Origin: an uncultured Chitinophaga sp.
GTDB lineage: Bacteria > Bacteroidota > Bacteroidia > Cytophagales > Cyclobacteriaceae
Direction: 5' to 3'
Length of the DNA stretch: 64,000 bases
Assembly (NCBI GenBank): GCA_902168205.1
Contig: CABHOK010000008.1
Coordinates: forward strand, 62,001-126,000
Shown here: positions 1-64,000 of the stretch, in pieces
Layout of the letters: every line of letters starts with the position of its first letter
Numbering within the stretch: position 1 is the first letter of the stretch
Translations under genes and position numbers: made by a program
Notes under the pieces: generated by a model
What the model was told of the DNA's origin: nothing
What the model saw: the letters and a program-made list of their open reading frames with translations, nothing else
The model's database searches: none

Positions 1-156
1 CGTATAAAAAGCTTTGCTCTCGGCCAGTTTAGCCGTTACGATGCCTGCATTCATTTTCATTTTGATCGTGTTTGATGTTGCTGATTTTATTTGTGAATAT
101 GCGCTCATGACGGAAACGGTGATGAGCATACATGCCGTTAATGTGATCTGTCTCAT
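1..156 (-). CDS. Partial secreted VOC (glyoxalase-like) protein, N-terminus only
   Basis: The reverse strand reads from an ATG at 156 without interruption to base 1, giving 52 codons; the rest lies outside the window. The first 22 residues look like a signal peptide (Met-Arg-Gln start, hydrophobic core, Ser-Gln near a cleavage point). They are followed by MNAGIVTAKLAESKAFYT, which resembles the first beta-strand and helix of vicinal-oxygen-chelate (glyoxalase/bleomycin resistance) domains, where a conserved ESxxFY segment is usual. Signal-peptide-bearing VOC proteins are known in Bacteroidota. The AraC-type regulator gene at 244-1059 is upstream on the same strand, so the two may be functionally linked. 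The family call rests on a short segment and is tentative. Confidence 0.55.
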   Translation of the reverse strand, partial: MRQITLTACMLITVSVMSAYSQIKSATSNTIKMKMNAGIVTAKLAESKAFYT

Positions 157-243
157 ACGTGATATAGTTTATATGAAACAAAATTACCGGGCAGGCCACC
201 CGGTATCCTTGTAAAAAACGGACATAATCGTTTCAACCTGAAA

Positions 244-1059
244 TCACTCGGGAAAGGCTTGTGCCGGTGTAATGCCGTAGAAGCTCTTGAACTCTTTTAT
301 AAAATGTGCCTGATCGTAATATCCGCTATCAAAAAACAACTTGTTCTGTCGCAGGCTCTGTACCGATGGCTTGGCGTGAAGTATGTTTTGAAATCGCACA
401 ATCTTGCTGAAAGTCTTGGCCGAATCTCCGATGTAAAATTCAAACAGACGTCTTAACTGCCTGGGACTTATACCCGTATCGAGTTCTGTCTCGATGTTGA
501 GTACACCGCGCTTTTGCAGGATAATGTGAATGGCATTATACAATCGGTTGTCGGTGGTTATTGTTGCTTTTGAAAGATGGTTCAGAAAATATTGATCCAG
601 CACAACGTTCAGGCTATGCGTTGACTGCAAGGGCTGAAAGGTATTGGTGATGAAGGCTGAGATACCGGGCAATACATCGCGCAGTGGCTCTACACGATTA
701 CTGAATTCAGCGGCATCCATCCGGAAGAGATGTGGCAGCATAGCGGGCAGAAAACGAACACCGATATAGTGGAATGATTTACCAATGGGAAACTCCGTGT
801 AGTTTTTGGAGAATCCCATGATATAGTTTTCCTGGGGATTGTCCAATTCAAAGAATATATCCATACAGCCATCGGCCACCACGCGGTATATATAAGGCGC
901 GTCCAGCATTTCAGTGGTATTCAATTCCCAATAACAATAGATAAAGTTTCGGAGCCCGGCATCGGGTAAGAATTCACGATAGGCAACCTGTGAAGTGGCC
1001 TGTTTCACCGATGGCTGAACCGGTGCGTACAGTAGTCGTATGGAGTTAGTGAGTTTCAA
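244..1059 (-). CDS. AraC-family transcriptional regulator with DUF6597-like sensor domain
   Basis: The product is 271 residues. The C-terminal third contains the double helix-turn-helix of AraC regulators: SPRQLRRLFEFYIG is the first recognition helix region and SGYYDQAHFIKEFKSFYG followed by ITPAQ is the canonical second motif. The N-terminal part has the pattern of the DUF6597 ligand-sensing domain (YCYWELN, then DGCMDIFF, then GVRFLP) found in many Bacteroidota AraC proteins. It is probably a cytoplasmic DNA-binding regulator that responds to a small molecule. It precedes the partial VOC gene at 1-156 on the same strand, which is a plausible target. No operator could be assigned. The family call is firm; ligand and regulon are unknown. 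Confidence 0.9.
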   Translation of the reverse strand: MKLTNSIRLLYAPVQPSVKQATSQVAYREFLPDAGLRNFIYCYWELNTTEMLDAPYIYRVVADGCMDIFFELDNPQENYIMGFSKNYTEFPIGKSFHYIGVRFLPAMLPHLFRMDAAEFSNRVEPLRDVLPGISAFITNTFQPLQSTHSLNVVLDQYFLNHLSKATITTDNRLYNAIHIILQKRGVLNIETELDTGISPRQLRRLFEFYIGDSAKTFSKIVRFQNILHAKPSVQSLRQNKLFFDSGYYDQAHFIKEFKSFYGITPAQAFPE

Positions 1060-1223
1060 TCTGTGCTGGTGTACGTTATCCGTTAATCATTATCCGAAAA
1101 TCCAGAATCATTGAAAATATATACTTTGTGAGCCTTTTGTATCTTTGTGCAATGGATTTGGGATCGTTAGTCGTTAATCCGATAGCTGTTATTCATAAAG
1201 ACTGTACAAATAACGGTTAACGA

Positions 1224-1640
1224 TTAACCATACGTATTCCGAAGATATTTTACAGAATGCTCAACCATCTTCTCAAGTACTTTTACATCCACATCGGCAA
1301 GGTGCTTGATATACAGGCAGCCTTTTCCCGCCTTATGTTTTCCGAGTTTACGCTGCAGGTCGGTCTGTTCCGCAAATCCAGGCATTATATATACGGTGAT
1401 ATTTTGTTTACGCGGAGAGAATCCCGTTAAACACGAATCGCCTTCGTGGCCGCTGTCATATTTATAGTGATACTGTCCAAAGCCTACAATGGATGGTCCC
1501 CACATTTTAGGTTTTGCTCCGGTTACTTTCTTCATTAGTTTAACAAGTGCAGCGCAATCATCGCGGACACTTTCATCTGCAATGTTGTCCAAAAAGCTAT
1601 CGACAGATTGCTCAGTAGGTTTAGTTTTCTGTTCAGCCAT
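1224..1640 (-). CDS. DUF1801 domain-containing protein
   Basis: The protein is 138 residues from the internal ATG at 1640 (MAEQKTKPTEQSV...). A longer in-frame start at 1694 would add an unlikely Cys-rich extension. DUF1801 family features are visible: an N-terminal helical segment (VDSFLDNIADESVRDDC), KMWGPSIVGFGQYHYKYDSG, and SPRKQNITVYIMPGF followed by a GKHKAGKGCLYIKHLADVD segment. These are small soluble alpha/beta proteins of unknown biochemical role, common in Bacteroidota. There are no obvious operon partners; the neighbours on both sides are on the same strand with gaps of about 120-160 bp. Confidence 0.85.
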   Translation of the reverse strand: MAEQKTKPTEQSVDSFLDNIADESVRDDCAALVKLMKKVTGAKPKMWGPSIVGFGQYHYKYDSGHEGDSCLTGFSPRKQNITVYIMPGFAEQTDLQRKLGKHKAGKGCLYIKHLADVDVKVLEKMVEHSVKYLRNTYG

Positions 1641-1756
1641 GGAATCCGGGGTAGAATTGATACAACAAGTATACATATTCCGAATGAGACTCATAATGCC
1701 GGGACAAAGAATTCTGTTCCCCTTTCCACCAACGTGCTATACTTTCCCCTGAAGCA

Positions 1757-2416
1757 TCAATGATTCCGCACGTTAACAATCTGTCCACCGGAGTGACGTG
1801 TGTGAAGCCTGTTCTCGAGGTGTTTTACTCCGGATACGGATTCTGCTATATCTTCTACTCTTCGCTTCACGTTACGATCATCCACCTGTCCACTTAAGAT
1901 TACTTCGCCATCCTGCACGGATACTTCTATACCGGAGGCATCTACGTATGGATCTTCCAGCAACAGATCATTTATATCTTCCAGTATTCTGAAGTCTGAT
2001 CGTTTATAGGATCGTGGACCTTTTCCCTTGTGAAGTCCTTTTGTTTTATCCTCGCGCAGCCACGGGGCCATTCCACGACTGCGTGCGGCCTGCTCTACCT
2101 CCGGCCATTGTTCGATAGGCAACCGGTTATAGCTATCGCGATAGCCGGCATCCTGTTCATAGTCGCGGCCGGGGCGCGCGTTGGTTAATCCGCCATAGTA
2201 ACTTCCGTAATATCCATCGCCACTATAATTTTCATATTTACCTGTGTTCCGGTCATCATACCGCGGAAAAGTTTGCCCGGGCTCACCGAGGTCGTTGCGG
2301 CTGTTGCTCAATGCTTCATTGTGACGATAATAACCATCATAACGACCATCATCCATTCGGCCATGATTGTGTTGTGATGTGTGCGGAAAATTTCTTCCTT
2401 CCATTTTGTTGCCCAT
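1757..2416 (-). CDS. BON domain-containing protein with Gly/Tyr/Asn-rich N-terminus
   Basis: The product is 219 residues. Residues about 145-212 form a BON domain (SDFRILEDINDLLLEDPYVD, then VSVQDGEVILSGQVDDR, then AESVSGVKHLENRL), a fold linked to membrane or phospholipid contact and osmotic stress in proteins such as OsmY. The first 130 residues are low-complexity and rich in Gly, Tyr, Asn, Arg and Asp, and look disordered. No signal peptide is evident, unlike OsmY, so the protein may stay in the cytoplasm. An alternative start four codons downstream (Met5) is possible. The N-terminal composition resembles stress-related low-complexity proteins, but this is inference. Confidence 0.8.
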   Translation of the reverse strand: MGNKMEGRNFPHTSQHNHGRMDDGRYDGYYRHNEALSNSRNDLGEPGQTFPRYDDRNTGKYENYSGDGYYGSYYGGLTNARPGRDYEQDAGYRDSYNRLPIEQWPEVEQAARSRGMAPWLREDKTKGLHKGKGPRSYKRSDFRILEDINDLLLEDPYVDASGIEVSVQDGEVILSGQVDDRNVKRRVEDIAESVSGVKHLENRLHTRHSGGQIVNVRNH

Positions 2417-2553
2417 AGTAAATCACGTTTATCAGATACGACATCAAATTCTATTTTGACAGAAGTATAAAAATGATGCCTGCGATAAAATTGAATGCCA
2501 TTGTTTCCCCTGCAGGATACTTGATTTTTTGTTTGAGCAACCCGATTAAAAGT

Positions 2554-2572
2554 CTGTCGGTTTTGTTCTATT
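2554..2572. promoter_or_regulatory. 19-bp repeated putative operator, copy 1
   Basis: The sequence CTGTCGGTTTTGTTCTATT occurs here and again, identically, at 3504-3522. This copy ends 43 bp before the cytochrome c start codon at 2616 and the second ends 45 bp before the next operon start, so both sit at promoter-like positions. The AraC-type regulator at 4311-5129 at the end of the block is the natural candidate binder (inference). Confidence 0.6.
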
Positions 2573-2615
2573 TTCAATATGCGGGCTGCCGTAATGTTGT
2601 TGAAAAATTTAAACT

Positions 2616-2930
2616 ATGGCACCCCGAACATTTCCATTGATTGCTACGCTGATTGTTTGCCTGACGGCAGCGGCCTTTCGCAGTACTGATCATGCCTCAT
2701 CGGATGGTCAATTGTTATACGAACAACATTGCATGCGCTGCCATGGTAAAGATGGTACCAAAGGTTTTCTCGGAGCGAAAAACCTTCAGTTGAGTGCACT
2801 GACAGACGCAGCGATCATTCAACAGATTCTAAAAGGAAAAGGGTTTATGCCTCCGTTTCGGAAAAAACTTACGGCAAATGAGATCTCGGAGGTCATGCTG
2901 TATATAAAAAGTCTCCGGGTAAAAGAATAA
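2616..2930 (+). CDS. Small exported c-type cytochrome
   Basis: This is a 104-residue single-domain cytochrome c. An N-terminal signal sequence (PLIATLIVCLTAAAF) directs it across the inner membrane. The haem-attachment motif CMRCH is at about residues 39-43, and a likely distal Met ligand lies in KGFMPPF. The C-terminal helix (NEISEVMLYIKSLR) is typical of class I cytochromes. It probably shuttles electrons in the periplasm. It is the first gene after the first 19-bp putative operator and is followed after 53 bp by a DUF1772 membrane protein, so the two may be cotranscribed. Confidence 0.88.
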   Translation: MAPRTFPLIATLIVCLTAAAFRSTDHASSDGQLLYEQHCMRCHGKDGTKGFLGAKNLQLSALTDAAIIQQILKGKGFMPPFRKKLTANEISEVMLYIKSLRVKE

Positions 2931-2983
2931 CGAATCGATTATATATGTATATCAACCAACAACACAGTAAAGTAACTCGATCT

Positions 2984-3484
2984 ATGATAACTCCAGCAAA
3001 CCTTGTATTAATCCTCACAGCTACCGTTACGGCTCTTATAGCGGGTCTTTTCTTTGCGTGGTCCTGTTCGGTCACGCCTGGCCTCGCGCGCATTCCGGAT
3101 ACGATGTATATCGCAGCCATGCAGGCTATGAACCGCGCTATATTGAATCCCGTATTTCTGATCTGCTTTGCAGGCAACGTAGCATTGTTGCCACTCAGCG
3201 CCTGGCTGTTTTATTCAACGCCTGTATCCACGCGATTTATATTGTTAGCAGCGGCCGCGGTTGTTTACCTGGCGGGTGTGTTTGCTGTCACTATATTTGG
3301 CAATGTACCGCTGAATGAATCACTGGATGCTTTTGCCCTTCATACAGCAACGCCCGGTGAAATCGCTGCACAACGCCTTGCTTTCGAGAAACCCTGGAAT
3401 ACACTCAACATGATTCGCACGGTGGCGTCTACCGTATCCGTTGTGCTGGTAATTATAGCATGTATGTCGAAACCAGCGGAATAA
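2984..3484 (+). CDS. DUF1772 (anthrone oxygenase-like) integral membrane protein
   Basis: The protein is 166 residues from the ATG at 2984 (MITPANLVLIL...), the start usual in this family; an upstream in-frame ATG at 2945 would add 13 hydrophilic residues. Four hydrophobic segments are visible. Family landmarks are ALIAGLFFAWSCSVTPGL near the N-terminus, AMNRAILNPVF in the middle, VTIFGNVPLNE and the C-terminal W-N-x-L-N-x-I-R motif. DUF1772 proteins are related to anthrone oxygenases, but the bacterial members are mostly uncharacterised. It lies between the cytochrome c gene and the NAD(P)-binding gene, within the block framed by the two 19-bp repeats. Confidence 0.85.
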   Translation: MITPANLVLILTATVTALIAGLFFAWSCSVTPGLARIPDTMYIAAMQAMNRAILNPVFLICFAGNVALLPLSAWLFYSTPVSTRFILLAAAAVVYLAGVFAVTIFGNVPLNESLDAFALHTATPGEIAAQRLAFEKPWNTLNMIRTVASTVSVVLVIIACMSKPAE

Positions 3485-3503
3485 TTTTCAGAATCGATAT
3501 ATG

Positions 3504-3522
3504 CTGTCGGTTTTGTTCTATT
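3504..3522. promoter_or_regulatory. 19-bp repeated putative operator, copy 2
   Basis: This is an exact copy of the 19-mer at 2554-2572, ending 45 bp before the ATG at 3568. The equal spacing to the downstream start codon in both places and the intergenic location argue for a regulator-binding or promoter element rather than chance. Flanking bases differ, so the conserved unit is bounded at 19 bp, followed by a weaker shared TTNTNAA. Confidence 0.6.
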
Positions 3523-3567
3523 CTGAAAAAAGGACGGCACCTAGGTTTGATAAAAAATTGAATCACT

Positions 3568-4191
3568 ATGAAGATTATTATTTTCGGATCTACAGGAAGT
3601 ATAGGTATCCACCTTGTAAAACAGGCGCTTGATGCAGGACACACTGTCGCTGCATTTGTGCGCGATCCTGCCAAACTACAAATCAAACATCCCAACCTTC
3701 ATTCTGCACAGGGCGATCTTATGGATGCTGCCTCCGTTGTAAAAGCTGTCAAGGGACATGATGCGGTGTTGTGCGCCATCGGATCGGGCCGCAAAGGAAA
3801 TGTGCGCTCACAAGGAACGTTGCATGTTATCCAGGCTATGGAGCAAACCGGTGTGAAGCGTTTGATCTGTGAGACAACACTGGGCGCTGGCGATAGCCGC
3901 GGTAACCTGAATTTTTTCTGGAAGTATATTATGTTCGGCATGTTTCTTCGTGAAGCGTATGCTGATCACGAAAAACAGGAGGCCTATATTATGCGAAGTA
4001 ATCTCGATTGGACTATTGTTCGACCTGCTGCTTTTACAGATGGACCACACACGGGAGTATATCATCACGGGTTTTCAGCGACTGCTAAAGATGTTACGCT
4101 GAAAATAGCGCGCGCGGATGTTGCTGATTTTATGTTAAAACAATTAAACGATAGCCGCTATCTCCGAAAAGCGCCTGGCTTGTCGTACTGA
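3568..4191 (+). CDS. NAD(P)-binding Rossmann-fold oxidoreductase (NmrA/SDR-like)
   Basis: The product is 207 residues. It starts with a dinucleotide-binding motif IIIFGSTGSIGIHLVKQAL (G-x-x-G-x-x-G type). It continues with VAAFVRDPAKL, GDLMDAASVVKAVKGHDAVLCAIG and a C-terminal NWTIVRP-like segment (LDWTIVRPAAFTDGP). This is the atypical SDR5/NmrA-like group (NAD(P)H-binding, PF13460), which lacks the classical YxxxK catalytic pair. Members act as flavin or quinone reductases or as redox sensors. The gene follows the second 19-bp putative operator and precedes the AraC regulator gene by 119 bp, an arrangement that suggests control by that regulator. Confidence 0.85.
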   Translation: MKIIIFGSTGSIGIHLVKQALDAGHTVAAFVRDPAKLQIKHPNLHSAQGDLMDAASVVKAVKGHDAVLCAIGSGRKGNVRSQGTLHVIQAMEQTGVKRLICETTLGAGDSRGNLNFFWKYIMFGMFLREAYADHEKQEAYIMRSNLDWTIVRPAAFTDGPHTGVYHHGFSATAKDVTLKIARADVADFMLKQLNDSRYLRKAPGLSY

Positions 4192-4310
4192 ATTTACGGG
4201 CATGTCACTGCTGAAAGAAGACATCTTGCATAAACCTTGCTTTTCTGTAATGGACTTGAATACAATTCGTCCTTTTATCCGTTACAGGGAAGCAAAAGGC
4301 ATGCAGGAAG

Positions 4311-5129
4311 ATGCAATACCATCAGATACAACCCCCAGGCTATATCAAGAATTATATCCGGTATTTCTGGACACTGGAAAGCACGTGCGACAGCACGGTA
4401 CCGAAGACATTCGGTCCGGTGGCGGATGGCTGCCCGGGATTTATTTTCCAACAGGCGGAGAAAGGAAATTTTTATGACGAGATAAAAGAAGATCTCCCCG
4501 CGTTGTTTTTATATGGACAAACTACACGTCCGCGCGAGATACGTACCGGTGGAGAATTTCAGGCCTTGGGTGCGAGCTTTTATCCCAATGCATTGAAGTT
4601 GATCTTTGGTTTTAATGCGAACGAGTTAACGGATACCTGCATTGATCTTAATGCACTATCGGAAGAGCATGGCGTTCCGTTGTCGAATAAATTACTCAGT
4701 GCATCTTCGGTACACGACCAGGTAGAGATACTTTCTTCCTTTTTATTTCTTCAGATACAAAAGAACAATGTACAAACCGATAAGGCCATACAATTTGTGA
4801 TCAGCGAGATTATTGCATCGCACGGCAGTGTTTCATTACGCGATCTTCAGCAGCGCCTTCAGATATCTGAACGTAGCCTTGAGCGGAAGTTCAACCAGAG
4901 TGTAGGTATAAGTCCTAAATTGTTTGCTCGCATCTGTCGCTTTCAGGCATCGCTCCATCAATTGAGAAATAACAAGTATACCAAACTATCGGATATAGCG
5001 TTCGAGAATGGTTATGCTGATCAGTCTCATTTTATTCGCGCCTTCCAGGAGTTTGCCGGTTTCTCTCCCAATCAATATCAAAAGCAATCGCTCGAAGTGG
5101 TTGCTAATTTTCCGCAGCTTATCAGGTAA
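4311..5129 (+). CDS. AraC-family transcriptional regulator with DUF6597-like sensor domain
   Basis: The protein is 272 residues. The ATG at 4311 gives the family-typical N-terminus MQYHQIQPPGYIKNYIRYFW; overlapping frames upstream have no homology features. The N-terminal sensing domain shows FGPVADGCPGFIFQ and ALGASFYPNALKLIFG. The C-terminal AraC domain has SLRDLQQRLQISERSLERKF and ENGYADQSHFIRAFQEFAG followed by SPNQY. It follows the cytochrome/DUF1772/oxidoreductase block on the same strand and is the likely ligand of the two identical 19-bp elements upstream (inference). The two AraC proteins of this window share domain organisation but have clearly different sequences. Confidence 0.9.
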   Translation: MQYHQIQPPGYIKNYIRYFWTLESTCDSTVPKTFGPVADGCPGFIFQQAEKGNFYDEIKEDLPALFLYGQTTRPREIRTGGEFQALGASFYPNALKLIFGFNANELTDTCIDLNALSEEHGVPLSNKLLSASSVHDQVEILSSFLFLQIQKNNVQTDKAIQFVISEIIASHGSVSLRDLQQRLQISERSLERKFNQSVGISPKLFARICRFQASLHQLRNNKYTKLSDIAFENGYADQSHFIRAFQEFAGFSPNQYQKQSLEVVANFPQLIR

Positions 5130-5211
5130 GCAATAAAAAATTATTCTTGCTTCAGGCTGTAATTCTCATGGGGTGCGCTACACTAATTGAGTGTATATAT
5201 AGTTTTCGCGC

Positions 5212-5841
5212 ATGTTGCACCTGGAGCAGTTCCGTAAATTATACAATGAATTCCTGGTATTGAAGATTGATGACTTGCGTATGGAGCAAGGCATCTATTG
5301 GATTAAAGGTATAAATGGCTCTGGCAAAAGTACATTACTCAAAGCCATTGCGGGCATACTCCCCTTTCACGGTGATATACGGATAAATGGTGTAAGTATA
5401 CAGAAACAACCTGTAGTCTACCGGAAGCTGGTAAACGTTGCAGAGGCGGCCCCTATATTTCCCGGTTTTCTTACCGGCACGGAAATGATACGTCTGTTTG
5501 CAGCAGCGAAAGATGCACCGCCACAACAGGCGCCTTACTTTATTGAAAGCATGAAAATGCGGACCTATATAAATGAACCGTTGGGTATATACTCCAGCGG
5601 CATGCTGAAGAAGTTGTCGCTGGTACTAGCCTTCCTGGGAAATGCCGAAATAATTTTGCTGGACGAACCCTTGGTTACGATGGATACAGAATCGTTACAG
5701 ATACTATATACCTGGATTACCGAACGACACAGCAAATCTGGGACAACATTTCTGCTATCGTCTCATCAGCCGCTTGAGACACAGGTTATACCTGCATTGC
5801 GTACGCTGCTGGTTGATCGGCAAACCGTAACCTATATATGA
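5212..5841 (+). CDS. ABC transporter ATP-binding protein
   Basis: This is a 209-residue single ATPase domain. Walker A is GINGSGKST at about residues 34-42, the signature is the variant YSSGMLKKLSL, Walker B is IILLDEP, and the switch His is in LLSSHQP. Short ATPases of this type pair with a separate permease in exporters such as CcmA-like or bacteriocin/ABC-2 systems. The stop codon overlaps the start of the next gene by 4 nt (ATGA), so translation is probably coupled to the membrane subunit. The substrate is unknown. The signature begins with S-S-G-M instead of L-S-G-G, a variation seen in ABC-2 exporters. Confidence 0.88.
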   Translation: MLHLEQFRKLYNEFLVLKIDDLRMEQGIYWIKGINGSGKSTLLKAIAGILPFHGDIRINGVSIQKQPVVYRKLVNVAEAAPIFPGFLTGTEMIRLFAAAKDAPPQQAPYFIESMKMRTYINEPLGIYSSGMLKKLSLVLAFLGNAEIILLDEPLVTMDTESLQILYTWITERHSKSGTTFLLSSHQPLETQVIPALRTLLVDRQTVTYI

Positions 5842-6971
5842 CGCGTCTACCGCTTACTCGTACATTGATTAAACTATTTGCTACCGGTTTTTATCGCGTG
5901 CACGCGGGTTTCCTGGCGCTGCTTTTCGGTACGGTAGCATGCTATTGTGTATTTATTATACCGCTAAATGAAACGCACCTCGAACCGGCACAACGCATCA
6001 CAGAGCGTTTGATCTTCACACTTTCATTGCTGAGTTCGCCCGTTATGATGATGGTGGTTTTTATAGTGTGGTTCATCTATGCCTATAAAAGCTGGCAATA
6101 CGTCAGACAGCAACTGCAACTGGAGAGCAACCTTTTTATATTCTATAGTGTAAGATCGTTCCCGAGGCTGAAACAATTTCAGAGCTGGGTGTTGACTCAA
6201 TCGGTAATACTATTACCGGCACTGGTATATGCCTTGATAACACTTATCGTAGGAGTTATTTTTGGTTACCACCTTGCTCCTTTTATTGTACTTGGATATA
6301 TAGTTTTGCTGATACTACTCAGTGCGGCTATATACATGCGACTGGTTAATCAACTGGCTGAAGTAAAATCAAACTTCATTCTCTATATAATACGTAATCG
6401 TGCAAAGCCTTTGTTTACGTTATTTCTGTACCATGTAATTGATCAGCAAAAACTCACGTATCTACTCACAAAAGGTTTCGCCTTACTTAGTATATTCAGT
6501 TTGTCCTATTTCTTTTCTGATGCGACTGATCTTCGTGCTGCAGGAATTGTCATGTTGCTGGTGAGTCTGGCGCACGCGGTACTGGTATTCCAGGAGTTTC
6601 GCTTTCAACAGAAGTATCTATCATTTATTCGAAACTTTCCGATCAGTCGTATTCGGTTATATATTTACCTGGTCTTGTTGTATGCCTTGTTGCTTTTACC
6701 GGAGGGTATAATATTGCTAGCCTCACTCCCGCTATCAACTGCTTTGCTGCTGTTTCTTTTTGCACTCGGCATGACGATGCTCTTTCGATGCACTCTCCTC
6801 GTTATACCCACTACGATGCGGAGTTACCTCTGGTGTCTCACGGTTATAACTGTTATGGTTTTTGTGGCGATCTTATTCCGGAAGATGGAGCTGGTGGCGT
6901 TGCTGAATCTGCCCATCTCCTGCCTCATACTTTATAAAAGGTATTATCGTGCAGCGTCACTGATCTGCTGA
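5838..6971 (+). CDS. ABC transporter permease-like integral membrane protein
   Basis: The protein is 377 residues with about nine to ten strongly hydrophobic segments, starting with GFLALLFGTVACYCVFIIPL and ending with LVALLNLPISCLILY. No sequence family was recognised with certainty, but size, hydropathy and the 4-nt ATGA overlap with the ATPase gene at 5212 make it the membrane partner of an ABC exporter. An interior segment of charged residues (RQQLQLESN, then RSFPRLKQFQSW) probably forms the cytoplasmic coupling region. The substrate cannot be inferred. The gene ends 5 bp from the convergent ABC gene at 6977. Confidence 0.7.
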   Translation: MTRLPLTRTLIKLFATGFYRVHAGFLALLFGTVACYCVFIIPLNETHLEPAQRITERLIFTLSLLSSPVMMMVVFIVWFIYAYKSWQYVRQQLQLESNLFIFYSVRSFPRLKQFQSWVLTQSVILLPALVYALITLIVGVIFGYHLAPFIVLGYIVLLILLSAAIYMRLVNQLAEVKSNFILYIIRNRAKPLFTLFLYHVIDQQKLTYLLTKGFALLSIFSLSYFFSDATDLRAAGIVMLLVSLAHAVLVFQEFRFQQKYLSFIRNFPISRIRLYIYLVLLYALLLLPEGIILLASLPLSTALLLFLFALGMTMLFRCTLLVIPTTMRSYLWCLTVITVMVFVAILFRKMELVALLNLPISCLILYKRYYRAASLIC

Positions 6972-6976
6972 GCATC

Positions 6977-7954
6977 CTATAAAAGAAAATAGTCTGCCAG
7001 GGATATATATACCGGATCACCGCTCTTCAGGGAACAGGCCGGAGTCGTTACAATAATAACATTCGTAGCTATAGAAACTTCCAGTTCATAATAGCTTCCG
7101 CAGAAGCTGATCTTGTTTACTTTTCCTGGCATACTTGTTTTTGACCGCTTGGCTATGTTGAAATTTTCGGGACGTATAAACAGGCGTTTACCTTTTGTTT
7201 TGACTTTAAGAATCCGCGAAAATTCAGGAGACTGCGTCAGGTCGATGAGGGTATATTTACCAAAGAGACCGGCAACATATTCATCAGCCGGCTGACGGTA
7301 TATTTTCTCCGGTGCAGCTTTCTGTACCATCTGTCCATTGCGCATGACTACGATCTGATCGGCCCACGAGAGTATATCGACAGCATCATGTGAAATGAGC
7401 ATGCAGGTAATTTTCAGTTCTTTCCCAATGTTCCGGATCACAGCCTTCAACGTATTCTTGTGAATCATGTCAAGGTTGGTGAAAGGTTCATCCAGTAACA
7501 AAAGTCTGGGTGATGCAATCAGTAACTTGGCAAGTGCTATACGTTGCCGTTCTCCTCCGGATAACTGATCGGTTTTTCGCTTCAGCAAGTGCGTAATTTC
7601 GCAAACTTCATATATAGTATTGGCTTGCTGATCGGTTAGCATATTGGAGTATGCAAGTACCTGCTCCACGCGCAAAAACTTTGGCAACTCAAAGTGCTGC
7701 GACAAGTATGATATACCGGGATGGCCCGGTATCAATTTATCCTGCGGACCTTCAATGGCCTTTCCTTCAAAGATAACCTGGCCTTCATCCAGCTGAACCA
7801 AGCCGGCAATGATTTTCATCAATGTACTTTTGCCTGAACCGGTTTCGCCCGCTATAGCAATCTTCTGAAGTTTTCGTTGTGAAAAACTGATCGGCTCCAG
7901 TGTAAAATCTGTTTCGGCCCGCTTCGATATTTTTGATACTTCCAGTAATGTCAT
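6977..7954 (-). CDS. ABC importer-type ATP-binding protein with C-terminal TOBE-like domain
   Basis: The product is 325 residues. The N-terminal ATPase domain has Walker A GETGSGKST, Q-loop region SYLSQHFELP, signature LSGGERQRIALA, Walker B LLLLDEP and H-loop ISHD. From about residue 235 on is a regulatory extension with RLFIRPENFNI and a final TTPACSLKSGDPVYISL, matching the OB/TOBE fold of the Fe3+/spermidine/molybdate importer ATPases (FbpC/PotA/ModC group). No permease or binding-protein gene is adjacent, so this is an orphan ATPase. It is convergent with the exporter operon at 5212-6971, with 5 bp between the genes. The substrate is unknown. Confidence 0.85.
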   Translation of the reverse strand: MTLLEVSKISKRAETDFTLEPISFSQRKLQKIAIAGETGSGKSTLMKIIAGLVQLDEGQVIFEGKAIEGPQDKLIPGHPGISYLSQHFELPKFLRVEQVLAYSNMLTDQQANTIYEVCEITHLLKRKTDQLSGGERQRIALAKLLIASPRLLLLDEPFTNLDMIHKNTLKAVIRNIGKELKITCMLISHDAVDILSWADQIVVMRNGQMVQKAAPEKIYRQPADEYVAGLFGKYTLIDLTQSPEFSRILKVKTKGKRLFIRPENFNIAKRSKTSMPGKVNKISFCGSYYELEVSIATNVIIVTTPACSLKSGDPVYISLADYFLL

Positions 7955-8092
7955 GAAGAAGCAAATATGAATATTTTTATGATGTTATTCTACAACAGAC
8001 GCTTATCGCATCACCGGGTATAAAAGATTTATAGTCATTTTTCCGCGAGGTTCCAATGGCTGTCTTATATTTATAGCCGATATATAACTTCT

Positions 8093-8482
8093 ATGAATCA
8101 GTACACGGTTGTTACACTTTTGTATTTCTACGGTTCGTTTTTAATCATCTGCGGTATAGTCTCCGTCATTTTCATCGGGTTAAAAGCAAAGACTGCACTT
8201 ATCTCCGGAGGTATGTCTGGTTGCATTTCACTTTTTATAGGTTACCTGATCTTCTCCGATGTAGCAGGCGCTCGTCTTGCCGGTATATTTATTTCGCTGG
8301 CCTTGTTCTGCGTGTTCTCCTGGCGATCAACCAAAACACTCTTCCGGATTTTCGAGATACAGCAGTCATCGGTTCATGATGAACTTAAAGGTAAAGGCAT
8401 TGCTTTCCTGATCATCAGTCTCATGGCAGTGGTATCGGTGTTTGTACTGGCGTTGCAGGTGGTTAGTTACTGGCAGGCGTAA
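8093..8482 (+). CDS. Small four-helix membrane protein of unknown function
   Basis: The protein is 129 residues with four hydrophobic segments (VVTLLYFYGSFLIICGIVSV, ALISGGMSGCISLFIGYLIF, LAGIFISLALFCVFSW and IAFLIISLMAVVSVFVLAL). The Gly-rich G-G-M-S-G in the second helix and a Y-G-S-F-L-I-I-C-G-I first helix faintly recall TMEM14-type proteins, but similarity is too weak to assign. A charged loop (RSTKTLFRIFEIQQ) lies between helices three and four. The gene stands alone between a divergent ABC ATPase and a histidine kinase gene on the same strand. Confidence 0.6.
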   Translation: MNQYTVVTLLYFYGSFLIICGIVSVIFIGLKAKTALISGGMSGCISLFIGYLIFSDVAGARLAGIFISLALFCVFSWRSTKTLFRIFEIQQSSVHDELKGKGIAFLIISLMAVVSVFVLALQVVSYWQA

Positions 8483-8631
8483 TATAGCTTACAGCAGGCG
8501 TTGCCGGATATCGTTATCACACGAAGGAACACTTACAACGCAAAGGCACTGCCTAACATACATACGGAAAGTTTTCTGAAAATGTATGCGTTGTTTTTTT
8601 ATTCGTTATAAGTCGTTTAGCTATAAACTTA

Positions 8632-8639
8632 TATATTTG
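8632..8639 (+). promoter_or_regulatory. Bacteroidota -7 promoter box (TATATTTG) for the histidine kinase
   Basis: TATATTTG matches the Bacteroidota -7 consensus TAnnTTTG and lies 48 bp before the ATG at 8688. Its position favours that start over the in-frame ATG at 8586, which would be upstream of the promoter. A clear -33 TTG was not found. Confidence 0.5.
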
Positions 8640-8687
8640 TTGCTGACGATGATACGCCCCCAATTTGTGTCGCCTAAACAGACCAGA

Positions 8688-10673
8688 ATGAATCGTAAAA
8701 TTGTAAGTATTCTTGTCTGTGCACTATTCTATATTTACCTGATTCCAGCCAACGGTCAGAAACTGGAGAGTATTGACAGCCTTCAACAGGAGCTGAAGAA
8801 GACTACAAGCGATACGCAACGGGTAAAGATCCTGTTCGAACTGTCTATGAAGTATCAGAGTTTCCTTCCGGATTCTGCCATGTACTTCGCGCAAACGGGT
8901 CTCGACAAAGCAAATGCCATTCACTATGTAAAAGGTAAAGCTGATGCCTTGCTTCAGATCGGTCGTCTGAAAAGAGATCATGACGGCACAGCTGCAGATG
9001 CATTAACCGATATGTTCGATGCGTTGAAATTATACCGCGAAATCGGAGATGATGTCCAGATTGCGAATTCACTAAATGATATCAGCATCGTATATGCCAA
9101 TTCGGAAGATTACCAGAAGTCGCTGGACTATTTCAAGCAGGCGCTTGAGATCTTCAAAAAGATGGGCGATGAAAAAGGTGAATCGTATGCCCTTAACAAT
9201 ATCGGTATAATATACCAGGAGCTTGGCGATGAAGCTTCTGCGAAGAAGTATTTTATACTGTCGTTGAAGATCAAAGAGAAGAGTAACAATCTGTATGGTA
9301 TTTCGCGAAGCTATAGCAACCTCGGCTCTATCTCGGAGAATAATGAAGAATGGGATGAGGCTCTCCTCTACTATCTGAAGGCTGACAGTATCTACATTAA
9401 AACAAAAGATATACATGCGCAGGCCAACAACTATGTAGCCATTGCACGGGTAAAAAGAAGTCAGGGTAAAGTAAATGAAGCGATCCGGTATGCTAACCTG
9501 GGATTAAAAGGCGGTGAAGAAGTACGGGCATTCTCTCCCATGTTGAGTGCCAGTAAACTGCTGGCTTCCATTGAAGAGAAGCGTGGTAATTATAAAGTCT
9601 CCTTAAGTTATCAGAAACTATATAACCGTTTGGCGGATAGTCTCAACGACCAGACCAACAAAGCAAACCTGGAGGAGCTGAAAGCTAAATTCAATCTCGA
9701 TGAAAAGGAAAGAGAGATTGTATTGCTGAAGAAGGAACAGGAACTGCAGCAAGCCAGAATACAAAGTAAAAATGTGATTACGTATTCGCTTACTGCCGGT
9801 GTGGTATTGCTGGTGCTGGTAGTGGTATTGTTATACTATGCCTATAAAACAACACGAAGCAAGAAAAATATACTCGCACAAAAGAATAAAGAAATAGAGC
9901 AACAACGTGAAGACCTGGCGAAGTTGAATAATGAAAAGGACAGATTCTTTTCTATCCTGTCGCACGACCTTCGCGGACCACTCAATTCATTGAAAGGATT
10001 CTCGTATCTGATAACAGAACATGTGGATGCGCTTACACCGGAAGAGCTGATCGAGATGCGCATGAAGATTGACAATTCACTTGACAATCTCACGGAACTT
10101 CTCAATAATATACTGGAGTGGTCGATGACATCGTCACGCAAACGCAAGTGGACATTTACCAAGATCAACACCACCGATCTGATCCGCAAGAACATCGCCC
10201 TCTACCAAACCATGGCGGAAAGTAAAGGTATACAACTGGTTTTTCATCCGGCCGATGTACAATATGGCTATGGTGACTATCATGCTATAGATACAGTGGT
10301 GCGAAATCTTATATCCAACGGTATAAAATTCAGTCATGCAGGTACAGCGGTAATTCTTTCGGTTACAACTGATCAGGATTCACTCTATATATCTGTCAGG
10401 GATCAGGGCGTTGGTATTCCATACGAGATACAGCAAAAGCTTTTCAAGCTGAACGAGAATGTTACCCAGCCCGGCACCAACAACGAGAAAGGAACCGGAC
10501 TCGGCCTTACGTTATGCAAAGAATTACTCACCGAGAATAAAGGAGATATAGCGGTAAAGAGTGAACCCGGAGAAGGCAGCGAATTTATTGTGTGCATTCC
10601 GGAATATACCAGCTATGAACGTACTCTCACCTCTATGCCGCGCAAAGTAACCACGGATGGAGGCATCGGTTAG
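8688..10673 (+). CDS. TPR-containing membrane sensor histidine kinase
   Basis: The protein is 661 residues from the ATG at 8688 (MNRKIVSILVCALFYIYLIP..., a signal peptide). About residues 40-340 are tetratricopeptide repeats (AIHYVKGKADALLQIGRL, ANSLNDISIVYANSEDYQK, YALNNIGIIYQELGDEASA and others) that would lie in the periplasm. A single membrane helix is at about 363-386, then a coiled linker. The HisKA domain has phosphoacceptor His426 in ILSHDLRGPLNSLKGF, and the HATPase domain shows VRNLISNGIKFSHAG, DQGVGIPYEIQQKL and GTGLGLTLCKELL. This TPR-HK architecture is widespread in Bacteroidota. No response regulator gene is adjacent, so it is an orphan kinase; the stimulus is unknown. Confidence 0.92.
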   Translation: MNRKIVSILVCALFYIYLIPANGQKLESIDSLQQELKKTTSDTQRVKILFELSMKYQSFLPDSAMYFAQTGLDKANAIHYVKGKADALLQIGRLKRDHDGTAADALTDMFDALKLYREIGDDVQIANSLNDISIVYANSEDYQKSLDYFKQALEIFKKMGDEKGESYALNNIGIIYQELGDEASAKKYFILSLKIKEKSNNLYGISRSYSNLGSISENNEEWDEALLYYLKADSIYIKTKDIHAQANNYVAIARVKRSQGKVNEAIRYANLGLKGGEEVRAFSPMLSASKLLASIEEKRGNYKVSLSYQKLYNRLADSLNDQTNKANLEELKAKFNLDEKEREIVLLKKEQELQQARIQSKNVITYSLTAGVVLLVLVVVLLYYAYKTTRSKKNILAQKNKEIEQQREDLAKLNNEKDRFFSILSHDLRGPLNSLKGFSYLITEHVDALTPEELIEMRMKIDNSLDNLTELLNNILEWSMTSSRKRKWTFTKINTTDLIRKNIALYQTMAESKGIQLVFHPADVQYGYGDYHAIDTVVRNLISNGIKFSHAGTAVILSVTTDQDSLYISVRDQGVGIPYEIQQKLFKLNENVTQPGTNNEKGTGLGLTLCKELLTENKGDIAVKSEPGEGSEFIVCIPEYTSYERTLTSMPRKVTTDGGIG

Positions 10674-10766
10674 TATGCCGTGCGCGCTCTCAACTATGTA
10701 TATCATCCCTATTGGAATTTGAACTTTATTGGTCGCACAATTGTCATGCGTAAATAAATTATTGTA

Positions 10767-11798
10767 ATGGAATTAGGTATATATACGTTTGCTGAATTGA
10801 CGGCAGACCCGGCAACCGGAAAAAAGATAAGTGCTCATCAACGCATGATTGATTTGATGGAAGAAGTTACATTGGCTGAGCAAGTTGGTCTCGATGTTTT
10901 TGCTGTCGGTGAACATCATCGTCCTGATTATATAGTTTCTTCGCCGGCGGTTGTGTTGGGGGCTGCTGCTGCGCGCACGACTAAAATAAAATTATCGAGT
11001 GCTGTTACAGTGTTGAGTTCCGATGATCCCGTTCGCGTCTTCCAGGATTTCTCAACGATCGATTTACTATCCGGAGGTCGAGCCGAGTTGATGGTGGGCA
11101 GAGGTTCATTCATCGAATCATTTCCGTTATTTGGGTATGACTTGCGTGATTATGATGCGCTGTTTTCCGAGAAACTGGACTTGTTGCTGAAGATCAACGC
11201 GCAGGAGAAAGTAACGTGGCAAGGCAAGCACAGACCTTCCATTCAGAACTCAGGTATATATCCGCGTCCGCATCAAGACAAGCTTCCGATATGGATTGCT
11301 ATTGGCGGCACACCCGAATCTATTGCCCGTGCCGCGATGCTCGGTTTACCCATGGCACTGGCTATAATCGGCGGTACACCAGATCGTTTTGCTCCCCATG
11401 TAAATTTCTATCGCGAGACAGCCCAAGAAGCTGGCCACGCAATGGATAGCCTACAGGTAAGCATCAACTCGCATACCTATATAGCAGACACATCACAACG
11501 CGCTGCGGATGAATTTTATCCTTCGTATGCCGATACCATGTCGCGCATTGGTCGCGAGCGCGGATGGCCTCCTATGGATCGTGAGCATTATGAGATGATG
11601 CGCGAGCCAACGGGATCCCTACTGGTAGGAAGTCCGCAGCAGGTAATCGACAAGATTCTGTATGAGCACGAGCTGTTTAAACATACCCGCTTCCTGGCGC
11701 AGATGAGTGTTGGCACCATGCCGCATGCACAAATGATGCGTTCCATCGAACTCTTCGGCACACAGGTAGCACCGGCGGTACGCAGGGCTTTGCTGTAG
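10767..11798 (+). CDS. LLM-class flavin-dependent oxidoreductase (luciferase-like monooxygenase)
   Basis: The product is 343 residues with a complete bacterial-luciferase-like TIM barrel. Recognisable segments are [20 protein letters not shown] near residue 40-60, [37 protein letters not shown], and [18 protein letters not shown] further on. Such enzymes use FMN or F420 to oxidise small molecules; Bacteroidota members of this subgroup have no established substrate. The gene stands alone, 93 bp after the histidine kinase gene and followed by the ABC-F gene with its own promoter. Confidence 0.9.
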
Positions 11799-11928
11799 GT
11801 TTTGGCCCGCAGAGGAAATGGATTTTCTCTGAAACTTTATTATTCGCGGACTTATTAATTACTTGGTTCTTCTGCTTAAATGTGTGTTATCTGCGGCCCC
11901 CCACGTTTCTCTGCGGGGATAAAAATTA

Positions 11929-11936
11929 TATCTTTG
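11929..11936 (+). promoter_or_regulatory. Bacteroidota -7 promoter box (TATCTTTG) for the ABC-F gene
   Basis: TATCTTTG is a perfect TAnnTTTG match 19 bp before the ATG at 11956, implying a very short leader of about 13 nt. A weak TTT at 11906 is about 20 bp upstream of the box, where the -33 element is expected. It fits strong constitutive expression. Confidence 0.6.
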
Positions 11937-11955
11937 CGCTCTTATTTTTCAGATC

Positions 11956-13593
11956 ATGATTTCAGTAGACGCGGTTAGTGTTGAGTTCAACGGTTCAGCG
12001 CTTTTTAGTAACATCACTTTTAACATCAATGAAAACGATAGAATTGCCTTAATGGGCAAGAACGGTGCAGGTAAATCTACCCTGCTCAAGATCATCGCTG
12101 GTGTTAACAAGCCTACACGCGGAAAGGTGTCTGCTCCGAAAGATGCCATCATCGCGTACCTGCCACAACATTTACTGACCGAAGATAACTGTACGGTGTT
12201 CGAAGAAGCATCAAAGGCTTTCTCGCGCATCCTGAATATGAAGAATGAAATGGATGAGCTGAACCGCCAGTTGGAAACACGTACGGATTACGAATCCGAT
12301 GAATACTCGAAGATCATTGAGCAGGTGTCCGAGCTAAGTGAGAAATACTATTCCATCGAAGAGATCAATTTCGATGCAGAGGTTGAAAAGACGTTGATGG
12401 GACTTGGCTTCGTTCGTTCTGATTTTACACGTCCTACCAATGAATTCAGCGGTGGCTGGCGCATGCGCATCGAGCTTGCTAAAATTCTTTTACAGAAGCC
12501 TGACCTGATTTTATTGGATGAGCCTACCAACCACATGGATATTGAATCCATTCAGTGGCTTGAAGATTTTCTGATCAACAACGCGAAGGCAGTGATCGTG
12601 ATCAGTCACGATAAAACTTTCGTTGATAACCTGACCAACCGCACCATCGAAGTAACGATGGGACGCATATACGATTATAAAACAAACTACACGCACTACC
12701 TGCAACTTCGTAAGGAAAGACGTGAACAACAGCAGAAGCAATTTGACGATCAGCAAAAACAGATTGCTGATATTCAGGAATTTATCGAACGTTTTAAAGG
12801 TACTTACTCGAAGACTTTACAAGTACAGTCGCGGGTAAAGATGCTGGAGAAGATCGAGATCATCCAGGTAGACGAAGTGGATACTTCTGCCCTGAACCTC
12901 AAGTTCCCTCCTGCTCCACGTTCGGGTAGCTACCCCGTTATCATCGAAGGCTTTACCAAACGTTATGGTGACCATACCGTGTTGCAGGATGTATCGCTGA
13001 CCATTGCACGCGGTGAGAAGATTGCGTTCGTTGGCAAGAACGGTGAAGGTAAATCAACGCTGGTAAAAGCGATTATGAGTGAGCTGGAGTTTGATGGTAA
13101 AGTACAGATCGGTCATAACAGCATGATCGGATACTTTGCTCAGAACCAGGCTTCCCTGCTCGATGAGGAATTGACTGTCTTCCAGACGATCGACCAGATT
13201 GCAGAAGGTGAGATTCGTACGAAGATCAAAGATATACTTGGTGCCTTCATGTTCAGCGGTGATACGATTGACAAGAAGGTACGCTACCTCTCCGGTGGTG
13301 AGAAGACACGTCTCGCCATGATCAAGTTGCTGCTTCAGCCGGTGAACCTGTTGATACTCGATGAACCTACCAACCACCTTGATATCAAGACCAAAGATAT
13401 ACTCAAGGATGCGTTGAAGGCATTTGATGGTACGCTGATTCTTGTATCGCACGATCGTGACTTCCTCGATGGTCTTGCCAACAAAGTATTCGAGTTTGGA
13501 AACAAACGCATCCGTGAACATTTCGAAGATATAGCAGGCTTCCTGCGTAACAAGAAGATGGAGAACCTGCGCGAGATCGAACGTACCAAGTAA
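11956..13593 (+). CDS. ABC-F family ribosome-associated ATPase
   Basis: The protein is 545 residues with two ATPase domains and no membrane segments, the hallmark of ABC-F translation factors (EttA/YbiT/Uup group). Domain one has Walker A GKNGAGKST and signature FSGGWRMRIELA with LILLDEPTNHMD. Domain two has GKNGEGKST, signature LSGGEKTRLAM and LLILDEPTNHLD. Between them is the charged P-site interaction linker (LRKERREQQQKQFDDQQKQ, then TLQVQSRVKMLEKIE). Members act on the ribosomal E site. The length fits the YbiT-like subgroup common in Bacteroidota. Its stop codon abuts that of the convergent gene at 13594 with no intervening base. Confidence 0.93.
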   Translation: MISVDAVSVEFNGSALFSNITFNINENDRIALMGKNGAGKSTLLKIIAGVNKPTRGKVSAPKDAIIAYLPQHLLTEDNCTVFEEASKAFSRILNMKNEMDELNRQLETRTDYESDEYSKIIEQVSELSEKYYSIEEINFDAEVEKTLMGLGFVRSDFTRPTNEFSGGWRMRIELAKILLQKPDLILLDEPTNHMDIESIQWLEDFLINNAKAVIVISHDKTFVDNLTNRTIEVTMGRIYDYKTNYTHYLQLRKERREQQQKQFDDQQKQIADIQEFIERFKGTYSKTLQVQSRVKMLEKIEIIQVDEVDTSALNLKFPPAPRSGSYPVIIEGFTKRYGDHTVLQDVSLTIARGEKIAFVGKNGEGKSTLVKAIMSELEFDGKVQIGHNSMIGYFAQNQASLLDEELTVFQTIDQIAEGEIRTKIKDILGAFMFSGDTIDKKVRYLSGGEKTRLAMIKLLLQPVNLLILDEPTNHLDIKTKDILKDALKAFDGTLILVSHDRDFLDGLANKVFEFGNKRIREHFEDIAGFLRNKKMENLREIERTK

Positions 13594-14856
13594 TTATACG
13601 GCTGCTCCTTTCGGATCTTTCAGATGCTGGTATAGCGCCATCAGCTTCTCAAACTCCTGTTCAACAGTTTGAACAATAGTTTCATTGGCTATAGCGGCAT
13701 CACCCGGTTGATATATTTTTCCAATGATAAAACGGTGATGTTTCCAGTGATCAGCTTTGGTGTATTCCCAAAGTATATCAGGTTGTTGAAATGAGTCGGC
13801 CGGCTTTTGTTCTCCTGCAACTTCAATGAAGTAATCACTGCCAAGTGCCGTCAGCAAAGTCTGAAACGTTTTCCTATACTCTTCTTCCTGCATTTTAAAG
13901 CGGAAGAATTCACGATCTGCTTGTCCGCTGCCAGGATTGCCTGGCACCAATGCGATCGCTATATTTTTTTGCATCACGATCACCTGCAGCGTTATGAAAT
14001 CGCCTGGCTGTGCTGTTGGTGCGTATCGTTTTAATTCAGCCTCACTGTGTCCATACATCATCCCTATCGATGTGAGTTTATGATCAGCATGATCCTGCGG
14101 ATTTAAACTGCTTATGTTCGCTGTATTGTCAGCATGCAGCCTGATGCGCGCAACATGTTTTTGAATGGATTCATGCAGTTGTTGTAATTTACTCTTCAAC
14201 GCTGCACGCGCGGTTTGTTGTGCTTCGGTGTCGAGGTCAGCCTGCGCATTGCTCAGTACGAGGTAATCTTCTTTTTTAAAGTATTGCGTTTTGAAACGAA
14301 TGCCATCCCAACTGAACGCGCGACTGGTGAGTGCTATAAATTGTTTCTTCTCTTCGCGCGATGCGATCTCACGTTGCTTCCAGTATGGATAGAGTAACTC
14401 ATACTCCGCGATCATCTCTTCAGTAAGAGGTTCTGCAAATTCATAGTAAGTAGTGTACCATGAGAGTAAAGCTTCCACTTCTTTAACATCGGTAACTTTA
14501 TTAAAGATCTCTTCATGATCTTTCAAACCTTCTAACGTCAGTGCACCCGAGCCTGTAAAGCCTACTGATTTCCGAAAGGGTAATTCGAAGATATATACAT
14601 TTGCATGGAAAATGTTACGGGTATAGATGCGCACGGTGAAGCGATCCTGGTAATGACGCCAGATACGTTTCAGCACTCCTGGTGAAGTAAGACCATCGAG
14701 TCCCGTAACAATATCAAGTTTGGTTTTACCGGGAAGTCGTGTGCGTATAAAATCAAACCCGGCATCCGTAATCGCGGCAGTAGCAATGTAGCCATGCTCG
14801 GCTTGCTGAAGTATTTTATCGTTGATGAGCGGAACTGCGAGTTTCTTGATAATCAT
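13594..14856 (-). CDS. Phospholipase-D-like domain protein with degenerate HKD motif
   Basis: The product is 420 residues from the ATG at 14856 (MIIKKLAVPLINDK); an upstream ATG at 14886 adds ten residues. In residues about 35-150 the pattern AAITDAGFDFI, then KLDIVTGLDGLTSPG, then FHANVYIFELP and SVGFTGSGALTLEGLKDHEE resembles the PLD-like nuclease fold of DNA-processing and restriction-associated proteins. There the motif is HxK...GSxNxT...NxE. Here the Lys is replaced by Asn (H-A-N) and the Asn of GSxN by Gly-Ala, so catalysis is doubtful. The C-terminal 270 residues were not recognised. It is tail-to-tail with the ABC-F gene. Confidence 0.55.
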   Translation of the reverse strand: MIIKKLAVPLINDKILQQAEHGYIATAAITDAGFDFIRTRLPGKTKLDIVTGLDGLTSPGVLKRIWRHYQDRFTVRIYTRNIFHANVYIFELPFRKSVGFTGSGALTLEGLKDHEEIFNKVTDVKEVEALLSWYTTYYEFAEPLTEEMIAEYELLYPYWKQREIASREEKKQFIALTSRAFSWDGIRFKTQYFKKEDYLVLSNAQADLDTEAQQTARAALKSKLQQLHESIQKHVARIRLHADNTANISSLNPQDHADHKLTSIGMMYGHSEAELKRYAPTAQPGDFITLQVIVMQKNIAIALVPGNPGSGQADREFFRFKMQEEEYRKTFQTLLTALGSDYFIEVAGEQKPADSFQQPDILWEYTKADHWKHHRFIIGKIYQPGDAAIANETIVQTVEQEFEKLMALYQHLKDPKGAAV

Positions 14857-15100
14857 GTCAGGACACAGAAAAATTTGCGGCCGCAATATAAGGATGTGTC
14901 GCGTAACGCTGCCGGAAGTTTAACCACTTCGGGTTGCTATAAATTATGTTAGATGAACGAATTATTACCAGGTCACACCCCAGGACTTCTTTTCTACACT
15001 TCTCCTGATTATTCATAACAGCCTGAGTCAGGGCATTTTACCAGCCATCCCAAATCGCTACCGACACATATTGAACCTATACCTATTATGTATTGTATTA

Positions 15101-15132
15101 TTGGCAACAAAGAAATTTAGAAACTACTTTTG
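15101..15132 (+). promoter_or_regulatory. TTG / TAnnTTTG promoter of tatA
   Basis: TTG at 15101-15103 and TACTTTTG at 15125-15132 are separated by 21 bp, fitting the Bacteroidota sigma-A -33/-7 pattern. The predicted transcription start, near 15139, gives a leader of about 60 nt before the tatA start at 15199. The rest of the 14857-15198 gap holds only a weak GCCTGA...TCAGGGC inverted repeat at about 15021-15036 and no other gene. Confidence 0.6.
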
Positions 15133-15198
15133 TACCGGACAGCCGCAGTTGTGGCGTGCTGCAATTTTCTCAAGACACGTATTTAAACCATAATTCGT

Positions 15199-15408
15199 AT
15201 GAACACAGTTCTTTTGTTTTTAAGTGGGGTTGGTTTCCAGGAAATCTTATTGATCGGACTTTTTGTGCTGGTCTTCTTCGGTGCCAAAAGAATTCCTGAA
15301 TTCATGAAAGGCCTTGGTAAAGGTGTAAAAGAATTCAAGTCGGCTATGGATGATGTGAAGAAAGAAGTTGGTGATGTAAAAAGCGATGTTACCAAAGACC
15401 TGAACTAG
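15199..15408 (+). CDS. tatA: Sec-independent (Tat) translocase subunit TatA
   Basis: The 69-residue protein has the classic TatA layout: a short periplasmic N-terminus, one transmembrane helix (GFQEILLIGLFVLVFFGAKR), the F-G-A-K-R-I-P-E hinge, and an amphipathic helix (FMKGLGKGVKEFKSAMDDVK) with a charged tail ending in KSDVTKDLN. It forms the variable-size pore of the twin-arginine pathway, which exports folded proteins across the inner membrane. No tatC gene is adjacent. Two probable Tat substrates are encoded in this window: the molybdopterin subunit at 32286-34451 (RRDFIRL) and the dioxygenase-like lipoprotein at 16099 (RKQFLK). It has its own promoter and is followed by a hairpin. Confidence 0.93.
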   Translation: MNTVLLFLSGVGFQEILLIGLFVLVFFGAKRIPEFMKGLGKGVKEFKSAMDDVKKEVGDVKSDVTKDLN

Positions 15409-15436
15409 TAATAGTAGTCTTCACAGACTGTCATTG

Positions 15437-15482
15437 CTGCGGGCTGCGCGTAGATACGTTGAGTATTTATGGCAGCCCGCAG
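15437..15482 (+). terminator. Inverted repeat after tatA, possible terminator
   Basis: The 11-bp arms CTGCGGGCTGC (15437-15447) and GCAGCCCGCAG (15472-15482) are perfectly complementary with a 24-nt loop, followed by TCGTTTTAG. The position 28 bp after the tatA stop fits termination, although the loop is long and the T-run weak. Confidence 0.55.
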
Positions 15483-15487
15483 TCGTT

Positions 15488-15900
15488 TTAGATAGCTGTG
15501 AGCTTTGAACCACGAGCATCGAGAGTAAAGGCTGCTGGCTGCAAGCTGCTAATCGCTGGTTTTGTTTTGTTGTGACGCTACGTGTTAGTTAAGCATTACG
15601 GTATATATAGCTGTGAGTTTTGAGTTGCGCGCCTTGAGAATAAATGCCGGCCGCTGGGTCTGGATCTATATGTTACTTGAACAGCCCGATATATATACTT
15701 ACTGCAAAGTAGCACCAGCAGGTGTAATACAGCTACGAGCCATGAGCTACGAGAAGCTATAGGTAAATTTTTTCTTACTTCTTACTCCTGCCTCCCTCCT
15801 GTCTCTGCAAGCCAAATATATACTTCAAATATATACTTCCCCTGTATCTCTTGCAACCGGCAACCTTTCCTCGCAGCTCATAACTCACAGCTCGCAGCTA
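15488..15900. repeat. Non-coding zone with degenerate GAGCT-type repeat units in both orientations
   Basis: No plausible gene lies between tatA and 16099. Near 15494, 15608, 15732 and, inverted, 15870-15900, related words recur (AGCTGTGAGCTTTGA, AGCTGTGAGTTTTGA, AGCTACGAGCCATGAGCTA; inverse CTCGCAGCTCATAACTCACA). A duplicated AAATATATACTTC lies near 15815-15840. Similar words appear at 17453-17510. These look like decaying dispersed intergenic repeats. Confidence 0.5.
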
Positions 15901-16098
15901 TTCTGTATCCCCCAATTAGGGTATATCTCGTCATTCATACACTTATCGCTATAATCTATACCCGCTGCAGGGTAGCTTTCTGTACGCCTTGAGAAATGTA
16001 GCGTTTACCTCAAATATACCCTGAAGAGAGGATGCCACGATTACCTTATGCACTTTTACAAACATTCAGACGTAATACTTTTATAAAACTATATCCCT

Positions 16099-17307
16099 AT
16101 GGAAAGAAAGCAATTTTTGAAAAGTCTGGGAATGAGTGGTCTTATCGCACCGCTGATCGTTTCGTGCAGTAAGGATGATGACGCTACACCGGTGCCCTCG
16201 ATCACAAGCTTTACACCAACCAGTGGTGTGGCCGGTGATACCGTAACCATTACAGGTCTTAACTTCAGCGCGGTAACAACCAACAATACCGTAACCTTTA
16301 ATGGAGCAACGGCTACGGTTACAGCTGCTACCAGTACACAACTTACGGTAACCGTTCCTTCCGGAGTGAGCACCGGTAAAATCGCTGTTACCGTAAACGG
16401 ACAAACCGGAACATCGTCAAGTGATTTCACGGTGACTACAACATCAACAGGTTCTTCCCCCACCATTACAAGCTTTACCAGCAGTGGCTCGGAAGGTTCT
16501 ACCATTGTTATTACCGGAACAAACTTCAGTACCACAGCAGCTTCTAACACCGTTACTATAGGTGGTGTGGTGGCAACAGTAGTATCAGCAACATCAACAC
16601 AACTTGTTGTTACTGTACCGAGTGGTGCTACATCTGGTGTGATCACGGTAACGGTTGGTGGTGTTACGGCTACATCTTCCGGAACGTTTACCGTTACATC
16701 AGCTTCTGCAAGCTGCTCAACAACCGATTCAGAAACTGCTGGTCCTTTCCCTACGAAAGATCCATCAACGCTGGTGAAGACCGATATACGTTCTGATAGA
16801 ACCGGTGTTGCGTTTACGATCACTATTACTTTACAAGACAAGAACAACAGCTGTGCTGCTTTAGAAGGTGCTATCGTAGATATATGGCACTGTGATAAAG
16901 ACGGATATTACTCCGAGTATGGCGGAACGTCTATGCAGACCGTTGACTATACTTCTGTACACTTCCTGCGCGGAAGACAGGTAACGAACAGCGATGGACA
17001 AGTTTCATTTGTATCCATCTTCCCGGGATGGTATCAGAGCCGTGCTACACATATTCACGTGCACATCTATAATTCGTCCGGTACATCTTTACTGGTAACA
17101 CAGATTGGTTTCCCGGAAGGCTCTAACAGTGCAGTTGTACTGGTAAATGCATCTACAGCCAACGGCTATACCAAAGGCATGTCAGGATATACGTACAACG
17201 CCAGCGACAGCGTTTTTACAGATTCTATAGACAATGAAATAGCCACGGTAACCGGAAGCGTAGCTGATGGATATGCCCTCACCCACACAATCGTTGTAAG
17301 CGCCTAG
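16099..17307 (+). CDS. IPT/TIG-domain lipoprotein with intradiol ring-cleavage dioxygenase domain
   Basis: The 402-residue protein starts with RKQFLKSLGMSG and a lipobox-like LIVSC, so it is probably an exported lipoprotein, possibly through Tat. Two IPT/TIG immunoglobulin-like repeats occupy about residues 33-115 and 122-205, each beginning ITSF and containing V-T-I-T-G or I-V-I-T-G. The C-terminal about 190 residues are an intradiol dioxygenase domain: GAIVDIWHCDKDGYYSEY, IFPGWYQSRATHIHVHIY. The two Tyr and two His (HIH) expected to bind non-haem Fe(III) are all present. Such enzymes cleave catechols; extracellular versions may act on lignin-derived or plant phenolics. The substrate is not known. 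It is monocistronic with a clear downstream terminator. Confidence 0.88.
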   Translation: MERKQFLKSLGMSGLIAPLIVSCSKDDDATPVPSITSFTPTSGVAGDTVTITGLNFSAVTTNNTVTFNGATATVTAATSTQLTVTVPSGVSTGKIAVTVNGQTGTSSSDFTVTTTSTGSSPTITSFTSSGSEGSTIVITGTNFSTTAASNTVTIGGVVATVVSATSTQLVVTVPSGATSGVITVTVGGVTATSSGTFTVTSASASCSTTDSETAGPFPTKDPSTLVKTDIRSDRTGVAFTITITLQDKNNSCAALEGAIVDIWHCDKDGYYSEYGGTSMQTVDYTSVHFLRGRQVTNSDGQVSFVSIFPGWYQSRATHIHVHIYNSSGTSLLVTQIGFPEGSNSAVVLVNASTANGYTKGMSGYTYNASDSVFTDSIDNEIATVTGSVADGYALTHTIVVSA

Positions 17308-17340
17308 TCCAGTATATATACCTGTATATTTTATTCAACA

Positions 17341-17368
17341 CAAAAGCCGGCATCAACGCTGGCTTTTG
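17341..17368 (+). terminator. Intrinsic terminator of the dioxygenase gene
   Basis: Arms CAAAAGCCGGC (17341-17351) and GCTGGCTTTTG (17358-17368) pair over 11 bp with one G-T pair and a 6-nt loop, 33 bp after the stop. The stem contains its own A-run and U-run, as in bidirectional terminators. Confidence 0.75.
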
Positions 17369-17510
17369 CGTTAGGAATGGCTACTGGCCACAGGAAGTTA
17401 TATATATATCGTTCCGTTTAAGTAAAAACGTTGCCTGCCCAACAACCGACCTCGCAGTCAGAGGCCTGTAGCCAGCAGCTTCTCAAACTCGCTGCTCGAG
17501 GCTACAAAGC

Positions 17511-17537
17511 AAAAAAGCCAGACATCTTCCGTCCGGC
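17511..17537 (-). terminator. Intrinsic terminator of the DUF6934 operon
   Basis: On the reverse strand GCCGGAC (17531-17537) pairs with GTCTGGC (17517-17523) across a 7-nt loop, and is followed by TTTTTT (17511-17516). It lies 27 bp after the stop codon of the 55-residue gene at 17565. Confidence 0.8.
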
Positions 17538-17564
17538 TTCCTCTATTGAAAATTAAATCAGCGA

Positions 17565-17732
17565 CTATTTAGTGAAAACGGCTGGCAGTCCGTGTTTGTT
17601 AAGGAATGCCTCAGCTGCCTTTGTCTTGCTTATGAAGAAAGGATCTTTCGCATGGCTCTTTACCTTTTTACTGATAACAACTTTTTTACGGTCGTTGCTG
17701 CTTTGATCTTTCTGAAGGATGTTTCCAGACAT
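17565..17732 (-). CDS. 55-residue basic protein downstream of DUF6934
   Basis: The reverse strand encodes MSGNILQKDQSSNDRKK..., 55 residues, ending in HGLPAVFTK. It is Lys-rich (about a fifth of residues), soluble and has no Cys. It follows the DUF6934 gene by 32 bp and is closed by a strong intrinsic terminator, so the two form a bicistron. I do not recognise the family. Codon structure, operon position and terminator make it a credible gene even though it is short. A small basic partner of a 150-residue protein recalls toxin-antitoxin or regulator pairs, but nothing in the sequence proves that. Confidence 0.65.
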   Translation of the reverse strand: MSGNILQKDQSSNDRKKVVISKKVKSHAKDPFFISKTKAAEAFLNKHGLPAVFTK

Positions 17733-17764
17733 GGCCAATCGTTTAGTAAATCAAAATTACGACT

Positions 17765-18217
17765 TTATTTGCGTTTTGCCAAGATAGCCGTATAGGGTTT
17801 ATTTCGCTTGAATACTTCCCACTGGCCTGCGTGATGTCCCCAGATATCAAAGACTGCATTGATTGACGTGTGATGGTACGCGATAACCATATTGTAATAC
17901 CGCGTACGTGCCGCTGTGCTACCCTGTGCGAACACGAGTATTTCGGGACGCTGATCAGTAAATGCCATCACCGCTGCAGCGACTGAAGCCATTACTTTTT
18001 CCGAATCCTTATTGTCGGTTACGATGAGGTCATCGATCCGGTCTTCAGCCTTGTTATAGTCTCCAAATCCTATATTATACACCTCGATGCTCGCATCGGC
18101 GATCTTCATTTTGGTAAACCGCACGATCTTGCGGATTTCTCCTTTCGGGCCTGTACTGCTGAATTCAAAATCAAGAAAATGCGGACTGGCTTCCAGGTTA
18201 TAGGGCAACGAATTCAT
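17765..18217 (-). CDS. DUF6934 family protein
   Basis: The product is 150 residues, soluble. The pattern FLDFEFSSTGPKGEIRKIVRF, then YNIGFGDYNKAEDRIDDLIV, then DSEKVMASVAAAVMAFTD and FAQGSTAARTRYYNMVI matches what I know as the Bacteroidota-specific DUF6934 family. Its biochemical function is undescribed. It is the first gene of a two-gene unit with the 55-residue protein at 17565. DUF6934 genes are patchily distributed among Bacteroidota genomes, which fits an accessory role such as defence or a toxin-antitoxin-like module (inference). Confidence 0.75.
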   Translation of the reverse strand: MNSLPYNLEASPHFLDFEFSSTGPKGEIRKIVRFTKMKIADASIEVYNIGFGDYNKAEDRIDDLIVTDNKDSEKVMASVAAAVMAFTDQRPEILVFAQGSTAARTRYYNMVIAYHHTSINAVFDIWGHHAGQWEVFKRNKPYTAILAKRK

Positions 18218-18367
18218 CTAACGCTTTCTGACTTACTTGATAACTATATGATAAACAGGATATGAGCTTCGTACACATATCATCGTACAGTAAGTATACT
18301 ATATTTCTGAACGGCCTGCAATTTCTTTCCGTTCAGTGCATCTATCGCACTGCACAAGGCATAATAT

Positions 18368-21037
18368 TTACTTCCAGAGAAAGGTATACGTTCCGGCTTT
18401 CAATTGCTGAGGCGATGCGGTGATCTCCCGCTTGTCCATATATACCTTGCGCTTGCTTACTTCCGGCAGATAAACAGTAGCCTCTGCGTTGGCGGGCACG
18501 ACAACCGTATAGGTTATGCGTTTCCCATCGCGCTTCCAGGATGATACGATGGTGCCCTGTGGCCCGTTGTGTGTGGCTTCAAACTGATTCAGTCCACTCA
18601 CAAAGTTGGGTTGCAGGATAATGTTTTTAAAGCCCGGCTTCTCCGGATCGGGTTTAATGCCACCGATACCTTTGTATAACCATGCTCCTATTTCACCAAA
18701 CATAATATGATTCAGGGAGATGTCGTGTTCGGCCTGTATGTTCCAGTTTTCATATAGTGTAGTGGCACCGTTGCGTATCCACCAGCCCCACGAAGGATAG
18801 GTTTCCTGTGCAGCTACCCGGTATGCTATATCGGCATAACCGTTTTCACTCAGCGCACTGAGAATTGCTTTTTGTCCCAAAAGACCAACATCCAGGTGAA
18901 ACTGATCGGCTTCTACACGCTTCGCTAAATTGGCGGCTACCATTGGCCGCAGCGAGTCTGGTACAAGACCCCAGAAAAGCGGTGCGCTTAGTTCTGTTTG
19001 CAGTCCCGTGTTGTATATACCGGTCTTTACATGAAGATACTTGGTATTGAAAGCATCCCGGATTTTGGCAGCGAGCGCGGTATATTTCACGTGGTCTTCT
19101 TTATGCCCGAGTATATGCGCAACTTTGGCTGCAATCACAGCATCCGCGTAGTAATAGCAGGTAGATGTGAGTTCCACCGGAGATTTTGATTTTACCGGCA
19201 CCCAATCGCCTAGCCCCCACGTTGTGAGTCCGGTTGGATACAGGGCTGAGATATGATTGATATACCGCGTCATGTTATCATAGCAATCGGCAAGGATACG
19301 GGTATCGCCATAGAACAGGTATATATTCCAGGGAATGATCGCAATGGTGCTGGTCCAATCCGGACCGTTGCCCCACTCGTATCCCCAACCATTGCTGGGA
19401 ATGATGGATGGCAACACACCGTTGGGTTGTTGTTCATCGCGATGATCGGCCATCCATTTTTCATATACTGTAATGCCATCAAATCCATAGAGGCCGGTTT
19501 CAATGGCAATTTGTGCATCACCGGTCCAGCCGTTCTTTTCGCGTTGTGGACAATCGGTAGGGTAACCGAAAAGATTGGACAGGTACGAATTGTTTGTAGC
19601 ATACCAGATCTTGTCAATGACCGGGTTGGAAGATTGAATCCTGCCTGCAACGGGAACATCACTGTGCATAAAGTAACCGGTTATACTTTGCTGGTTCAAC
19701 GTTATGGGTACACGGCTGGAGACTTCTATATATTGAAAGCCCTTGTAATTGAAGCGTGGCATGAACTCTTCTTCAGCACTAGTTCCTCGCAAGGTATATA
19801 TATCGGTCTGGAACGGATCGCTTGTTCCGACCGGGCGATAATGGGCATCGATGTTGGATTGATCGACATGTCCGTTTGTAGCGAGACGCTCGCCATGCTT
19901 TAGCCGTACCGTTGTGCCGGCAGCACCGTGTATGCGTAGCTTGGTTACTCCTGCTATATTTCGGCCCAGGTCGAAGATATAAGTTGTATCATTCAGCTTT
20001 CGAAAACTGCGGGCCGGTATTTCTTCAACATGCCGCACCGGGTGCATGGTTTGCGACACAATCTGTTCAGCAGGCGCCTGCCTGTAAATCACATCTTTCC
20101 AATTGTTTTCGTTGAAACCGGGTGCATTCCATCCGGGTTGCTCCTGTCGCGCATCGTAATGTTCCGCGGTATAGATGCTGTTAAAGATTACAGGACTCAG
20201 CGATGTTTTCCATCCTTTGCCCGAGGTGATGGTTTCTATACTGCCATCGTCATACGTAATGCGCAGGTCAAGACAAAAGGCCGGTCGTGCGCGCCACGGT
20301 GCTGTATGAAAATTCCACACGGCTGTTGACTGATGGTTATACCAGCCATTGCCGAGTAAAACACCGAGGGCGTTGTCTCCGTTTTGCACTTGCCGGGTTA
20401 CATCGTGCGTGATGTACAGTATTCTTCTGTCGAAACGGGTATACATCGGATCGAGCACATGATCACCGATCTTCTTCCCGTTCATATAGAGTTCAAACAA
20501 TCCGGCAGCCGCTATATATACTTTTGCAGAACGTATCTTTTTAGAAGCACGGAATTCTTTCCGGAAATACGGAGCTGCTTTTTGATGTTCGTTATGTTCA
20601 TCGCTGATCCAAGCACCTTGCCAGTTGCTAACGGTTCGCATACCTGTTTCAAACCAAGCTATAGCTCCCTTGGCAGTCTTGGTGCGGTCATGATCGGCTA
20701 CATCAACACGCCAGTAGTAGCGTGTAAAAGGATTGAGTTGGGGACCGGTATATATCACACGTGTATCTCCGGATTCAACCCAGCCACTGCTCCATATACC
20801 GGCACGATCGGCAACCAATGCAAGCGAATCGGTATCCACTATAACGCGATAGCTGGTTTGTCGTGCACCGTGTCGCGCATCATTCAATCGCCAGGTAAAC
20901 CTGGGCTGCGGGCAATCTATACCAAGCGGATTGTGAAGATATTCTGTTCTCAGATCAGCAGCACGAAAATGTTGCTCCTGTGCCAAAGCAGGATGAACGA
21001 TAATGCTAAACAGCAGGATGACGGTGAACCTGTACAT
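18368..21037 (-). CDS. Exported alpha-L-rhamnosidase, GH78 family
   Basis: The protein is 889 residues from the ATG at 21037, which gives a clean signal peptide (MYRFTVILLFSIIVHPALAQ); an ATG at 21067 adds ten residues. Modules in order are an N-terminal Ig-like domain (LRTEYLHNPLGID), a Bac_rhamnosid_N carbohydrate-binding domain (residues about 165-330), a beta-sandwich, the (alpha/alpha)6 catalytic barrel and a C-terminal beta domain. The catalytic region has the family motif DCPQREKNGWTGDAQ at about residue 490-505, with the acidic residues expected for inverting hydrolysis, and later ENWNIQAEHDISLNH. It should release L-rhamnose from plant or microbial glycans in the periplasm. No SusC/SusD pair or regulator is adjacent, so this is not a full polysaccharide utilisation locus. 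Confidence 0.93.
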   Translation of the reverse strand: MYRFTVILLFSIIVHPALAQEQHFRAADLRTEYLHNPLGIDCPQPRFTWRLNDARHGARQTSYRVIVDTDSLALVADRAGIWSSGWVESGDTRVIYTGPQLNPFTRYYWRVDVADHDRTKTAKGAIAWFETGMRTVSNWQGAWISDEHNEHQKAAPYFRKEFRASKKIRSAKVYIAAAGLFELYMNGKKIGDHVLDPMYTRFDRRILYITHDVTRQVQNGDNALGVLLGNGWYNHQSTAVWNFHTAPWRARPAFCLDLRITYDDGSIETITSGKGWKTSLSPVIFNSIYTAEHYDARQEQPGWNAPGFNENNWKDVIYRQAPAEQIVSQTMHPVRHVEEIPARSFRKLNDTTYIFDLGRNIAGVTKLRIHGAAGTTVRLKHGERLATNGHVDQSNIDAHYRPVGTSDPFQTDIYTLRGTSAEEEFMPRFNYKGFQYIEVSSRVPITLNQQSITGYFMHSDVPVAGRIQSSNPVIDKIWYATNNSYLSNLFGYPTDCPQREKNGWTGDAQIAIETGLYGFDGITVYEKWMADHRDEQQPNGVLPSIIPSNGWGYEWGNGPDWTSTIAIIPWNIYLFYGDTRILADCYDNMTRYINHISALYPTGLTTWGLGDWVPVKSKSPVELTSTCYYYADAVIAAKVAHILGHKEDHVKYTALAAKIRDAFNTKYLHVKTGIYNTGLQTELSAPLFWGLVPDSLRPMVAANLAKRVEADQFHLDVGLLGQKAILSALSENGYADIAYRVAAQETYPSWGWWIRNGATTLYENWNIQAEHDISLNHIMFGEIGAWLYKGIGGIKPDPEKPGFKNIILQPNFVSGLNQFEATHNGPQGTIVSSWKRDGKRITYTVVVPANAEATVYLPEVSKRKVYMDKREITASPQQLKAGTYTFLWK

Positions 21038-21396
21038 TTTACCGGGGTTGATGAAATAACGGATCAATATAGAATTTTATGCAGCAGGTAGTATCCTGTA
21101 CTTGCATAAAGTTCACGCGCATCTTACCGGCATTCGTTATTCGAAAGCAGTATTATTCTTACATCTGTGTGGTCAATCGCGAACGGTATATAATACAGGT
21201 GTTTCAGGCTGATATTCAATTGACCCCTGGTGTGAATCAGGCGAAAGCTGTTGTATAACTTCTGTATTTATGATGTAAAGCCTGGCAATCCGGTGAAATT
21301 GTTACTTCGCTGTGTGCACAACGGGGCGGCTAGAGCACGGTTGAATTTCGGGGTTGCATTAAAAATTATTTTGTTTGCCGACTAAACGTTTTCAAT
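21038..21396. other. Divergent intergenic region
   Basis: This 359-bp gap separates the leftward GH78 gene and the rightward gene at 21397, so it must hold both promoters. I see no clear TTG/TAnnTTTG pair, no riboswitch-like structure and no small gene in it. Confidence 0.5.
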
Positions 21397-21996
21397 ATGT
21401 ATAGGTCTGATAGTTTGGCTCGCACGCGCTCGTTTTCAAAAACATTCCTGGCAATAGCATCGGTAGTATGTTGCGCATTTTCTTCATACGGACAAACGCT
21501 CAACGAGAACTGGCAACAGGAGCTGACCAGTTCCATGACGGAGTTTATGAACTGTGCTACTACATCGCCTGACAAATCTCAATGCAGTTCTTTCATCAGT
21601 GAATCACTCGCCCAGGTATATAAAGTAAATGCGTTTTATTCTGATAAACTGAAACGTCATTTAAAGATCTATGAAATTTCAAAGTCAATGATCGATGGTG
21701 ATCAATGGACTTTGCTTGGTTATGCCTATGAGCAAAAAGCTTTGAATGAAGCACAGCAAAGTGCCAACGCCAGCAAAGCCGTGATCGCTTTGTATACAAC
21801 AGCAACCGGTGGCAAGCATATAGCGCTTATCCTTCCCGGTAAACTTGACTATTCAGGCTCATGGGGTTTTAATGTTCCAAACTCGGCTTCATTCTTCTTC
21901 GATGATCCTGCCAAGTCGTATGTGGGCAAAGGACTCTCCTATGCGTTTGCGAAGAATATGATCAAGGACGTTGCATTATACTGCCGCAAATACTAA
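21397..21996 (+). CDS. Secreted protein with NlpC/papain-like Cys-His pattern, tentative
   Basis: The product is 199 residues. A signal peptide is likely (SFSKTFLAIASVVCCAFSSYGQ). The mature part has QCSSFISESLAQVY with Cys63 at the start of a helix, and KAVIALYTTATGGKHIALILPG with His141 opening a beta strand. This spacing recalls NlpC/P60 or CHAP papain-fold enzymes, where D-C-S-x-F-V and G-x-H-V-x-I-Y carry the catalytic Cys and His. The C-terminal third (WGFNVPNSASFFFDDPAKSY, then LSYAFAKNMIKDVALYCRKY) could supply substrate loops. If correct it would be a periplasmic or secreted peptidoglycan or peptide hydrolase. I do not recognise the exact family. Confidence 0.45.
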   Translation: MYRSDSLARTRSFSKTFLAIASVVCCAFSSYGQTLNENWQQELTSSMTEFMNCATTSPDKSQCSSFISESLAQVYKVNAFYSDKLKRHLKIYEISKSMIDGDQWTLLGYAYEQKALNEAQQSANASKAVIALYTTATGGKHIALILPGKLDYSGSWGFNVPNSASFFFDDPAKSYVGKGLSYAFAKNMIKDVALYCRKY

Positions 21997-21999
21997 TCG

Positions 22000-22503
22000 T
22001 CATAAATGTATAGTTTGCAGTCGTTCGAGTTGTTTGACGCGGATATAGCAGGCAGCTAAAAGCAATCCTCCTACAACCCCGAATAGACAGTCGAGTATAC
22101 GCCAATATACCGGTATACCACGCACTGCACCAGCAATAAATGCCAATGGAAAGATGCATACACACGCAATCATTCCGAATTCAATGACCCATATGTTTCG
22201 CACGGGGTCACGCAGCGGGCCGATGAATGCAATCGCGATAACAATGTGTGCAAACGCGAGCCAGTCGGTACCATACGAAATGAACGGGTAGCGGGCATTG
22301 GTATCACATACACCGGTATAAACCTTTTCAAGCCACTGTGTTACCGTGTTGCTGCATGCGCATTGCTGTATCCACGTGTGGGCTATACGCAACTCCCATT
22401 CGATAGGAAACGCGGTGATGCCGCTGAAAATCAGTGCTCCCATAAACGCGATGATCAGCACGCGGATTCGTTTTTTCAGTTGATCGGATTCAGATGCTCG
22501 CAT
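22000..22503 (-). CDS. Conserved four-helix membrane protein, last gene of the XrtN operon
   Basis: The protein is 167 residues with four hydrophobic helices (IRVLIIAFMGALIFSGITAF, WLAFAHIVIAIAFIGPL, VIEFGMIACVCIFPLAFIAG, LDCLFGVVGGLLLAACYI). The segment YPFISYGTDWLAFAHIVI followed by PLRDPVRNIWVIEFGMI is highly structured and looks like a conserved Bacteroidota family of unknown function. It starts 5 bp after the stop of the exosortase gene on the same strand and is probably cotranscribed. A role beside the exosortase is possible, but homologues away from such systems would argue that the linkage is incidental. Confidence 0.7.
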   Translation of the reverse strand: MRASESDQLKKRIRVLIIAFMGALIFSGITAFPIEWELRIAHTWIQQCACSNTVTQWLEKVYTGVCDTNARYPFISYGTDWLAFAHIVIAIAFIGPLRDPVRNIWVIEFGMIACVCIFPLAFIAGAVRGIPVYWRILDCLFGVVGGLLLAACYIRVKQLERLQTIHL

Positions 22504-22508
22504 AGAAA

Positions 22509-23867
22509 CTACGGGTTAACAAATAAGTTCTCTCTGCTTAAAAGCGTATTTAATTCCTTTAGCAATACATTTTCTGAACTGGCGGTGACGTTGATCAGCG
22601 CAAAACGCGGCTTGCCGGTTAGCATGTGTAAACGCCATGTTATCTGATCGATTGTATGAAGCGTTCCGTTGCTATACCACCACGCTGTGTATAGATTGCC
22701 TTCTGTCTTTCGCAGGCGGCCAATGTAGATTTCATGTCCCAGTATGGTCGTTTTTTTGATTTCGCGGAAAGTATAGCCTGTACCTCTCCAGCAAAATAGC
22801 GGTGTGTGTTCAGCAGAAAAAAACTCGGGAATTGTTTTGAAGTATAGCAACAGGTTACGGTTATACACTTTGGTGACACCGCCATCCAGCAGGGTTGTCT
22901 CAAACCCTTCACGGTGAAACAATATATGCGGCAAAGTAGATGTTGATCTGTTTTGTCGTATACCAAAACCGGCAATGAAAATGAGTATACTGACGATGGT
23001 GAGCGCGATCCTTCCCCGCATTGTGATTCTCAGCGGAGCGTCTGCATCATCATGGATCAAAGGCTTTCCGAATTTACCTACCATGCCCTTGCCTATAAAA
23101 TATAGCGGCATCACAATATAGATAATCATGCACGCTATACCCGCCCATGCATGCAGTGCGTGCTCCGGTCCTATCCGGAACAATACCAGTATAATAATGC
23201 GTAAGAGATTACTGCCGATATTGAGTATAAATACAATGGAGAAGAACAACAGCAGGTATGGAAACGAAAGTGAAAGCTTACGCGTACGATACTGATGCGC
23301 GAGAAGAAATACACCCATCAGCAATGATGTGGCCAGCATGTTCAACCCGATGCAAGCCTGATCGACACTGAACGCACCGCCGTTCAGAATCATGACGTTT
23401 CCTTCTACCTGCACATCCAGACCAACTTGTGCGAGCAGATATCCCGCCCAGCCACTCAGTTGTAACCGGATCGGAAAGCTCAGGATGACAATAATCTGTT
23501 GAATGAAGGGCGACATAAACAAAAGCAGAAAGAGCACCAGGCCGTCAAGTTGTCCCCAATGCATTTCCAGCAGAAACAGGATAAAAAAGAATAGCGTCAG
23601 GAAGTAAAATGTACGCACGCCATAGACACAGGCTGTTATGCCCAACAGAAACACAACGGCCAGGTATATATAGTTAACTCGTTGCTTTCCGTGTACGAAG
23701 AGCACAAACGGAAAAAGACAGAAGCCGATCAACACATTGCTGCCCGCAAGAAATTCGGGCGGAAAGGCAATAGCTCCTCCCGCCACTGCCAGTCCTGCCC
23801 AGCCGATAAGCCAACCAAGCTCGCGGCTCCAGATGATCCGGATGTATATCAACAGTATGTTGATCAT
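22509..23867 (-). CDS. xrtN: Exosortase N (XrtN), PEP-type C-terminal sorting transpeptidase
   Basis: The product is 452 residues from the ATG at 23867, which overlaps the stop of the upstream gene by 4 nt (ATGA). Eight or so hydrophobic helices form the exosortase/archaeosortase core. The catalytic triad pattern is visible: Cys172 in FSVDQACIGLNML, an Arg in GSNLLRIIILVLFR, and a His in GPEHALHAWAGIA. The soluble C-terminal 150 residues are unique to this branch. The enzyme should cleave the PEP-type tail of its target in the inner membrane. The immediately upstream gene encodes the expected dedicated target, a VIT-domain protein, which supports the XrtN assignment. Confidence 0.88.
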   Translation of the reverse strand: MINILLIYIRIIWSRELGWLIGWAGLAVAGGAIAFPPEFLAGSNVLIGFCLFPFVLFVHGKQRVNYIYLAVVFLLGITACVYGVRTFYFLTLFFFILFLLEMHWGQLDGLVLFLLLFMSPFIQQIIVILSFPIRLQLSGWAGYLLAQVGLDVQVEGNVMILNGGAFSVDQACIGLNMLATSLLMGVFLLAHQYRTRKLSLSFPYLLLFFSIVFILNIGSNLLRIIILVLFRIGPEHALHAWAGIACMIIYIVMPLYFIGKGMVGKFGKPLIHDDADAPLRITMRGRIALTIVSILIFIAGFGIRQNRSTSTLPHILFHREGFETTLLDGGVTKVYNRNLLLYFKTIPEFFSAEHTPLFCWRGTGYTFREIKKTTILGHEIYIGRLRKTEGNLYTAWWYSNGTLHTIDQITWRLHMLTGKPRFALINVTASSENVLLKELNTLLSRENLFVNP

Positions 23868-26461
23868 GATACCCGAAGTTTCGATTGATATATAGTATAT
23901 ACTACAAAGCACGCAAACAGGATGATCAACGCCCACTCGTGCGGCTCAGGTACGGCGCCTGCAGAATCTTTGGATGCATTCAGCAAGCTATTGTCTTTTT
24001 CGGTAATACCGAAACGTTCATAATCTGCTTGGGTCTCCAATACTATGAGACTTGATACCGGTGAAACTACATACGCTGTAGCGGCTTCATCAACCAGCGA
24101 TTCATTTATATAGTCATCGTTAAAGTAATCTGTACCGACTTTTCTCATGATGTTATTGTATGCATAGAGTCGTGCGAGATGATCCGGAGCGTTATTCTCA
24201 AGTTCTTCCTTTGCCTTGACTTTAGTAATGGTCATGTCAGCTGCGTGCAAGACTATACTTTCATCCGATTCTTCGGTTAACGGGAAAGTCTGATCAGCTA
24301 GGTGATCCAACAGACCGGCCACAGTCCCATCGGTAAAGGCAAGTCCGCGCAACTCGCGAAACGTATTGATATAGGTGGACGTATTCTTGCCAAGATTGAA
24401 TGCACGCACTTTCTTTCCGGAGGCGAAAAATTTACGAATACTTTCTGCAAATTTACTTTCCTTGAAATCCTTCAAATGCAGCGACAGCTCTTCTCCTTTG
24501 GTAACGACAAGCGATGTACGACTGTTTTCAACCTGGTGAAATGGAAACAAAGAAAATCTCTGTTCCAGTAAAGCATCGGTAACCGGCTTCCAGTTAACAT
24601 CATTAAGTTGCACTATCTCTTGCCCGTTATAGGCATATATTTTATAACGGTTCGTCAGTCTCGACAGCGCATCTAGCTCTTCACGATTCCAGCTATTGTT
24701 TATATCCAGGTATAGTGTGTTCAGCGTAACCAACTCCAGTCGCGGCTGATGTTTTGCCAGTGAATAGGTATAGCCATTGAAGGTAAAATGATTTTCCTGT
24801 AGCGGAAGAGCTTTAAACGAGAACGAAAAATCGGGATTGTACGTGTGCTCTGAAATATAGTCTCCTTTCTTATCCACAGTGAAACCATCCGGTAGTTCAA
24901 TATGCTTCTGCGGGCCGATGAATCGCACGCGGGTTGTCTCCGTTGCATCGGAGGCATTCGGGCCGAGGAAAGTTATATTGTTATAGTATATTTTGCCGTC
25001 TGTTTCGGTTAATGGCGATGTAATGCCGATCTTGAATTTACGTTCTTCATCGCGGTTGCAGGGAAACACACGTACCGACACCGTATTGCCTTCCTGCCAA
25101 TGAATGACTGAAGGGTCGCGCTGTTCTACACCTACTATTGTTTTATAGGCCTTTGCTGCCTTCTGTTTCGAGGTTAGTATACCTTTCTCTTCCTTTCCAC
25201 CGATCCAGAGTGAAAGCGATGTTACCACGGAACCCTCCGGTAATTGAAATGTATAGATCGCTTCTTCCGTATCACCCCACCAGCGCTGCGCTGTTGCGTT
25301 GTTACGAACGTTGATATACTTTTCAGTATAAGCAATACGAAGACCGGTGTATATATCGACATCAGACACAACGTAAGATGTCGAGAGATTGTCACCAGAC
25401 CATAAACGCTCCTGTGCCTGGTGTCTGCCACGGAAGAATGACTGAAGAATTTTTACACGATCTTCTTTGGATAAAGAATTTTTCGAAAATCGACTGGCAA
25501 TATATACCAGGGGATCATGCTTCTTGACTTCACTCCAGGAAACCCCGTTAGGCATGAAGTCCCAATCGCCTCCTATGTTTGGTGTAGTATAGACAAGATC
25601 AGATTTTAAGATACGTTCGGTTATCCAATCGCTCTCCACAGACTGTGCGATCGTTACCCATGCCGGTAATTCTACATCGTTATATATAACGGACTGATTC
25701 ACGATCCGCTCGATTTTCGCATTGCGGTTACTCCATTCAATGGCGAAGCTTGCTGCGTAGGCTACAGTAGCCAATGCGCCTACAATTACCGGGTAATACA
25801 GTGATTTGTTTCTGCCGCAGGTGTGTACTAATAGAAAGATGCAGGCAATCAATATCGTAAGCGGAACAAAGATATGCATACCAATGCCAAAGAACAGTAT
25901 GCCGACAGTGCCCATGGCGTAAAGATGGGCTACATATAGTGCCAGGTATAGATATAGCACGATAGCGCTTCCAAGGATAATATGCTGCAGTTTGTTGACC
26001 CATGCCGGAAGTTTAGGATAGAAACGATAGCTGAGCGTAGTCAGTGAAGTAACAGCCAGGTATACACAAAGCCAGTTGGTGGAATCCTGGAACACTGCTA
26101 AATTCCGGTTGAGTGAGTACGCACTGATCAGAAACAGGTTGAGCAGGATTATGGTCTTGTGGATGTTTGCCTTGCGCCAGCTTTTTCGAATGCCGTAGGA
26201 GCCATCTACAATGAGTATGACGGTATATAAAAATGCCAGCATGTACTGAACGATAAACGAGGTAAATGCCTCCCCTCCATCAAGTTCAAGCGCCGTGAAA
26301 AGAGTATATAGTACACATGACAGCGCCAGTAAAGCATAGCCGATTGTATACGTAAGTAATTGTGGCCGTTCTGTTGAGGCATTGTGAATGTGGTTCGTTC
26401 GCACGTAAGGCTCCTGCAGGGTTTCCATAGTTTGGCTTCTGTTATTTAAAGTACTTTGCAA
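23864..26461 (-). CDS. XrtN-system VIT domain protein with PEP-type sorting signal
   Basis: The product is 865 residues. The N-terminal half has six or seven membrane helices (TIGYALLALSCVLYTLFTAL onwards, to about residue 245). A large exported region follows, containing a VIT (vault protein inter-alpha-trypsin) domain around residues 330-460 (TSLSLWIGGKEEKGI, SVRVFPCNRDEERKFKIGI). At the extreme C-terminus V-P-E-P starts at residue 837, followed by a hydrophobic stretch and a basic end (QSKLRV). This is the tripartite PEP-CTERM-like signal recognised by exosortases. It is the first gene of the operon, overlapping xrtN by 4 nt, and is almost certainly the dedicated XrtN substrate. Confidence 0.9.
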   Translation of the reverse strand: MQSTLNNRSQTMETLQEPYVRTNHIHNASTERPQLLTYTIGYALLALSCVLYTLFTALELDGGEAFTSFIVQYMLAFLYTVILIVDGSYGIRKSWRKANIHKTIILLNLFLISAYSLNRNLAVFQDSTNWLCVYLAVTSLTTLSYRFYPKLPAWVNKLQHIILGSAIVLYLYLALYVAHLYAMGTVGILFFGIGMHIFVPLTILIACIFLLVHTCGRNKSLYYPVIVGALATVAYAASFAIEWSNRNAKIERIVNQSVIYNDVELPAWVTIAQSVESDWITERILKSDLVYTTPNIGGDWDFMPNGVSWSEVKKHDPLVYIASRFSKNSLSKEDRVKILQSFFRGRHQAQERLWSGDNLSTSYVVSDVDIYTGLRIAYTEKYINVRNNATAQRWWGDTEEAIYTFQLPEGSVVTSLSLWIGGKEEKGILTSKQKAAKAYKTIVGVEQRDPSVIHWQEGNTVSVRVFPCNRDEERKFKIGITSPLTETDGKIYYNNITFLGPNASDATETTRVRFIGPQKHIELPDGFTVDKKGDYISEHTYNPDFSFSFKALPLQENHFTFNGYTYSLAKHQPRLELVTLNTLYLDINNSWNREELDALSRLTNRYKIYAYNGQEIVQLNDVNWKPVTDALLEQRFSLFPFHQVENSRTSLVVTKGEELSLHLKDFKESKFAESIRKFFASGKKVRAFNLGKNTSTYINTFRELRGLAFTDGTVAGLLDHLADQTFPLTEESDESIVLHAADMTITKVKAKEELENNAPDHLARLYAYNNIMRKVGTDYFNDDYINESLVDEAATAYVVSPVSSLIVLETQADYERFGITEKDNSLLNASKDSAGAVPEPHEWALIILFACFVVYTIYQSKLRVS

Positions 26462-26542
26462 TTCAAAGTTTATTTATAGCCTTGTACGGACCCGGTTAAT
26501 TTTGGTTGTTGTTAAAAGTGGTTGTATTTAAAAGTTTGTGGA

Positions 26543-26756
26543 GTTACCGACCAGCGTTAGCGTCACTTCGAACGTGCGAATTGAGGGTCATGTCTTCTTA
26601 TTCACCTGCGAGAAGCCCCCTTGTCGGAGCAACGTTATCGAAGCATCACATTAAATTGAAAATTATGGCTTTAGAGTTTTCTCGTGGGTAATGTGCATTT
26701 TACAGGAAATGCAACACGCTCGAAATGACGGTGCTAACGTTACTTCGAGCGTGCAG
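26543..26756. repeat. Intergenic GTTACTTCGAGCGTG-type repeats with a 10-bp inverted repeat
   Basis: The 313-bp gap 26462-26774 holds no gene. CACGCTCGAA (26715-26724) and TTCGAGCGTG (26744-26753) are perfect inverted arms. A third related unit is at 26551-26578 (CAGCGTTAGCGTCACTTCGAA). All three contain a form of CGTTA plus ACTTCGA plus GCGTG, resembling dispersed palindromic (REP/MITE-like) elements. Confidence 0.55.
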
Positions 26757-26774
26757 TTATAGGGAAGCAATACT

Positions 26775-29231
26775 TTAATTTCCTACCTGTTGTCCTTTTT
26801 CGAGTGTCCAGTCGTTGCCGTAAAAGCCGGTGAGTTTGATGGCTTTGGCTCCATCCCTTAACATGTCGGTTGTAAAGATGAGGTAATCAGGGAAACCACT
26901 GCCGGCAGCAAAGTATTGATTGGCTTCGGTAGCCTGAAGTCCCGGTAAGCCAGTTCCGCTGATCACACCGACCGATGCTATATCGCTGTCAGCACGCGGC
27001 CATGTAAAATAGGCAGCGAGGTTGTCACCGGTATACGTCTTTGCCCCCGCTTTTATACTTCCGCGTTGAACGTTGATTGGACAATCTGCCAATACTTTCT
27101 TCCAGGCTGTGTTGGTTGTAGCGTTACCATAGATGATCACACCACGGTCGCGGTATGCGCCCGGAGTAAAGTCTTTATCAGCGATAATATCAACGGCTCC
27201 GTTTCCACGGTAGTACCACACTTCTGCATCGTAGCGTGCTTTGTTGTAAGACCATTCGTTCTCGGCTTTTGTGCCTGCGGTGCTATATACAAACACCATT
27301 CTGTAGTTAAAGGCTTCTTTGAATGAACCATTGCGATTCACACCTTTTTGTTTTACGGAAGGCTTCTGCCCTACTTTCCAATTGGTATCCTTATAAAGAT
27401 AAACTATATCATCAGCGGATTTAACAGTATACTTTATGGATTCAAGTTTATCCAGTGAAATCTGTACCGTTGTATTCGGAGCAAAGTCTTTCAGCGAAAA
27501 CGCCAGTGCTGCTATATTATCGGTAGTTCCGGTAATGCTTCCGTTCTTCTTATCGCGTTTCAGTTGTATGCGGCTATATTTATAGGACTGCTGTTGCTGC
27601 AGTACTGATACCCAATGAAACTGGGAAGAAATCGAAGTACTGGCGGTAGAAAAATCAACCACATTCATAGAACTATCCGCAGGGATTGTATGCCACTTAA
27701 AATAATCGAAGATCGGTTTCCAATCCACACTTTCATTTCCGAACCAGTGTGAACCTCCGGGATATTCATAGTAACTGAAGTCCTTGTGGAATTTTCCTAA
27801 CAGTTCACGCATCTGTCGTGCATAGTCAACCGATACAACGCGGTCGCTGTCGCCATGATGTATATATATACCGGCAGTCTTGTAGTTTTGAGCCAGTTCA
27901 ATAATGTTGCTCGGGTTGCTCGCCTGCAATAACATGTTCTCTGCAGGTGATGCGCCTTGTCCCGGAATTTTTCCATCAGCAGAACCATATCCGGTCAAGG
28001 TCGGGTATCCTGCGCAGGGTGCTATCGCTGCCCATTTGCCCGGGTAGGTTGCACCGAGGTACCATGTACCGTGTCCACCCATCGAGTGTCCCGTAAGGTA
28101 TATATGCTGCGGATCCGGGTTATAGTTTTTCTTCGCGATGGTTAACACTTCAAGGGCATCGAGCCTTCCCCAATCTTCCCAGTTAAAACCACGCGGACGT
28201 CTGTTGGTGGGGGCTACCAATACACCCCATTCTTTCGGTTGATAAGCACGTGCTTGTCCTATCGCTTCAACACCTGCTCCGTGTACCGACAGGAACAATG
28301 CAGGTTGTTTGCCATCCGGTTTACTTTGTGGAGCTACACCATAATACTGAACGCTTCCGTCAATAGCACTGATAAACGTTTTGCTGTGATGTTCATCGGC
28401 ATTCACCGCATCAATCGTAACGGATTTTTCATCAAGTATATTTCCCTTCTGTGATAGCTTCAGGGCGCAGGTATAACTGTTCTTTTGTGAGACACCGGTA
28501 GCATTTATCCGGAAGCCAACCTTACGGGATGTCAATGGCGGTACTGCAGGCAGATTGGTGGTATACTCTTTACCTTCCAGTGTGCTTTTGATAGACAGAT
28601 TGGTCAACGCCTTGTCCGTTGTATTGATCACGACTACCGCGCCCCAAAGTTCTTCGGATGTATTATTCAACACAACGTGCGGCAAGGTAGGATCGTCTGT
28701 GCTGATGGTAGCCGGTTTGCCAGGGAACAACAACGTGATGTTTACGCCTTGCCACCGTGCCCAGCGTGAGCAGCGGATCAAGAATTCGTTCGTGCCCTTC
28801 TTCAACTTTACAGGTATATACAGGTAGCCATGCCAGTATATATCTCCGGCATGTGGTGCTCCGTTTACAAACACCATGTTATGTCCTTTCACATGAAGCA
28901 GTGCAGACTGTTCCTGTTTCGCCTCATAGGTAAGGTATAAATATCCATTGGACAGTAATTCATTTTTAAAGAGACCTGCTGTATCAACTTCCAGTGACTT
29001 CCAGGTGATGGCCTGTCCTTTGTCGTCAGTCAGTAATGTCTGACCGGCTACTGGAGTTTTAAATGCACCGGTGTACAACTGGTGGGCTAACAGGTCTTTT
29101 ACGAGAGCTTCGCGACCATACTGATGCACGGGCCCTGCCACCAGACCTTTGGTGAAGCGGTAGGTTTCCTGCGCGAAGGAAGCTGCGAAGCAGAAACAGA
29201 TTAAAACAGTGAGTGTAAAATGCTTATACAT
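26775..29231 (-). CDS. Exported prolyl-oligopeptidase/esterase-like alpha/beta hydrolase
   Basis: The product is 818 residues with a signal peptide (LTVLICFCFAASFAQ). A beta-rich N-terminal part (LLHVKGHNMVFVNGAPHAGD, LYIPVKLKKGTNEFLIRC) resembles carbohydrate-binding jelly-roll domains. The alpha/beta hydrolase core has the nucleophile motif GHSMGGHGTWYLG (Ser at about residue 383), a likely acid in IHHGDSDRVVSVDYARQM and a His in EYPGGSHWFG. A 280-residue C-terminal region of unknown fold follows. The PEGA-like arrangement fits an S9 family peptidase or feruloyl/acetyl esterase acting on polymers outside the cytoplasm. The exact substrate is not determinable. No operon partner is adjacent. 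Confidence 0.85.
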   Translation of the reverse strand: MYKHFTLTVLICFCFAASFAQETYRFTKGLVAGPVHQYGREALVKDLLAHQLYTGAFKTPVAGQTLLTDDKGQAITWKSLEVDTAGLFKNELLSNGYLYLTYEAKQEQSALLHVKGHNMVFVNGAPHAGDIYWHGYLYIPVKLKKGTNEFLIRCSRWARWQGVNITLLFPGKPATISTDDPTLPHVVLNNTSEELWGAVVVINTTDKALTNLSIKSTLEGKEYTTNLPAVPPLTSRKVGFRINATGVSQKNSYTCALKLSQKGNILDEKSVTIDAVNADEHHSKTFISAIDGSVQYYGVAPQSKPDGKQPALFLSVHGAGVEAIGQARAYQPKEWGVLVAPTNRRPRGFNWEDWGRLDALEVLTIAKKNYNPDPQHIYLTGHSMGGHGTWYLGATYPGKWAAIAPCAGYPTLTGYGSADGKIPGQGASPAENMLLQASNPSNIIELAQNYKTAGIYIHHGDSDRVVSVDYARQMRELLGKFHKDFSYYEYPGGSHWFGNESVDWKPIFDYFKWHTIPADSSMNVVDFSTASTSISSQFHWVSVLQQQQSYKYSRIQLKRDKKNGSITGTTDNIAALAFSLKDFAPNTTVQISLDKLESIKYTVKSADDIVYLYKDTNWKVGQKPSVKQKGVNRNGSFKEAFNYRMVFVYSTAGTKAENEWSYNKARYDAEVWYYRGNGAVDIIADKDFTPGAYRDRGVIIYGNATTNTAWKKVLADCPINVQRGSIKAGAKTYTGDNLAAYFTWPRADSDIASVGVISGTGLPGLQATEANQYFAAGSGFPDYLIFTTDMLRDGAKAIKLTGFYGNDWTLEKGQQVGN

Positions 29232-29482
29232 TAATTCCGGGTTAGATGATTAAACATGGATCACGAAATTCCTACCAAATGCAGGAAGTTCATGGTGGAT
29301 TTATACTGATGGAATAAAAACGTTCCGACAGGCATTTCGTTTTCCGTTTGTCGTGCACCGTTGTTTTCGTATACTTTCGTCTCAATAATTTGAGGTGCCC
29401 GATCCGCTGCTGACATACTATTGTCAATACCGATGATTTGATTCGTGGACTTGAAATTATTGAATTAAAACAACAAACACCT

Positions 29483-29941
29483 ATGGTCATGGACAAACAA
29501 CTCATCATTAAAAACGACATCACGATTAACGCTCCGGCATCTGTGGTGTGGAATGCGCTCACCAATCCGCTACAAACCAAAAAATATATGTTTGGTTGTG
29601 AACCAGTAACAGATTGGAAACCTGGAAGTCCGATGCTATGGAAAGGAGTCTTTGATGGCAAGGAACTGGTTGCCGTGAAGGGTAACATTGTTGCCATACA
29701 GGAAGGTAAATATCTGGCCTATACGACATTCGATCCGAACTCGACAACCGAAGATATACCCGAGAACTACGCAACCGTTACGTATAGTTTAAAAGAAGAA
29801 AATGGAAAAACTCACTTCGCTGTAACACAGGGAGATTTTGCAAAAGTTGCCGATGGAGAAAAACGATTCCAGGATGCGCAACAGGAAGGCGGCTGGGCCG
29901 GTATACTGGAACAGATCAAAGACCTTGTTGAGAAACAATAA
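29483..29941 (+). CDS. SRPBCC / AHSA1-like domain protein
   Basis: The product is 152 residues from the ATG at 29483 (MVMDKQLIIKNDITINA); the ATG at 29489 is equally possible, while the in-frame ATG at 29438 adds residues unlike the family. The pattern ITINAPASVVWNALTNP, then PGSPMLWKGVFDGKELV, KGNIVAIQEGKYLAYTTFDP, TVTYSLKEENGKTHFAVTQ and a C-terminal helix GGWAGILEQIKDLVEK is typical of START-superfamily SRPBCC proteins with the AHSA1 fold. Such proteins bind hydrophobic ligands; no ligand can be predicted here. It is a single gene followed by a perfect palindromic repeat. Confidence 0.88.
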   Translation: MVMDKQLIIKNDITINAPASVVWNALTNPLQTKKYMFGCEPVTDWKPGSPMLWKGVFDGKELVAVKGNIVAIQEGKYLAYTTFDPNSTTEDIPENYATVTYSLKEENGKTHFAVTQGDFAKVADGEKRFQDAQQEGGWAGILEQIKDLVEKQ

Positions 29942-29947
29942 TATAGG

Positions 29948-30009
29948 TATATCAGCGCTGTACCGTTGTAACATTTATATACTATATATATGTATACAGC
30001 GCTGATATA
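29948..30009. repeat. 15-bp perfect inverted repeat with AT-rich spacer
   Basis: TATATCAGCGCTGTA (29948-29962) is the exact reverse complement of TACAGCGCTGATATA (29995-30009). Each arm contains the self-palindrome CAGCGCTG. The 32-bp spacer is nearly all A/T. It may act as a terminator for the preceding gene, a protein-binding site, or the remnant of a small mobile element. Confidence 0.75.
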
Positions 30010-30162
30010 GTATACTATACCGGATATTTCAGGTATATATTTACTTTATAAAATTTATTTCACATCCGTTTGGGAAAGTACAGATCTTTCTACCTATCAT
30101 TGCATCGTTATTGTAATCATTGTTAGTTATTGTTTTTTCAACCCTTTAAACCACACGTTATT

Positions 30163-31431
30163 ATGAATTTAAAAAGAAGAACTCCCGGGAGGAGTACGTT
30201 ACTGTCATGCCTGTTTGCAATGTGTATGGTATTATTCGTTGCTTCCTGCGAAAACGAGAAAGTAGAAACATCCTCTGAGGATGAAGCGCTTAATCGGGTT
30301 GCCCTCAAGCTGAAGGAAGCAGGATTTGATACAAGCGAAGGATTCCGAAAATTTGAAAACGGATACCTGGTAGAATACGATATGTTTTTAACGGAGGCGC
30401 AGATTGATGAACTCGTTGAAGCATCACAACCACCGTTGGCTTCCGGCAGAGAAGAACACTACCGAACCAATCAGTTGGTTATTGCCACGCCACGTGTATT
30501 GCAGGTATATATGGATGCCGGATTTGGCTCCTATATGCAGAGCTCCTTTGACGCAGCGCTGGCACGCTACAATGCGCAGGGACTTGGTCTCACGTTTCAA
30601 CGTACAACCAATTCTTCTGCAGCAGATATCAGTATACTTTCTTTCTATGAAGTAAGTAACACGCTCGGATATAGCGCAGGCTTCCCGTCAAACGGAAACC
30701 CGGCAAGTCCTATCAGGCTGAACACGTACTACTATAACAATTCATCCAACCGTGCTGATGCTACTACCGTTATAGCACACGAAATTGGTCATGCGATCGG
30801 CTTCCGTCACACCGACTATATGAACCGTGCATTTAGCTGCGGCAGTGGTGGCAACGAAGGTGATGCAGGTGTTGGCGCCAATCACATTCCCGGCACTCCT
30901 ACTACACCGTCTGCTAACTCATGGATGCTCGCATGTTCCAACGGAACAGATCGTCCTTTTACCAGTGCAGATGTAACAGCGCTTACAACAGTATATCCAA
31001 GTCGCACTATACCAGCAGGAACATCTGCTGTGTATCGTTATTACAACAGCGGCAATGGCGATCATTTCTATACAACCAACTGGGGCGAACTCGGTGGTGG
31101 CCGTGGCGGATATGTGTTGGAAGGTATAGCTATATTTGCCAATACCACGCAGGCATCGGGCACTGTTCCGGTATATCGTTATTACAACAGTGGCAATGGC
31201 GATCACTTCTATACAACAAGCTGGAGTGAATTAGGTGGCGGTGGTGGTGGCTACGTGTATGAAGGTGTAGCTTTCTATGCCTTTACTACACAGGCAAGCG
31301 GCACGGCACCGGTATATCGTTATTACAACGGAGGTAACGGAGATCACTTCTACACAACGAACTGGGCAGAGCTTGGTGCAGGTGGTGGCGGCTATACCTA
31401 TGAAGGTGTAGGCTTCTATGGATATCCTTAA
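30163..31431 (+). CDS. M57-family (HEIGH) zinc metalloprotease lipoprotein with three C-terminal repeats
   Basis: The product is 422 residues from the ATG at 30163 (MNLKRRTPGRST...), giving a lipoprotein signal with Cys in VLFVASCEN. The catalytic domain carries HEIGHAIGFRH with His206, Glu207, His210 and His216, the signature of dual-action HEIGH (M57) metallopeptidases. Residues about 289-422 are three near-identical repeats of about 47 residues, each with VYRYYN-GNGDHFYTT-W-ELG and a GGY-EG tail. They resemble the DUF5648-type repeat of cell-surface proteins. It is probably an outer-membrane or surface-anchored protease with glycan- or wall-binding repeats. It is monocistronic with a terminator. 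Confidence 0.88.
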   Translation: MNLKRRTPGRSTLLSCLFAMCMVLFVASCENEKVETSSEDEALNRVALKLKEAGFDTSEGFRKFENGYLVEYDMFLTEAQIDELVEASQPPLASGREEHYRTNQLVIATPRVLQVYMDAGFGSYMQSSFDAALARYNAQGLGLTFQRTTNSSAADISILSFYEVSNTLGYSAGFPSNGNPASPIRLNTYYYNNSSNRADATTVIAHEIGHAIGFRHTDYMNRAFSCGSGGNEGDAGVGANHIPGTPTTPSANSWMLACSNGTDRPFTSADVTALTTVYPSRTIPAGTSAVYRYYNSGNGDHFYTTNWGELGGGRGGYVLEGIAIFANTTQASGTVPVYRYYNSGNGDHFYTTSWSELGGGGGGYVYEGVAFYAFTTQASGTAPVYRYYNGGNGDHFYTTNWAELGAGGGGYTYEGVGFYGYP

Positions 31432-31460
31432 CAGATAAGATATAGTAGTGTTGATTGCTA

Positions 31461-31503
31461 AACTTCAGGCTCGGTACTAGTTACCGTGGCTTGAAGTTTT
31501 TTT
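31461..31503 (+). terminator. Intrinsic terminator after the M57 protease gene
   Basis: AACTTCAGGCTCGGTA and TACCGTGGCTTGAAGTT form an imperfect 16-bp stem with a 5-nt loop, followed by a T-run ending at 31503. It lies 29 bp after the stop. Confidence 0.75.
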
Positions 31504-31669
31504 ATGTCCGTAAAAAAATCAAGCCCGCAGAAATCGCAGAATCATTTTCTTAAAGGTATAGATTTCGCTTCACCGGAATTGCTCTGCGTAAATCAGCGCC
31601 CTCTGCGGGAAAATAATCCGGGAAAGATTTTTCCACGGCATGCTGCCTGATTAGTCGCCAAAGTCTCAA

Positions 31670-31698
31670 TTGAGTCAGGCATCATCATTTTATCTTTG
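31670..31698 (+). promoter_or_regulatory. TTG / TAnnTTTG promoter of the YHS gene
   Basis: TTG at 31670-31672 and TATCTTTG at 31691-31698 are separated by 18 bp, near the Bacteroidota optimum. The start codon at 31723 lies 24 bp downstream of the -7 box. An imperfect GCCTGA...TCAGGC repeat overlaps the upstream part. Confidence 0.65.
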
Positions 31699-31722
31699 AT
31701 GGCAGGAATAATCTCTAACATC

Positions 31723-32181
31723 ATGAAACTATACCTGACCATTTTTGCACTTTTCGTATCGATTGGAGCTATGGCGCAAACTGAAAATGCCACGCGCCTG
31801 CGAAACTATAATAACGACAACGGCATTGCCATAAAAGACTTTGACCCGGTAAGTTACTTCAAAGGAAAAGCTGCCAAAGGCACCGAAGACTTCGCCTATA
31901 CACACAAAGGACTCACCTACTATTTTGTGAACAACGAAAATCTTGAAGAGTTTAAAAAATCTCCTGCCAAATACGAGCCTGCGTATGGAGGATGGGATGC
32001 GTATTCAATGGCGGTTGATGGACAACGTGTAAAAGTTGATCCTTCTACGTACAAGATCATTAATGGCAAAGTATATCTCTTCTATAATTTCAACGGCAAG
32101 AACCACTTGCGCGCCTGGAATACCGATGAAAAGAAAAACAAAGAGAAAGCCGATAAACTCTGGGTACAGAAAATGCGCTAA
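31723..32181 (+). CDS. Exported YHS-domain protein
   Basis: The product is 152 residues from the ATG at 31723, with a clean signal peptide (MKLYLTIFALFVSIGAMAQ). The upstream in-frame ATG at 31696 overlaps the -7 promoter box at 31691-31698, so it is an unlikely start. The YHS region has IAIKDFDPVSYFKGKAAKG, then FAYTHKGLTYYFVNNENL and FKKSPAKYEPAYGGWDAY. In this Bacteroidota subgroup the usual metal-binding Cys/His of the YHS motif are mostly absent and the motif is Y-Y-F. The C-terminus is basic. The function is unknown. It is transcribed alone and convergent with iorB. Confidence 0.85.
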   Translation: MKLYLTIFALFVSIGAMAQTENATRLRNYNNDNGIAIKDFDPVSYFKGKAAKGTEDFAYTHKGLTYYFVNNENLEEFKKSPAKYEPAYGGWDAYSMAVDGQRVKVDPSTYKIINGKVYLFYNFNGKNHLRAWNTDEKKNKEKADKLWVQKMR

Positions 32182-32204
32182 GATATAGCAGCAACTTTTT
32201 TTAA

Positions 32205-32252
32205 CTGAAAGACACAGCATTCGGACAATGGTCTGAACAGCTGTGTCTTCAG
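32205..32252. terminator. Hairpin between convergent YHS and iorB genes
   Basis: CTGAAAGACACAGC and GCTGTGTCTTCAG pair with one bulge, extended inside by TTCGGAC/GTCTGAA, forming a long stem. T-runs are at 32196-32202 but not directly 3' of the stem on either strand, so it is a likely but atypical bidirectional transcription end. Confidence 0.5.
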
Positions 32253-32285
32253 TAAGAAACTAAACTATAACCTCGTTATCAAGTA

Positions 32286-34451
32286 TTACATGCGCTCACC
32301 CAGGTTTACGCCTTTCAATTCTTCCTGTTTGATAAAGGGTTGATTGTAGAGACGCTTGCCGGTTGCCTTGAACAACGCATTGGCTACTGCTCCACCCGTT
32401 GGTGGCAATGCAGGCTCACCGAGTCCTGTTGGACTGATTTCATTCTTCACAAAGTGTACATCAATTTCAGGAATCTCTTTCATTCGGATCAACCGATACG
32501 TATTGAAGTTCTTTTGTTCCGCTGCCCCGTCTTTGAAAGTGAGATTGCTATAGAACGCGTGTCCTAATCCATCTACTATACCGCCCCTCACCTGCTGGTT
32601 CGCACCACTCAGGTTTACCACTACACCACAGTCTGCCGCAGCATGTATCTTTTGCAGCACTGGAGTTCCCTTCTTCATGGCAACTTCTGCTACTTGTGCT
32701 ACATACGAACGATGTGAGAAATATACACTAAAGCCTTGTGCTATATTTTTCTTCTTACCCCATTGTGATTTTTCAGCGGCCAACTCAATCACACCTTTCA
32801 TCCGGTCGATATCATATTTGATAGCACCTACCGGTGATTGCTTCGCTTTGTTCAGGAGGTTAAGTCGGAACGCAACGGGATCCTGTCCGGAAGCTGATGC
32901 TACTTCATCGAGGAAAGCCTGCTCGGCAAATGCTAAAAAGTTTGTGATCGGTGCACGCCAGGCCCCGGTAGTAACCGGTGATTTATGTTCGATTGTCTCA
33001 ATCAGTAAATTATCAACAGCACCCGAAGGGAAATTATCCTCACGTGTTGTGTTACCTGCATTTATACCTACACCGCGTAATTTATACCCGATGAGATTTC
33101 CCTGGGCATCTAGTGCTGCGTCAAATCTATAGCGCACGGCAGGACGATAGCTTCCCCCGGTCATATCATCTTCACGTGTCCAGATTACTTTTACAGGCGC
33201 TTTGATGATACTCGAAAGTTCAGCAGCCTCCAATACATAGTCAGCTTTCAGTCTGCGACCGAATCCGCCACCAAGTCTTGTCAGCTCAACAGTAACTTGC
33301 TCGGGTGCGAGTCCCAATAGTTTGGCTGTCTCATTGCGTGCCATCTCCGGAGTTTGTGTCGGACCGATCAACTCAGCTCCATCCGCGCGTACGTGCGCAA
33401 AAAAGTTCATCGGCTCCATAGGTGTATGCGAGAGGAAAGGACACTGATACTCACGTGTAATTACTTTCGCTGCTGACTTGAATGCAGCATCAACATCACC
33501 GTCTTTACGTTTTATGGTAGTCTCTTTACTATCCAGTAATGTCTTGAGTATACGATCATGATCTGCTGTACTTTCGATAGCACCGTCTGCTTCATATTCA
33601 ACTTTCAAAGCTTTACGTGCCTTGTTTACCTGCCAGGTAGACTTGCCTACGATCGCAACATTATTCTTGAACGTAACCACATCCACGATACCGGGCATTG
33701 CTTTGGCTGCAGCAGCATCGACTGATTTTATCTTTGTACCAAAGGACTGCGGCCGTTGTATCATGGCAAACAACATTCCTTCACGATAGAAATCCAAACC
33801 ATAGAGCGGTTTACCCGTGATCATCTCCTGGTTATCGACATTGCGTATAGCCGTACCGATAAGTTTGAAATCCTTGATCGACTTTAATTTTACATCAGCC
33901 GGTACAGGTATAGCAGAAGCTTCCGTAGCAAGTTCTCCATAAGTAAGTTTGCGTCCGTTGCCGGAATCCAGTACATAACCTTTATCCGTTGTTAATGAAG
34001 TTGCCGGTATATTCCATCGTTTCGCAGCAGCTTCTACTAGCATCTGTCGCGCTGTAGCACCCGCTTTGCGCAGACGCTCCCATGAATGGGGAATCGCCCC
34101 ACTTCCCCCCGTTACTTGTCGCTCGAATTTTTTTGTGTCGAGTGCTGCCTGAATTACTTTCACTTTTGTCCAATCAGCGTCAAGCTCTTCCGCTACGATC
34201 ATGGGAAATGAAGTTTTTATATTTTGTCCGAGTTCCGGATTCGGAGACAGAATCGTAATAACACCATCGGGTGCTATCGAGAGATAACTATTGAAATCAA
34301 TTGTACCGGCAGGCAGATCGGATACATGGCTGATTACACCTGCAGATGCCGGAGCAGCACTGCTCCAGTGAAAGCCAAGTAAAAGACCACCGCCTGCTGT
34401 TGCTGCCAGCCTGATGAAATCGCGTCTGTTTGTTTTCGGTAGTATAGACAT
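32286..34451 (-). CDS. iorB: Molybdopterin-binding subunit of a xanthine-oxidase-family (IorB-type) hydroxylase
   Basis: The product is 721 residues from the ATG at 34451, 2 bp after the iorA stop; an ORF extension upstream lies inside iorA. The N-terminus RRDFIRLAATAGGGLL is a twin-arginine signal, so the folded cofactor-loaded enzyme is exported by Tat. The body shows IVAEELDADWTKVKVIQA, TQTPEMARNETAKLLGL, TRLGGGFGRRLKADYVLEA and GLGEPALPPTGGAVANALF. These are the aldehyde-oxidase/isoquinoline 1-oxidoreductase beta-subunit pattern, with Glu of G-E-P near the molybdenum site. It oxidises an aldehyde or N-heterocycle in the periplasm. The name iorB reflects family membership, not proven substrate. 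Confidence 0.9.
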   Translation of the reverse strand: MSILPKTNRRDFIRLAATAGGGLLLGFHWSSAAPASAGVISHVSDLPAGTIDFNSYLSIAPDGVITILSPNPELGQNIKTSFPMIVAEELDADWTKVKVIQAALDTKKFERQVTGGSGAIPHSWERLRKAGATARQMLVEAAAKRWNIPATSLTTDKGYVLDSGNGRKLTYGELATEASAIPVPADVKLKSIKDFKLIGTAIRNVDNQEMITGKPLYGLDFYREGMLFAMIQRPQSFGTKIKSVDAAAAKAMPGIVDVVTFKNNVAIVGKSTWQVNKARKALKVEYEADGAIESTADHDRILKTLLDSKETTIKRKDGDVDAAFKSAAKVITREYQCPFLSHTPMEPMNFFAHVRADGAELIGPTQTPEMARNETAKLLGLAPEQVTVELTRLGGGFGRRLKADYVLEAAELSSIIKAPVKVIWTREDDMTGGSYRPAVRYRFDAALDAQGNLIGYKLRGVGINAGNTTREDNFPSGAVDNLLIETIEHKSPVTTGAWRAPITNFLAFAEQAFLDEVASASGQDPVAFRLNLLNKAKQSPVGAIKYDIDRMKGVIELAAEKSQWGKKKNIAQGFSVYFSHRSYVAQVAEVAMKKGTPVLQKIHAAADCGVVVNLSGANQQVRGGIVDGLGHAFYSNLTFKDGAAEQKNFNTYRLIRMKEIPEIDVHFVKNEISPTGLGEPALPPTGGAVANALFKATGKRLYNQPFIKQEELKGVNLGERM

Positions 34452-34453
34452 GA

Positions 34454-34915
34454 CTATTTGGTTTTTGATGATGCCAGTATAACTGCTTCGCGAATACGAT
34501 GGTAGGTTCCACAACGGCAGATGTTACCGTTCATGGCAGTATATATTTGCTCTTCGGTTGGCTTGGGAGTTTTAGCAAGCAATGCTGCTGCAGACATGAT
34601 CTGTCCTGCCTGACAATATCCACATTGTGCTACGTCCACTTCATGCCACGCCTGCTGCACCGGATGATCGCCTTGCGCAGAAAGTCCTTCAATGGTAGTA
34701 ACGGCTTTTGTTCCTACAGCCGACACCGGCAATGAACAGGAACGCACTGCATTTCCATTGAGATGTACCGTGCACGCACCACACTGCGCAATGCCACAGC
34801 CATACTTCGTTCCTACCATGCCAAGATTATCGCGCAACACCCACAGCAACGGAGTATCGGCATCAGCATCCGTCTCGTAACTCCGTCCGTTAATTTGCAA
34901 TTTGTAATGAGCCAT
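34454..34915 (-). CDS. iorA: (2Fe-2S) subunit of the IorAB-type molybdenum hydroxylase
   Basis: The product is 153 residues. The N-terminal ferredoxin-like domain has the cluster motif [16 protein letters not shown] plus a later single Cys in VRSCSLPV. The C-terminal helical domain carries CGYCQAGQI and [13 protein letters not shown]. These eight Cys bind two [2Fe-2S] clusters that pass electrons from the molybdenum subunit encoded directly downstream. The subunit has no signal peptide, as usual, and would be exported in complex with IorB ('hitchhiking' through Tat). A periplasmic cytochrome acceptor gene is not adjacent here. Confidence 0.93.
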
Positions 34916-35050
34916 TCGTGTATGAATTTAGATGTTGAAGGTAGGAAAATATCTTCGCTGGAAGTAGCAACACGAAGTGCATTTGGATGGATGGTAATAT
35001 ACGTCCACCAGGCGTTGAATTGTACCCGATGAAAAACGCATCGGAACAGG

Positions 35051-35088
35051 AAAAAAAATATAGCCTGTACTGCGATGCACAGGCTATA
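35051..35088 (-). terminator. Intrinsic terminator of the T9SS cargo gene
   Basis: TATAGCCTGT (35059-35068) and ACAGGCTATA (35079-35088) are perfect 10-bp arms with a 10-nt loop. On the reverse strand the stem is followed by TTTTTTTT (35051-35058), 24 bp after the stop at 35112. Confidence 0.85.
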
Positions 35089-35111
35089 CAAAATTCAAAA
35101 TTACTTTATTG

Positions 35112-37217
35112 TTATTTTACCTGGATGAGTTCCTTACGGATTTCATCACCGGTAGTAATCGTAAGAATATATAGGCCTGATTTATGGCCTGCCAGATCGA
35201 GTTGTTTGGTACCGGCATCTTCATATTGCTCCGATACAATTCGGGATCCTTTGAAATCAGTAATTGTAATTTGTACCGGTGCGCTGAGTCGGTCTGTGCT
35301 TTCATCTTCCCGATCGATATCGATGCTGAGTTTGCCTCGTACGGGATTCGGATAATAACGAATATTGTGAGCGAGAAAATGCTTGCAGGAGCGTGACACA
35401 GGTGCTATATGAAGCGATGCCCCCGGTTCGCGAACAATACCGTTGAGTTGTTTGCTAACCGGTGCCACCAGATTTTCGCTCCATATCGTTTTTCCTTTCG
35501 CGTTCAGCAGTGATATAGAAAACGAAACTTTCTTATTATGCTTCGTCTTTACATTCAGATTAAAATAGCGCTGATCCGGTTTTATATCGATGATCACTTC
35601 TTCAACACCTTTCGGCACCAGCGAACCATCCAGTGAAACTATATTTTGAAAATCAGTATTAAAATTATCGATACCGGTGATTAACGTATACGGCTTGTCC
35701 GCTACAGGGAATTTTTCACTGAACGGAGCATCAAATGTTTTTTGCCATACAGAACTTCCCGGTTTGTCGTAAAGAGATACTTGCATCTTCGGATCAGGAC
35801 ATAACGGAGGAAAAGCACACAATGTATCAATAGCGAAATCAAGATCTATACCTGCCCAGCTCCATTTACGGTTATTCGTATAGGTAGCGATGCGGAAACG
35901 TTCATACTCCCACAGCTTTACCGGGATGATCGGCATGCCGCAGCTTACGGCATCTTCAACTCCAATCTGATACTGATAGCTAGTCGAAGGAGAATACTGG
36001 TTAAGCGCCCACATATGCTGGCATCCAATCGTGGTTATATACTTTGTGATGTGTTCTCCTCCGGTTGTCTGAAGTAACGTGAATGTAGAGCCGTTATATT
36101 CAAATGCATAATCATGCTTTTTCGTATAGGGAATAATCAATAAATTTCCGTTCCGGACACCCAGCCAGGTGGCAGGCGAAATCTCTTCAATCAACCCGGC
36201 GAAGTAATAGAACAATGTAGCAGAAGTGCCATTGTATTTATATATCGTGATGGTGCCGTCATTGGCACTGGCGGGTATATATAGCTCATCGTTGTAAACA
36301 ACCATTTCACCATCAAACATGGGTTGTGCTCCAGGTAGAGAAACGACAGACAGCACGCCATCTTTATATTTATATACTGTTCCGGACAATACAGGTTCAT
36401 AACTTCGCTGGTAGTAAAATGCATTTTGCCACGTTAGTATACCAGTGGTCTGATAGCCATATTCGCTGTCCAGGGTTGTAAGCGTAGTTCCGTCAAAATG
36501 ATATACCATGTACGCGTCCTGTACAATCAGGACATTAGGCGTACCAGGCATTCCCACAATGTCATTGACGTCCCACAGGAGAATATCCGGAAGAGTAACG
36601 GAACTACTTCCATCATACCGAACGATTCTTGCGTTGGCGCCATCCGGTGTATCAGCTGCGAAGAGTATATAAAGATACTCTCCTGCGACAAACAATTCAT
36701 ATTCTGAATCGATGACTGTCGCTGCAATAGGAAGTGCAGCACTAACCGTAGTGCCATCATACCGGAGCAGTTCGAGGCCGGTTGGTGTTTTGGTCAGCAC
36801 GTGTAGTTGTCCATTGTATACCACGGGATTTGATACAGGTTGATGAGGCAACGGTATGTTCGTAAATACAGAGCCGTTAAACTTATACAGATAGTTATCT
36901 ATAGCATAATGAGACAATACCGCGTAAAGATTATTATTAAAAACGGTGAACGGTTGTTTTAACTGATCGTGACGATTCACGGTTAGCTGATAGCTGCCAA
37001 CAACCGGGTAAGCGTAGTTGTTTACTGTGGTGCCATTATACGATCGGAGAAATGAGATACCATTTTCAGAGACGTATAGTTTTGAATCGTATACAACACT
37101 TTTGAACTTGCGATCCGACATAGGGTCAGAAACAGGAACGATGTCAATTTGCGCCAGGGCAACATGTACGCTGAGGCATGCCACCACAGCGAGGGATACA
37201 TAAAATTTGATTTTCAT
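35112..37217 (-). CDS. T9SS type A sorting-domain protein with Kelch-like beta-propeller repeats
   Basis: The product is 701 residues with a signal peptide (MKIKFYVSLAVVACLSVHVALAQ). Residues about 30-440 consist of repeated units of about 50 residues with alternating F-N-N-N-L-Y or V-Y-N-G-Q-L-H and Y-K-F-N-G-S or R-Y-D-G-T, which looks like a Kelch-type propeller. Following beta-sandwich regions lead to the C-terminal sorting domain: YYPNPVRGKLSIDIDRE, ITITDFKGSRIV and LDLAGHKSGLYILTI with a final K-E-L-I-Q-V-K. The C-terminal domain directs type IX secretion, with anchoring or release at the surface. Function and ligand are unknown. The gene is monocistronic with a strong terminator. Confidence 0.88.
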   Translation of the reverse strand: MKIKFYVSLAVVACLSVHVALAQIDIVPVSDPMSDRKFKSVVYDSKLYVSENGISFLRSYNGTTVNNYAYPVVGSYQLTVNRHDQLKQPFTVFNNNLYAVLSHYAIDNYLYKFNGSVFTNIPLPHQPVSNPVVYNGQLHVLTKTPTGLELLRYDGTTVSAALPIAATVIDSEYELFVAGEYLYILFAADTPDGANARIVRYDGSSSVTLPDILLWDVNDIVGMPGTPNVLIVQDAYMVYHFDGTTLTTLDSEYGYQTTGILTWQNAFYYQRSYEPVLSGTVYKYKDGVLSVVSLPGAQPMFDGEMVVYNDELYIPASANDGTITIYKYNGTSATLFYYFAGLIEEISPATWLGVRNGNLLIIPYTKKHDYAFEYNGSTFTLLQTTGGEHITKYITTIGCQHMWALNQYSPSTSYQYQIGVEDAVSCGMPIIPVKLWEYERFRIATYTNNRKWSWAGIDLDFAIDTLCAFPPLCPDPKMQVSLYDKPGSSVWQKTFDAPFSEKFPVADKPYTLITGIDNFNTDFQNIVSLDGSLVPKGVEEVIIDIKPDQRYFNLNVKTKHNKKVSFSISLLNAKGKTIWSENLVAPVSKQLNGIVREPGASLHIAPVSRSCKHFLAHNIRYYPNPVRGKLSIDIDREDESTDRLSAPVQITITDFKGSRIVSEQYEDAGTKQLDLAGHKSGLYILTITTGDEIRKELIQVK

Positions 37218-37424
37218 AAAAGAGGGGTTTATTAAATAATACAGAATTAATCACAACGATACGCCCTATACCTATAGGACAGTATGCTTTATAAAGCAGG
37301 ATGAATACATAAATCAATTACACACAATATTTTTAGAATACAACAAGTATTGCATACTTACGTTTGGCATTAAAATTTAGATACACTATGCGTAAAAGTC
37401 TTTGAACATTTTATCTTAAATTCT

Positions 37425-37544
37425 ATGAACAATTTTTTCCGTGCATTGATAGCTGGTTATGGAGCAAAAAAGCTTGGCGGTGGATGCCTTGGTACTATTA
37501 TAGTATTCATTATTATATGGGTTGCCTTGGGACAGTGTAGTTGA
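37425..37544 (+). CDS. 39-residue single-pass membrane peptide
   Basis: The ORF ATG 37425 - TGA 37544 encodes MNNFFRALIAGYGAKKLGGG followed by CLGTIIVFIIIWVALGQCS. It has an amphipathic N-terminal helix, a Lys-Lys and triple Gly turn, then one membrane-spanning helix. I have an impression that similar 40-residue G-A-K-K-L-G-G-G peptides recur in Bacteroidota. The reading frame is compact, with membrane-protein composition. The stop lies 18 bp from the end of the convergent cargo gene at 37562. A weak TATCTTAA box lies at 37412-37419. The function is unknown. Confidence 0.6.
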   Translation: MNNFFRALIAGYGAKKLGGGCLGTIIVFIIIWVALGQCS

Positions 37545-37561
37545 ATTATAATACTATATAC

Positions 37562-39238
37562 CTATGGACACCGGGGCGGAGTATTTGTCTCAACCTGGTG
37601 AGGTCCCAGAAATATTTCACGTATAGCATCAACATGGGCTTGTACAACAACACGTCTGGCATCACGTTGTGCCTGCGTCTGCATGTCTTGCGAGCGCTGA
37701 CCGCGTGGCATTTCTATGGTGATGATCCGCATAGCAGAACGGTTTCTTTCGGGATGCGCTGCATCGCATACGGCTGTACTGCCCCACCCTCCCAGGCTAA
37801 CGCCTTCACCGCGATGATCTGCAGATGCTTGTCCTCTGCTTCGCGTCTGTCTCTGCCCTGCCTGAGCAATAGGAGGATCCAGGGCATACGTGGTGTTTTC
37901 ATTTTGCGAACCTAAACGATTACCACTGACAGCTGCACCACGGCTTTGTGCAAGGCGGGCCATTTCAAGTGCAAGAGCACGGTCTGTGTCGTAACCTAAA
38001 GCAATCTGATTCTGATCGGTTCTCGGATCAGCAAATATACCGGCCGATGCATCACTATGCATAGCATGTACGCTCACAACTCTGCTCGGTCTGATCCGGT
38101 CGATAAGTTCCAGCAACATAACATTTTCTGCTTCGATGGTTCTGCCTCTGCTATCCACCGGGTTAGAAGGATCGAATGATCTCCCGAACTCGGGCATTTG
38201 GCGATTCGGATCTACAGCTGTACTGCGGGTATATCTGCCTACATTTGAATCGGCTTGAATGGCTGCCCGATTTCCTTCACGCACATGGGCATTGTCAGGA
38301 AACAGGCGAGGTACAATAGTCACCGTATAGTATGGACGTGGTCCTGTCCGCAATTGCGTAATAAGTTGTTCAACCACTTCAATTCCTGATAACTCAGATC
38401 CGTGAACACCTCCAATTACCAGCGCACGATTGGTGGTGGTGCCTGGAAATTCATAAGCATATATCCCCCTTCCTCCGGCTGAGCTTCCCAGGCGAACAGG
38501 ACGATTGCGTAACCATTCTGCGTATGCTGCGCTGTGTTGCGTAACCTGATCTCGCGGTAATCCGGTTTCCCTGCTGAAGTCATCCAGTATAAAGTCATGA
38601 ATAGGATCTCGTCTTGCGAATGGAACTCTTTGAATATAGCGTCTTTGTACGGTATTAGACTGCTGCACAACATGCGTGAGTTCATGCGCCAATAATCTTT
38701 TACCTGCTGATGACGCAGGCGCGAATTTTCCGTTATTAAAGTATATATCATTGCCGATAGTAAAAGCCTGAGCATTTAGTTGCGTTGATAGCGAAGCTGC
38801 TTCATTGTCTGTATGAATACGCACATTCGAAAAATCATTACTGAAACGACTTTCCATAAAACTCTTCATACCGCTGTCCAATACGCTGCCACTGCCACGG
38901 CTCGATGCTATCTGATCGCTGACAGACTCCGGTACAACTGTACTACCAGAGGATGCCTCTTTTTTTTGTATGAACGCTGCGAGCGGCTTGCGTTGAGCCC
39001 TCTCCTCTTCTTCACAATGTGAGCACTTCCGTTGTATATAACTGTTTTGTGGTATAGCCACTACTTTATTCGCTACAGCATCGGCCTCAGCTTCCAACGG
39101 ATCGTCTATTGCCCCAACGGTTAGTTTGCATTGTACCGGCAATACAACACTTTGTTCCTGCTCAATAGCCGGACACTGCGATGGAGAACTTGCAGCAGGT
39201 ACAACGCTGGATGATGGAGGCCGTGACGTTTCTTTCAT
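37562..39238 (-). CDS. eCIS cargo candidate: DUF4157 leader plus M14-like zinc carboxypeptidase
   Basis: The product is 558 residues. Residues 30-95 are the shared leader with Cys72-x-x-Cys75 in RKCSHCEEEE and AFIQKK at 88-93. Residues 118-193 are the DUF4157 'eCIS core' domain ending HELTHVVQQ. A linker (residues about 211-243; HDFILDDFSRETGLPRD) follows and is shared with the 654-residue protein at 41163. The C-terminal domain is M14-like: His279 and Glu282 (GGVHGSELSG), N-R-Q-M-P, His391 in VVSVHAMHSD and Glu509 in IITIEMPRG. That matches the zinc ligands, the Asn-Arg substrate clamp and the catalytic Glu. M14 enzymes remove C-terminal residues or cut peptidoglycan peptides. It is the last gene of the eCIS array. 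Confidence 0.85.
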   Translation of the reverse strand: MKETSRPPSSSVVPAASSPSQCPAIEQEQSVVLPVQCKLTVGAIDDPLEAEADAVANKVVAIPQNSYIQRKCSHCEEEERAQRKPLAAFIQKKEASSGSTVVPESVSDQIASSRGSGSVLDSGMKSFMESRFSNDFSNVRIHTDNEAASLSTQLNAQAFTIGNDIYFNNGKFAPASSAGKRLLAHELTHVVQQSNTVQRRYIQRVPFARRDPIHDFILDDFSRETGLPRDQVTQHSAAYAEWLRNRPVRLGSSAGGRGIYAYEFPGTTTNRALVIGGVHGSELSGIEVVEQLITQLRTGPRPYYTVTIVPRLFPDNAHVREGNRAAIQADSNVGRYTRSTAVDPNRQMPEFGRSFDPSNPVDSRGRTIEAENVMLLELIDRIRPSRVVSVHAMHSDASAGIFADPRTDQNQIALGYDTDRALALEMARLAQSRGAAVSGNRLGSQNENTTYALDPPIAQAGQRQTRSRGQASADHRGEGVSLGGWGSTAVCDAAHPERNRSAMRIITIEMPRGQRSQDMQTQAQRDARRVVVQAHVDAIREIFLGPHQVETNTPPRCP

Positions 39239-39262
39239 GATATAGTATATATCGTTATAGGG

Positions 39263-41131
39263 CTAAGGTCGCCGGGGACTGGTTAATGACAATACGAGCC
39301 TTGCAGCATTTACAACTTCTGTAGGACATGTAACCTCTGCGTAACTTTCCGGAACCGCGTGTTCGTAATCTTCCTGGCGCGAAGTCTCTTTCTCAAAAAC
39401 AATGGCTGCCCTTCGCAAAAGCGGGTATATAAGATCGGCCTGTTGAGCGGCAGTTAACCGTGGCAGTCGTTGCATTAAGGTCTCATCGCGGTGCACAGCT
39501 TCTGCTGGATTTGTTGAGAACTCCTGCGTTGCATGTCGGGCCAGTGGATCGCCCTCAATAGAATCATCTGGCAAAGAGTATAGTTCTCCTTCACCAAGGG
39601 GTGCGACCGAAGGAGTAACTCCGGACACACATGTGCCCGCTGCACCGGCAAGCCCGGCACATAGCTGCAGCAACCGTTGCTGAGCCGCATCAGCACGCGC
39701 CTGGGCAAGCAATGTATTACCCATAAATGTACTGCCTCTTCTTCTGCCCAGTGGTCCTTCCGGAGAAGTAAAGCCGAGGATCTGAGTTACACGATAACCA
39801 CGGGTGAGCAATTGCTGTATAGCCGCAATATTTTCCATGCTTTGCGCAACGTTGATTCTGTCGGTAGCATAGTTAAAGTATATATACTTGGATTGCCGAT
39901 CGGTTGATGTTACTGTTCGTGTTCTTGTTTCTGTATGTGCCGGGGTCAGGCGTTCACATTTAAAACGCGTGGAGATACGTTGCCGCAGACTGGTACATCT
40001 GAAGCGATCCTGACTACGTCCGGGTGTTATCCGTACGTTTGCCGTGATGGACCAGCCTTCATCATTTCCCTGACCTCGTAAGTCTACATCTAAAGGTCCT
40101 CTTCGGAGTCCTATACTTCCACCGCCACCTTGAACGCCTTCAGAACTGATGGAGACTTCACCCCGTGCTGTCAGACTAAATTCTCCGGATTGTGCAAATA
40201 CTATTTCAAGGAATGGAGTAGCTTCCGCAGAGCGAAGTATGCGCGATAATTCCGAACCCGATGCACCGCGAGTAATGGCGTCCAGTAGCTGTTGCGCTGC
40301 ACCTCTTGCTGCTTCGGGTATATTTGCTCCCAGGGTTACTTCACCTCGCAGGTCATCGGTACACCACGTGAGATTAACAAAAATATTATCCATGTTTATT
40401 CCGCCACCGAACCTGGGACGTTGCGTTGTACGGGTGGTAGTTGTATCCACTACTTTTGTTACTCTATAAGTTGCGCCTTCATGTTCTACCGTTGCTGTAT
40501 TGGGACCGGTTGCGCGGGCGCTGGTTCGCTGTATTTTACGTTGTATACCCTGTTGCTGTATCGTATGAGTTAACTCGTGGGCAAGCAGATATTTACCGGC
40601 ATTGGACTCCGGAGTATATTTCCCGGAATTGAAGTATATATCGTTCCCTACTGTAAACGCCTGCGCATTCAGGTCTTGTGACAACTGTGATGCGTACTGA
40701 CCGGTATGAATGCGTACATTGGAGAAGTCTTCTCCAAAACGACTTTCCATAAAACTTTTCGTGGAGCTGTCCAGTGTACTTCCGCTGCCGCGAGTGGATG
40801 CTATCTGGTTATTCACCGCCTCTGATACAACGGTACCACTACCGGACGATTCTTTCTTTTGTATAAACGAGGCCAGTGGTTTGCGCTGAGCTTTCTCCTC
40901 TTCTTCACAATGCGAACATTTACGTTGTATAAAACTATTTTCCGGCATGCGCATCACTTTATCGGCTATGGCATCGGCTTCTGCTTCCATCGGGTCGTCA
41001 ACTGCGCCAACGGTAAGTTTACATTGGATGGGTAGAACGATAGCATCCTGATCACTTCTTATTGTCTCCACAGGAGGTTGTGACGAAGCTTGTGTTTTTT
41101 GTGGTTGTTGATTCTGATGATGTTGTGTCAT
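39263..41131 (-). CDS. eCIS cargo candidate: DUF4157 leader plus OmpA-like C-terminal domain
   Basis: The product is 622 residues. Leader residues 31-95 contain Cys72/Cys75 and the core DUF4157 domain is at about 118-193 with HELTH at 185-189. The middle region (about 205-400) is beta-rich (IFVNLTWCTDDLRGEVTLG, GQGNDEGWSITANVRITPG) and was not recognised. Around residues 410-480 is an OmpA-like peptidoglycan-binding pattern: YIYFNYATDRINVAQSMENI and GFTSPEGPLGRRRGSTFMGN with A-R-A-D-A-A-Q-Q-R. This domain may hold the protein to peptidoglycan, in the producer or in a target bacterium. The last 140 residues, helical, are unrecognised. No enzymatic motif beyond DUF4157's HELTH is visible. Confidence 0.75.
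   Translation of the reverse strand: MTQHHQNQQPQKTQASSQPPVETIRSDQDAIVLPIQCKLTVGAVDDPMEAEADAIADKVMRMPENSFIQRKCSHCEEEEKAQRKPLASFIQKKESSGSGTVVSEAVNNQIASTRGSGSTLDSSTKSFMESRFGEDFSNVRIHTGQYASQLSQDLNAQAFTVGNDIYFNSGKYTPESNAGKYLLAHELTHTIQQQGIQRKIQRTSARATGPNTATVEHEGATYRVTKVVDTTTTRTTQRPRFGGGINMDNIFVNLTWCTDDLRGEVTLGANIPEAARGAAQQLLDAITRGASGSELSRILRSAEATPFLEIVFAQSGEFSLTARGEVSISSEGVQGGGGSIGLRRGPLDVDLRGQGNDEGWSITANVRITPGRSQDRFRCTSLRQRISTRFKCERLTPAHTETRTRTVTSTDRQSKYIYFNYATDRINVAQSMENIAAIQQLLTRGYRVTQILGFTSPEGPLGRRRGSTFMGNTLLAQARADAAQQRLLQLCAGLAGAAGTCVSGVTPSVAPLGEGELYSLPDDSIEGDPLARHATQEFSTNPAEAVHRDETLMQRLPRLTAAQQADLIYPLLRRAAIVFEKETSRQEDYEHAVPESYAEVTCPTEVVNAARLVLSLTSPRRP
40861..41034. repeat. Leader-module DNA repeat, copy in the 622-residue cargo gene
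   Basis: These 174 bp align without gaps to 42857-43030 with about a dozen substitutions, nearly all synonymous transitions. The segment encodes the shared Cys-x-x-Cys leader. It lies inside the coding sequence. Confidence 0.8.
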
Positions 41132-41162
41132 GAGATTATCGTTGTTGTAATCTATAAACTAG

Positions 41163-43127
41163 CTAAGGAGTTGTAACGGGTGCCGTAGGTTGATCACGAA
41201 AGAAATGTTCCACAGCATCTCGTGTTGTTGGAGGTGGTAACGTTTCATCCAGTGTTGCTTTTGCAAAATCAGCTATAGCAAATGCATTTGTCATACTTAT
41301 ACCAGAATGCATCCAAGAAGGTCTTCCCATGAGAAACAAAACGAAGGTAGTTTTGATACGATCTGTTTCAGATAAACTAAACCATGCAGGACAGAAATCA
41401 ATTTCTCCGGAGGGCGATTGCGTTGCCAGAGAAACTGCAGAAGAAGTTACAGTTCCAGCTCCCGAAATTCCCACGGCACCGCTACTGCACGGTGCGCTAG
41501 CAGCGCCCTGGCAATTGAGAACTGAACCGAGTGAAGAGTGATAAGACGATGTATACAGGTTGGTAAATAAACTATTAAATGCCCGGAGATCCGCTGTAGA
41601 CGTAACGAGAGGTAAATGTCTGTTCAGGAAATCCAGCTCAGCCTGAGGCAGGTCTGTTAATGGAGCGCTGCCTCTTAATCGGTCAGACATCTGTCCAATT
41701 AATTGCCATCCTCGTCTCGTCCAGAGTTCAGCTCTTGCAAATGCAGAGAGTACAAATGCCGTATTTGTGCAATTTGTTCTGTCAGGTTGAGCAGGAACGA
41801 GATTGCCCGTTGTCCGGTTATGAAGTGCTTCTGCCAAAATTCCATAAGACTCCGCGTTGTCCAGCGCTTCTTCCGGAGTAAGATGATGAAAAACGCGTTC
41901 GTGGTCATAGGCCCTGTCGGTAATACCGTTTCCTTGTGTTACAGTATTACGTATCCCTACATTTGGAATAACGGCATGTCCCATCTCATGAATAAACGTA
42001 GCTATATTTCTACCGGTACCACACAAGTGTATTTCGTACGGAGTATCTACATAGGCAGCTACATGACTTGATCCTGATGCCCTGCATTTATGTCCACCAC
42101 AAAATATAGTGACCCGGTTAGGCTCCCGTAACATTCTTCCGATGTGGTAAAACCGTGATGCGAGTAATTGGACATATAGTTCATCTGTGGTATGAAATGT
42201 CTGTTGCAGTGCCGAAGCTATTCGGGTATGATCTGCAGAAGGCGCTGTTCCCGGAGTATTGAAAATCTGGTCGGCCGCAAATCCTACTAACTGACTATAT
42301 ATATCATCGATCCATGCAAGCGATTCATTTACTATATCGATAACAAATTGCGTATTTGAAGCGCAAGTGGTATCAATTATCGGATTAATGAATTTGCTAT
42401 TCAACCACGTTCTATACTCTTCACTATGCTGTGATGCCCGGTCACGAGGTACACCGGTTTCGCGGCTGAAATCGTCAAGGATAGGATCATGTATACGGTC
42501 ACGAGGGATTCGTTGTATAAATGGCTTCTTCGAAATTACATTGTCCTGTTGCTGTACGACATGCGTCAACTCATGCGCCAACAGATGTTTCCCTTCTGAT
42601 GATTCGGGACTATACTTACCTGAATTGAAGTATACATCATTTCCAATCGTGAAGGCCTGCGCATTCAATGCAGAAGAAAACGCTGCAGCCTGACTGTCGG
42701 TATGAACGCGAACGCCTGAGAAGTCTGCTCCCAACTGTGTTTCCATAAAATTTTTGACAGGCTTGTCCAGCGTGCCGCCATTTCCGCGGGTTGATGTAAT
42801 CTGAGCGCCTAGCGTATCAGACACCACGGTACCACTACCCGATGTTTCCTTTTTTTGTATAAACGAAGCCAGCGGTTTGCGCTGAGCTTTCTCCTCTTCT
42901 TCACAATGCGAACACTTGCGTTGTATAAAATTATTTTCCGGCATGCGCATTACTTTATCAGCCATGGCATCGGCTTCTGCTTCCATCGGATCGTCCGCTG
43001 CGCCAACGGTAAGTTTACACTGGATGGGTACCAGTATACTTTGATCACGTTCTGCCATACTGAGCGAAGGCTTAGACTCCGCTGCCGGAGTTGATTGCGT
43101 CTGCTGTGAAAGAGAAACGTTCTTCAT
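41163..43127 (-). CDS. eCIS cargo candidate: DUF4157 leader plus M35-like (aspzincin) metalloprotease
   Basis: The product is 654 residues. Leader (residues 32-95, Cys72/Cys75) and DUF4157 core (118-193, HELTHVVQQ) are in the same register as in the 622- and 558-residue proteins. The linker RIHDPILDDFSRETGVPRD (about 211-229) is shared with the M14-type cargo. The C-terminal catalytic part has FIHEMGHAVIP (His380, Glu381, His384) followed by G-I-T-D-R-A-Y and PEEALDNAESYGILAE. This matches the HExxH...GTxDxxY...NADSY pattern of M35/lysine-specific metalloendopeptidases, with the Asp as third zinc ligand. The remaining 200 residues are unrecognised. It is a likely toxin cargo. Confidence 0.85.
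   Translation of the reverse strand: MKNVSLSQQTQSTPAAESKPSLSMAERDQSILVPIQCKLTVGAADDPMEAEADAMADKVMRMPENNFIQRKCSHCEEEEKAQRKPLASFIQKKETSGSGTVVSDTLGAQITSTRGNGGTLDKPVKNFMETQLGADFSGVRVHTDSQAAAFSSALNAQAFTIGNDVYFNSGKYSPESSEGKHLLAHELTHVVQQQDNVISKKPFIQRIPRDRIHDPILDDFSRETGVPRDRASQHSEEYRTWLNSKFINPIIDTTCASNTQFVIDIVNESLAWIDDIYSQLVGFAADQIFNTPGTAPSADHTRIASALQQTFHTTDELYVQLLASRFYHIGRMLREPNRVTIFCGGHKCRASGSSHVAAYVDTPYEIHLCGTGRNIATFIHEMGHAVIPNVGIRNTVTQGNGITDRAYDHERVFHHLTPEEALDNAESYGILAEALHNRTTGNLVPAQPDRTNCTNTAFVLSAFARAELWTRRGWQLIGQMSDRLRGSAPLTDLPQAELDFLNRHLPLVTSTADLRAFNSLFTNLYTSSYHSSLGSVLNCQGAASAPCSSGAVGISGAGTVTSSAVSLATQSPSGEIDFCPAWFSLSETDRIKTTFVLFLMGRPSWMHSGISMTNAFAIADFAKATLDETLPPPTTRDAVEHFFRDQPTAPVTTP
42857..43030. 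repeat. Leader-module DNA repeat, copy in the 654-residue cargo gene
   Basis: This is the partner of the segment at 40861-41034, about 93 percent identical at nucleotide level by my own alignment. The flanking coding sequence outside the leader/DUF4157 region diverges completely. Confidence 0.8.
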
Positions 43128-43165
43128 AATCTATAGCTTGATTATGTATATTACGTCAATAATAT

Positions 43166-44401
43166 TTATGCCATCGCGGAGTCGCCATCGGGTATCGGAA
43201 AGTCTCCAACCGGTGGACGCACGCGTGCCGGCATGGTGGCACGCATGCGTGTACGCCATGTATTTATATTGTTTCGAATGAAATTATACCGTGCCGGAGA
43301 GCGCTGTTGAAGTACAATGGGAGTGTTTATATAGGCTGCTATCGATTCAGCAAAATCTTCACTGGGACCTCCATCGACAGCGTATCGCGACATGGGCTGC
43401 TCGCTAACGGTATCATCAAACCAACGACCTGTTGTTATTCGATGTTGAGCCGGTGGTTGTGTTTGACTCGCGATTGCAGCGCGTACGGTTGGCTGGCCTA
43501 TATCATATAGCTCTGCCGGGTTGCCAATCCATCCTACCGCTGCTCTGAAATCAACAAAGGTCTGGTTATTCTGCGATGCCATAGCCGCTTCGGCAACACC
43601 ATGTCCCAGCTCATGTGTGATGGTGCGCGCTATATCTCGCTCGCGGTTCCTGGTTGCTATGGGTGCTCCGCCCGGAGTGTTGATTCCGATAGCAGGATTC
43701 GTTGAACCACTAAAGGCCTCGAAGATCGTGAGGCTTCCTGCTCCGAACATCGCACCTATAGTTGAATCCGGAACGCCAACACCTGCATCATTGGGCTCGT
43801 AAAATACTTTGAAGAAAGTAATGGATGTAATCGTAGGTATAGCACCCAAAGCATCAGCCATATCTTCAATCCCATTGATGATACTGGTATAGTCATCAGA
43901 TGCCGTTCCCGGATCCCATCGCTGCCAGCCTGGAATTGTAACCGTGGGTATATTTCTTCTTGTGCTGCGTTGTTCCTGTTCTTGTTGTGTACCCGTATGT
44001 ATATCACTAACGCCAAAATGCGTACGAACATAATTATCGAATTCTGTCCGGCTTATATTTCCGGTTGGCCGGTATCGCTGTGTGATGACAGGTGTTACAG
44101 TTGGTAGCGGAGCCACGGGCACCGGTCTGGGTTGTCGTTGAATAACGGGCATGCCTGATGTCGTTCCGTGTACAGCAGGCAATGATTGGTTTACTTTTCG
44201 TTGAATGAATGCCGATAGATTGCTACGGTGCGAGGTAGCGTCCGTCATAATACTATTTTCCTGCCGTAAACCTGTTGCAAGCGAGAGATCATACAAAGGC
44301 ATATATATATCGTTTGTCTGTTGAGCGGGGTCGCTATAGCTGCGGTTTCCCAAGGCGACAGATTCAGGTTTTGCCGGTATAGGTGCGATTGTTTGATACA
44401 T
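43166..44401 (-). CDS. eCIS cargo candidate without DUF4157: zinc metalloprotease-like protein
   Basis: The product is 411 residues. It lacks the Cys-x-x-Cys leader and DUF4157 domain but keeps short motifs seen at leader ends in its neighbours: SAFIQRK at residues 63-69 and PVIQRQ at 85-90. A Pro-rich linker (PRPVPVAPLPTVTP) follows. The catalytic motif is ITHELGHGVAEA (His263, Glu264, His267), and about 105 residues later GPSEDFAESIAAYINTP supplies a Glu that could be the third ligand, as in gluzincins. The C-terminal part YNFIRNNINTWR resembles the end of lethal-factor-like zinc peptidase domains. It lies between two DUF4157 genes, 3 bp from the upstream one, so it is probably also a payload. 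Confidence 0.7.
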   Translation of the reverse strand: MYQTIAPIPAKPESVALGNRSYSDPAQQTNDIYMPLYDLSLATGLRQENSIMTDATSHRSNLSAFIQRKVNQSLPAVHGTTSGMPVIQRQPRPVPVAPLPTVTPVITQRYRPTGNISRTEFDNYVRTHFGVSDIHTGTQQEQEQRSTRRNIPTVTIPGWQRWDPGTASDDYTSIINGIEDMADALGAIPTITSITFFKVFYEPNDAGVGVPDSTIGAMFGAGSLTIFEAFSGSTNPAIGINTPGGAPIATRNRERDIARTITHELGHGVAEAAMASQNNQTFVDFRAAVGWIGNPAELYDIGQPTVRAAIASQTQPPAQHRITTGRWFDDTVSEQPMSRYAVDGGPSEDFAESIAAYINTPIVLQQRSPARYNFIRNNINTWRTRMRATMPARVRPPVGDFPIPDGDSAMA

Positions 44402-44404
44402 ATA

Positions 44405-45589
44405 TTAACCGTTTGTGTGCGCTGCACAAGATGGAGGTGCTGCTCTTCCGGATACACGAAGCGCGAATGATTCAAAACAACTTGCATCAGCTCTTCTCAA
44501 GGCATCCACTTCATGTCGTGCCATGTGAAACCAGATATGAAATGGTTCGTGCAGAAGAGTGGCACCTTGCTCGTCCGGTGTATCCCAGAAAGTCTGACAA
44601 AGCACGATCAACCTGTTTCCCGGACAAGAGAAAGCAAAGTCATTGCCACAATTACCAGTCTGGCATCCAACGAGGGAAACATTACCGATTCCCAGACCCA
44701 TGTATCGTAAGTAGCCCGATTGAAGTGTCTCTCTTACTCTGACAAACCTCTGGATCTGTTGTCGTATTAGTCCCCGATGCGCTACGTTGTTAAAGGACAA
44801 CCCCAGTTCCTCATTTAGTATCAACTCGGCATTTGCGTCTACGGGATTTCCGGCTACAGCATTTGCCAATTGTGTTGTTAAAGTGTCTTCGGCATTTTGA
44901 GCCAGTTGAATCGCATCCGTGTCAGCATCGCGTATAGCATCGATAACTTCTTGTCGTGTCAGACCTAACCTGGTTAGCATGGGCTGTGTTGTTACCACAT
45001 TTGCGTCAATGACTCTTCGTTGAATCTGTTTTCTTTGTAAATCGGTTCCTTGTTGTACAACGTGCGTCAACTCATGCGCGAGCAAATGTTTTCCTTCGGA
45101 GGACTCCGGACTATATTTACCTGTATTGAAGTATACATCATTGCCAACCGTAAACGCCTGCGCATTTAGTTCGGACGACAACGCAACGGCCTGGCTATCG
45201 GTGTGAATGCGTACGCCGGAGAAATCTGTACCAAAACGACTCTCCATAAAATTTTTCGTAGGTGTATCGAGCGATGTACCACTTCCCTTCGTCTCCTGAA
45301 TTTTATTAGACACTGCATCGGAAGCTATACTTGTATTTCCGGATGCTTCTTTCTTTTGTATGAAGGACGTTATCGGTTTTCGTTGTGCCTTCTCTTCCTC
45401 TTCACATTTAGAACACTTACGTTGAACGATGCCGTTTGCAGGCAGGCGCATCACCTGGTCTGCAACCGCATCGGCTTGTGCTTCCATTGAGTCGTTAACG
45501 GAACCAACCGCCAGCTTGCATTGGATATTGGCGGCTGCGGATGAATGGCTTTTACTATCATTGTTATTCTTCGAAAGCTCGCTCTCCAT
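44405..45589 (-). CDS. eCIS cargo candidate: DUF4157 leader plus small HExxH metalloprotease domain
   Basis: The product is 394 residues. The leader (residues 20-82) has Cys59/Cys62 in RKCSKCEEEE and SFIQKK at about 75-80; the DUF4157 core is at about 105-180 with HELTHVVQQ. The rest (about 195-394) ends in a metalloprotease motif: LIVLCQTFW, then LLHEPFHIWFHMA (His347, Glu348, His351) and later ADASCFESFALRVSG. The latter occupies the place of the NADSY motif in M35-like peptidases, but the third-ligand Asp is not obvious. It is the first cargo gene after the ATPase and is separated from the next gene by 3 bp. Confidence 0.8.
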   Translation of the reverse strand: MESELSKNNNDSKSHSSAAANIQCKLAVGSVNDSMEAQADAVADQVMRLPANGIVQRKCSKCEEEEKAQRKPITSFIQKKEASGNTSIASDAVSNKIQETKGSGTSLDTPTKNFMESRFGTDFSGVRIHTDSQAVALSSELNAQAFTVGNDVYFNTGKYSPESSEGKHLLAHELTHVVQQGTDLQRKQIQRRVIDANVVTTQPMLTRLGLTRQEVIDAIRDADTDAIQLAQNAEDTLTTQLANAVAGNPVDANAELILNEELGLSFNNVAHRGLIRQQIQRFVRVRETLQSGYLRYMGLGIGNVSLVGCQTGNCGNDFAFSCPGNRLIVLCQTFWDTPDEQGATLLHEPFHIWFHMARHEVDALRRADASCFESFALRVSGRAAPPSCAAHTNG

Positions 45590-45610
45590 AGACTATATCT
45601 TTAATGATAC

Positions 45611-47113
45611 TTACATCGTCTTCCCTTCTTTTTTAAACTCCTTGCGGATACCCTGTAACAGATCATCCACTGTTACCACGTTGTCATTGCGATTCAGTGC
45701 CAGCAGCGAGGCAAACTGAACAACATTTATAATAGATCCTCCCGAAAGTTCATACTGTTGTGCGATACGCTCCATGTCACTGCTGGACGGTGGCTGACAT
45801 ACTTCACTGAATGCACCGTTCCACAGACGAAGGCGTTCGCGCGGCTGCGGTTTTTGGAAATGTATAATGGACTGCAATCGTCTTGTGAAAGCTTCATCGA
45901 CATTGTTGCGCATGTTCGAAGCGAGTATAACAAGTCCCGGGTAGTCTTCGAGACGTTGCAATAAGTAAGCTATCTCCTGGTTGGCATACTTATCATGTGC
46001 ATCCGATATACCGGTTCGTTTACCAAACAAGGCATCGGCTTCATCGAAGAAAAGTATCCAGTTCTTATTCTCGGCTTTGCGGAATACTTTTTCCAGGTTC
46101 TTCTCAGTCTCTCCTATATATTTCGAAATCACCATTGACAGATCAACCCGGTATACATCGAGATTATATAGTTTGCCGAGCAATGCGGCCGTAAGCGTTT
46201 TACCAGTACCTGGTGGACCATGAAATAAAGCTTTATAGCCTGGCTTAAGTTTCTTATCCATCCCCCACTCTTCATATAGTGTCTTTCCATACTTTAACCA
46301 CACGCGAAGTTCATCGAGTTGTTGTGCGGTGAATTCATCCACCACGAGATCGGTCCACTCCATTTTTGTCGTAAGGCGTTTCGCAGGGAACTCCATGCTG
46401 AATGCAGGCTTGCGAATATTACCGGTAGTAAAGAAATCTACATACTCATCAGTAATGAGAATGGAACTGCTATAGAAAGGTTCGCTGCCAGAGCTGTGGT
46501 CAAGTTGAATGATGTTGTGTGCTGAGAATATATGATCAGGCTCAAACAATCTATATACTCTGAAACGGTAACTCAAATCATTACCCGCCAGTAAGAACAG
46601 TGCTGTCTCAATGGTGGGAACGAAGCCACTGTGCCGGTTTCCCTTTACGCCACCGAACTCGGTATAGCCTCTGCCCAGCGGTTTGTTGATCGAGAAGAAT
46701 ACATCCAGTAAATGCGGTTGCACATGTGGAATGATGGCCAGGATAAGGACAAGCCGTTCGTCAGCATTGAGCTTGTAGTAGTTAACGAACTCAGCATATA
46801 CGGAAGTATCTTGTGTGAGGTCCGGGATGGGTATATTTTCGCCCAGCCCAACCGTTGTGGAGTTGTCCAATTGAGTGCCTTTCGTACCGGAGCTTCGGTT
46901 TAATATCTTGTTGATCCAGCTATGTTCTTTCTCCTGCTGGATTTCGAGTTTGTCTTTCGGAAAGTAATCCTGCAGACGTTCGTTTACCACGCGGGCGAAC
47001 CAGCCGATCTCGCGTGCAAGTGTCTCTGCATTTCGATCAAGTGGAGAACCCGTCATACCAGCCTCCGACACGATCAGTTCTTGTCCTATACTATTTTGTT
47101 TACCATTCAACAT
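45611..47113 (-). CDS. eCIS AAA+ ATPase (Afp15-like)
   Basis: The product is 500 residues. The N-terminal 230 residues form a helical/mixed domain; the C-terminal half is one AAA+ module. Walker A is FHGPPGTGKTLTAALLG (about 298-306 for the P-loop), Walker B WILFFDEADALFG, sensor 1 VILASNMRNNVDEA and Arg finger region FTRRLQSIIHF. The same arrangement is found in Afp15/Pvc15, needed for assembly of contractile injection particles and possibly cargo loading. Its start overlaps the tape measure gene by 14 nt. It sits between the structural genes and the cargo genes, the usual place in such loci. Confidence 0.92.
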   Translation of the reverse strand: MLNGKQNSIGQELIVSEAGMTGSPLDRNAETLAREIGWFARVVNERLQDYFPKDKLEIQQEKEHSWINKILNRSSGTKGTQLDNSTTVGLGENIPIPDLTQDTSVYAEFVNYYKLNADERLVLILAIIPHVQPHLLDVFFSINKPLGRGYTEFGGVKGNRHSGFVPTIETALFLLAGNDLSYRFRVYRLFEPDHIFSAHNIIQLDHSSGSEPFYSSSILITDEYVDFFTTGNIRKPAFSMEFPAKRLTTKMEWTDLVVDEFTAQQLDELRVWLKYGKTLYEEWGMDKKLKPGYKALFHGPPGTGKTLTAALLGKLYNLDVYRVDLSMVISKYIGETEKNLEKVFRKAENKNWILFFDEADALFGKRTGISDAHDKYANQEIAYLLQRLEDYPGLVILASNMRNNVDEAFTRRLQSIIHFQKPQPRERLRLWNGAFSEVCQPPSSSDMERIAQQYELSGGSIINVVQFASLLALNRNDNVVTVDDLLQGIRKEFKKEGKTM

Positions 47114-48467
47114 AGATCAGGTAATTATTCCAGGGCAATGTTATAGTAGTATATCCCCACGGAAGTTTCTCCAACAGAACATCCATCGTCTTTCGCTCTA
47201 CCTGCAATAGCCAGTGTCCATCGTTTCGCGATAAACTTCCGTCACGTACCAGGAAACTGTTTCGTAAACCATCGACCGAAGTATTTCGGAGTGCCTGCCA
47301 ATGCTCGATGATTGCGTTTAATAGGACAATCGCTTCGTCCAGTTCCTTCTGCTGTAAAGCGGCATCCAGTGGTACAGGTTCTTCTATCGGCACACCACAT
47401 AGTAATTTCTCCAGTACCAGGCTATATTCCGGAGTATACTGCTCTCCTGTGCAGAGAAATCGTACCAGTTGCACACCTTTATATTGTGCTGCTTTGCTTT
47501 TCCACGATACGCCATCCAGTAAATCAATTTTCTGAAAGAATGGTCGGAGAAACTGCGCAAGTAAAACAGCACCCGCATATTTGGAAATATACTTCTCTGC
47601 AACAGGCGTTGTATCAGCAGGCATTGCGCTGGCTTCAGTATTCACTATAGCGCCAAATGGAGTTGTGTTCTGCCCAATCGCCGTAGGCAACGCAGTTACT
47701 GCATTCTGCAATTCTTGTTGAGATGCACCGGAAAAAATGCGAGGAACAGATTTCTCAAATATAGTCTGAACCTGGTTGGCATTGTCCGCCTCTGATAACG
47801 CGGGGACATGTTCCAATACTATATCCGCGAGCAGTATATCTGTTCTTTCCACACTTGATGCCAGCGAATTGTGTTGCTCCAGGATCATATCTGTCCATGT
47901 TTTATATACCTGTACTATTGGCAACAGCGCGGGTAAGGCAGCTACGATTTTATAGCGGGTATCCGGGTTCAATTGCAAAACAATTCTTCGCCACAGGTTT
48001 TCATTGAACCTGTTTCGTTGTAGAAAATTCACAAAACCTTCTTTGTGTTTTTGCATTTGCTCCGATACAATTGCATCTATATCCAGTTCTTTTTCATCGG
48101 CCCACCATGGTGTAGTGCCTGCCAGCAGGAAATATTGCAACAACTCAACCTGTGAACGCTGTATGGATTCCCTCCTTTCTTCGGGTGGTATAGAAGCGAT
48201 CTTCTGCAACAGTGCTTCTTCAAATTTTCCCGAGAATACATCTGCAAACGTCTGGTAAAATGTATAGGTACTGAATGTACCCAGATCAAGTTCCAGTCTA
48301 TTCAGATGAATCCATTCGTCCTCGGCAATATACCGTGAGCATACGCGATCAATTACGACCTCAATCTGTTGCTGCAGTGCGAGGCTGAAGTTATGCCGCA
48401 GTTGCAGCGCCTGCTCCTCGCTCGGGCAATGGATTTCGATGCGTAATTGATTCACCAGATGCTTCAT
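47100..48467 (-). CDS. Contractile injection system tape measure protein (Afp14-like)
   Basis: The product is 455 residues. The N-terminus (HLVNQLRIEIHCPSEEQALQ) and the following IHLNRLELDLGTFSTYTFYQ match the N-terminal domain of CIS tape-measure proteins, which set particle length. The body is mostly helical. It ends with a beta segment (WGYTTITLPWNNYLIYVEW) that reads like the C-terminal motif of eCIS length-control proteins. Its shorter length compared with phage tape measures suggests a short particle. It follows the 1164-residue baseplate gene by 40 bp and overlaps the ATPase gene by 14 nt. Confidence 0.82.
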   Translation of the reverse strand: MKHLVNQLRIEIHCPSEEQALQLRHNFSLALQQQIEVVIDRVCSRYIAEDEWIHLNRLELDLGTFSTYTFYQTFADVFSGKFEEALLQKIASIPPEERRESIQRSQVELLQYFLLAGTTPWWADEKELDIDAIVSEQMQKHKEGFVNFLQRNRFNENLWRRIVLQLNPDTRYKIVAALPALLPIVQVYKTWTDMILEQHNSLASSVERTDILLADIVLEHVPALSEADNANQVQTIFEKSVPRIFSGASQQELQNAVTALPTAIGQNTTPFGAIVNTEASAMPADTTPVAEKYISKYAGAVLLAQFLRPFFQKIDLLDGVSWKSKAAQYKGVQLVRFLCTGEQYTPEYSLVLEKLLCGVPIEEPVPLDAALQQKELDEAIVLLNAIIEHWQALRNTSVDGLRNSFLVRDGSLSRNDGHWLLQVERKTMDVLLEKLPWGYTTITLPWNNYLIYVEW

Positions 48468-48507
48468 CCTACTTTTAAAATCTCATCATACATATATTCT
48501 CAACGGA

Positions 48508-51500
48508 TCATTCATGACAGTCATCTTCGCAGCAACCACAAGGCTTCAGCGTATTGATTGCTTCCACCAGCGGGTTAACATGTTCGTACGATGGCATCTC
48601 GGTAAGTGCCATCTCGCGGAGCCATTGCTGGTATACATTTTCAAATGCTTTCATATCGCTGGTGCCGATCCACATGATCTTGAAGTGGACATGAGCCGGT
48701 GCTTCTGATTGAATCGTTTTCTCCACCAGTGTGCGGAATGTAGGATCGCGAAAGCGTTTTGGCCAGCACGGCAATACAATGGTTGCCCTGAATGAATACG
48801 GGTCTTCATTGTGATCGCAGGGGTTTTCCTGGCAGTACATGTCCAATTCAAAAGCGAAGTAGCGCATCAGGTTTTGTATCTCCACTTCAATATCATTGGC
48901 AATTGTCTCTCCGTTTTCAATCTGCTGTTTTGTACGCTTGTTGAAGATAAAAAGACTTTGCGCCAGCACAATATCATTCTCTCCGTGAATGATAAAGCTA
49001 TACCGCAGACTATCCGGATCTTCCTGCTGATTGGACACAATTTCGTATTGTATACGCTCCGATCCATACTCTTGCAGATCACGTACGCGCTTGGCGAGCG
49101 ACTCGTAGCGTCTGAACTTCAGCGGCACAGGTTCTTCATTCTCATCCGGTGATACTTCCTGGAAGAGTATAGATTGATCGAACTTCTGCGTAGTCGGATT
49201 CTGCCGGAAGTATTCCAATATCCACGGCATTTTATCATAGCATTTCCGTGCCGGTATACGTCTGATCTTCTTCCGGTATTTTGGTGTCTCCGTTTCTTCA
49301 AGTCCTTTACCAAGGTCGCAGCTGTCGAGGCATACATCGAGTAATTTTACTTCGATTGCTTCATTAGCTTCATCCAGTATTTCATCAAACTTCGGCCGCA
49401 GGAGTAAATGTTCTACGAGATGAAGTCCTTCATTGTCATTCATGCGTTCGATCAGGTATTGCAGTTTTTTATATACCTTCTCACGATCCTGGCGTGAAGT
49501 ATATTTACCGCTATAGCCGAGCACTACCGCCTGTTCCTCATCGGTATTGTCCCAAAGTTCAAAGGAAAATGTTCCAACCTTACCGGCCGATTTACGCGTA
49601 TGATGTTTCAGGTCATCGAGGAATTTGAAGTATTTGCGTTCATCTGCGTAGGTTAAAATTTCATTGACGAGCAGATCGGTGCAACAACCTGCTATTACTC
49701 CCACGCTTGTGAACAGAACTTCTTTTGTCTCCGGATCTATAAGTTTGATAACATTCAGTGGTTTGCCAAGCTTGTTCACCTTTTGCGATGTAGTATTTGT
49801 TTTCGGATCGGTAACCATCAGTGGTTCGATCACAAGAAAATCAATAGACAATGTTCTTCTGTCTGCATACTTGAAGCCGAGCAAACGACTCACTCTTCGT
49901 TCGGTTCCGGATACATTGGAGGTGTCCCATATTTCCGGATGAGCGTAGTTATACCCTTTACCACGGTTCGTACTTATCTTGTAATACTCTCCGTTCGCGA
50001 GTATACGGATCTTGTCTGATGCAAGTCGTTCCTCAACTTTATAGGGTGTGAGCCATCGTGTTATACTTTCATACTCGGTCAGGTCTTCACTGAACCTGGC
50101 GAGCATGTGATTCAGAAATTTATTTCTGCGAATCAGAAATTTCTTCGGTGTCTCTACGAGGTTCTCCAGTACCTGCGTGAAGTCGTGGAGTATCTGATCC
50201 CAATGATCAGCTCCACGACCCTGATGATCAATCAACAGTTTTTGCAGGTCATCAATCTCCGTTAACGCGCGGGTAAAGTAAGTCCGGTTAACGGTGTCAT
50301 CGAATGTAAACAGATCTTTTACATGGTTAAGCTGTACAAGGTAATCAGCCATTAGCTGCTCAAAGAAAAGCAGGTAGCCCTTGAGTTGTAAAGCCTGTAT
50401 TTTTCTTTTATCACTGGCATCGGCAGGTAAACCGGCACGTTCGCTTACGCCATAGCACATGGGCAACGACTCTGTTACCGGGAAGTAATCTTCCAATGCC
50501 ATATACTCTCCGGAGGGCACAGGTAAATCACGTTGCACACCTTCGAGTTTATATTTGCGTTCCAGTACTTTATGATCATGGAACATCTTCAGCATACGAT
50601 CGGGATTCCGATCCGCAGGTGAACCGAGATTATAGGTAATAAAATCACGCTGCTTGCAAAACATCATCGTTGACATCGATGGTTGTATTCGCGCAATCTT
50701 CTTCTCTTCCTGCAGGAAGGTGATCCATTCATTAAAATAATTTTTACCGGAGCTATCATTATCAAAACCGAGGAAGGGCAACCGTAAATACGTGATAGCT
50801 TTCACGCCTGGTATATCGGCAATCTCATTGATGATATCAGATAACCGGATGTCACGGTACAGGTCGGTTTTTTCCAATTCGCTCTCTTCGATAAAGCCAT
50901 GCTTCAGTGCCGGCCCTTCAAAGATCTCGTCAATGGTATAGCCTTTATCCAGCATCTGCTGAATGGTATAAAATGGTATGGAAGGCGTAAAATATTTATA
51001 GATCGTAAAATATATAGCGGCCAATACTGCATCCGGATCGGCATATTCTTCCAGTGCAATGGAACCTGCTATACCGAAGTCTTCATACTCAACCGCCTGC
51101 ACGCTCAGAAAATCTTCACAGAGATTACGATGACCGGTAAGGCGTTCGATAACACGTTGCCGTATTTCATCGCGCTCTTCATTCTGAATTACATCTTCTT
51201 CGTATTCCACCATTACGTTATAGAGCCCTTCGAACTCAACGATCTTGGAAGGTATATAGGGTAATGCGAGAATAATGGCTTTCTCTTCTTCGAGTGATGT
51301 TCTGCGTGCAATCTTTCTGTCTTTTTTCCCGGCCAGCTTGTCCCGCTCTTTTATAAGCTTTTCTTTATCGAGCTCATCTTCGGTGTTTTCAATCTTCGTA
51401 TCAAGCTCGGCAATCTTTGCCTCAAGCTCGGTGATCGTTGTATTTATAGCCTGAATCGCTTCGTCTAGCCGTGTCGTTGCTTCCTGTTTTGCTGCCGTAA

Positions 51501-52002
51501 CCTGATCCTGCGTTACAGGATCAAGCTGCAGCTTTCCATAACACCCTTTGTCGTCAGCGTCTTCACACTGACAGTCATTATCTCTCCTTCTTTCGTATAT
51601 ATTGTAGTTGATCCAGAGCGGCACTTCGTAATTCTTGCTGGGCTCGACCCACGCGTTACGAACGCCCTTTACGTCAATAATTATCTTGCGATAGTCATTC
51701 AACGTTAGCGGGCTGTTGTGCAGTATTTTCCGGGCGGTATAGAATATTTCTTTCCAGGTATCCGGGGTAAGTTGCTCCGGTGCCAGCAAGTCCTTTATCT
51801 CGAACCCGGTGCGATACGCGAGGTCGGTTACGGCATAGCTCACCGCTTCGAGAATCGTTATACCCGGATCGGAATTGTTATACTCTGTCCAATGGTCGCT
51901 GCCGGTTTTTTCAATGTCTTTAAAGCCCTGCTTGCGAAGCGCTACATAGTCTTCTGCCGGTTGCAATGGATTTGATTTATCGAGTGTGATAGGGTCTTTC
52001 AT
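48508..52002 (-). CDS. Large eCIS baseplate protein (Afp12-like)
   Basis: The product is 1164 residues. Position directly after the gp47/J-type baseplate gene and the N-terminal segment GSDHWTEYNNSDPGITILEAVSYAVTD are characteristic of the Afp12/Pvc12 baseplate wedge proteins. This segment recurs in baseplate J proteins as SDPGVTLLE. A long charged coiled coil spans about residues 168-240 (ITELEAKIAELDTKIENTED, DELDKEKLIKERDKL) and is an insertion. The C-terminal region contains Cys-rich segments (LLDVCLDSCDLGKG; CGCCEDDCHE at the very end), unusual for a baseplate protein. It probably forms the wedge ring linking spike hub, sheath base and fibres. Confidence 0.85.
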   Translation of the reverse strand: MKDPITLDKSNPLQPAEDYVALRKQGFKDIEKTGSDHWTEYNNSDPGITILEAVSYAVTDLAYRTGFEIKDLLAPEQLTPDTWKEIFYTARKILHNSPLTLNDYRKIIIDVKGVRNAWVEPSKNYEVPLWINYNIYERRRDNDCQCEDADDKGCYGKLQLDPVTQDQVTAAKQEATTRLDEAIQAINTTITELEAKIAELDTKIENTEDELDKEKLIKERDKLAGKKDRKIARRTSLEEEKAIILALPYIPSKIVEFEGLYNVMVEYEEDVIQNEERDEIRQRVIERLTGHRNLCEDFLSVQAVEYEDFGIAGSIALEEYADPDAVLAAIYFTIYKYFTPSIPFYTIQQMLDKGYTIDEIFEGPALKHGFIEESELEKTDLYRDIRLSDIINEIADIPGVKAITYLRLPFLGFDNDSSGKNYFNEWITFLQEEKKIARIQPSMSTMMFCKQRDFITYNLGSPADRNPDRMLKMFHDHKVLERKYKLEGVQRDLPVPSGEYMALEDYFPVTESLPMCYGVSERAGLPADASDKRKIQALQLKGYLLFFEQLMADYLVQLNHVKDLFTFDDTVNRTYFTRALTEIDDLQKLLIDHQGRGADHWDQILHDFTQVLENLVETPKKFLIRRNKFLNHMLARFSEDLTEYESITRWLTPYKVEERLASDKIRILANGEYYKISTNRGKGYNYAHPEIWDTSNVSGTERRVSRLLGFKYADRRTLSIDFLVIEPLMVTDPKTNTTSQKVNKLGKPLNVIKLIDPETKEVLFTSVGVIAGCCTDLLVNEILTYADERKYFKFLDDLKHHTRKSAGKVGTFSFELWDNTDEEQAVVLGYSGKYTSRQDREKVYKKLQYLIERMNDNEGLHLVEHLLLRPKFDEILDEANEAIEVKLLDVCLDSCDLGKGLEETETPKYRKKIRRIPARKCYDKMPWILEYFRQNPTTQKFDQSILFQEVSPDENEEPVPLKFRRYESLAKRVRDLQEYGSERIQYEIVSNQQEDPDSLRYSFIIHGENDIVLAQSLFIFNKRTKQQIENGETIANDIEVEIQNLMRYFAFELDMYCQENPCDHNEDPYSFRATIVLPCWPKRFRDPTFRTLVEKTIQSEAPAHVHFKIMWIGTSDMKAFENVYQQWLREMALTEMPSYEHVNPLVEAINTLKPCGCCEDDCHE

Positions 52003-52031
52003 ATTTATACGGGGCTATACTTACCTCAACT

Positions 52032-55000
52032 TTACTTGTCTGATTTCTTTGACCGGCCCGGACGTTTCTTTACAGGTATATCTTTCTTCCCGGTTGTCTT
52101 CACTGACGATAGTGATCGGGTTACATCTTTACTGCGTTCGGTACTTCGCTCTGTTAACAAAGCAGATTCATGTGTAATTACTTTGTCGTTTGATTCGGAT
52201 GACCGTATCGATGCTACACGCCTGGATTGTTGCAATTTTTCACAAGGCGTCAGGCGCGGTTTCTCTTCGTAAGGTATAATGATATGTCGTGGTGCCGATA
52301 CGAGAATAGAACGCGGTGTAGACGGTTGCGCGACAATTTCTCCTTTGAATTCAGAATCTTCACGGAGTAAATGTTCAAAGTCATTGCATCCACACAAACT
52401 GCTGAGTGTCTCAATCAGATCTTTATCTTCCGTATCGTTGTCAGGTGAATTGATCTGCAAAAGGTATATTTCCCACGCGCGATTCACCGGTGTCTGCACC
52501 TCCTTGAATGTATACCCCGCGAAGCTGAATGCCAGTGTAACATCCGTTGTCGAATCAGTCCTCAATGTAAAGGCACCATTGGTATCTGTAACCGTACTAT
52601 TGGTAGTGCCTTTGATTTGTACGGTTACACCGGGTAACGTTGCTTTGCTGCGACTGTCGTACACAACACCGGTTATGATAGGGCGGCCATCCGGAGATTG
52701 CTCCGGCACAGATTGATCTTCCGGCATATCTTCCTCACCGGTACAACATTCATCTTTACACACTACCATAATGAAGTCGGTGATGAAATCAACATACGGT
52801 CTCTCTTCGATGAAGTCGATAATCGATGAAGCGTATATCTTCTGTCCAAATACTATATCTGCAGTCTCATCAAATGCCCAGGGCGTGAGGAAGTGAACGA
52901 TCTCTTCATTGAGCTTCTTGAGATAATAACCCTTATCTATACCCGGATAGAATTTTACCCGGAAGAAGACAAGTACCTGTTCATACACCGGGTTCTTCGC
53001 ATGAACCTTTACAAACGGTGATTTACGCTTCTTGATATAGGACTCTATCTCCAGTAACGTTCTGCGACCTGTTTTCGGCTGCAGTGGGTTGACTGCATTC
53101 CTATTTTTAAAATTAGCGATGGGTACAATGAGTATATGTCCCGGTGCAACCTGCGGACCACAGCAATCTTCTACTCTTGCCGGATTGTAAGGACTGTTCG
53201 GATCGGTATGTCTGCATAAACATTCCGGATCAACGTGTGGTATAGCTTTTACTTTATAGATGGAAGGAAAACGATCGAGTATAAGATGCTCGTAGTCCCA
53301 CACATTGATAGCGCGTGCTTTGTGACGGAGCCGTTCGCTCACGCGTGTATAAAACTCTTTGCCTGTCTCACGATGTTTACCGTCCCACGAAGCGAAGGGC
53401 TGAATTACTTTACTCACTTCGGCCACCTTTACAGCAAGTTTGCTGATGCTGCCTGCAGCCAGTGCGTTGTCAAAGTGTGTCTGATCATTATCCTGGTCTT
53501 CGAACGTTGCTATCACGGCCTGCGCCACAACATCTACCAGTTTCGGTATACGATTGGCATGCTCGGTAACACTTGCACACAGCCAGTATAAACCGTTGGT
53601 GATGATGGTATTGTTATTGGTGATGTCAGCCGGTATATCAAGTTTTACGATACCCGTTGTCTGAAAACCAAACGTATCATCCGACACTATATTCTCGCCT
53701 TTCAATGGATGCCATTCGTTGTTAACGAGGTATGACCAGTGAATTACCGGTGGATCATTGTCTTCATCTTCTGCACTCCCATCTACAAATTGGAATAGCA
53801 ATGATACACTTTGAAGCGGCTTGAGATTTTCGAGTCCGATAAAAAGCATACCTTCTTCCTGTAACAAACTTGAATACTGGTTGGCACTTCCGGTAATTGT
53901 CTCGGTAACGCCACTGGCATCGATCATCAATCGTTCAAGCGCAGTAATTTGTCGGTTTGTATTTTTAGCGCTGTGTACAGTCGAAGTGATAACCGGGTAA
54001 TCCGATTTAGGACCGGATACTATAGGTTTGATTCCGATGTCGGTATATTTGGCATACGGATCCTGGTAGGTAAACTGCGGAAATAATTTACCCTTGGTAT
54101 CTGTGAGCAGATCATTGCCATTACGCAGTTTTGTTATAGCCGAAGTGGATGCGACTGTTGGTGCCAGGTCACGTGCCAGTATACGTGTTTGTATTCGCGC
54201 ATTAAGATCAGCTTCCAGCACACCGAACGGATATACATGAAAAAACTGATCTATACCCGCTTCCGGTCTTTCAAGGACTGAATGATAACTGACCGAAATT
54301 TCTTTTACTTTGAGAAACTGCGCAGCTTCCTGCATGTTCTCGTATACTCCTTTATTGGTTGTCGAGAATATTGGTATATTAAATTCCACTTGCAGAAAAC
54401 CTTTCACAGAGGCATTGGTATATGGCTGCTCGGTTATGAGCGGCTTACGATTGAGCTCCAGTATATTACCTTCCTCACCCAGTAAAAGATTTCTGGCTAA
54501 ACCGTCTGTCGTATTCGTGTACATACCTTCCGGAACAGTTATCCATGTTCTTGATTTAAGTACACTTGCTATAAATAAACTGTTATTATTTACAGCTGCT
54601 AACTCAATGCCATTATCATTGGCAGGATTGGCCAATCGTATATGGAGCGATAGTTCATCCAGTGTCTTATTGAAAACTTCCTGGCTGCCGACATACAGAC
54701 TCTTACCACGGTTCGGATATGCTGTAAATGGATCAAACGCCTTGGAGGGATCTAACATGCCATCATCGTTCTGAAGTGTCAGAACTTTCAGTCCATCAAA
54801 AATAGGTTCTATCGTTTGGTCTCCGGAAGCTACTGAACCGACCCGAACTTCCAGTGATGCACTTTGAAATGCAAGTTTACCAAAATCATTTTCGCTGATC
54901 AGTACGGAAGGGCCCAGCAATACCTGCATAACAGGCTGCATTGTGACGAAAGCGCCTTCGTGTATAGCGCTATCAAACGGTATAACGCCTGGCAAGCTTG

Positions 55001-56564
55001 CCGGTAGATATATATATAGCGTGTCGGTATCAAAATAGTAACTACCTTCTGTTTCCTGTGTTTCGGCAAATCTGGTTTCACCTTTAATGGGAAGTGACTT
55101 GAACTGGGCGTCTGTCATACGCTTCTCAACGGCCAGCCATTTCTTCTCTCCTGTAAACAGTATACGTACTTGACGTTCGGTTTCCGGGTTACCACCGGTA
55201 TATACTTTGCCCAGGTCTTGCAGACGATACGCAATCAAACGATTACCACCCTGCAATAATAACTGTGGCGATGCTATAGCAAAACCAATGGCAGCTTCGT
55301 TACGCCACTCCAATTGATTCCGTACGATGTCTATAGCCTGGCATATATTCTTATAATCCAGATTACGATTCAGGCGTCTGCCAAACGTTGGCCACTTGGG
55401 ATAGGGATCGGTAAATTTCTCGCCATAACCATCCAGCGAGTTCGCTACCGGTTGTGCTGATATTGATCCTATAAAGGTCACATCATCCTCAACCTGTTTT
55501 TCGATGAATATAGTTTTCAGTTCTTTTACCTTCGCCTGATTTACCACCAGGTCGTTTTCCGTTTTATATACTTGCTCTTTACCGGAAGCATCCTTACCTG
55601 CCAGCAACGCGGTGCCCGGACCAACGGCATACTCAGCTACATCTTTAGCCAGTTCAAAGACTATATGCACGCGATCGGGTATAGAATCTTTTTCCGTGAG
55701 TTGCAGTACATCTCTGTAATAGAAGTCTAGCATGCGTCCGGTGATACCATTCATTTGCTCCTGTGCTAACCTGAACAGCTTCAGGAACGCAATGAAGAGT
55801 GCCATGTGTGGCTGATGAGCGGGATATTGCTCCAACGCAAAAGCAAAGTACTTGGAAGACTCCGCTGTCAGCTTTTGTATAAAACCATAGAATGAAAGGA
55901 ATATATCCTCAACGTAAAGCGCTGCATGCCTGATCTTGGCTGCCTCATCAACGCCCTGGTATATATTTCCTTCGGCTACCGCAGGTTCATCGAGTCCCCA
56001 AAGTGTTTTATTTTTAATAGCGGAATAATCAAGGTCAAGTTTTTTACCGGGATCAACCAGCTTGAATCCTTCTTCATACGCAGTAATTTTCTGAACCTGC
56101 GCCTTTAACTCTGATTGTATCGCCAGCGTGAGTGTTTCATAGAGCGGATTCTCCGGTATGGCGAGTGTATACCAACGATCGATGCGGGCAACCATGCCGA
56201 GCACCGGACTATATAATGCCGCATATATATCGGCTTCCGGATCTTGCTGAAGACTGCGGAAGGTTTCTTCAAAGTCTTTTCGTATCTGTGCTATATCGGT
56301 CAGTGCTATACCGGCTGCGATCACGGCCATATCGCGGCTGAAGAACTCGCGCCAGCTGACTTTAGCGGCAGGTGTTGTATCGCCCGGGTGACTTTCCGGT
56401 ATATCGTAGAACCGGATCTGTGCGGCATATCGTTTAATGAACACCAATAGCTCTTCGGTGCTTCGCTCATCTATGGGAGCGTAAGTCGGATCAAGTGCCT
56501 TGAGGTAACGGCCTAACTGGCCTGAACCATCGCGCACAATATCGGTATGACAATGGCAGCTCAT
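52032..56564 (-). CDS. Baseplate J/gp47-like protein (Afp11-like) with C-terminal carboxypeptidase-regulatory-like domain and basic tail
   Basis: The product is 1510 residues. The central region (about residues 1080-1280) is the baseplate J-type domain (WDGKHRETGKEFYTRVSERL, AINVWDYEHLILDRFPSIYK). Then comes a segment KSPFVKVHAKNPVYEQVLVF and a W-F-like C-terminus of the J fold. At about 1290-1368 a CarboxypepD_reg-like domain follows: ITGVVYDSRSKATLPGVTVQ, then GTTNSTVTDTNGAFTLRT and LAFSFAGYTFKEV. The last 140 residues are charged and low complexity, ending KKRPGRSKKSDK. The start overlaps the gp25 stop by 4 nt. The fusion of this Ig-like domain to a baseplate protein is odd (see findings). 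Confidence 0.85.
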   Translation of the reverse strand: MSCHCHTDIVRDGSGQLGRYLKALDPTYAPIDERSTEELLVFIKRYAAQIRFYDIPESHPGDTTPAAKVSWREFFSRDMAVIAAGIALTDIAQIRKDFEETFRSLQQDPEADIYAALYSPVLGMVARIDRWYTLAIPENPLYETLTLAIQSELKAQVQKITAYEEGFKLVDPGKKLDLDYSAIKNKTLWGLDEPAVAEGNIYQGVDEAAKIRHAALYVEDIFLSFYGFIQKLTAESSKYFAFALEQYPAHQPHMALFIAFLKLFRLAQEQMNGITGRMLDFYYRDVLQLTEKDSIPDRVHIVFELAKDVAEYAVGPGTALLAGKDASGKEQVYKTENDLVVNQAKVKELKTIFIEKQVEDDVTFIGSISAQPVANSLDGYGEKFTDPYPKWPTFGRRLNRNLDYKNICQAIDIVRNQLEWRNEAAIGFAIASPQLLLQGGNRLIAYRLQDLGKVYTGGNPETERQVRILFTGEKKWLAVEKRMTDAQFKSLPIKGETRFAETQETEGSYYFDTDTLYIYLPASLPGVIPFDSAIHEGAFVTMQPVMQVLLGPSVLISENDFGKLAFQSASLEVRVGSVASGDQTIEPIFDGLKVLTLQNDDGMLDPSKAFDPFTAYPNRGKSLYVGSQEVFNKTLDELSLHIRLANPANDNGIELAAVNNNSLFIASVLKSRTWITVPEGMYTNTTDGLARNLLLGEEGNILELNRKPLITEQPYTNASVKGFLQVEFNIPIFSTTNKGVYENMQEAAQFLKVKEISVSYHSVLERPEAGIDQFFHVYPFGVLEADLNARIQTRILARDLAPTVASTSAITKLRNGNDLLTDTKGKLFPQFTYQDPYAKYTDIGIKPIVSGPKSDYPVITSTVHSAKNTNRQITALERLMIDASGVTETITGSANQYSSLLQEEGMLFIGLENLKPLQSVSLLFQFVDGSAEDEDNDPPVIHWSYLVNNEWHPLKGENIVSDDTFGFQTTGIVKLDIPADITNNNTIITNGLYWLCASVTEHANRIPKLVDVVAQAVIATFEDQDNDQTHFDNALAAGSISKLAVKVAEVSKVIQPFASWDGKHRETGKEFYTRVSERLRHKARAINVWDYEHLILDRFPSIYKVKAIPHVDPECLCRHTDPNSPYNPARVEDCCGPQVAPGHILIVPIANFKNRNAVNPLQPKTGRRTLLEIESYIKKRKSPFVKVHAKNPVYEQVLVFFRVKFYPGIDKGYYLKKLNEEIVHFLTPWAFDETADIVFGQKIYASSIIDFIEERPYVDFITDFIMVVCKDECCTGEEDMPEDQSVPEQSPDGRPIITGVVYDSRSKATLPGVTVQIKGTTNSTVTDTNGAFTLRTDSTTDVTLAFSFAGYTFKEVQTPVNRAWEIYLLQINSPDNDTEDKDLIETLSSLCGCNDFEHLLREDSEFKGEIVAQPSTPRSILVSAPRHIIIPYEEKPRLTPCEKLQQSRRVASIRSSESNDKVITHESALLTERSTERSKDVTRSLSSVKTTGKKDIPVKKRPGRSKKSDK

Positions 56565-56980
56565 GCGTGTTCAATGTTTGTAGCTTCGTTCATATAGAAT
56601 GGGAACACGTAGTTATACCGCGTGTTGGTAGTGATGATCGTATATTGAACAGTGATCAATAACGTTCCCTCCTGCTGTTTTGCTTCCGAGGTAACTTCTT
56701 CTACGATAATTCTCGGTTCATGAAATACCAGTGCATCGTGAACCAGTTTTTCAATCAGGGCTATATTTGGCACATTCATCACTTCAAAAAGTTTAGGCTG
56801 CAGATTACAGCCGAATGTGGGTTGCATGATGCGTTCACCGGTAATGGTGGATAGAATAATATGAATGCTGCTCCGTACATCTTCTTCCTCGTGAAGCATT
56901 TCAACGCCATACCATTCTCTGCGAAATGTTGGCGGATAACTCCAGCCGATTCCTAAAAATGATTTATCAATTGCTTTCAT
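56561..56980 (-). CDS. gp25-like baseplate lysozyme-fold protein (Afp9-like)
   Basis: The product is 139 residues. It shows the gp25 pattern: FLGIGWSYPPTFRREW near the start, EEDVRSSIHIILSTITGERI, and MQPTFGCNLQPKLFEVMNVP. This is the lysozyme-like wedge component of phage, T6SS (TssE) and eCIS baseplates; the catalytic residues are not needed in these systems. The start is at 56980 after a 23-bp gap from the PAAR gene and the stop overlaps the following gene by 4 nt. Confidence 0.92.
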   Translation of the reverse strand: MKAIDKSFLGIGWSYPPTFRREWYGVEMLHEEEDVRSSIHIILSTITGERIMQPTFGCNLQPKLFEVMNVPNIALIEKLVHDALVFHEPRIIVEEVTSEAKQQEGTLLITVQYTIITTNTRYNYVFPFYMNEATNIEHA

Positions 56981-57003
56981 GGTCGGTTTTTCGTTTTCAA
57001 TAG

Positions 57004-57297
57004 TTATCCTCCGATCTGTACTGTGGGCAATCCGGCTGCAACGGTACCGCCATGCGCAGTGGAGTCTCCCTGGCGTGCAGCAGGCCTTCCGTTGATTTGC
57101 ACGGTTAATGATCCCTTCAGTATGCTATCCGGAGGGCCGGCACAAACACACATGCTGCCGGCAGTGGCGGCCGGTTGTCCTCCAATCAAAACGGTAGGTA
57201 TACCGGGTGGCATGATGGGGCCTCCTGTATGCGGATTACCATTCGGGTTGGCCATCGGACAAACATGATTGTCGGTAACGCGTGCTGCTGCTGGCAT
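57004..57297 (-). CDS. PAAR-repeat spike tip protein (Afp10-like)
   Basis: The product is 97 residues. Repeated P-A-A-R-type turns are seen: MPAAARVTDNHVCPM at the start, PTVLIGGQPAAT in the middle, VQINGRPAARQGDSTAHGG and a final LPTVQIGG. The Cys/His needed for zinc binding at the cone tip are present (H11, C13, C47/C49, H84 region). The protein caps the spike trimer and sharpens it for membrane puncture. It follows the spike gene by 11 bp. It carries no effector extension. Confidence 0.9.
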   Translation of the reverse strand: MPAAARVTDNHVCPMANPNGNPHTGGPIMPPGIPTVLIGGQPAATAGSMCVCAGPPDSILKGSLTVQINGRPAARQGDSTAHGGTVAAGLPTVQIGG

Positions 57298-57308
57298 ATA
57301 TATACCGG

Positions 57309-58946
57309 TTAATTTATTCGTACCATGGTTCCGCGAATCACTACATTGCCGCTGCCGGCTTGTATCGTAATTCCCTGCGAATCCATTTTTATAGTGTTCT
57401 GATTTTCGTCTTTCATTTCAAAGGCACCGGACGCATTGTTGATCACGAGGGACTTCTCTCCTGCCCCGGCAGGTACTCGCAATGTGAGCCGCTTGTTGGT
57501 GTCATCGAAGATTAACTTTATACCTTCTTTGGTAACAATGCCGTGTTGTGTAGAACCCTGCTGTTCCGGTAAAGGAGATTTGCGTGCATCTTTGCTATGA
57601 AGACAACCGAGTATAATGGCTTCGCGCGGATCGTCATTCAGAAAGCCGATCACGACTTCATCGTTTACTTCCGGGCGAAAATATATACCTCGTTCAGGTC
57701 CGGCATCCAGCGTGGCTACGCGTGCCCATATACCATCATTGCCTGTGGTCATCAACGGTATATGTACCTTTACGCGATATTGCCCGCCATCTTCCTGGTC
57801 ATCGATATCTTTTACAATACCAATCTGCAATCCGTTTACTCCGGGCAGTAAACCGGCAGCGGGTTTGTCCATCACATCGTCTTTCGTATAGAACCATTCG
57901 TCACGCCAGCCGAATTGTATATCGGTTTGCCAGATGTCTGCATAGTGATGCAGTACTCCGGTAACATATACATCGCCATTGAAACGATCGCCTACACCTT
58001 CGAGTGTAATAACAGTACCGGGCTTCACTTCAGCGTTGCCGTCCACGCGTACTCGCCCTACTGCTTTCGAGAGACGATTACGAAGTGCGTAGGCGTCTGA
58101 CCAATCCTGTAACTGCGGCTGTGTCAATCTTCCGGAGTGAACCAGTTTTACTTCTGCAGCGAGTACATCGGCTAAATCATCCGAAGAAAGATTGCCTGTC
58201 TCATCGAAGTCAGAGGTGCCATCTTCAGATGCTTCGGGTTCCTGCTTGGTATAGTCCCAGGCGTGACTGGTAATGGATTGCTTGATTCTTCGCACATCCA
58301 TCTCAGCTTCGAATTCGAGTATATTTTGCCCGTAGGTTGCGACCAGTACCGCCTCCGTTGTGGCATCTGGTTTTGTTACGATCAGGTTACCATCATCGGT
58401 GCATACGAGCATGCCATTGGCTTCTGCCCGTGTTATGATAAAGTCCCAATCGGTAGCGTTGTATTGTACGAGTTGCTTGTGCGTGAAAGAAGTTGCTTCT
58501 ACACCATCGGTATTCAGTTCGCCTGCCAGTTCGGTAATTACTTCGCTGTCTTTTTTCTCCAGGTGATATATACTCTTGCGTGCACTGGTCAGTTTGATGG
58601 CTTTATCTTTCGCCTCGATCATCAACATCGAGTTTGATTGTCTTCCAACTTTTACAGCATGCTTAACAATAATTCCCTTGAACACCGTTTCGACTTCACT
58701 GTGATATCCGAGCTGTACTTCAATTTCGTTGCCCGGTTTAAACAGGTCGTCATTGCTCAGCGGAAAATCACGCTCCGATGCCGAGCCATCCGAAAAGGTA
58801 AGTCTGGCCGAAGCTATCTTGTTAAAAGATTTGGACACCACAATCTGCATCAGCATGATCTCATGGTTCAGCTCTGTGCCATTGATCAACACTTTCTGGC
58901 TGACAACATCTGTGGATGTACCGGTTCCTGGAATTACGCTGTCCAT
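57309..58946 (-). CDS. eCIS spike protein, VgrG/gp27-gp5-like (Afp8-like)
   Basis: The product is 545 residues. The N-terminal two thirds match the gp27-like hub of VgrG and phage D proteins (MLMIEAKDKAIKLTSARK, VQYNATDWDFIITRAEANGM, YGQNILEFEAEMDVRRI). An OB-fold gp5-like region follows (GLQIGIVKDIDDQEDGGQYR, then GIYFRPEVNDEVVIGFLNDD). The C-terminus forms a short beta-helix (LVINNASGAFEMKDENQNTI, TIQAGSGNVVIRGTM). It is the trimeric needle tip of the particle. The gene lies between the LysM and PAAR genes. No catalytic lysozyme domain is present. Confidence 0.92.
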   Translation of the reverse strand: MDSVIPGTGTSTDVVSQKVLINGTELNHEIMLMQIVVSKSFNKIASARLTFSDGSASERDFPLSNDDLFKPGNEIEVQLGYHSEVETVFKGIIVKHAVKVGRQSNSMLMIEAKDKAIKLTSARKSIYHLEKKDSEVITELAGELNTDGVEATSFTHKQLVQYNATDWDFIITRAEANGMLVCTDDGNLIVTKPDATTEAVLVATYGQNILEFEAEMDVRRIKQSITSHAWDYTKQEPEASEDGTSDFDETGNLSSDDLADVLAAEVKLVHSGRLTQPQLQDWSDAYALRNRLSKAVGRVRVDGNAEVKPGTVITLEGVGDRFNGDVYVTGVLHHYADIWQTDIQFGWRDEWFYTKDDVMDKPAAGLLPGVNGLQIGIVKDIDDQEDGGQYRVKVHIPLMTTGNDGIWARVATLDAGPERGIYFRPEVNDEVVIGFLNDDPREAIILGCLHSKDARKSPLPEQQGSTQHGIVTKEGIKLIFDDTNKRLTLRVPAGAGEKSLVINNASGAFEMKDENQNTIKMDSQGITIQAGSGNVVIRGTMVRIN

Positions 58947-58976
58947 TGCTCGTTATATATACCTGTATCTGTAAAA

Positions 58977-59657
58977 CTATTTCTTTGAAAGAGGCGGAAA
59001 GAACAACTCTGTACCCGCCTGGAGCTTGCGAAAGTTCTTGAGACGATTAACCCGTGCCACCTGTATATAGTAATGTTGATTATTATATACTTCGCGTGTC
59101 AGCAATGGCAACAGGTCACCTTCCTTTACAATCTTTCGATGGGTAAGATCGGGCGATGATAACATGCCGAGCACATCGCTGAGTCCTTGCGGAGAACGTT
59201 CAGTAAAGGTTGCACTTACCTTGGCACGTATCGGGAATCCGAACATATCGAACATGGTATAGGTAACGTTCGAAGAGTTCATGATACAGACGTTGATAAA
59301 CGTGCCGTATTGTACCATGAGGTAATGCGGCCGGTGTATAGTTCCTTTTATATTGGTCGTTACACCGCGGAACAACGCGATCTGTACCGGCACTGGTATC
59401 TTTACTCCGTTCGTATTTACTCCGGTTCCATCAAGCGTAAACTCAATGGTAAATGTACGGGGCGCTGTTTTTACATATTTCGGCTCTGTACCTTCTTTAC
59501 CGGGTGCACACGCACTACTCCAATGCAGATCTTCATGCACCGCAAAGTTTTCCGGATTGAACATGGCAATGAACGGAACTCCGAACGGTATACCTTCCAA
59601 CGTTGTTGGAATGATCTTCAGATTGAAGGGTAATTTTGCAAGGCTTTGTGCGTCCAT
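58977..59657 (-). CDS. LysM-containing tube-end adaptor protein (Afp7-like)
   Basis: The product is 226 residues. The N-terminal 160 residues correspond to the contractile-injection-system tube-end domain (LPFNLKIIPTTLEGIPFGVP, FIAMFNPENFAVHEDLHW). The last about 50 residues are a LysM-like module (IVKEGDLLPLLTREVYNNQ, then RLKNFRKLQAGTELFFPP). Afp7/Pvc7 proteins connect the tube to the spike hub. The start codon overlaps the stop codon of the DUF5908 gene by one base (TAATG). Confidence 0.9.
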   Translation of the reverse strand: MDAQSLAKLPFNLKIIPTTLEGIPFGVPFIAMFNPENFAVHEDLHWSSACAPGKEGTEPKYVKTAPRTFTIEFTLDGTGVNTNGVKIPVPVQIALFRGVTTNIKGTIHRPHYLMVQYGTFINVCIMNSSNVTYTMFDMFGFPIRAKVSATFTERSPQGLSDVLGMLSSPDLTHRKIVKEGDLLPLLTREVYNNQHYYIQVARVNRLKNFRKLQAGTELFFPPLSKK

Positions 59658-59830
59658 TAGCGTTCCAGTTTTTCGCGTATGATCTCCAGTATTTTTTCTG
59701 CCAGTTCCGATTCTGCACTGCTACCGCTGCTGCTTTCGGATGCGCATTGTGTAGCCTGTGTACTGCTGCCTGCGGGCGGAGCCGGATCTACGACTGCGCG
59801 TATAACTACTTCGTTGATTTGTACAGCCAT
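59657..59830 (-). CDS. DUF5908 family mini-protein of the eCIS (57 residues)
   Basis: The product is 57 residues, MAVQINEVVIRAVVDP..., then a low-complexity Ser/Ala/Gly segment with one Cys, and an amphipathic C-terminal helix ending LAEKILEIIREKLER. An N-terminal I-x-E-V-V-I-R-A-x-V motif and this position between tube and LysM genes match the Bacteroidota-specific eCIS/T4SS-iii small protein family DUF5908. The stop overlaps the next start (TAATG), and its own start is 3 bp after the tube gene. No homologue exists in Serratia Afp to my knowledge. The role is unknown; an adaptor or chaperone function is possible. Confidence 0.85.
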   Translation of the reverse strand: MAVQINEVVIRAVVDPAPPAGSSTQATQCASESSSGSSAESELAEKILEIIREKLER

Positions 59831-59833
59831 GAT

Positions 59834-60301
59834 TTATAGTGTTCGTTCGAAATACTGATAGGCAAGTTCAATGGTCTCAATAACAACTGAGTTATCGCTG
59901 GCGCGGAAATCAGAAGATGACCATTTCAGCGGGTATGCCTGATATACTTTCCAGGCGGCTACTCCACTCTCGGTCTCATCCATCAGCGTGATGAGTATAT
60001 CGGCTGGTTTAAAGTCGTATACAGGTACCGTGAAATATGTATTCATAGCAGACTTGAACCAGTTCAATATAGCGGTGTTCGTAAGCAGCCCGCGCTTCAG
60101 TACCAGGTTCGGATACTTGGCACGCTTGGGAAGTTTATAGACAAAACGGTTCTCTCCTCCTTCCCGCAGCTCTTCGGTCTCTACTTCAACGGACAAGCCA
60201 CTTACTTCCTGGAAGCGCTGCTCCGTATCACCGGACATACCGCTGACTCCGAGAAACTCTACCTTGAAGTGAAAGCTGGCAGGAGGATAATACGCTGGCA
60301 T
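59834..60301 (-). CDS. Contractile tail tube protein, second copy
   Basis: The product is 155 residues with the phage tail tube/Hcp-like fold pattern (FHFKVEFLGVSGMSGDTEQR, FQEVSGLSVEVETEELREGG, LVLKRGLLTNTAILNWFKSA) and C-terminal VIETIELAYQYFERT. Compared with the gene at 60305, it has a 7-residue longer N-terminal loop and a different ligand of the E-V-S-G-L-S turn. In Afp two tube paralogues (Afp1 and Afp5) form the main tube and the first ring above the spike; this is probably the ring-initiating copy since it lies nearer to the LysM gene. Confidence 0.9.
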   Translation of the reverse strand: MPAYYPPASFHFKVEFLGVSGMSGDTEQRFQEVSGLSVEVETEELREGGENRFVYKLPKRAKYPNLVLKRGLLTNTAILNWFKSAMNTYFTVPVYDFKPADILITLMDETESGVAAWKVYQAYPLKWSSSDFRASDNSVVIETIELAYQYFERTL

Positions 60302-60304
60302 AAA

Positions 60305-60736
60305 TTATACTGGTGTTACAGTGATACCTTCGTGTGCCAGTTCGAGTGTTTCAATGGCAATTTCATTACCGCTGGCTTTCAGGCCGGGGCCTTCGCATTT
60401 TACAGGCCACGCTTCGGATATAGTCCAGACAAAAACAGGATTGCCTTCATCGTTCAACAGTGTAATCACGAGTGTACGCCTGGTAACATTAGGTTCACCA
60501 AAATTATTGAACCATGTATATAGATCATTATTAGCGGTCACAATGCCACGCTTCAGCGAGATGTTACCGGCCTTGCGCAGGCCTGGTCTCTTTAATGGAA
60601 GTGTCTTCGCAGACATTAGTCCATCGCGATACTCGATCGGTTGATTCTCTACAGAAAGCCCGCTTACTTCTGAAAAACCTATGTTATCTCCACCCCACGA
60701 TACAGTGAAGTGAAAAGAGGTTAGTGGATAAGCCAT
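60305..60736 (-). CDS. Contractile tail tube protein, first copy
   Basis: The product is 143 residues with the pattern SFHFTVSWGGDNIGFSEVSG, then ISLKRGIVTANNDLYTWFNN and a C-terminal IAIETLELAHEGITV. This Hcp-like protein stacks as hexameric rings to form the inner tube through which cargo passes. It lies 52 bp downstream of the sheath gene and 3 bp upstream of the second tube gene, which suggests translational coupling. Confidence 0.92.
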   Translation of the reverse strand: MAYPLTSFHFTVSWGGDNIGFSEVSGLSVENQPIEYRDGLMSAKTLPLKRPGLRKAGNISLKRGIVTANNDLYTWFNNFGEPNVTRRTLVITLLNDEGNPVFVWTISEAWPVKCEGPGLKASGNEIAIETLELAHEGITVTPV

Positions 60737-60788
60737 ATACTATATTTTGTTGTTTGATTTTAGAACTAAAAATTTCAGCTATACTATA

Positions 60789-62231
60789 TCAGGAGGTTTG
60801 CATCATCTGTTCAAATTTCAGAATGATGAACTCGGCAGGTCTTGCTACGGCCATACCAATCTCTACGATCATGCGGCCTTCCAGTATATCAACCGATGTC
60901 ATCGTAGATCCTATACCTATATTTACAAAGAATGCCTGCTCGGGAGTGGCTCCTGCCAATGCACCATCTCTCCATTTGAGGTACAGGTAGTTTTCGATCA
61001 TGGCTTTTACTTTCACCCACGTTGGCGAAGTGTTGGGTTCAAAGATGGCCCAGTTGGTAGATTTCTTGATCGACTCTTCCACTACGCTGAAGAAGCGTCT
61101 CACGTTTACATAACGCCACTCGTTGTCATTTCCATCAAGTGTTCTGGCGCCCATCACAACGGTACCATAACCCGGACTGTTGAGTATAGCGTTTACAGAT
61201 TTGCCGGTATCAGAATTTACGTTGAGAAGATCGTGCTCGGAGCGTGATACCGATACGCGTGGTTTCACAACATCCATCAGGCCTACATTGGCCGGAGCTT
61301 TCCATACACCACGCTCGCGGTCTACACGCGAATATACTCCTGCTATAGCAGCGGATGGTGGCAGTACAATGTGATACTTGTTATACTCGGTTAGGATGGC
61401 GTTATAAAGCAATGATGCGCTGTTCTTTAATGCAGACATTGTCTGGTTCGCTTTATCTTCACCTGCTCCCGGAGCCGCACCATTCACGGTATGCGTATTT
61501 AATATCAGCGCCTGGAAATCGAAGGTATAGGTATAGGATGTTTCGAGATGCGGATAATAGACCGCTCCATATCTTCTGATTGCGCCATCGGCGGGTATAT
61601 TTCCAATAGCTGTGGTTACATCGGTGTTGACCGAGTTAGGAATTTTCGGTAGTGTTGCGGTAAGTGTATCGATTATAGCAAAACGATCCTTTAACGAAGC
61701 AGCCTGGTTTATCATCTTCTGATTGACACCATCAAAGCCAGCCTGATCAAGATAGATCGCTTCGGGTACTACGAGCATCGTAGGGGTGTCTTCATTGGCA
61801 ATGAGATCAATGCCACGTTCAAGATCAGCGCGAGTCGGAGCAGCAAATTTTGCAACCGAAACGACATAACAACGTCCGCCTCCATTGCTGAAGAAATGCT
61901 TCATTGCGTGATACAGTATATTTTTACTGGTATTCGCTGGAGTAATTGCTATCGTTGTTTTGAAACCAGTAGTTACCGTTCCTGTTTTCAGTTCGTCTAC
62001 TCCAATCGTTATGTTGGCAGCATTCTCAACAGGAGGCCCGCCATAGTATTGTATAAAATCGGCAAGACTGGTAATGGGGGTCGGTACATTAATCAGATCA
62101 TCGGCAACGAGCAGGGTTGCTTTTTCGGTATACCCGATAAACGCGGGTACGGCTGATTCAACTTCAGCGATGGATGGTGGCAGAAGAGATATCTCCTCTA
62201 CATAAACACCGGGTGAGCGATAATTGGCCAT
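60789..62231 (-). CDS. Contractile tail sheath protein
   Basis: The product is 480 residues with N-terminal YRSPGVYVEEISLLPPSIAE, the start typical of tail sheath proteins, then AVPAFIGYTEKA. The C-terminal sheath domain has ERGVWKAPANVGLMDVVKPR, then PGYGTVVMGARTLDGNDNEW and YVNVRRFFSVVEESIKKST and ends FIILKFEQMMQT. Sheath proteins contract to drive the tube into the target. Only one sheath gene is present here, unlike the three of Afp (Afp2-4), which is common among Bacteroidota eCIS. Confidence 0.95.
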   Translation of the reverse strand: MANYRSPGVYVEEISLLPPSIAEVESAVPAFIGYTEKATLLVADDLINVPTPITSLADFIQYYGGPPVENAANITIGVDELKTGTVTTGFKTTIAITPANTSKNILYHAMKHFFSNGGGRCYVVSVAKFAAPTRADLERGIDLIANEDTPTMLVVPEAIYLDQAGFDGVNQKMINQAASLKDRFAIIDTLTATLPKIPNSVNTDVTTAIGNIPADGAIRRYGAVYYPHLETSYTYTFDFQALILNTHTVNGAAPGAGEDKANQTMSALKNSASLLYNAILTEYNKYHIVLPPSAAIAGVYSRVDRERGVWKAPANVGLMDVVKPRVSVSRSEHDLLNVNSDTGKSVNAILNSPGYGTVVMGARTLDGNDNEWRYVNVRRFFSVVEESIKKSTNWAIFEPNTSPTWVKVKAMIENYLYLKWRDGALAGATPEQAFFVNIGIGSTMTSVDILEGRMIVEIGMAVARPAEFIILKFEQMMQTS

Positions 62232-62240
62232 TTTTTTAAT

Positions 62241-63419
62241 TTATAGTGTTAGTAAGATGTCAGAATATATAGTCGGGCTCGCAGATGCGTCTATCCGGTC
62301 TGTTGCGGGATAGGGTAAACTGCTCCGTACTTCCGATTCTCTCGGATCGCCCAGGTAACGTTTCAGCGTAAGCCGCAGCGCAGTGTTTGGTCCTGCTGTC
62401 GTGGATATATATTTCTCCCGTAGGTATAGCGGACTGGCAGATATAAATTCAAATACCGTATCGCTTATGGGATTGTTATTGAAAAGTATCGTGGCATCGT
62501 TGCTGATTACATTGAGCCGGTTAATAAAGTCCGTGCGGTCTGGTGGTGTGAGTGCAGCCATCTCCAGGTATAGCGGACTGTTGGGTTGCAGAATCATGCG
62601 GTATCGCCATAATGTCTGCCGGTTAGTGAAATGCAGCCGGTAGCCTGGCCGTTGTGGCGTGATGGAACCATCGGCTTCCACAACGCGGTAGTTGGGTTGT
62701 AATGCAGCATCCAGCGAGAGGCTGATGATGCCAAAGACTGGTGTGTCTTGTGTTATACCGGTATAATAGAATTCATCTGTAACAACGGCACTTACAAGCA
62801 ACTGGCAAGGACCGGGTGCAAATGAAGAAAGATCAAAGAGAAGGTAACTCTTGCCAGCTTCGGTTACCACCGACTTAGGTTGCGCTTCCTGTCCTGTTGC
62901 AACGTGTTTTACACGTGCTGTGCCCGGGGCAACCGGAACCATACTATTATAGGTATATGTTCCGGTAACACGTTTCGTCAAGTCGCCTGCTTTTACACCG
63001 GTAGCATCGAAGCTCAGGTGCAGATCATCGCGGGGTGCAGCCGGATCAATCAACTGGTTGGTGAAATAATATACCTGCGATGTCGTACCATTTGGCAGCT
63101 CGTTAAAGTTTACAAAAGATGGATTGCGCAGTAGCAGATAAAAGGTAAGTATATCCGTGGCACGCGGTTTGAATTTCAGTAATTCATTTCCACCACTGGT
63201 GCCGGCTATACTGCTCCACACGGAGAAACCTCCGGCATGATCGTCTTTCTTGAATAATAGATCAAGGCGTTTCATCAGGGCCGCACATTCTGTGGTGGGT
63301 ACAATTTCAAAATCCGGTCGCGGCTCGGTAGTGTATTTCGGACAGATGCTGTTGCTGTAAAACGGCTGCTCCACCGATACCTTGAGTAACTCACTATATT
63401 TTACTTTCAGGATTCCCAT
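62241..63419 (-). CDS. Unrecognised eCIS structural protein between cap and sheath genes
   Basis: The product is 392 residues. I recognise no family. The protein is soluble with a beta-rich middle (ARVKHVATGQEAQPKSVVTE, YLLFDLSSFAPGPCQLLVSA, GIISLSLDAALQPNY) and a C-terminal LTLKRYLGDPRESEVRSSLP. It lies 3 bp after the DUF4255 gene and 9 bp before the sheath gene, both on the same strand, so it should be part of the particle or its assembly. The position between terminator/cap and sheath suggests a cap-adaptor, tail-end ornament or assembly factor. Confidence 0.55.
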   Translation of the reverse strand: MGILKVKYSELLKVSVEQPFYSNSICPKYTTEPRPDFEIVPTTECAALMKRLDLLFKKDDHAGGFSVWSSIAGTSGGNELLKFKPRATDILTFYLLLRNPSFVNFNELPNGTTSQVYYFTNQLIDPAAPRDDLHLSFDATGVKAGDLTKRVTGTYTYNSMVPVAPGTARVKHVATGQEAQPKSVVTEAGKSYLLFDLSSFAPGPCQLLVSAVVTDEFYYTGITQDTPVFGIISLSLDAALQPNYRVVEADGSITPQRPGYRLHFTNRQTLWRYRMILQPNSPLYLEMAALTPPDRTDFINRLNVISNDATILFNNNPISDTVFEFISASPLYLREKYISTTAGPNTALRLTLKRYLGDPRESEVRSSLPYPATDRIDASASPTIYSDILLTL

Positions 63420-63422
63420 AGA

Positions 63423-64000
63423 TCAATCAGCAAAGTTCATTTCAGTAATAGCCGGTGCTGCTTCTTTACCTCTCGTATCGAATACGGTAAGCATGTTCGC
63501 TTTGTATACTACGCTGGGTATATATTTACCGCCCAGTGTAGCCCAGAGATTGTTCTGCTGCTCGAAGGTTAAACTCGTTAGCCTGAAACTGAGGCGTTCA
63601 ATGAGTTGCCAGGGTTTATTTACCGGGTCGCTCACATCGGCATTGAGAGCAGGAAACTTCGATTCGTCAAATACATTATATACTTGAAAGAAAGCCACAA
63701 CATCAGACAAGTCGCGTAACGCTGTCTGATAGTTCGTGCTCTGTGCTATAAACAGAATGGACAGATCAAGTTCTACCGGAGGGTTGAGTTTCATGAACTG
63801 CTTATTCTCGATCGGTACATAATATGGACGCTTGCCTTCTCTCCTTTCTTCATCCACACCAATCAACATCATGGTGATGTGCATGGCATTATTCAGATTG
63901 TAAGTGCCGTCAGGCAGATATACCGGCTTGAGATCTACTACGTTGTTCAGAGCGTAGTTGCCGGGGTCCTGCTCGCGATCTACGATATAGGCATCCAGTT
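63423..64000 (-). CDS. DUF4255 (Pvc16-like) tail terminator/cap protein, 5' end outside window
   Basis: The reverse strand is open from the stop at 63423 to the window end, 191 residues visible with no start codon needed; the N-terminal part lies beyond base 64000. Visible segments, including LDAYIVDREQDP, YALNNVVDLKPVYL, MHITMMLIGVDEER, NPPVELDLSILFIAQSTNY and LSDVVAFFQVYNVFDES, match the DUF4255 N-terminal domain of Afp16/Pvc16. This protein closes the distal end of sheath and tube and determines termination. An internal ATG at 63884 is not the start, because the open frame and the conserved sequence continue upstream. Confidence 0.9.
   Translation of the reverse strand, partial: LDAYIVDREQDPGNYALNNVVDLKPVYLPDGTYNLNNAMHITMMLIGVDEERREGKRPYYVPIENKQFMKLNPPVELDLSILFIAQSTNYQTALRDLSDVVAFFQVYNVFDESKFPALNADVSDPVNKPWQLIERLSFRLTSLTFEQQNNLWATLGGKYIPSVVYKANMLTVFDTRGKEAAPAITEMNFAD

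What the first reader, a model, noticed from the sequence alone, without database searches (positions are those of the whole stretch)
37562..45589. Modular cargo cassette: one leader and DUF4157 core, several different C-terminal domains
Four proteins share residues that align in register: RKCSHCEEEE or RKCSKCEEEE, a F-I-Q-K-K site, and DUF4157 ending HELTH(V/T)(V/I)QQ. In three of them the Cys pair is exactly at 72/75 and HELTH at 185-189. The C-termini differ completely (M14-like, OmpA-like, M35-like, HExxH). This looks like a conserved loading tag plus a swappable payload; DUF4157 is known as an eCIS-associated domain, the Cys-x-x-Cys leader far less so.
Basis: partly seen in the sequence, partly recalled or inferred. 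Interest (0 to 1): 0.85.

Follow-up and report, generated by a model that had tools for sequence, protein, structure and literature searches.

The report
Shared delivery module on syringe cargo proteins
Four neighbouring cargo proteins of a bacterial molecular syringe share one N-terminal delivery module fused to different end domains, and the most conserved part of its "leader" looks like a displaced piece of a zinc-enzyme active site, which may explain what this widespread but unexplained domain is.

Summary
Four of five cargo genes at the 3' end of an eCIS operon encode one ~195-residue module (60-72% identical) on different payloads. Leader-plus-DUF4157 cargo with swapped C-termini is already published (AlgoCIS Cgo1/Cgo2). 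Three points seem new.

(1) The leader is conserved from Bacteroidota to archaea: a 32-residue box (PhiQxKLxVGxxxDxYExEADxVADxVM), then PhiQ[RK]K repeats, with CxxC in 130 of 206 linkers. It tracks eCIS: 57 of 60 box genomes have the tape-measure gene against 18 of 335 others.

(2) Ten proteins without the DUF4157 core keep the box (payloads include RNase A-like, lipase, ankyrin). The window's P4 has neither, but keeps two PhiQR sites.

(3) A sister clade carries the box behind the core, 26-28 residues after HExxH; no core among 104 from the phylum has both. A class-1 profile weakly matches BepA (M48) in two pieces in swapped order, the box on third zinc ligand Glu-201.

I read the box as the displaced third-ligand helix of a circularly permuted DUF4157 gluzincin. 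Whether box or repeats also address loading is untested.

The parts
44405..45589 (-). P5, 394-aa cargo: box 45434-45529, linker with VQRKCSKCEEEE and FIQKK 45272-45433, DUF4157 core 45047-45271, payload (M35/M76-like below cut-off, second HExxH) 44405-45013
43166..44401 (-). P4, 411-aa cargo that lacks box, CxxC and DUF4157; keeps FIQRK (44195-44209) and VIQRQ (44132-44146); payload with HELGH
   Evidence: its homologue L125:8260-9648 (32% identity over 331 residues) has the end of the box, CxxC, FIQKK and DUF4157
41163..43127 (-). P3, 654-aa cargo: box 42933-43028, linker with IQRKCSHCEEEE and FIQKK 42771-42932, core 42543-42770, payload (M35-like, below cut-off) 41163-42512
39263..41131 (-). 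P2, 622-aa cargo: box 40937-41032, linker 40775-40936, core 40547-40774, payload (no convincing Pfam match; OmpA-like look by eye only) 39263-40516
37562..39238 (-). P1, 558-aa cargo: box 39044-39139, linker 38882-39043, core 38651-38881, payload (M14/AspA-like, just below cut-off) 37562-38623
45611..47113 (-). AAA ATPase directly upstream of the cargo genes, candidate loader (Pvc15-like role inferred)
   Evidence: PF00004
47100..48467 (-). Contractile injection system tape measure protein
   Evidence: PF19268, 369.6 bits
48508..52002 (-). 1164-aa protein, probably baseplate (weak TIGR02243 match, far below cut-off)
52032..56564 (-). 1510-aa baseplate J-like protein with a carboxypeptidase-regulatory-like domain near its C-terminus
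   Evidence: PF04865 (below cut-off), PF13715
56561..56980 (-). gp25-like baseplate wedge protein
   Evidence: PF04965
57309..58946 (-). Spike/hub protein
   Evidence: PF04717, PF05954
58977..59657 (-). CIS tube protein
   Evidence: PF19266
59834..60736 (-). Two inner-tube proteins (59834-60301 and 60305-60736)
   Evidence: PF06841
60789..62231 (-). Sheath protein
   Evidence: PF17482, PF04984 (second below cut-off)
63423..63884 (-). Cap protein (Pvc16-like)
   Evidence: PF14065

Best explanation
P1, P2, P3 and P5 are eCIS cargo proteins. Each has a common N-terminal delivery module: box helix, acidic linker with PhiQ[RK]K repeats (often with CxxC), DUF4157 core, a PhiQR site shortly after HExxH, then an exchangeable payload. 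The box is not a free-standing tag by origin. Its ExxAD helix is most likely the third-zinc-ligand helix of the DUF4157 gluzincin, placed in front of the HExxH core by one circular permutation, so the variable linker is a loop that ties the two halves of one domain together. The module is carried with the payload into the particle tube by the neighbouring AAA ATPase and delivered on contraction. Shown here: the module, its spread, its tie to eCIS, no core with a box on both sides in the window's phylum, fixed spacing in the sister clade, weak M48-like matches in swapped order. Known for a relative: such proteins fill the tube (AlgoCIS). Inferred: that the box is a helix, zinc binding by its glutamate, the permutation, the role of the ATPase. 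Unknown: whether the box or the PhiQ[RK]K repeats are what the loader recognises.
For: Box gapless over 32 residues, E16/E18/A19 invariant in 44 chosen rows. Phylum loci: 79 of 104 HExxH cores have the box in front, 23 behind, 2 neither, 0 both. The 23 behind-type cores are one side of a branch, SH-aLRT 100, with HExxH-(26-28)-E in 23 of 23 against 103-387 residues in 220 class-1 proteins. The box HMM trained on class 1 scores above 0 bits in 21 of 23 such C-sides and in 0 of 83 C-sides of the other cores; hhalign box against C-box 77% over 14 columns. Class-1 profile against PDB: top hits are five BepA (M48) sequences, E 0.11-0.22, core on the HExxH region and, as a second piece, the box on QQNEQEADRIGIQVL; third zinc ligand of BepA is Glu-201 (PMC8423444, one figure-legend passage). 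Against an M48 alignment made here, box and core hit the ExxAD and HExxH sites, in order for class 2 and swapped for class 1. Five of six C-box cores given show weak matches (below cut-off) to M91 or M78 that reach the box. VgrG2b C-ter, a family often annotated DUF4157, is a solved gluzincin with its Glu after HExxH (PMC6899460 passages). AlgoCIS Cgo1/Cgo2 share NTD and DUF4157 and fill the tube (PMC8894135 passages).
Against: All M48 matches are weak: BepA E 0.11, box piece about 0 bits, vimentin next at 0.85; hhalign probability 1.8% for box against M48, over 10 columns, and the 21 M48 rows were picked by a pattern that contains HExxH and ExxAD; A5 and A7 alone find nothing in PDB up to E 10. 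Box-core coupling: top score inside the row-shuffled null (2.27, null maximum 2.36), third score just above it (1.86, 1.81), and no excess at the HExxH helix in 70% subsets (2.3 of 10, 2.0 expected). In the 80 named loci exclusivity is not perfect: 134 N-only, 2 C-only, 2 both, 15 neither of 153 HExxH cores, partly tandem modules and short or mis-started ORFs, but several cores with intact HExxH have lost the box. Ten core-less proteins keep the box, 9 of 10 with E..AD exact, which a pure zinc-ligand role does not explain. No structure prediction could be run.
Confidence: 0.6

Rival explanations
1. The leader is an independent loading address: box helix and/or PhiQ[RK]K repeats are bound by the AAA ATPase or tube, and DUF4157 is a separate domain.
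For: Ten proteins with box and no eCIS_core by Pfam: CdiA-CT RNase A (L225), Lipase_3 (L224), ankyrins (L189), DUF6861 (L169) and six others without a payload match except SH3_3 in L169; two of them (L224, L225) have no DUF4157 gene in the 16 kb read. Box genomes are eCIS genomes. Of 14 core-only proteins that I looked at, 11 with at least 70 residues in front of the core all keep PhiQ[RK] there, 3 with 2-18 residues do not; box-only proteins keep it in 7 of 10 (26 sites against 2.2 shuffled). Leader and core are more alike within a locus (0.71, 126 pairs with unrelated payloads) than between loci (0.54, 20,063 pairs), and even than between loci with homologous payloads (0.56, 718 pairs).
Against: Box order and fixed spacing in the C-box clade, M48-like matches. 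Box-less cargo exists (P4, L124:3084, L128:7707). The nearest leader was in the same locus for only 65 of 134 proteins, and the direct test of locus against payload was not significant: 37 against 40 proteins, 25 of 43 loci. PhiQ[RK] alone does not mark cargo: 7 of 382 ORFs near cargo genes, 3 of 570 elsewhere, 4.15 expected in all.
Confidence: 0.25
2. PhiQ[RK] sites are processing sites: DUF4157 cuts module from payload (in cis, or in trans for P4) during loading or after injection.
For: Sites flank the core and avoid it: linker 510 against 36 shuffled, 60 residues after the core 189 against 17, core 2 against 22, payload 174 against 122; in 152 of 194 proteins a site lies within 150 residues after HExxH, the first at a median of 12; P4 has two such sites without a core.
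Against: No cleavage data; Cgo1 growth inhibition did not need its metalloprotease motifs (PMC8894135, passages); several C-box proteins have a PhiQxK just before the box, so the site may be part of the fold.
Confidence: 0.12
3. CxxC (with the Cys of IQCKL in the window) is a cysteine switch or redox clamp that keeps the zincin latent in the producer.
For: CxxC in 130 of 206 linkers, 107 linkers with it directly behind PhiQ; cysteine-switch latency by an N-terminal segment is known in pappalysins (PMC6949598, search listing with start of abstract).
Against: 76 of 206 linkers lack CxxC; 8 of 10 box-only proteins lack it in the 150 residues after the box.
Confidence: 0.05
4. Ordinary paralogy: tandem duplicates with exchanged ends, the leader being conserved only by recent descent.
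For: Four paralogues in one operon, 64-72% DNA identity in leader plus core.
Against: The box is conserved across many phyla including archaea.
Confidence: 0.03

Closest known systems
AlgoCIS cargo Cgo1 and Cgo2 (Algoriphagus machipongonensis, PMC8894135, passages read)
   Same: Two eCIS cargo proteins with a similar predicted-disordered NTD, a central DUF4157 and different CTDs; fill the tube lumen
   Different: Four module cargos plus a module-less one here; the box and PhiQ[RK]K motifs are not described in the passages read; I did not have the Cgo sequences to test for the box
eCIS-associated toxins with N-terminal DUF4157 (Geller 2021 PMC8213781; Danov 2024 PMC11297309; passages read)
   Same: N-terminal DUF4157, C-terminal exchangeable domain, 3' end of the operon
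   Different: [quoted passage not shown] here a 32-residue box is conserved across phyla
PVC/Afp N-terminal signal peptides (PMC11495950, passages read)
   Same: N-terminal segment needed for loading with the Pvc15 ATPase
   Different: Disordered, 50-70 residues; no box seen by eye in the one peptide shown in the passages; the paper calls such peptides an Afp-homologue-specific feature
VgrG2b C-terminal metallopeptidase (PMC6899460, passages read)
   Same: Gluzincin of a family often annotated DUF4157, HExxH plus one more Glu
   Different: Third ligand Glu-983 lies after HExxH (935-939); in class-1 cargo the candidate Glu lies 103-387 residues before it
BepA / M48 peptidases
   Same: HExxH and ExxAD sites match the core and the box
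   Different: Order is reversed in class-1 cargo; similarity is weak (E 0.11)
DUF6647 and Tox-MPTase5 mini-zincins (PMC11467057, passages read)
   Same: Placed beside DUF4157 in the Peptidase MA clan; an invariant His or Glu upstream of HExxH was suggested as third ligand
   Different: Other families; no permutation, box or eCIS link stated in the passages read

Membership tests
eCIS_core (DUF4157, PF13699) | Match above the curated cut-off of 22 bits | tested here: met
   P1, P2, P3, P5 at 110-114 bits; P4 none
eCIS cargo | Encoded at the 3' end of an operon with tube, sheath, spike, baseplate, tape measure, AAA and cap | tested here: met
eCIS cargo | Present in the tube lumen of particles | not testable with these tools
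   needs particle purification and mass spectrometry or cryo-EM
Gluzincin (M48-like, clan MA) | HExxH zinc site | tested here: met
   HELTH in all four
Gluzincin (M48-like, clan MA) | Third Glu ligand (ExxAD in M48) near the HExxH helix in the fold | tested here: inconclusive
   Candidate E..AD in the box (217 of 227 box proteins with a core); weak swapped-order match to BepA and M48; coupling inconclusive; no structure
Gluzincin (M48-like, clan MA) | Third ligand after HExxH in sequence | tested here: not met
   Class 1 including the window has the candidate in front; the 23 C-box cores have it behind. So not filed as an M48 member
PVC/Afp signal peptide | Disordered, hydrophilic N-terminal segment that loads cargo via Pvc15 | not tested
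   No disorder prediction or loading assay run; an AAA gene is adjacent

The most novel reading that the evidence does not exclude
The leader box is a dual-use element: the displaced third-ligand helix of a circularly permuted DUF4157 zincin and, on its own, the shared address by which eCIS from bacteria to archaea recognise cargo, so that DUF4157-free toxins scattered in the genome can be recognised by this box alone.
Probability: 0.3. Interest if true: 0.8.

Novelty: new variant of a known kind. Interest (0 to 1): 0.6.

Why it matters
DUF4157 is a hallmark domain of eCIS cargo, and its role is said to remain to be studied (PMC8213781) or elusive (PMC11297309) in the passages read. If its domain is really box plus core, the 79-position Pfam model covers only part of it, and mutation of HExxH alone tested an incomplete site. 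The box also gives a 32-residue signature that finds cargo-like proteins lacking DUF4157, some with no DUF4157 gene nearby, which makes the loading question directly testable with deletions.

Tried and rejected
Ruler idea (PhiQ[RK] spacing equal to the tube rise): spacings are broad with modes at 8, 10, 12-14 and 22; rejected. PhiQ[RK] as a stand-alone marker of cargo genes: 10 hits against 4.15 expected, too few to use. Leader follows locus rather than payload: not significant, 37 against 40, confounded by recent orthologues; a cut at payload identity below 60% looked favourable by eye in that list but was chosen after seeing the data, so it is not used. Residue coupling between box and core: the first run looked suggestive at the HExxH helix, the null and subsets made it inconclusive. 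Phage origin of the module: no match in 50,697 phage records; 87 plasmid records match P2's box-core, each below 60% identity. PHROGs: no match. NCBIfam: no leader family. Solved relatives of P2's leader-core and of one C-box protein by single sequence: none up to E 1; P1 payload none, P3 payload only ClpC N-domain chains at E 0.68-0.91, taken as chance. A first box regex had an error and found nothing (repaired).
Full report
WHAT IS THERE. The window lies in an unnamed 7.3 Mb genome. Its minus strand from 63884 to 37562 holds an eCIS operon: cap, a 392-aa protein without Pfam match, sheath, two inner tubes, CIS tube, spike, gp25, a baseplate J-like protein, a 1164-aa protein, tape measure, AAA ATPase, then five cargo genes in a row with gaps of 3-38 bases between them (21 after AAA). 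Four of them (P5, P3, P2, P1) share an N-terminal module; the second in order, P4, does not.

OBSERVATION. Leader plus core are 60-72% identical between the four. PF13699 is found four times in the genome, and the leader box four times, in the same four genes. Payload labels are weaker than written: M14/AspA and M35 are below Pfam cut-offs and OmpA has no Pfam match; one M14-type homologue is above cut-off. P1 and P3 share 39 residues beyond the core.

ANATOMY OF THE MODULE. In 34 class-1 proteins, four of them the window's own, the leader holds a gapless block, here called the box: PhiQxKLxVGxxxDxYExEADxVADxVMxMP (found by a pattern, so the core letters are partly by construction; the profile hits are not). 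In 206 unique class-1 proteins the linker between box and core holds 510 PhiQ[RK] sites against 36 expected after shuffling; the core 2 against 22; the 60 residues after the core 189 against 17; the payload 174 against 122; other ORFs 777 against 536. CxxC is in 130 of 206 linkers, in 107 directly behind PhiQ. In 152 of 194 proteins a PhiQ[RK] follows HExxH within 150 residues, the first at a median of 12. Linker length runs from 39 to 260 residues in 71 proteins.

SPREAD AND TIE TO eCIS. Of 395 genomes of the phylum, 81 have DUF4157, 60 the box and 75 CIS_TMP. All 60 box genomes have DUF4157; 57 of 60 have CIS_TMP against 18 of 335 others (the first line of that output, with 58 and 17, was a hand count that the recount corrected). 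G197 and G264 have the tube; G179 was not tested for it. In 126 genomes of a cyanobacterial phylum sample 14 have the box and 13 of these the tube, against 4 of 112; the exception, G421, has one 155-aa box ORF and neither DUF4157 nor tube. In 130 genomes of an archaeal phylum sample 3 have the box, all with tube (the rest not searched for the tube). A scan of one genome per species returned 80 loci from Bacteroidota, Pseudomonadota, Cyanobacteriota, Nitrospirota, Chloroflexota, Actinomycetota, Fibrobacterota, Myxococcota, archaea and others; these are the best 80 of 560, from a capped scan with the pattern L[LI]AHELTH[TV], ranked by likeness to the box-core query, so box frequency in them is biased upward.

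BOX WITHOUT CORE, CORE WITHOUT BOX. In the phylum loci 79 of 81 box genes have a core; in the 80 named loci 135 of 143; in nine further stretches 13 of 19 (several were chosen because a core was missing). That is 16 box genes without core, one counted twice (L189:3959 is L232:7087). Of the 15 distinct ones I dropped five: L092:15835 (partial box), L188:5830, L195:9190 and L227:6914 (83-155 aa) and L202:9380 (core in the next ORF). Ten proteins of 252-1095 aa remain, with no eCIS_core in Pfam: among them CdiA-CT RNase A, Lipase_3, ankyrin and DUF6861 payloads; six have no Pfam match. Nine of ten keep E..AD exactly, and seven of ten keep PhiQ[RK]. Conversely core-only proteins exist. I looked at 14: 11 with at least 70 residues before the core all keep PhiQ[RK] there, three L188 ORFs with 2-18 residues do not; L074:10938 among them has a weak box by the later measure, and L192:8268 has a box further downstream; second cores of tandem proteins and L202, L122, L123 were not in that list. 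P4 is the extreme: its homologue L125:8260-9648 (32% identity over 331 residues) has the end of the box, the CxxC linker, FIQKK and DUF4157, while P4 and its 65%-identical relative L124:4595-5848 lack the core but keep traces of two flanking sites.

WHAT THE BOX IS. A second class of DUF4157 proteins has no box in front but a look-alike behind: in phylum loci 79 cores have it in front, 23 behind, 2 neither, 0 both (of 104 with HExxH, at 8 bits; two more cores without HExxH, one of them cut by a contig end, are set aside). The C-box HMM was trained on 12 of these, but the class-1 box HMM alone scores above 0 bits in 21 of 23 and in 0 of 83 C-sides of the other cores. The 23 are one side of a branch (SH-aLRT 100; 210 cores, N-box rows thinned, 80 columns, quick search, 125 of 207 inner branches open), whereas loss of the box is scattered. 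In all 23 the E of the box follows HExxH by 26-28 residues, the kind of fixed spacing that a zinc ligand needs (inference). Five of six C-box cores given show weak Pfam matches, below cut-off, to M91 or M78 that reach the box. The class-1 profile finds BepA first in the PDB sequences (E 0.11): the core on the HExxH region and, separately and later in BepA, the box on QQNEQEADRIG. BepA's third zinc ligand is Glu-201, which is the E of that stretch in chain 6sar if its index equals residue number (inferred). With an M48 alignment of 21 proteins made here, box and core fall on the ExxAD and HExxH sites, in sequence order for class 2 and swapped for class 1, each over 8-10 columns with low probability. 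I conclude that the box is probably the third-ligand helix of the DUF4157 zincin, displaced by one permutation. Against this stand the weak scores, the box-only proteins, the intact HExxH in box-less cores, imperfect exclusivity in the named loci (2 both, 15 neither of 153), and an inconclusive coupling test.

HOW IT WORKS, MOST LIKELY. Made next to the AAA ATPase, the cargo is loaded into the tube by its N-terminal module (inferred from PVC and AlgoCIS work: passages of PMC11495950 and PMC8894135), carried with its payload, and released on contraction. Which element the loader reads is open: box, repeats or both. Leaders are more alike within a locus than between loci (0.71 against 0.54), which fits adaptation to the own particle but also local duplication; the nearest leader was in the same locus for 65 of 134 proteins and the direct test was not significant.

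LITERATURE. Library searches for DUF4157 (24 papers), DUF4157 with contractile injection (19), effector loading and leader, Afp18 with loading, conserved motif with tube lumen, zinc ligand, permutation and M48, and cysteine, disordered and third zinc showed no title or abstract start that reports this box, the PhiQ[RK]K repeats or a permuted DUF4157. I saw passages of eight papers, no whole text. PMC11467057 places DUF4157 in the Peptidase MA clan and suggests an upstream third ligand for two other families, so an upstream ligand as such is not a new idea. PMC11566945 reports five DUF4157 proteins depleted from the secretome of an archaeal sheath mutant. Only open-licence PMC papers were searched.

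Noticed in passing
L175:4156-10944 and L153:48-8228: Proteins with tandem modules (box-core-box-core and core-box-core), the kind of intermediate that permutation by duplication would give.
   Followed up: partly
L114:19418-19999 and L117:15466-16818: Cargo-like ORFs beside C-box cargo in which the core seems cut out, the flanking PhiQRK and part of the box remaining.
   Followed up: partly
L122:6291-10259: DUF4157 core that has lost HExxH (reads QALAH) and has no box.
   Followed up: no
pre-box region of class-1 proteins: FF occurs before the box in 88 of 204 N-termini against 23.4 shuffled; not in the window's four proteins.
   Followed up: partly
L189, L169, L230 (similar in L188:7552): A further upstream motif of the form LQRxxGNxAVxRL before the box in archaeal and Chloroflexota proteins; Q[RK]xxGNxx[VT] in 8 of 204 N-termini, 0.0 shuffled.
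   Followed up: partly
L124: Closest relative of the cassette: AAA, cargo, 195-aa ORF, M14-type cargo without box and CxxC but with FIQKK, P4 homologue, P2-like cargo, followed by a 153-aa and a 723-aa ORF that look like the molybdenum-dehydrogenase genes found in the window at 32286-34915 (by eye in L124).
   Followed up: partly
52032-56564: Baseplate J-like protein with a carboxypeptidase-regulatory-like domain near its end (PF13715), which I find unusual for a baseplate.
   Followed up: no
35112-37217: Protein with a type IX secretion C-terminal sorting domain directly after the cargo genes (PF18962).
   Followed up: no
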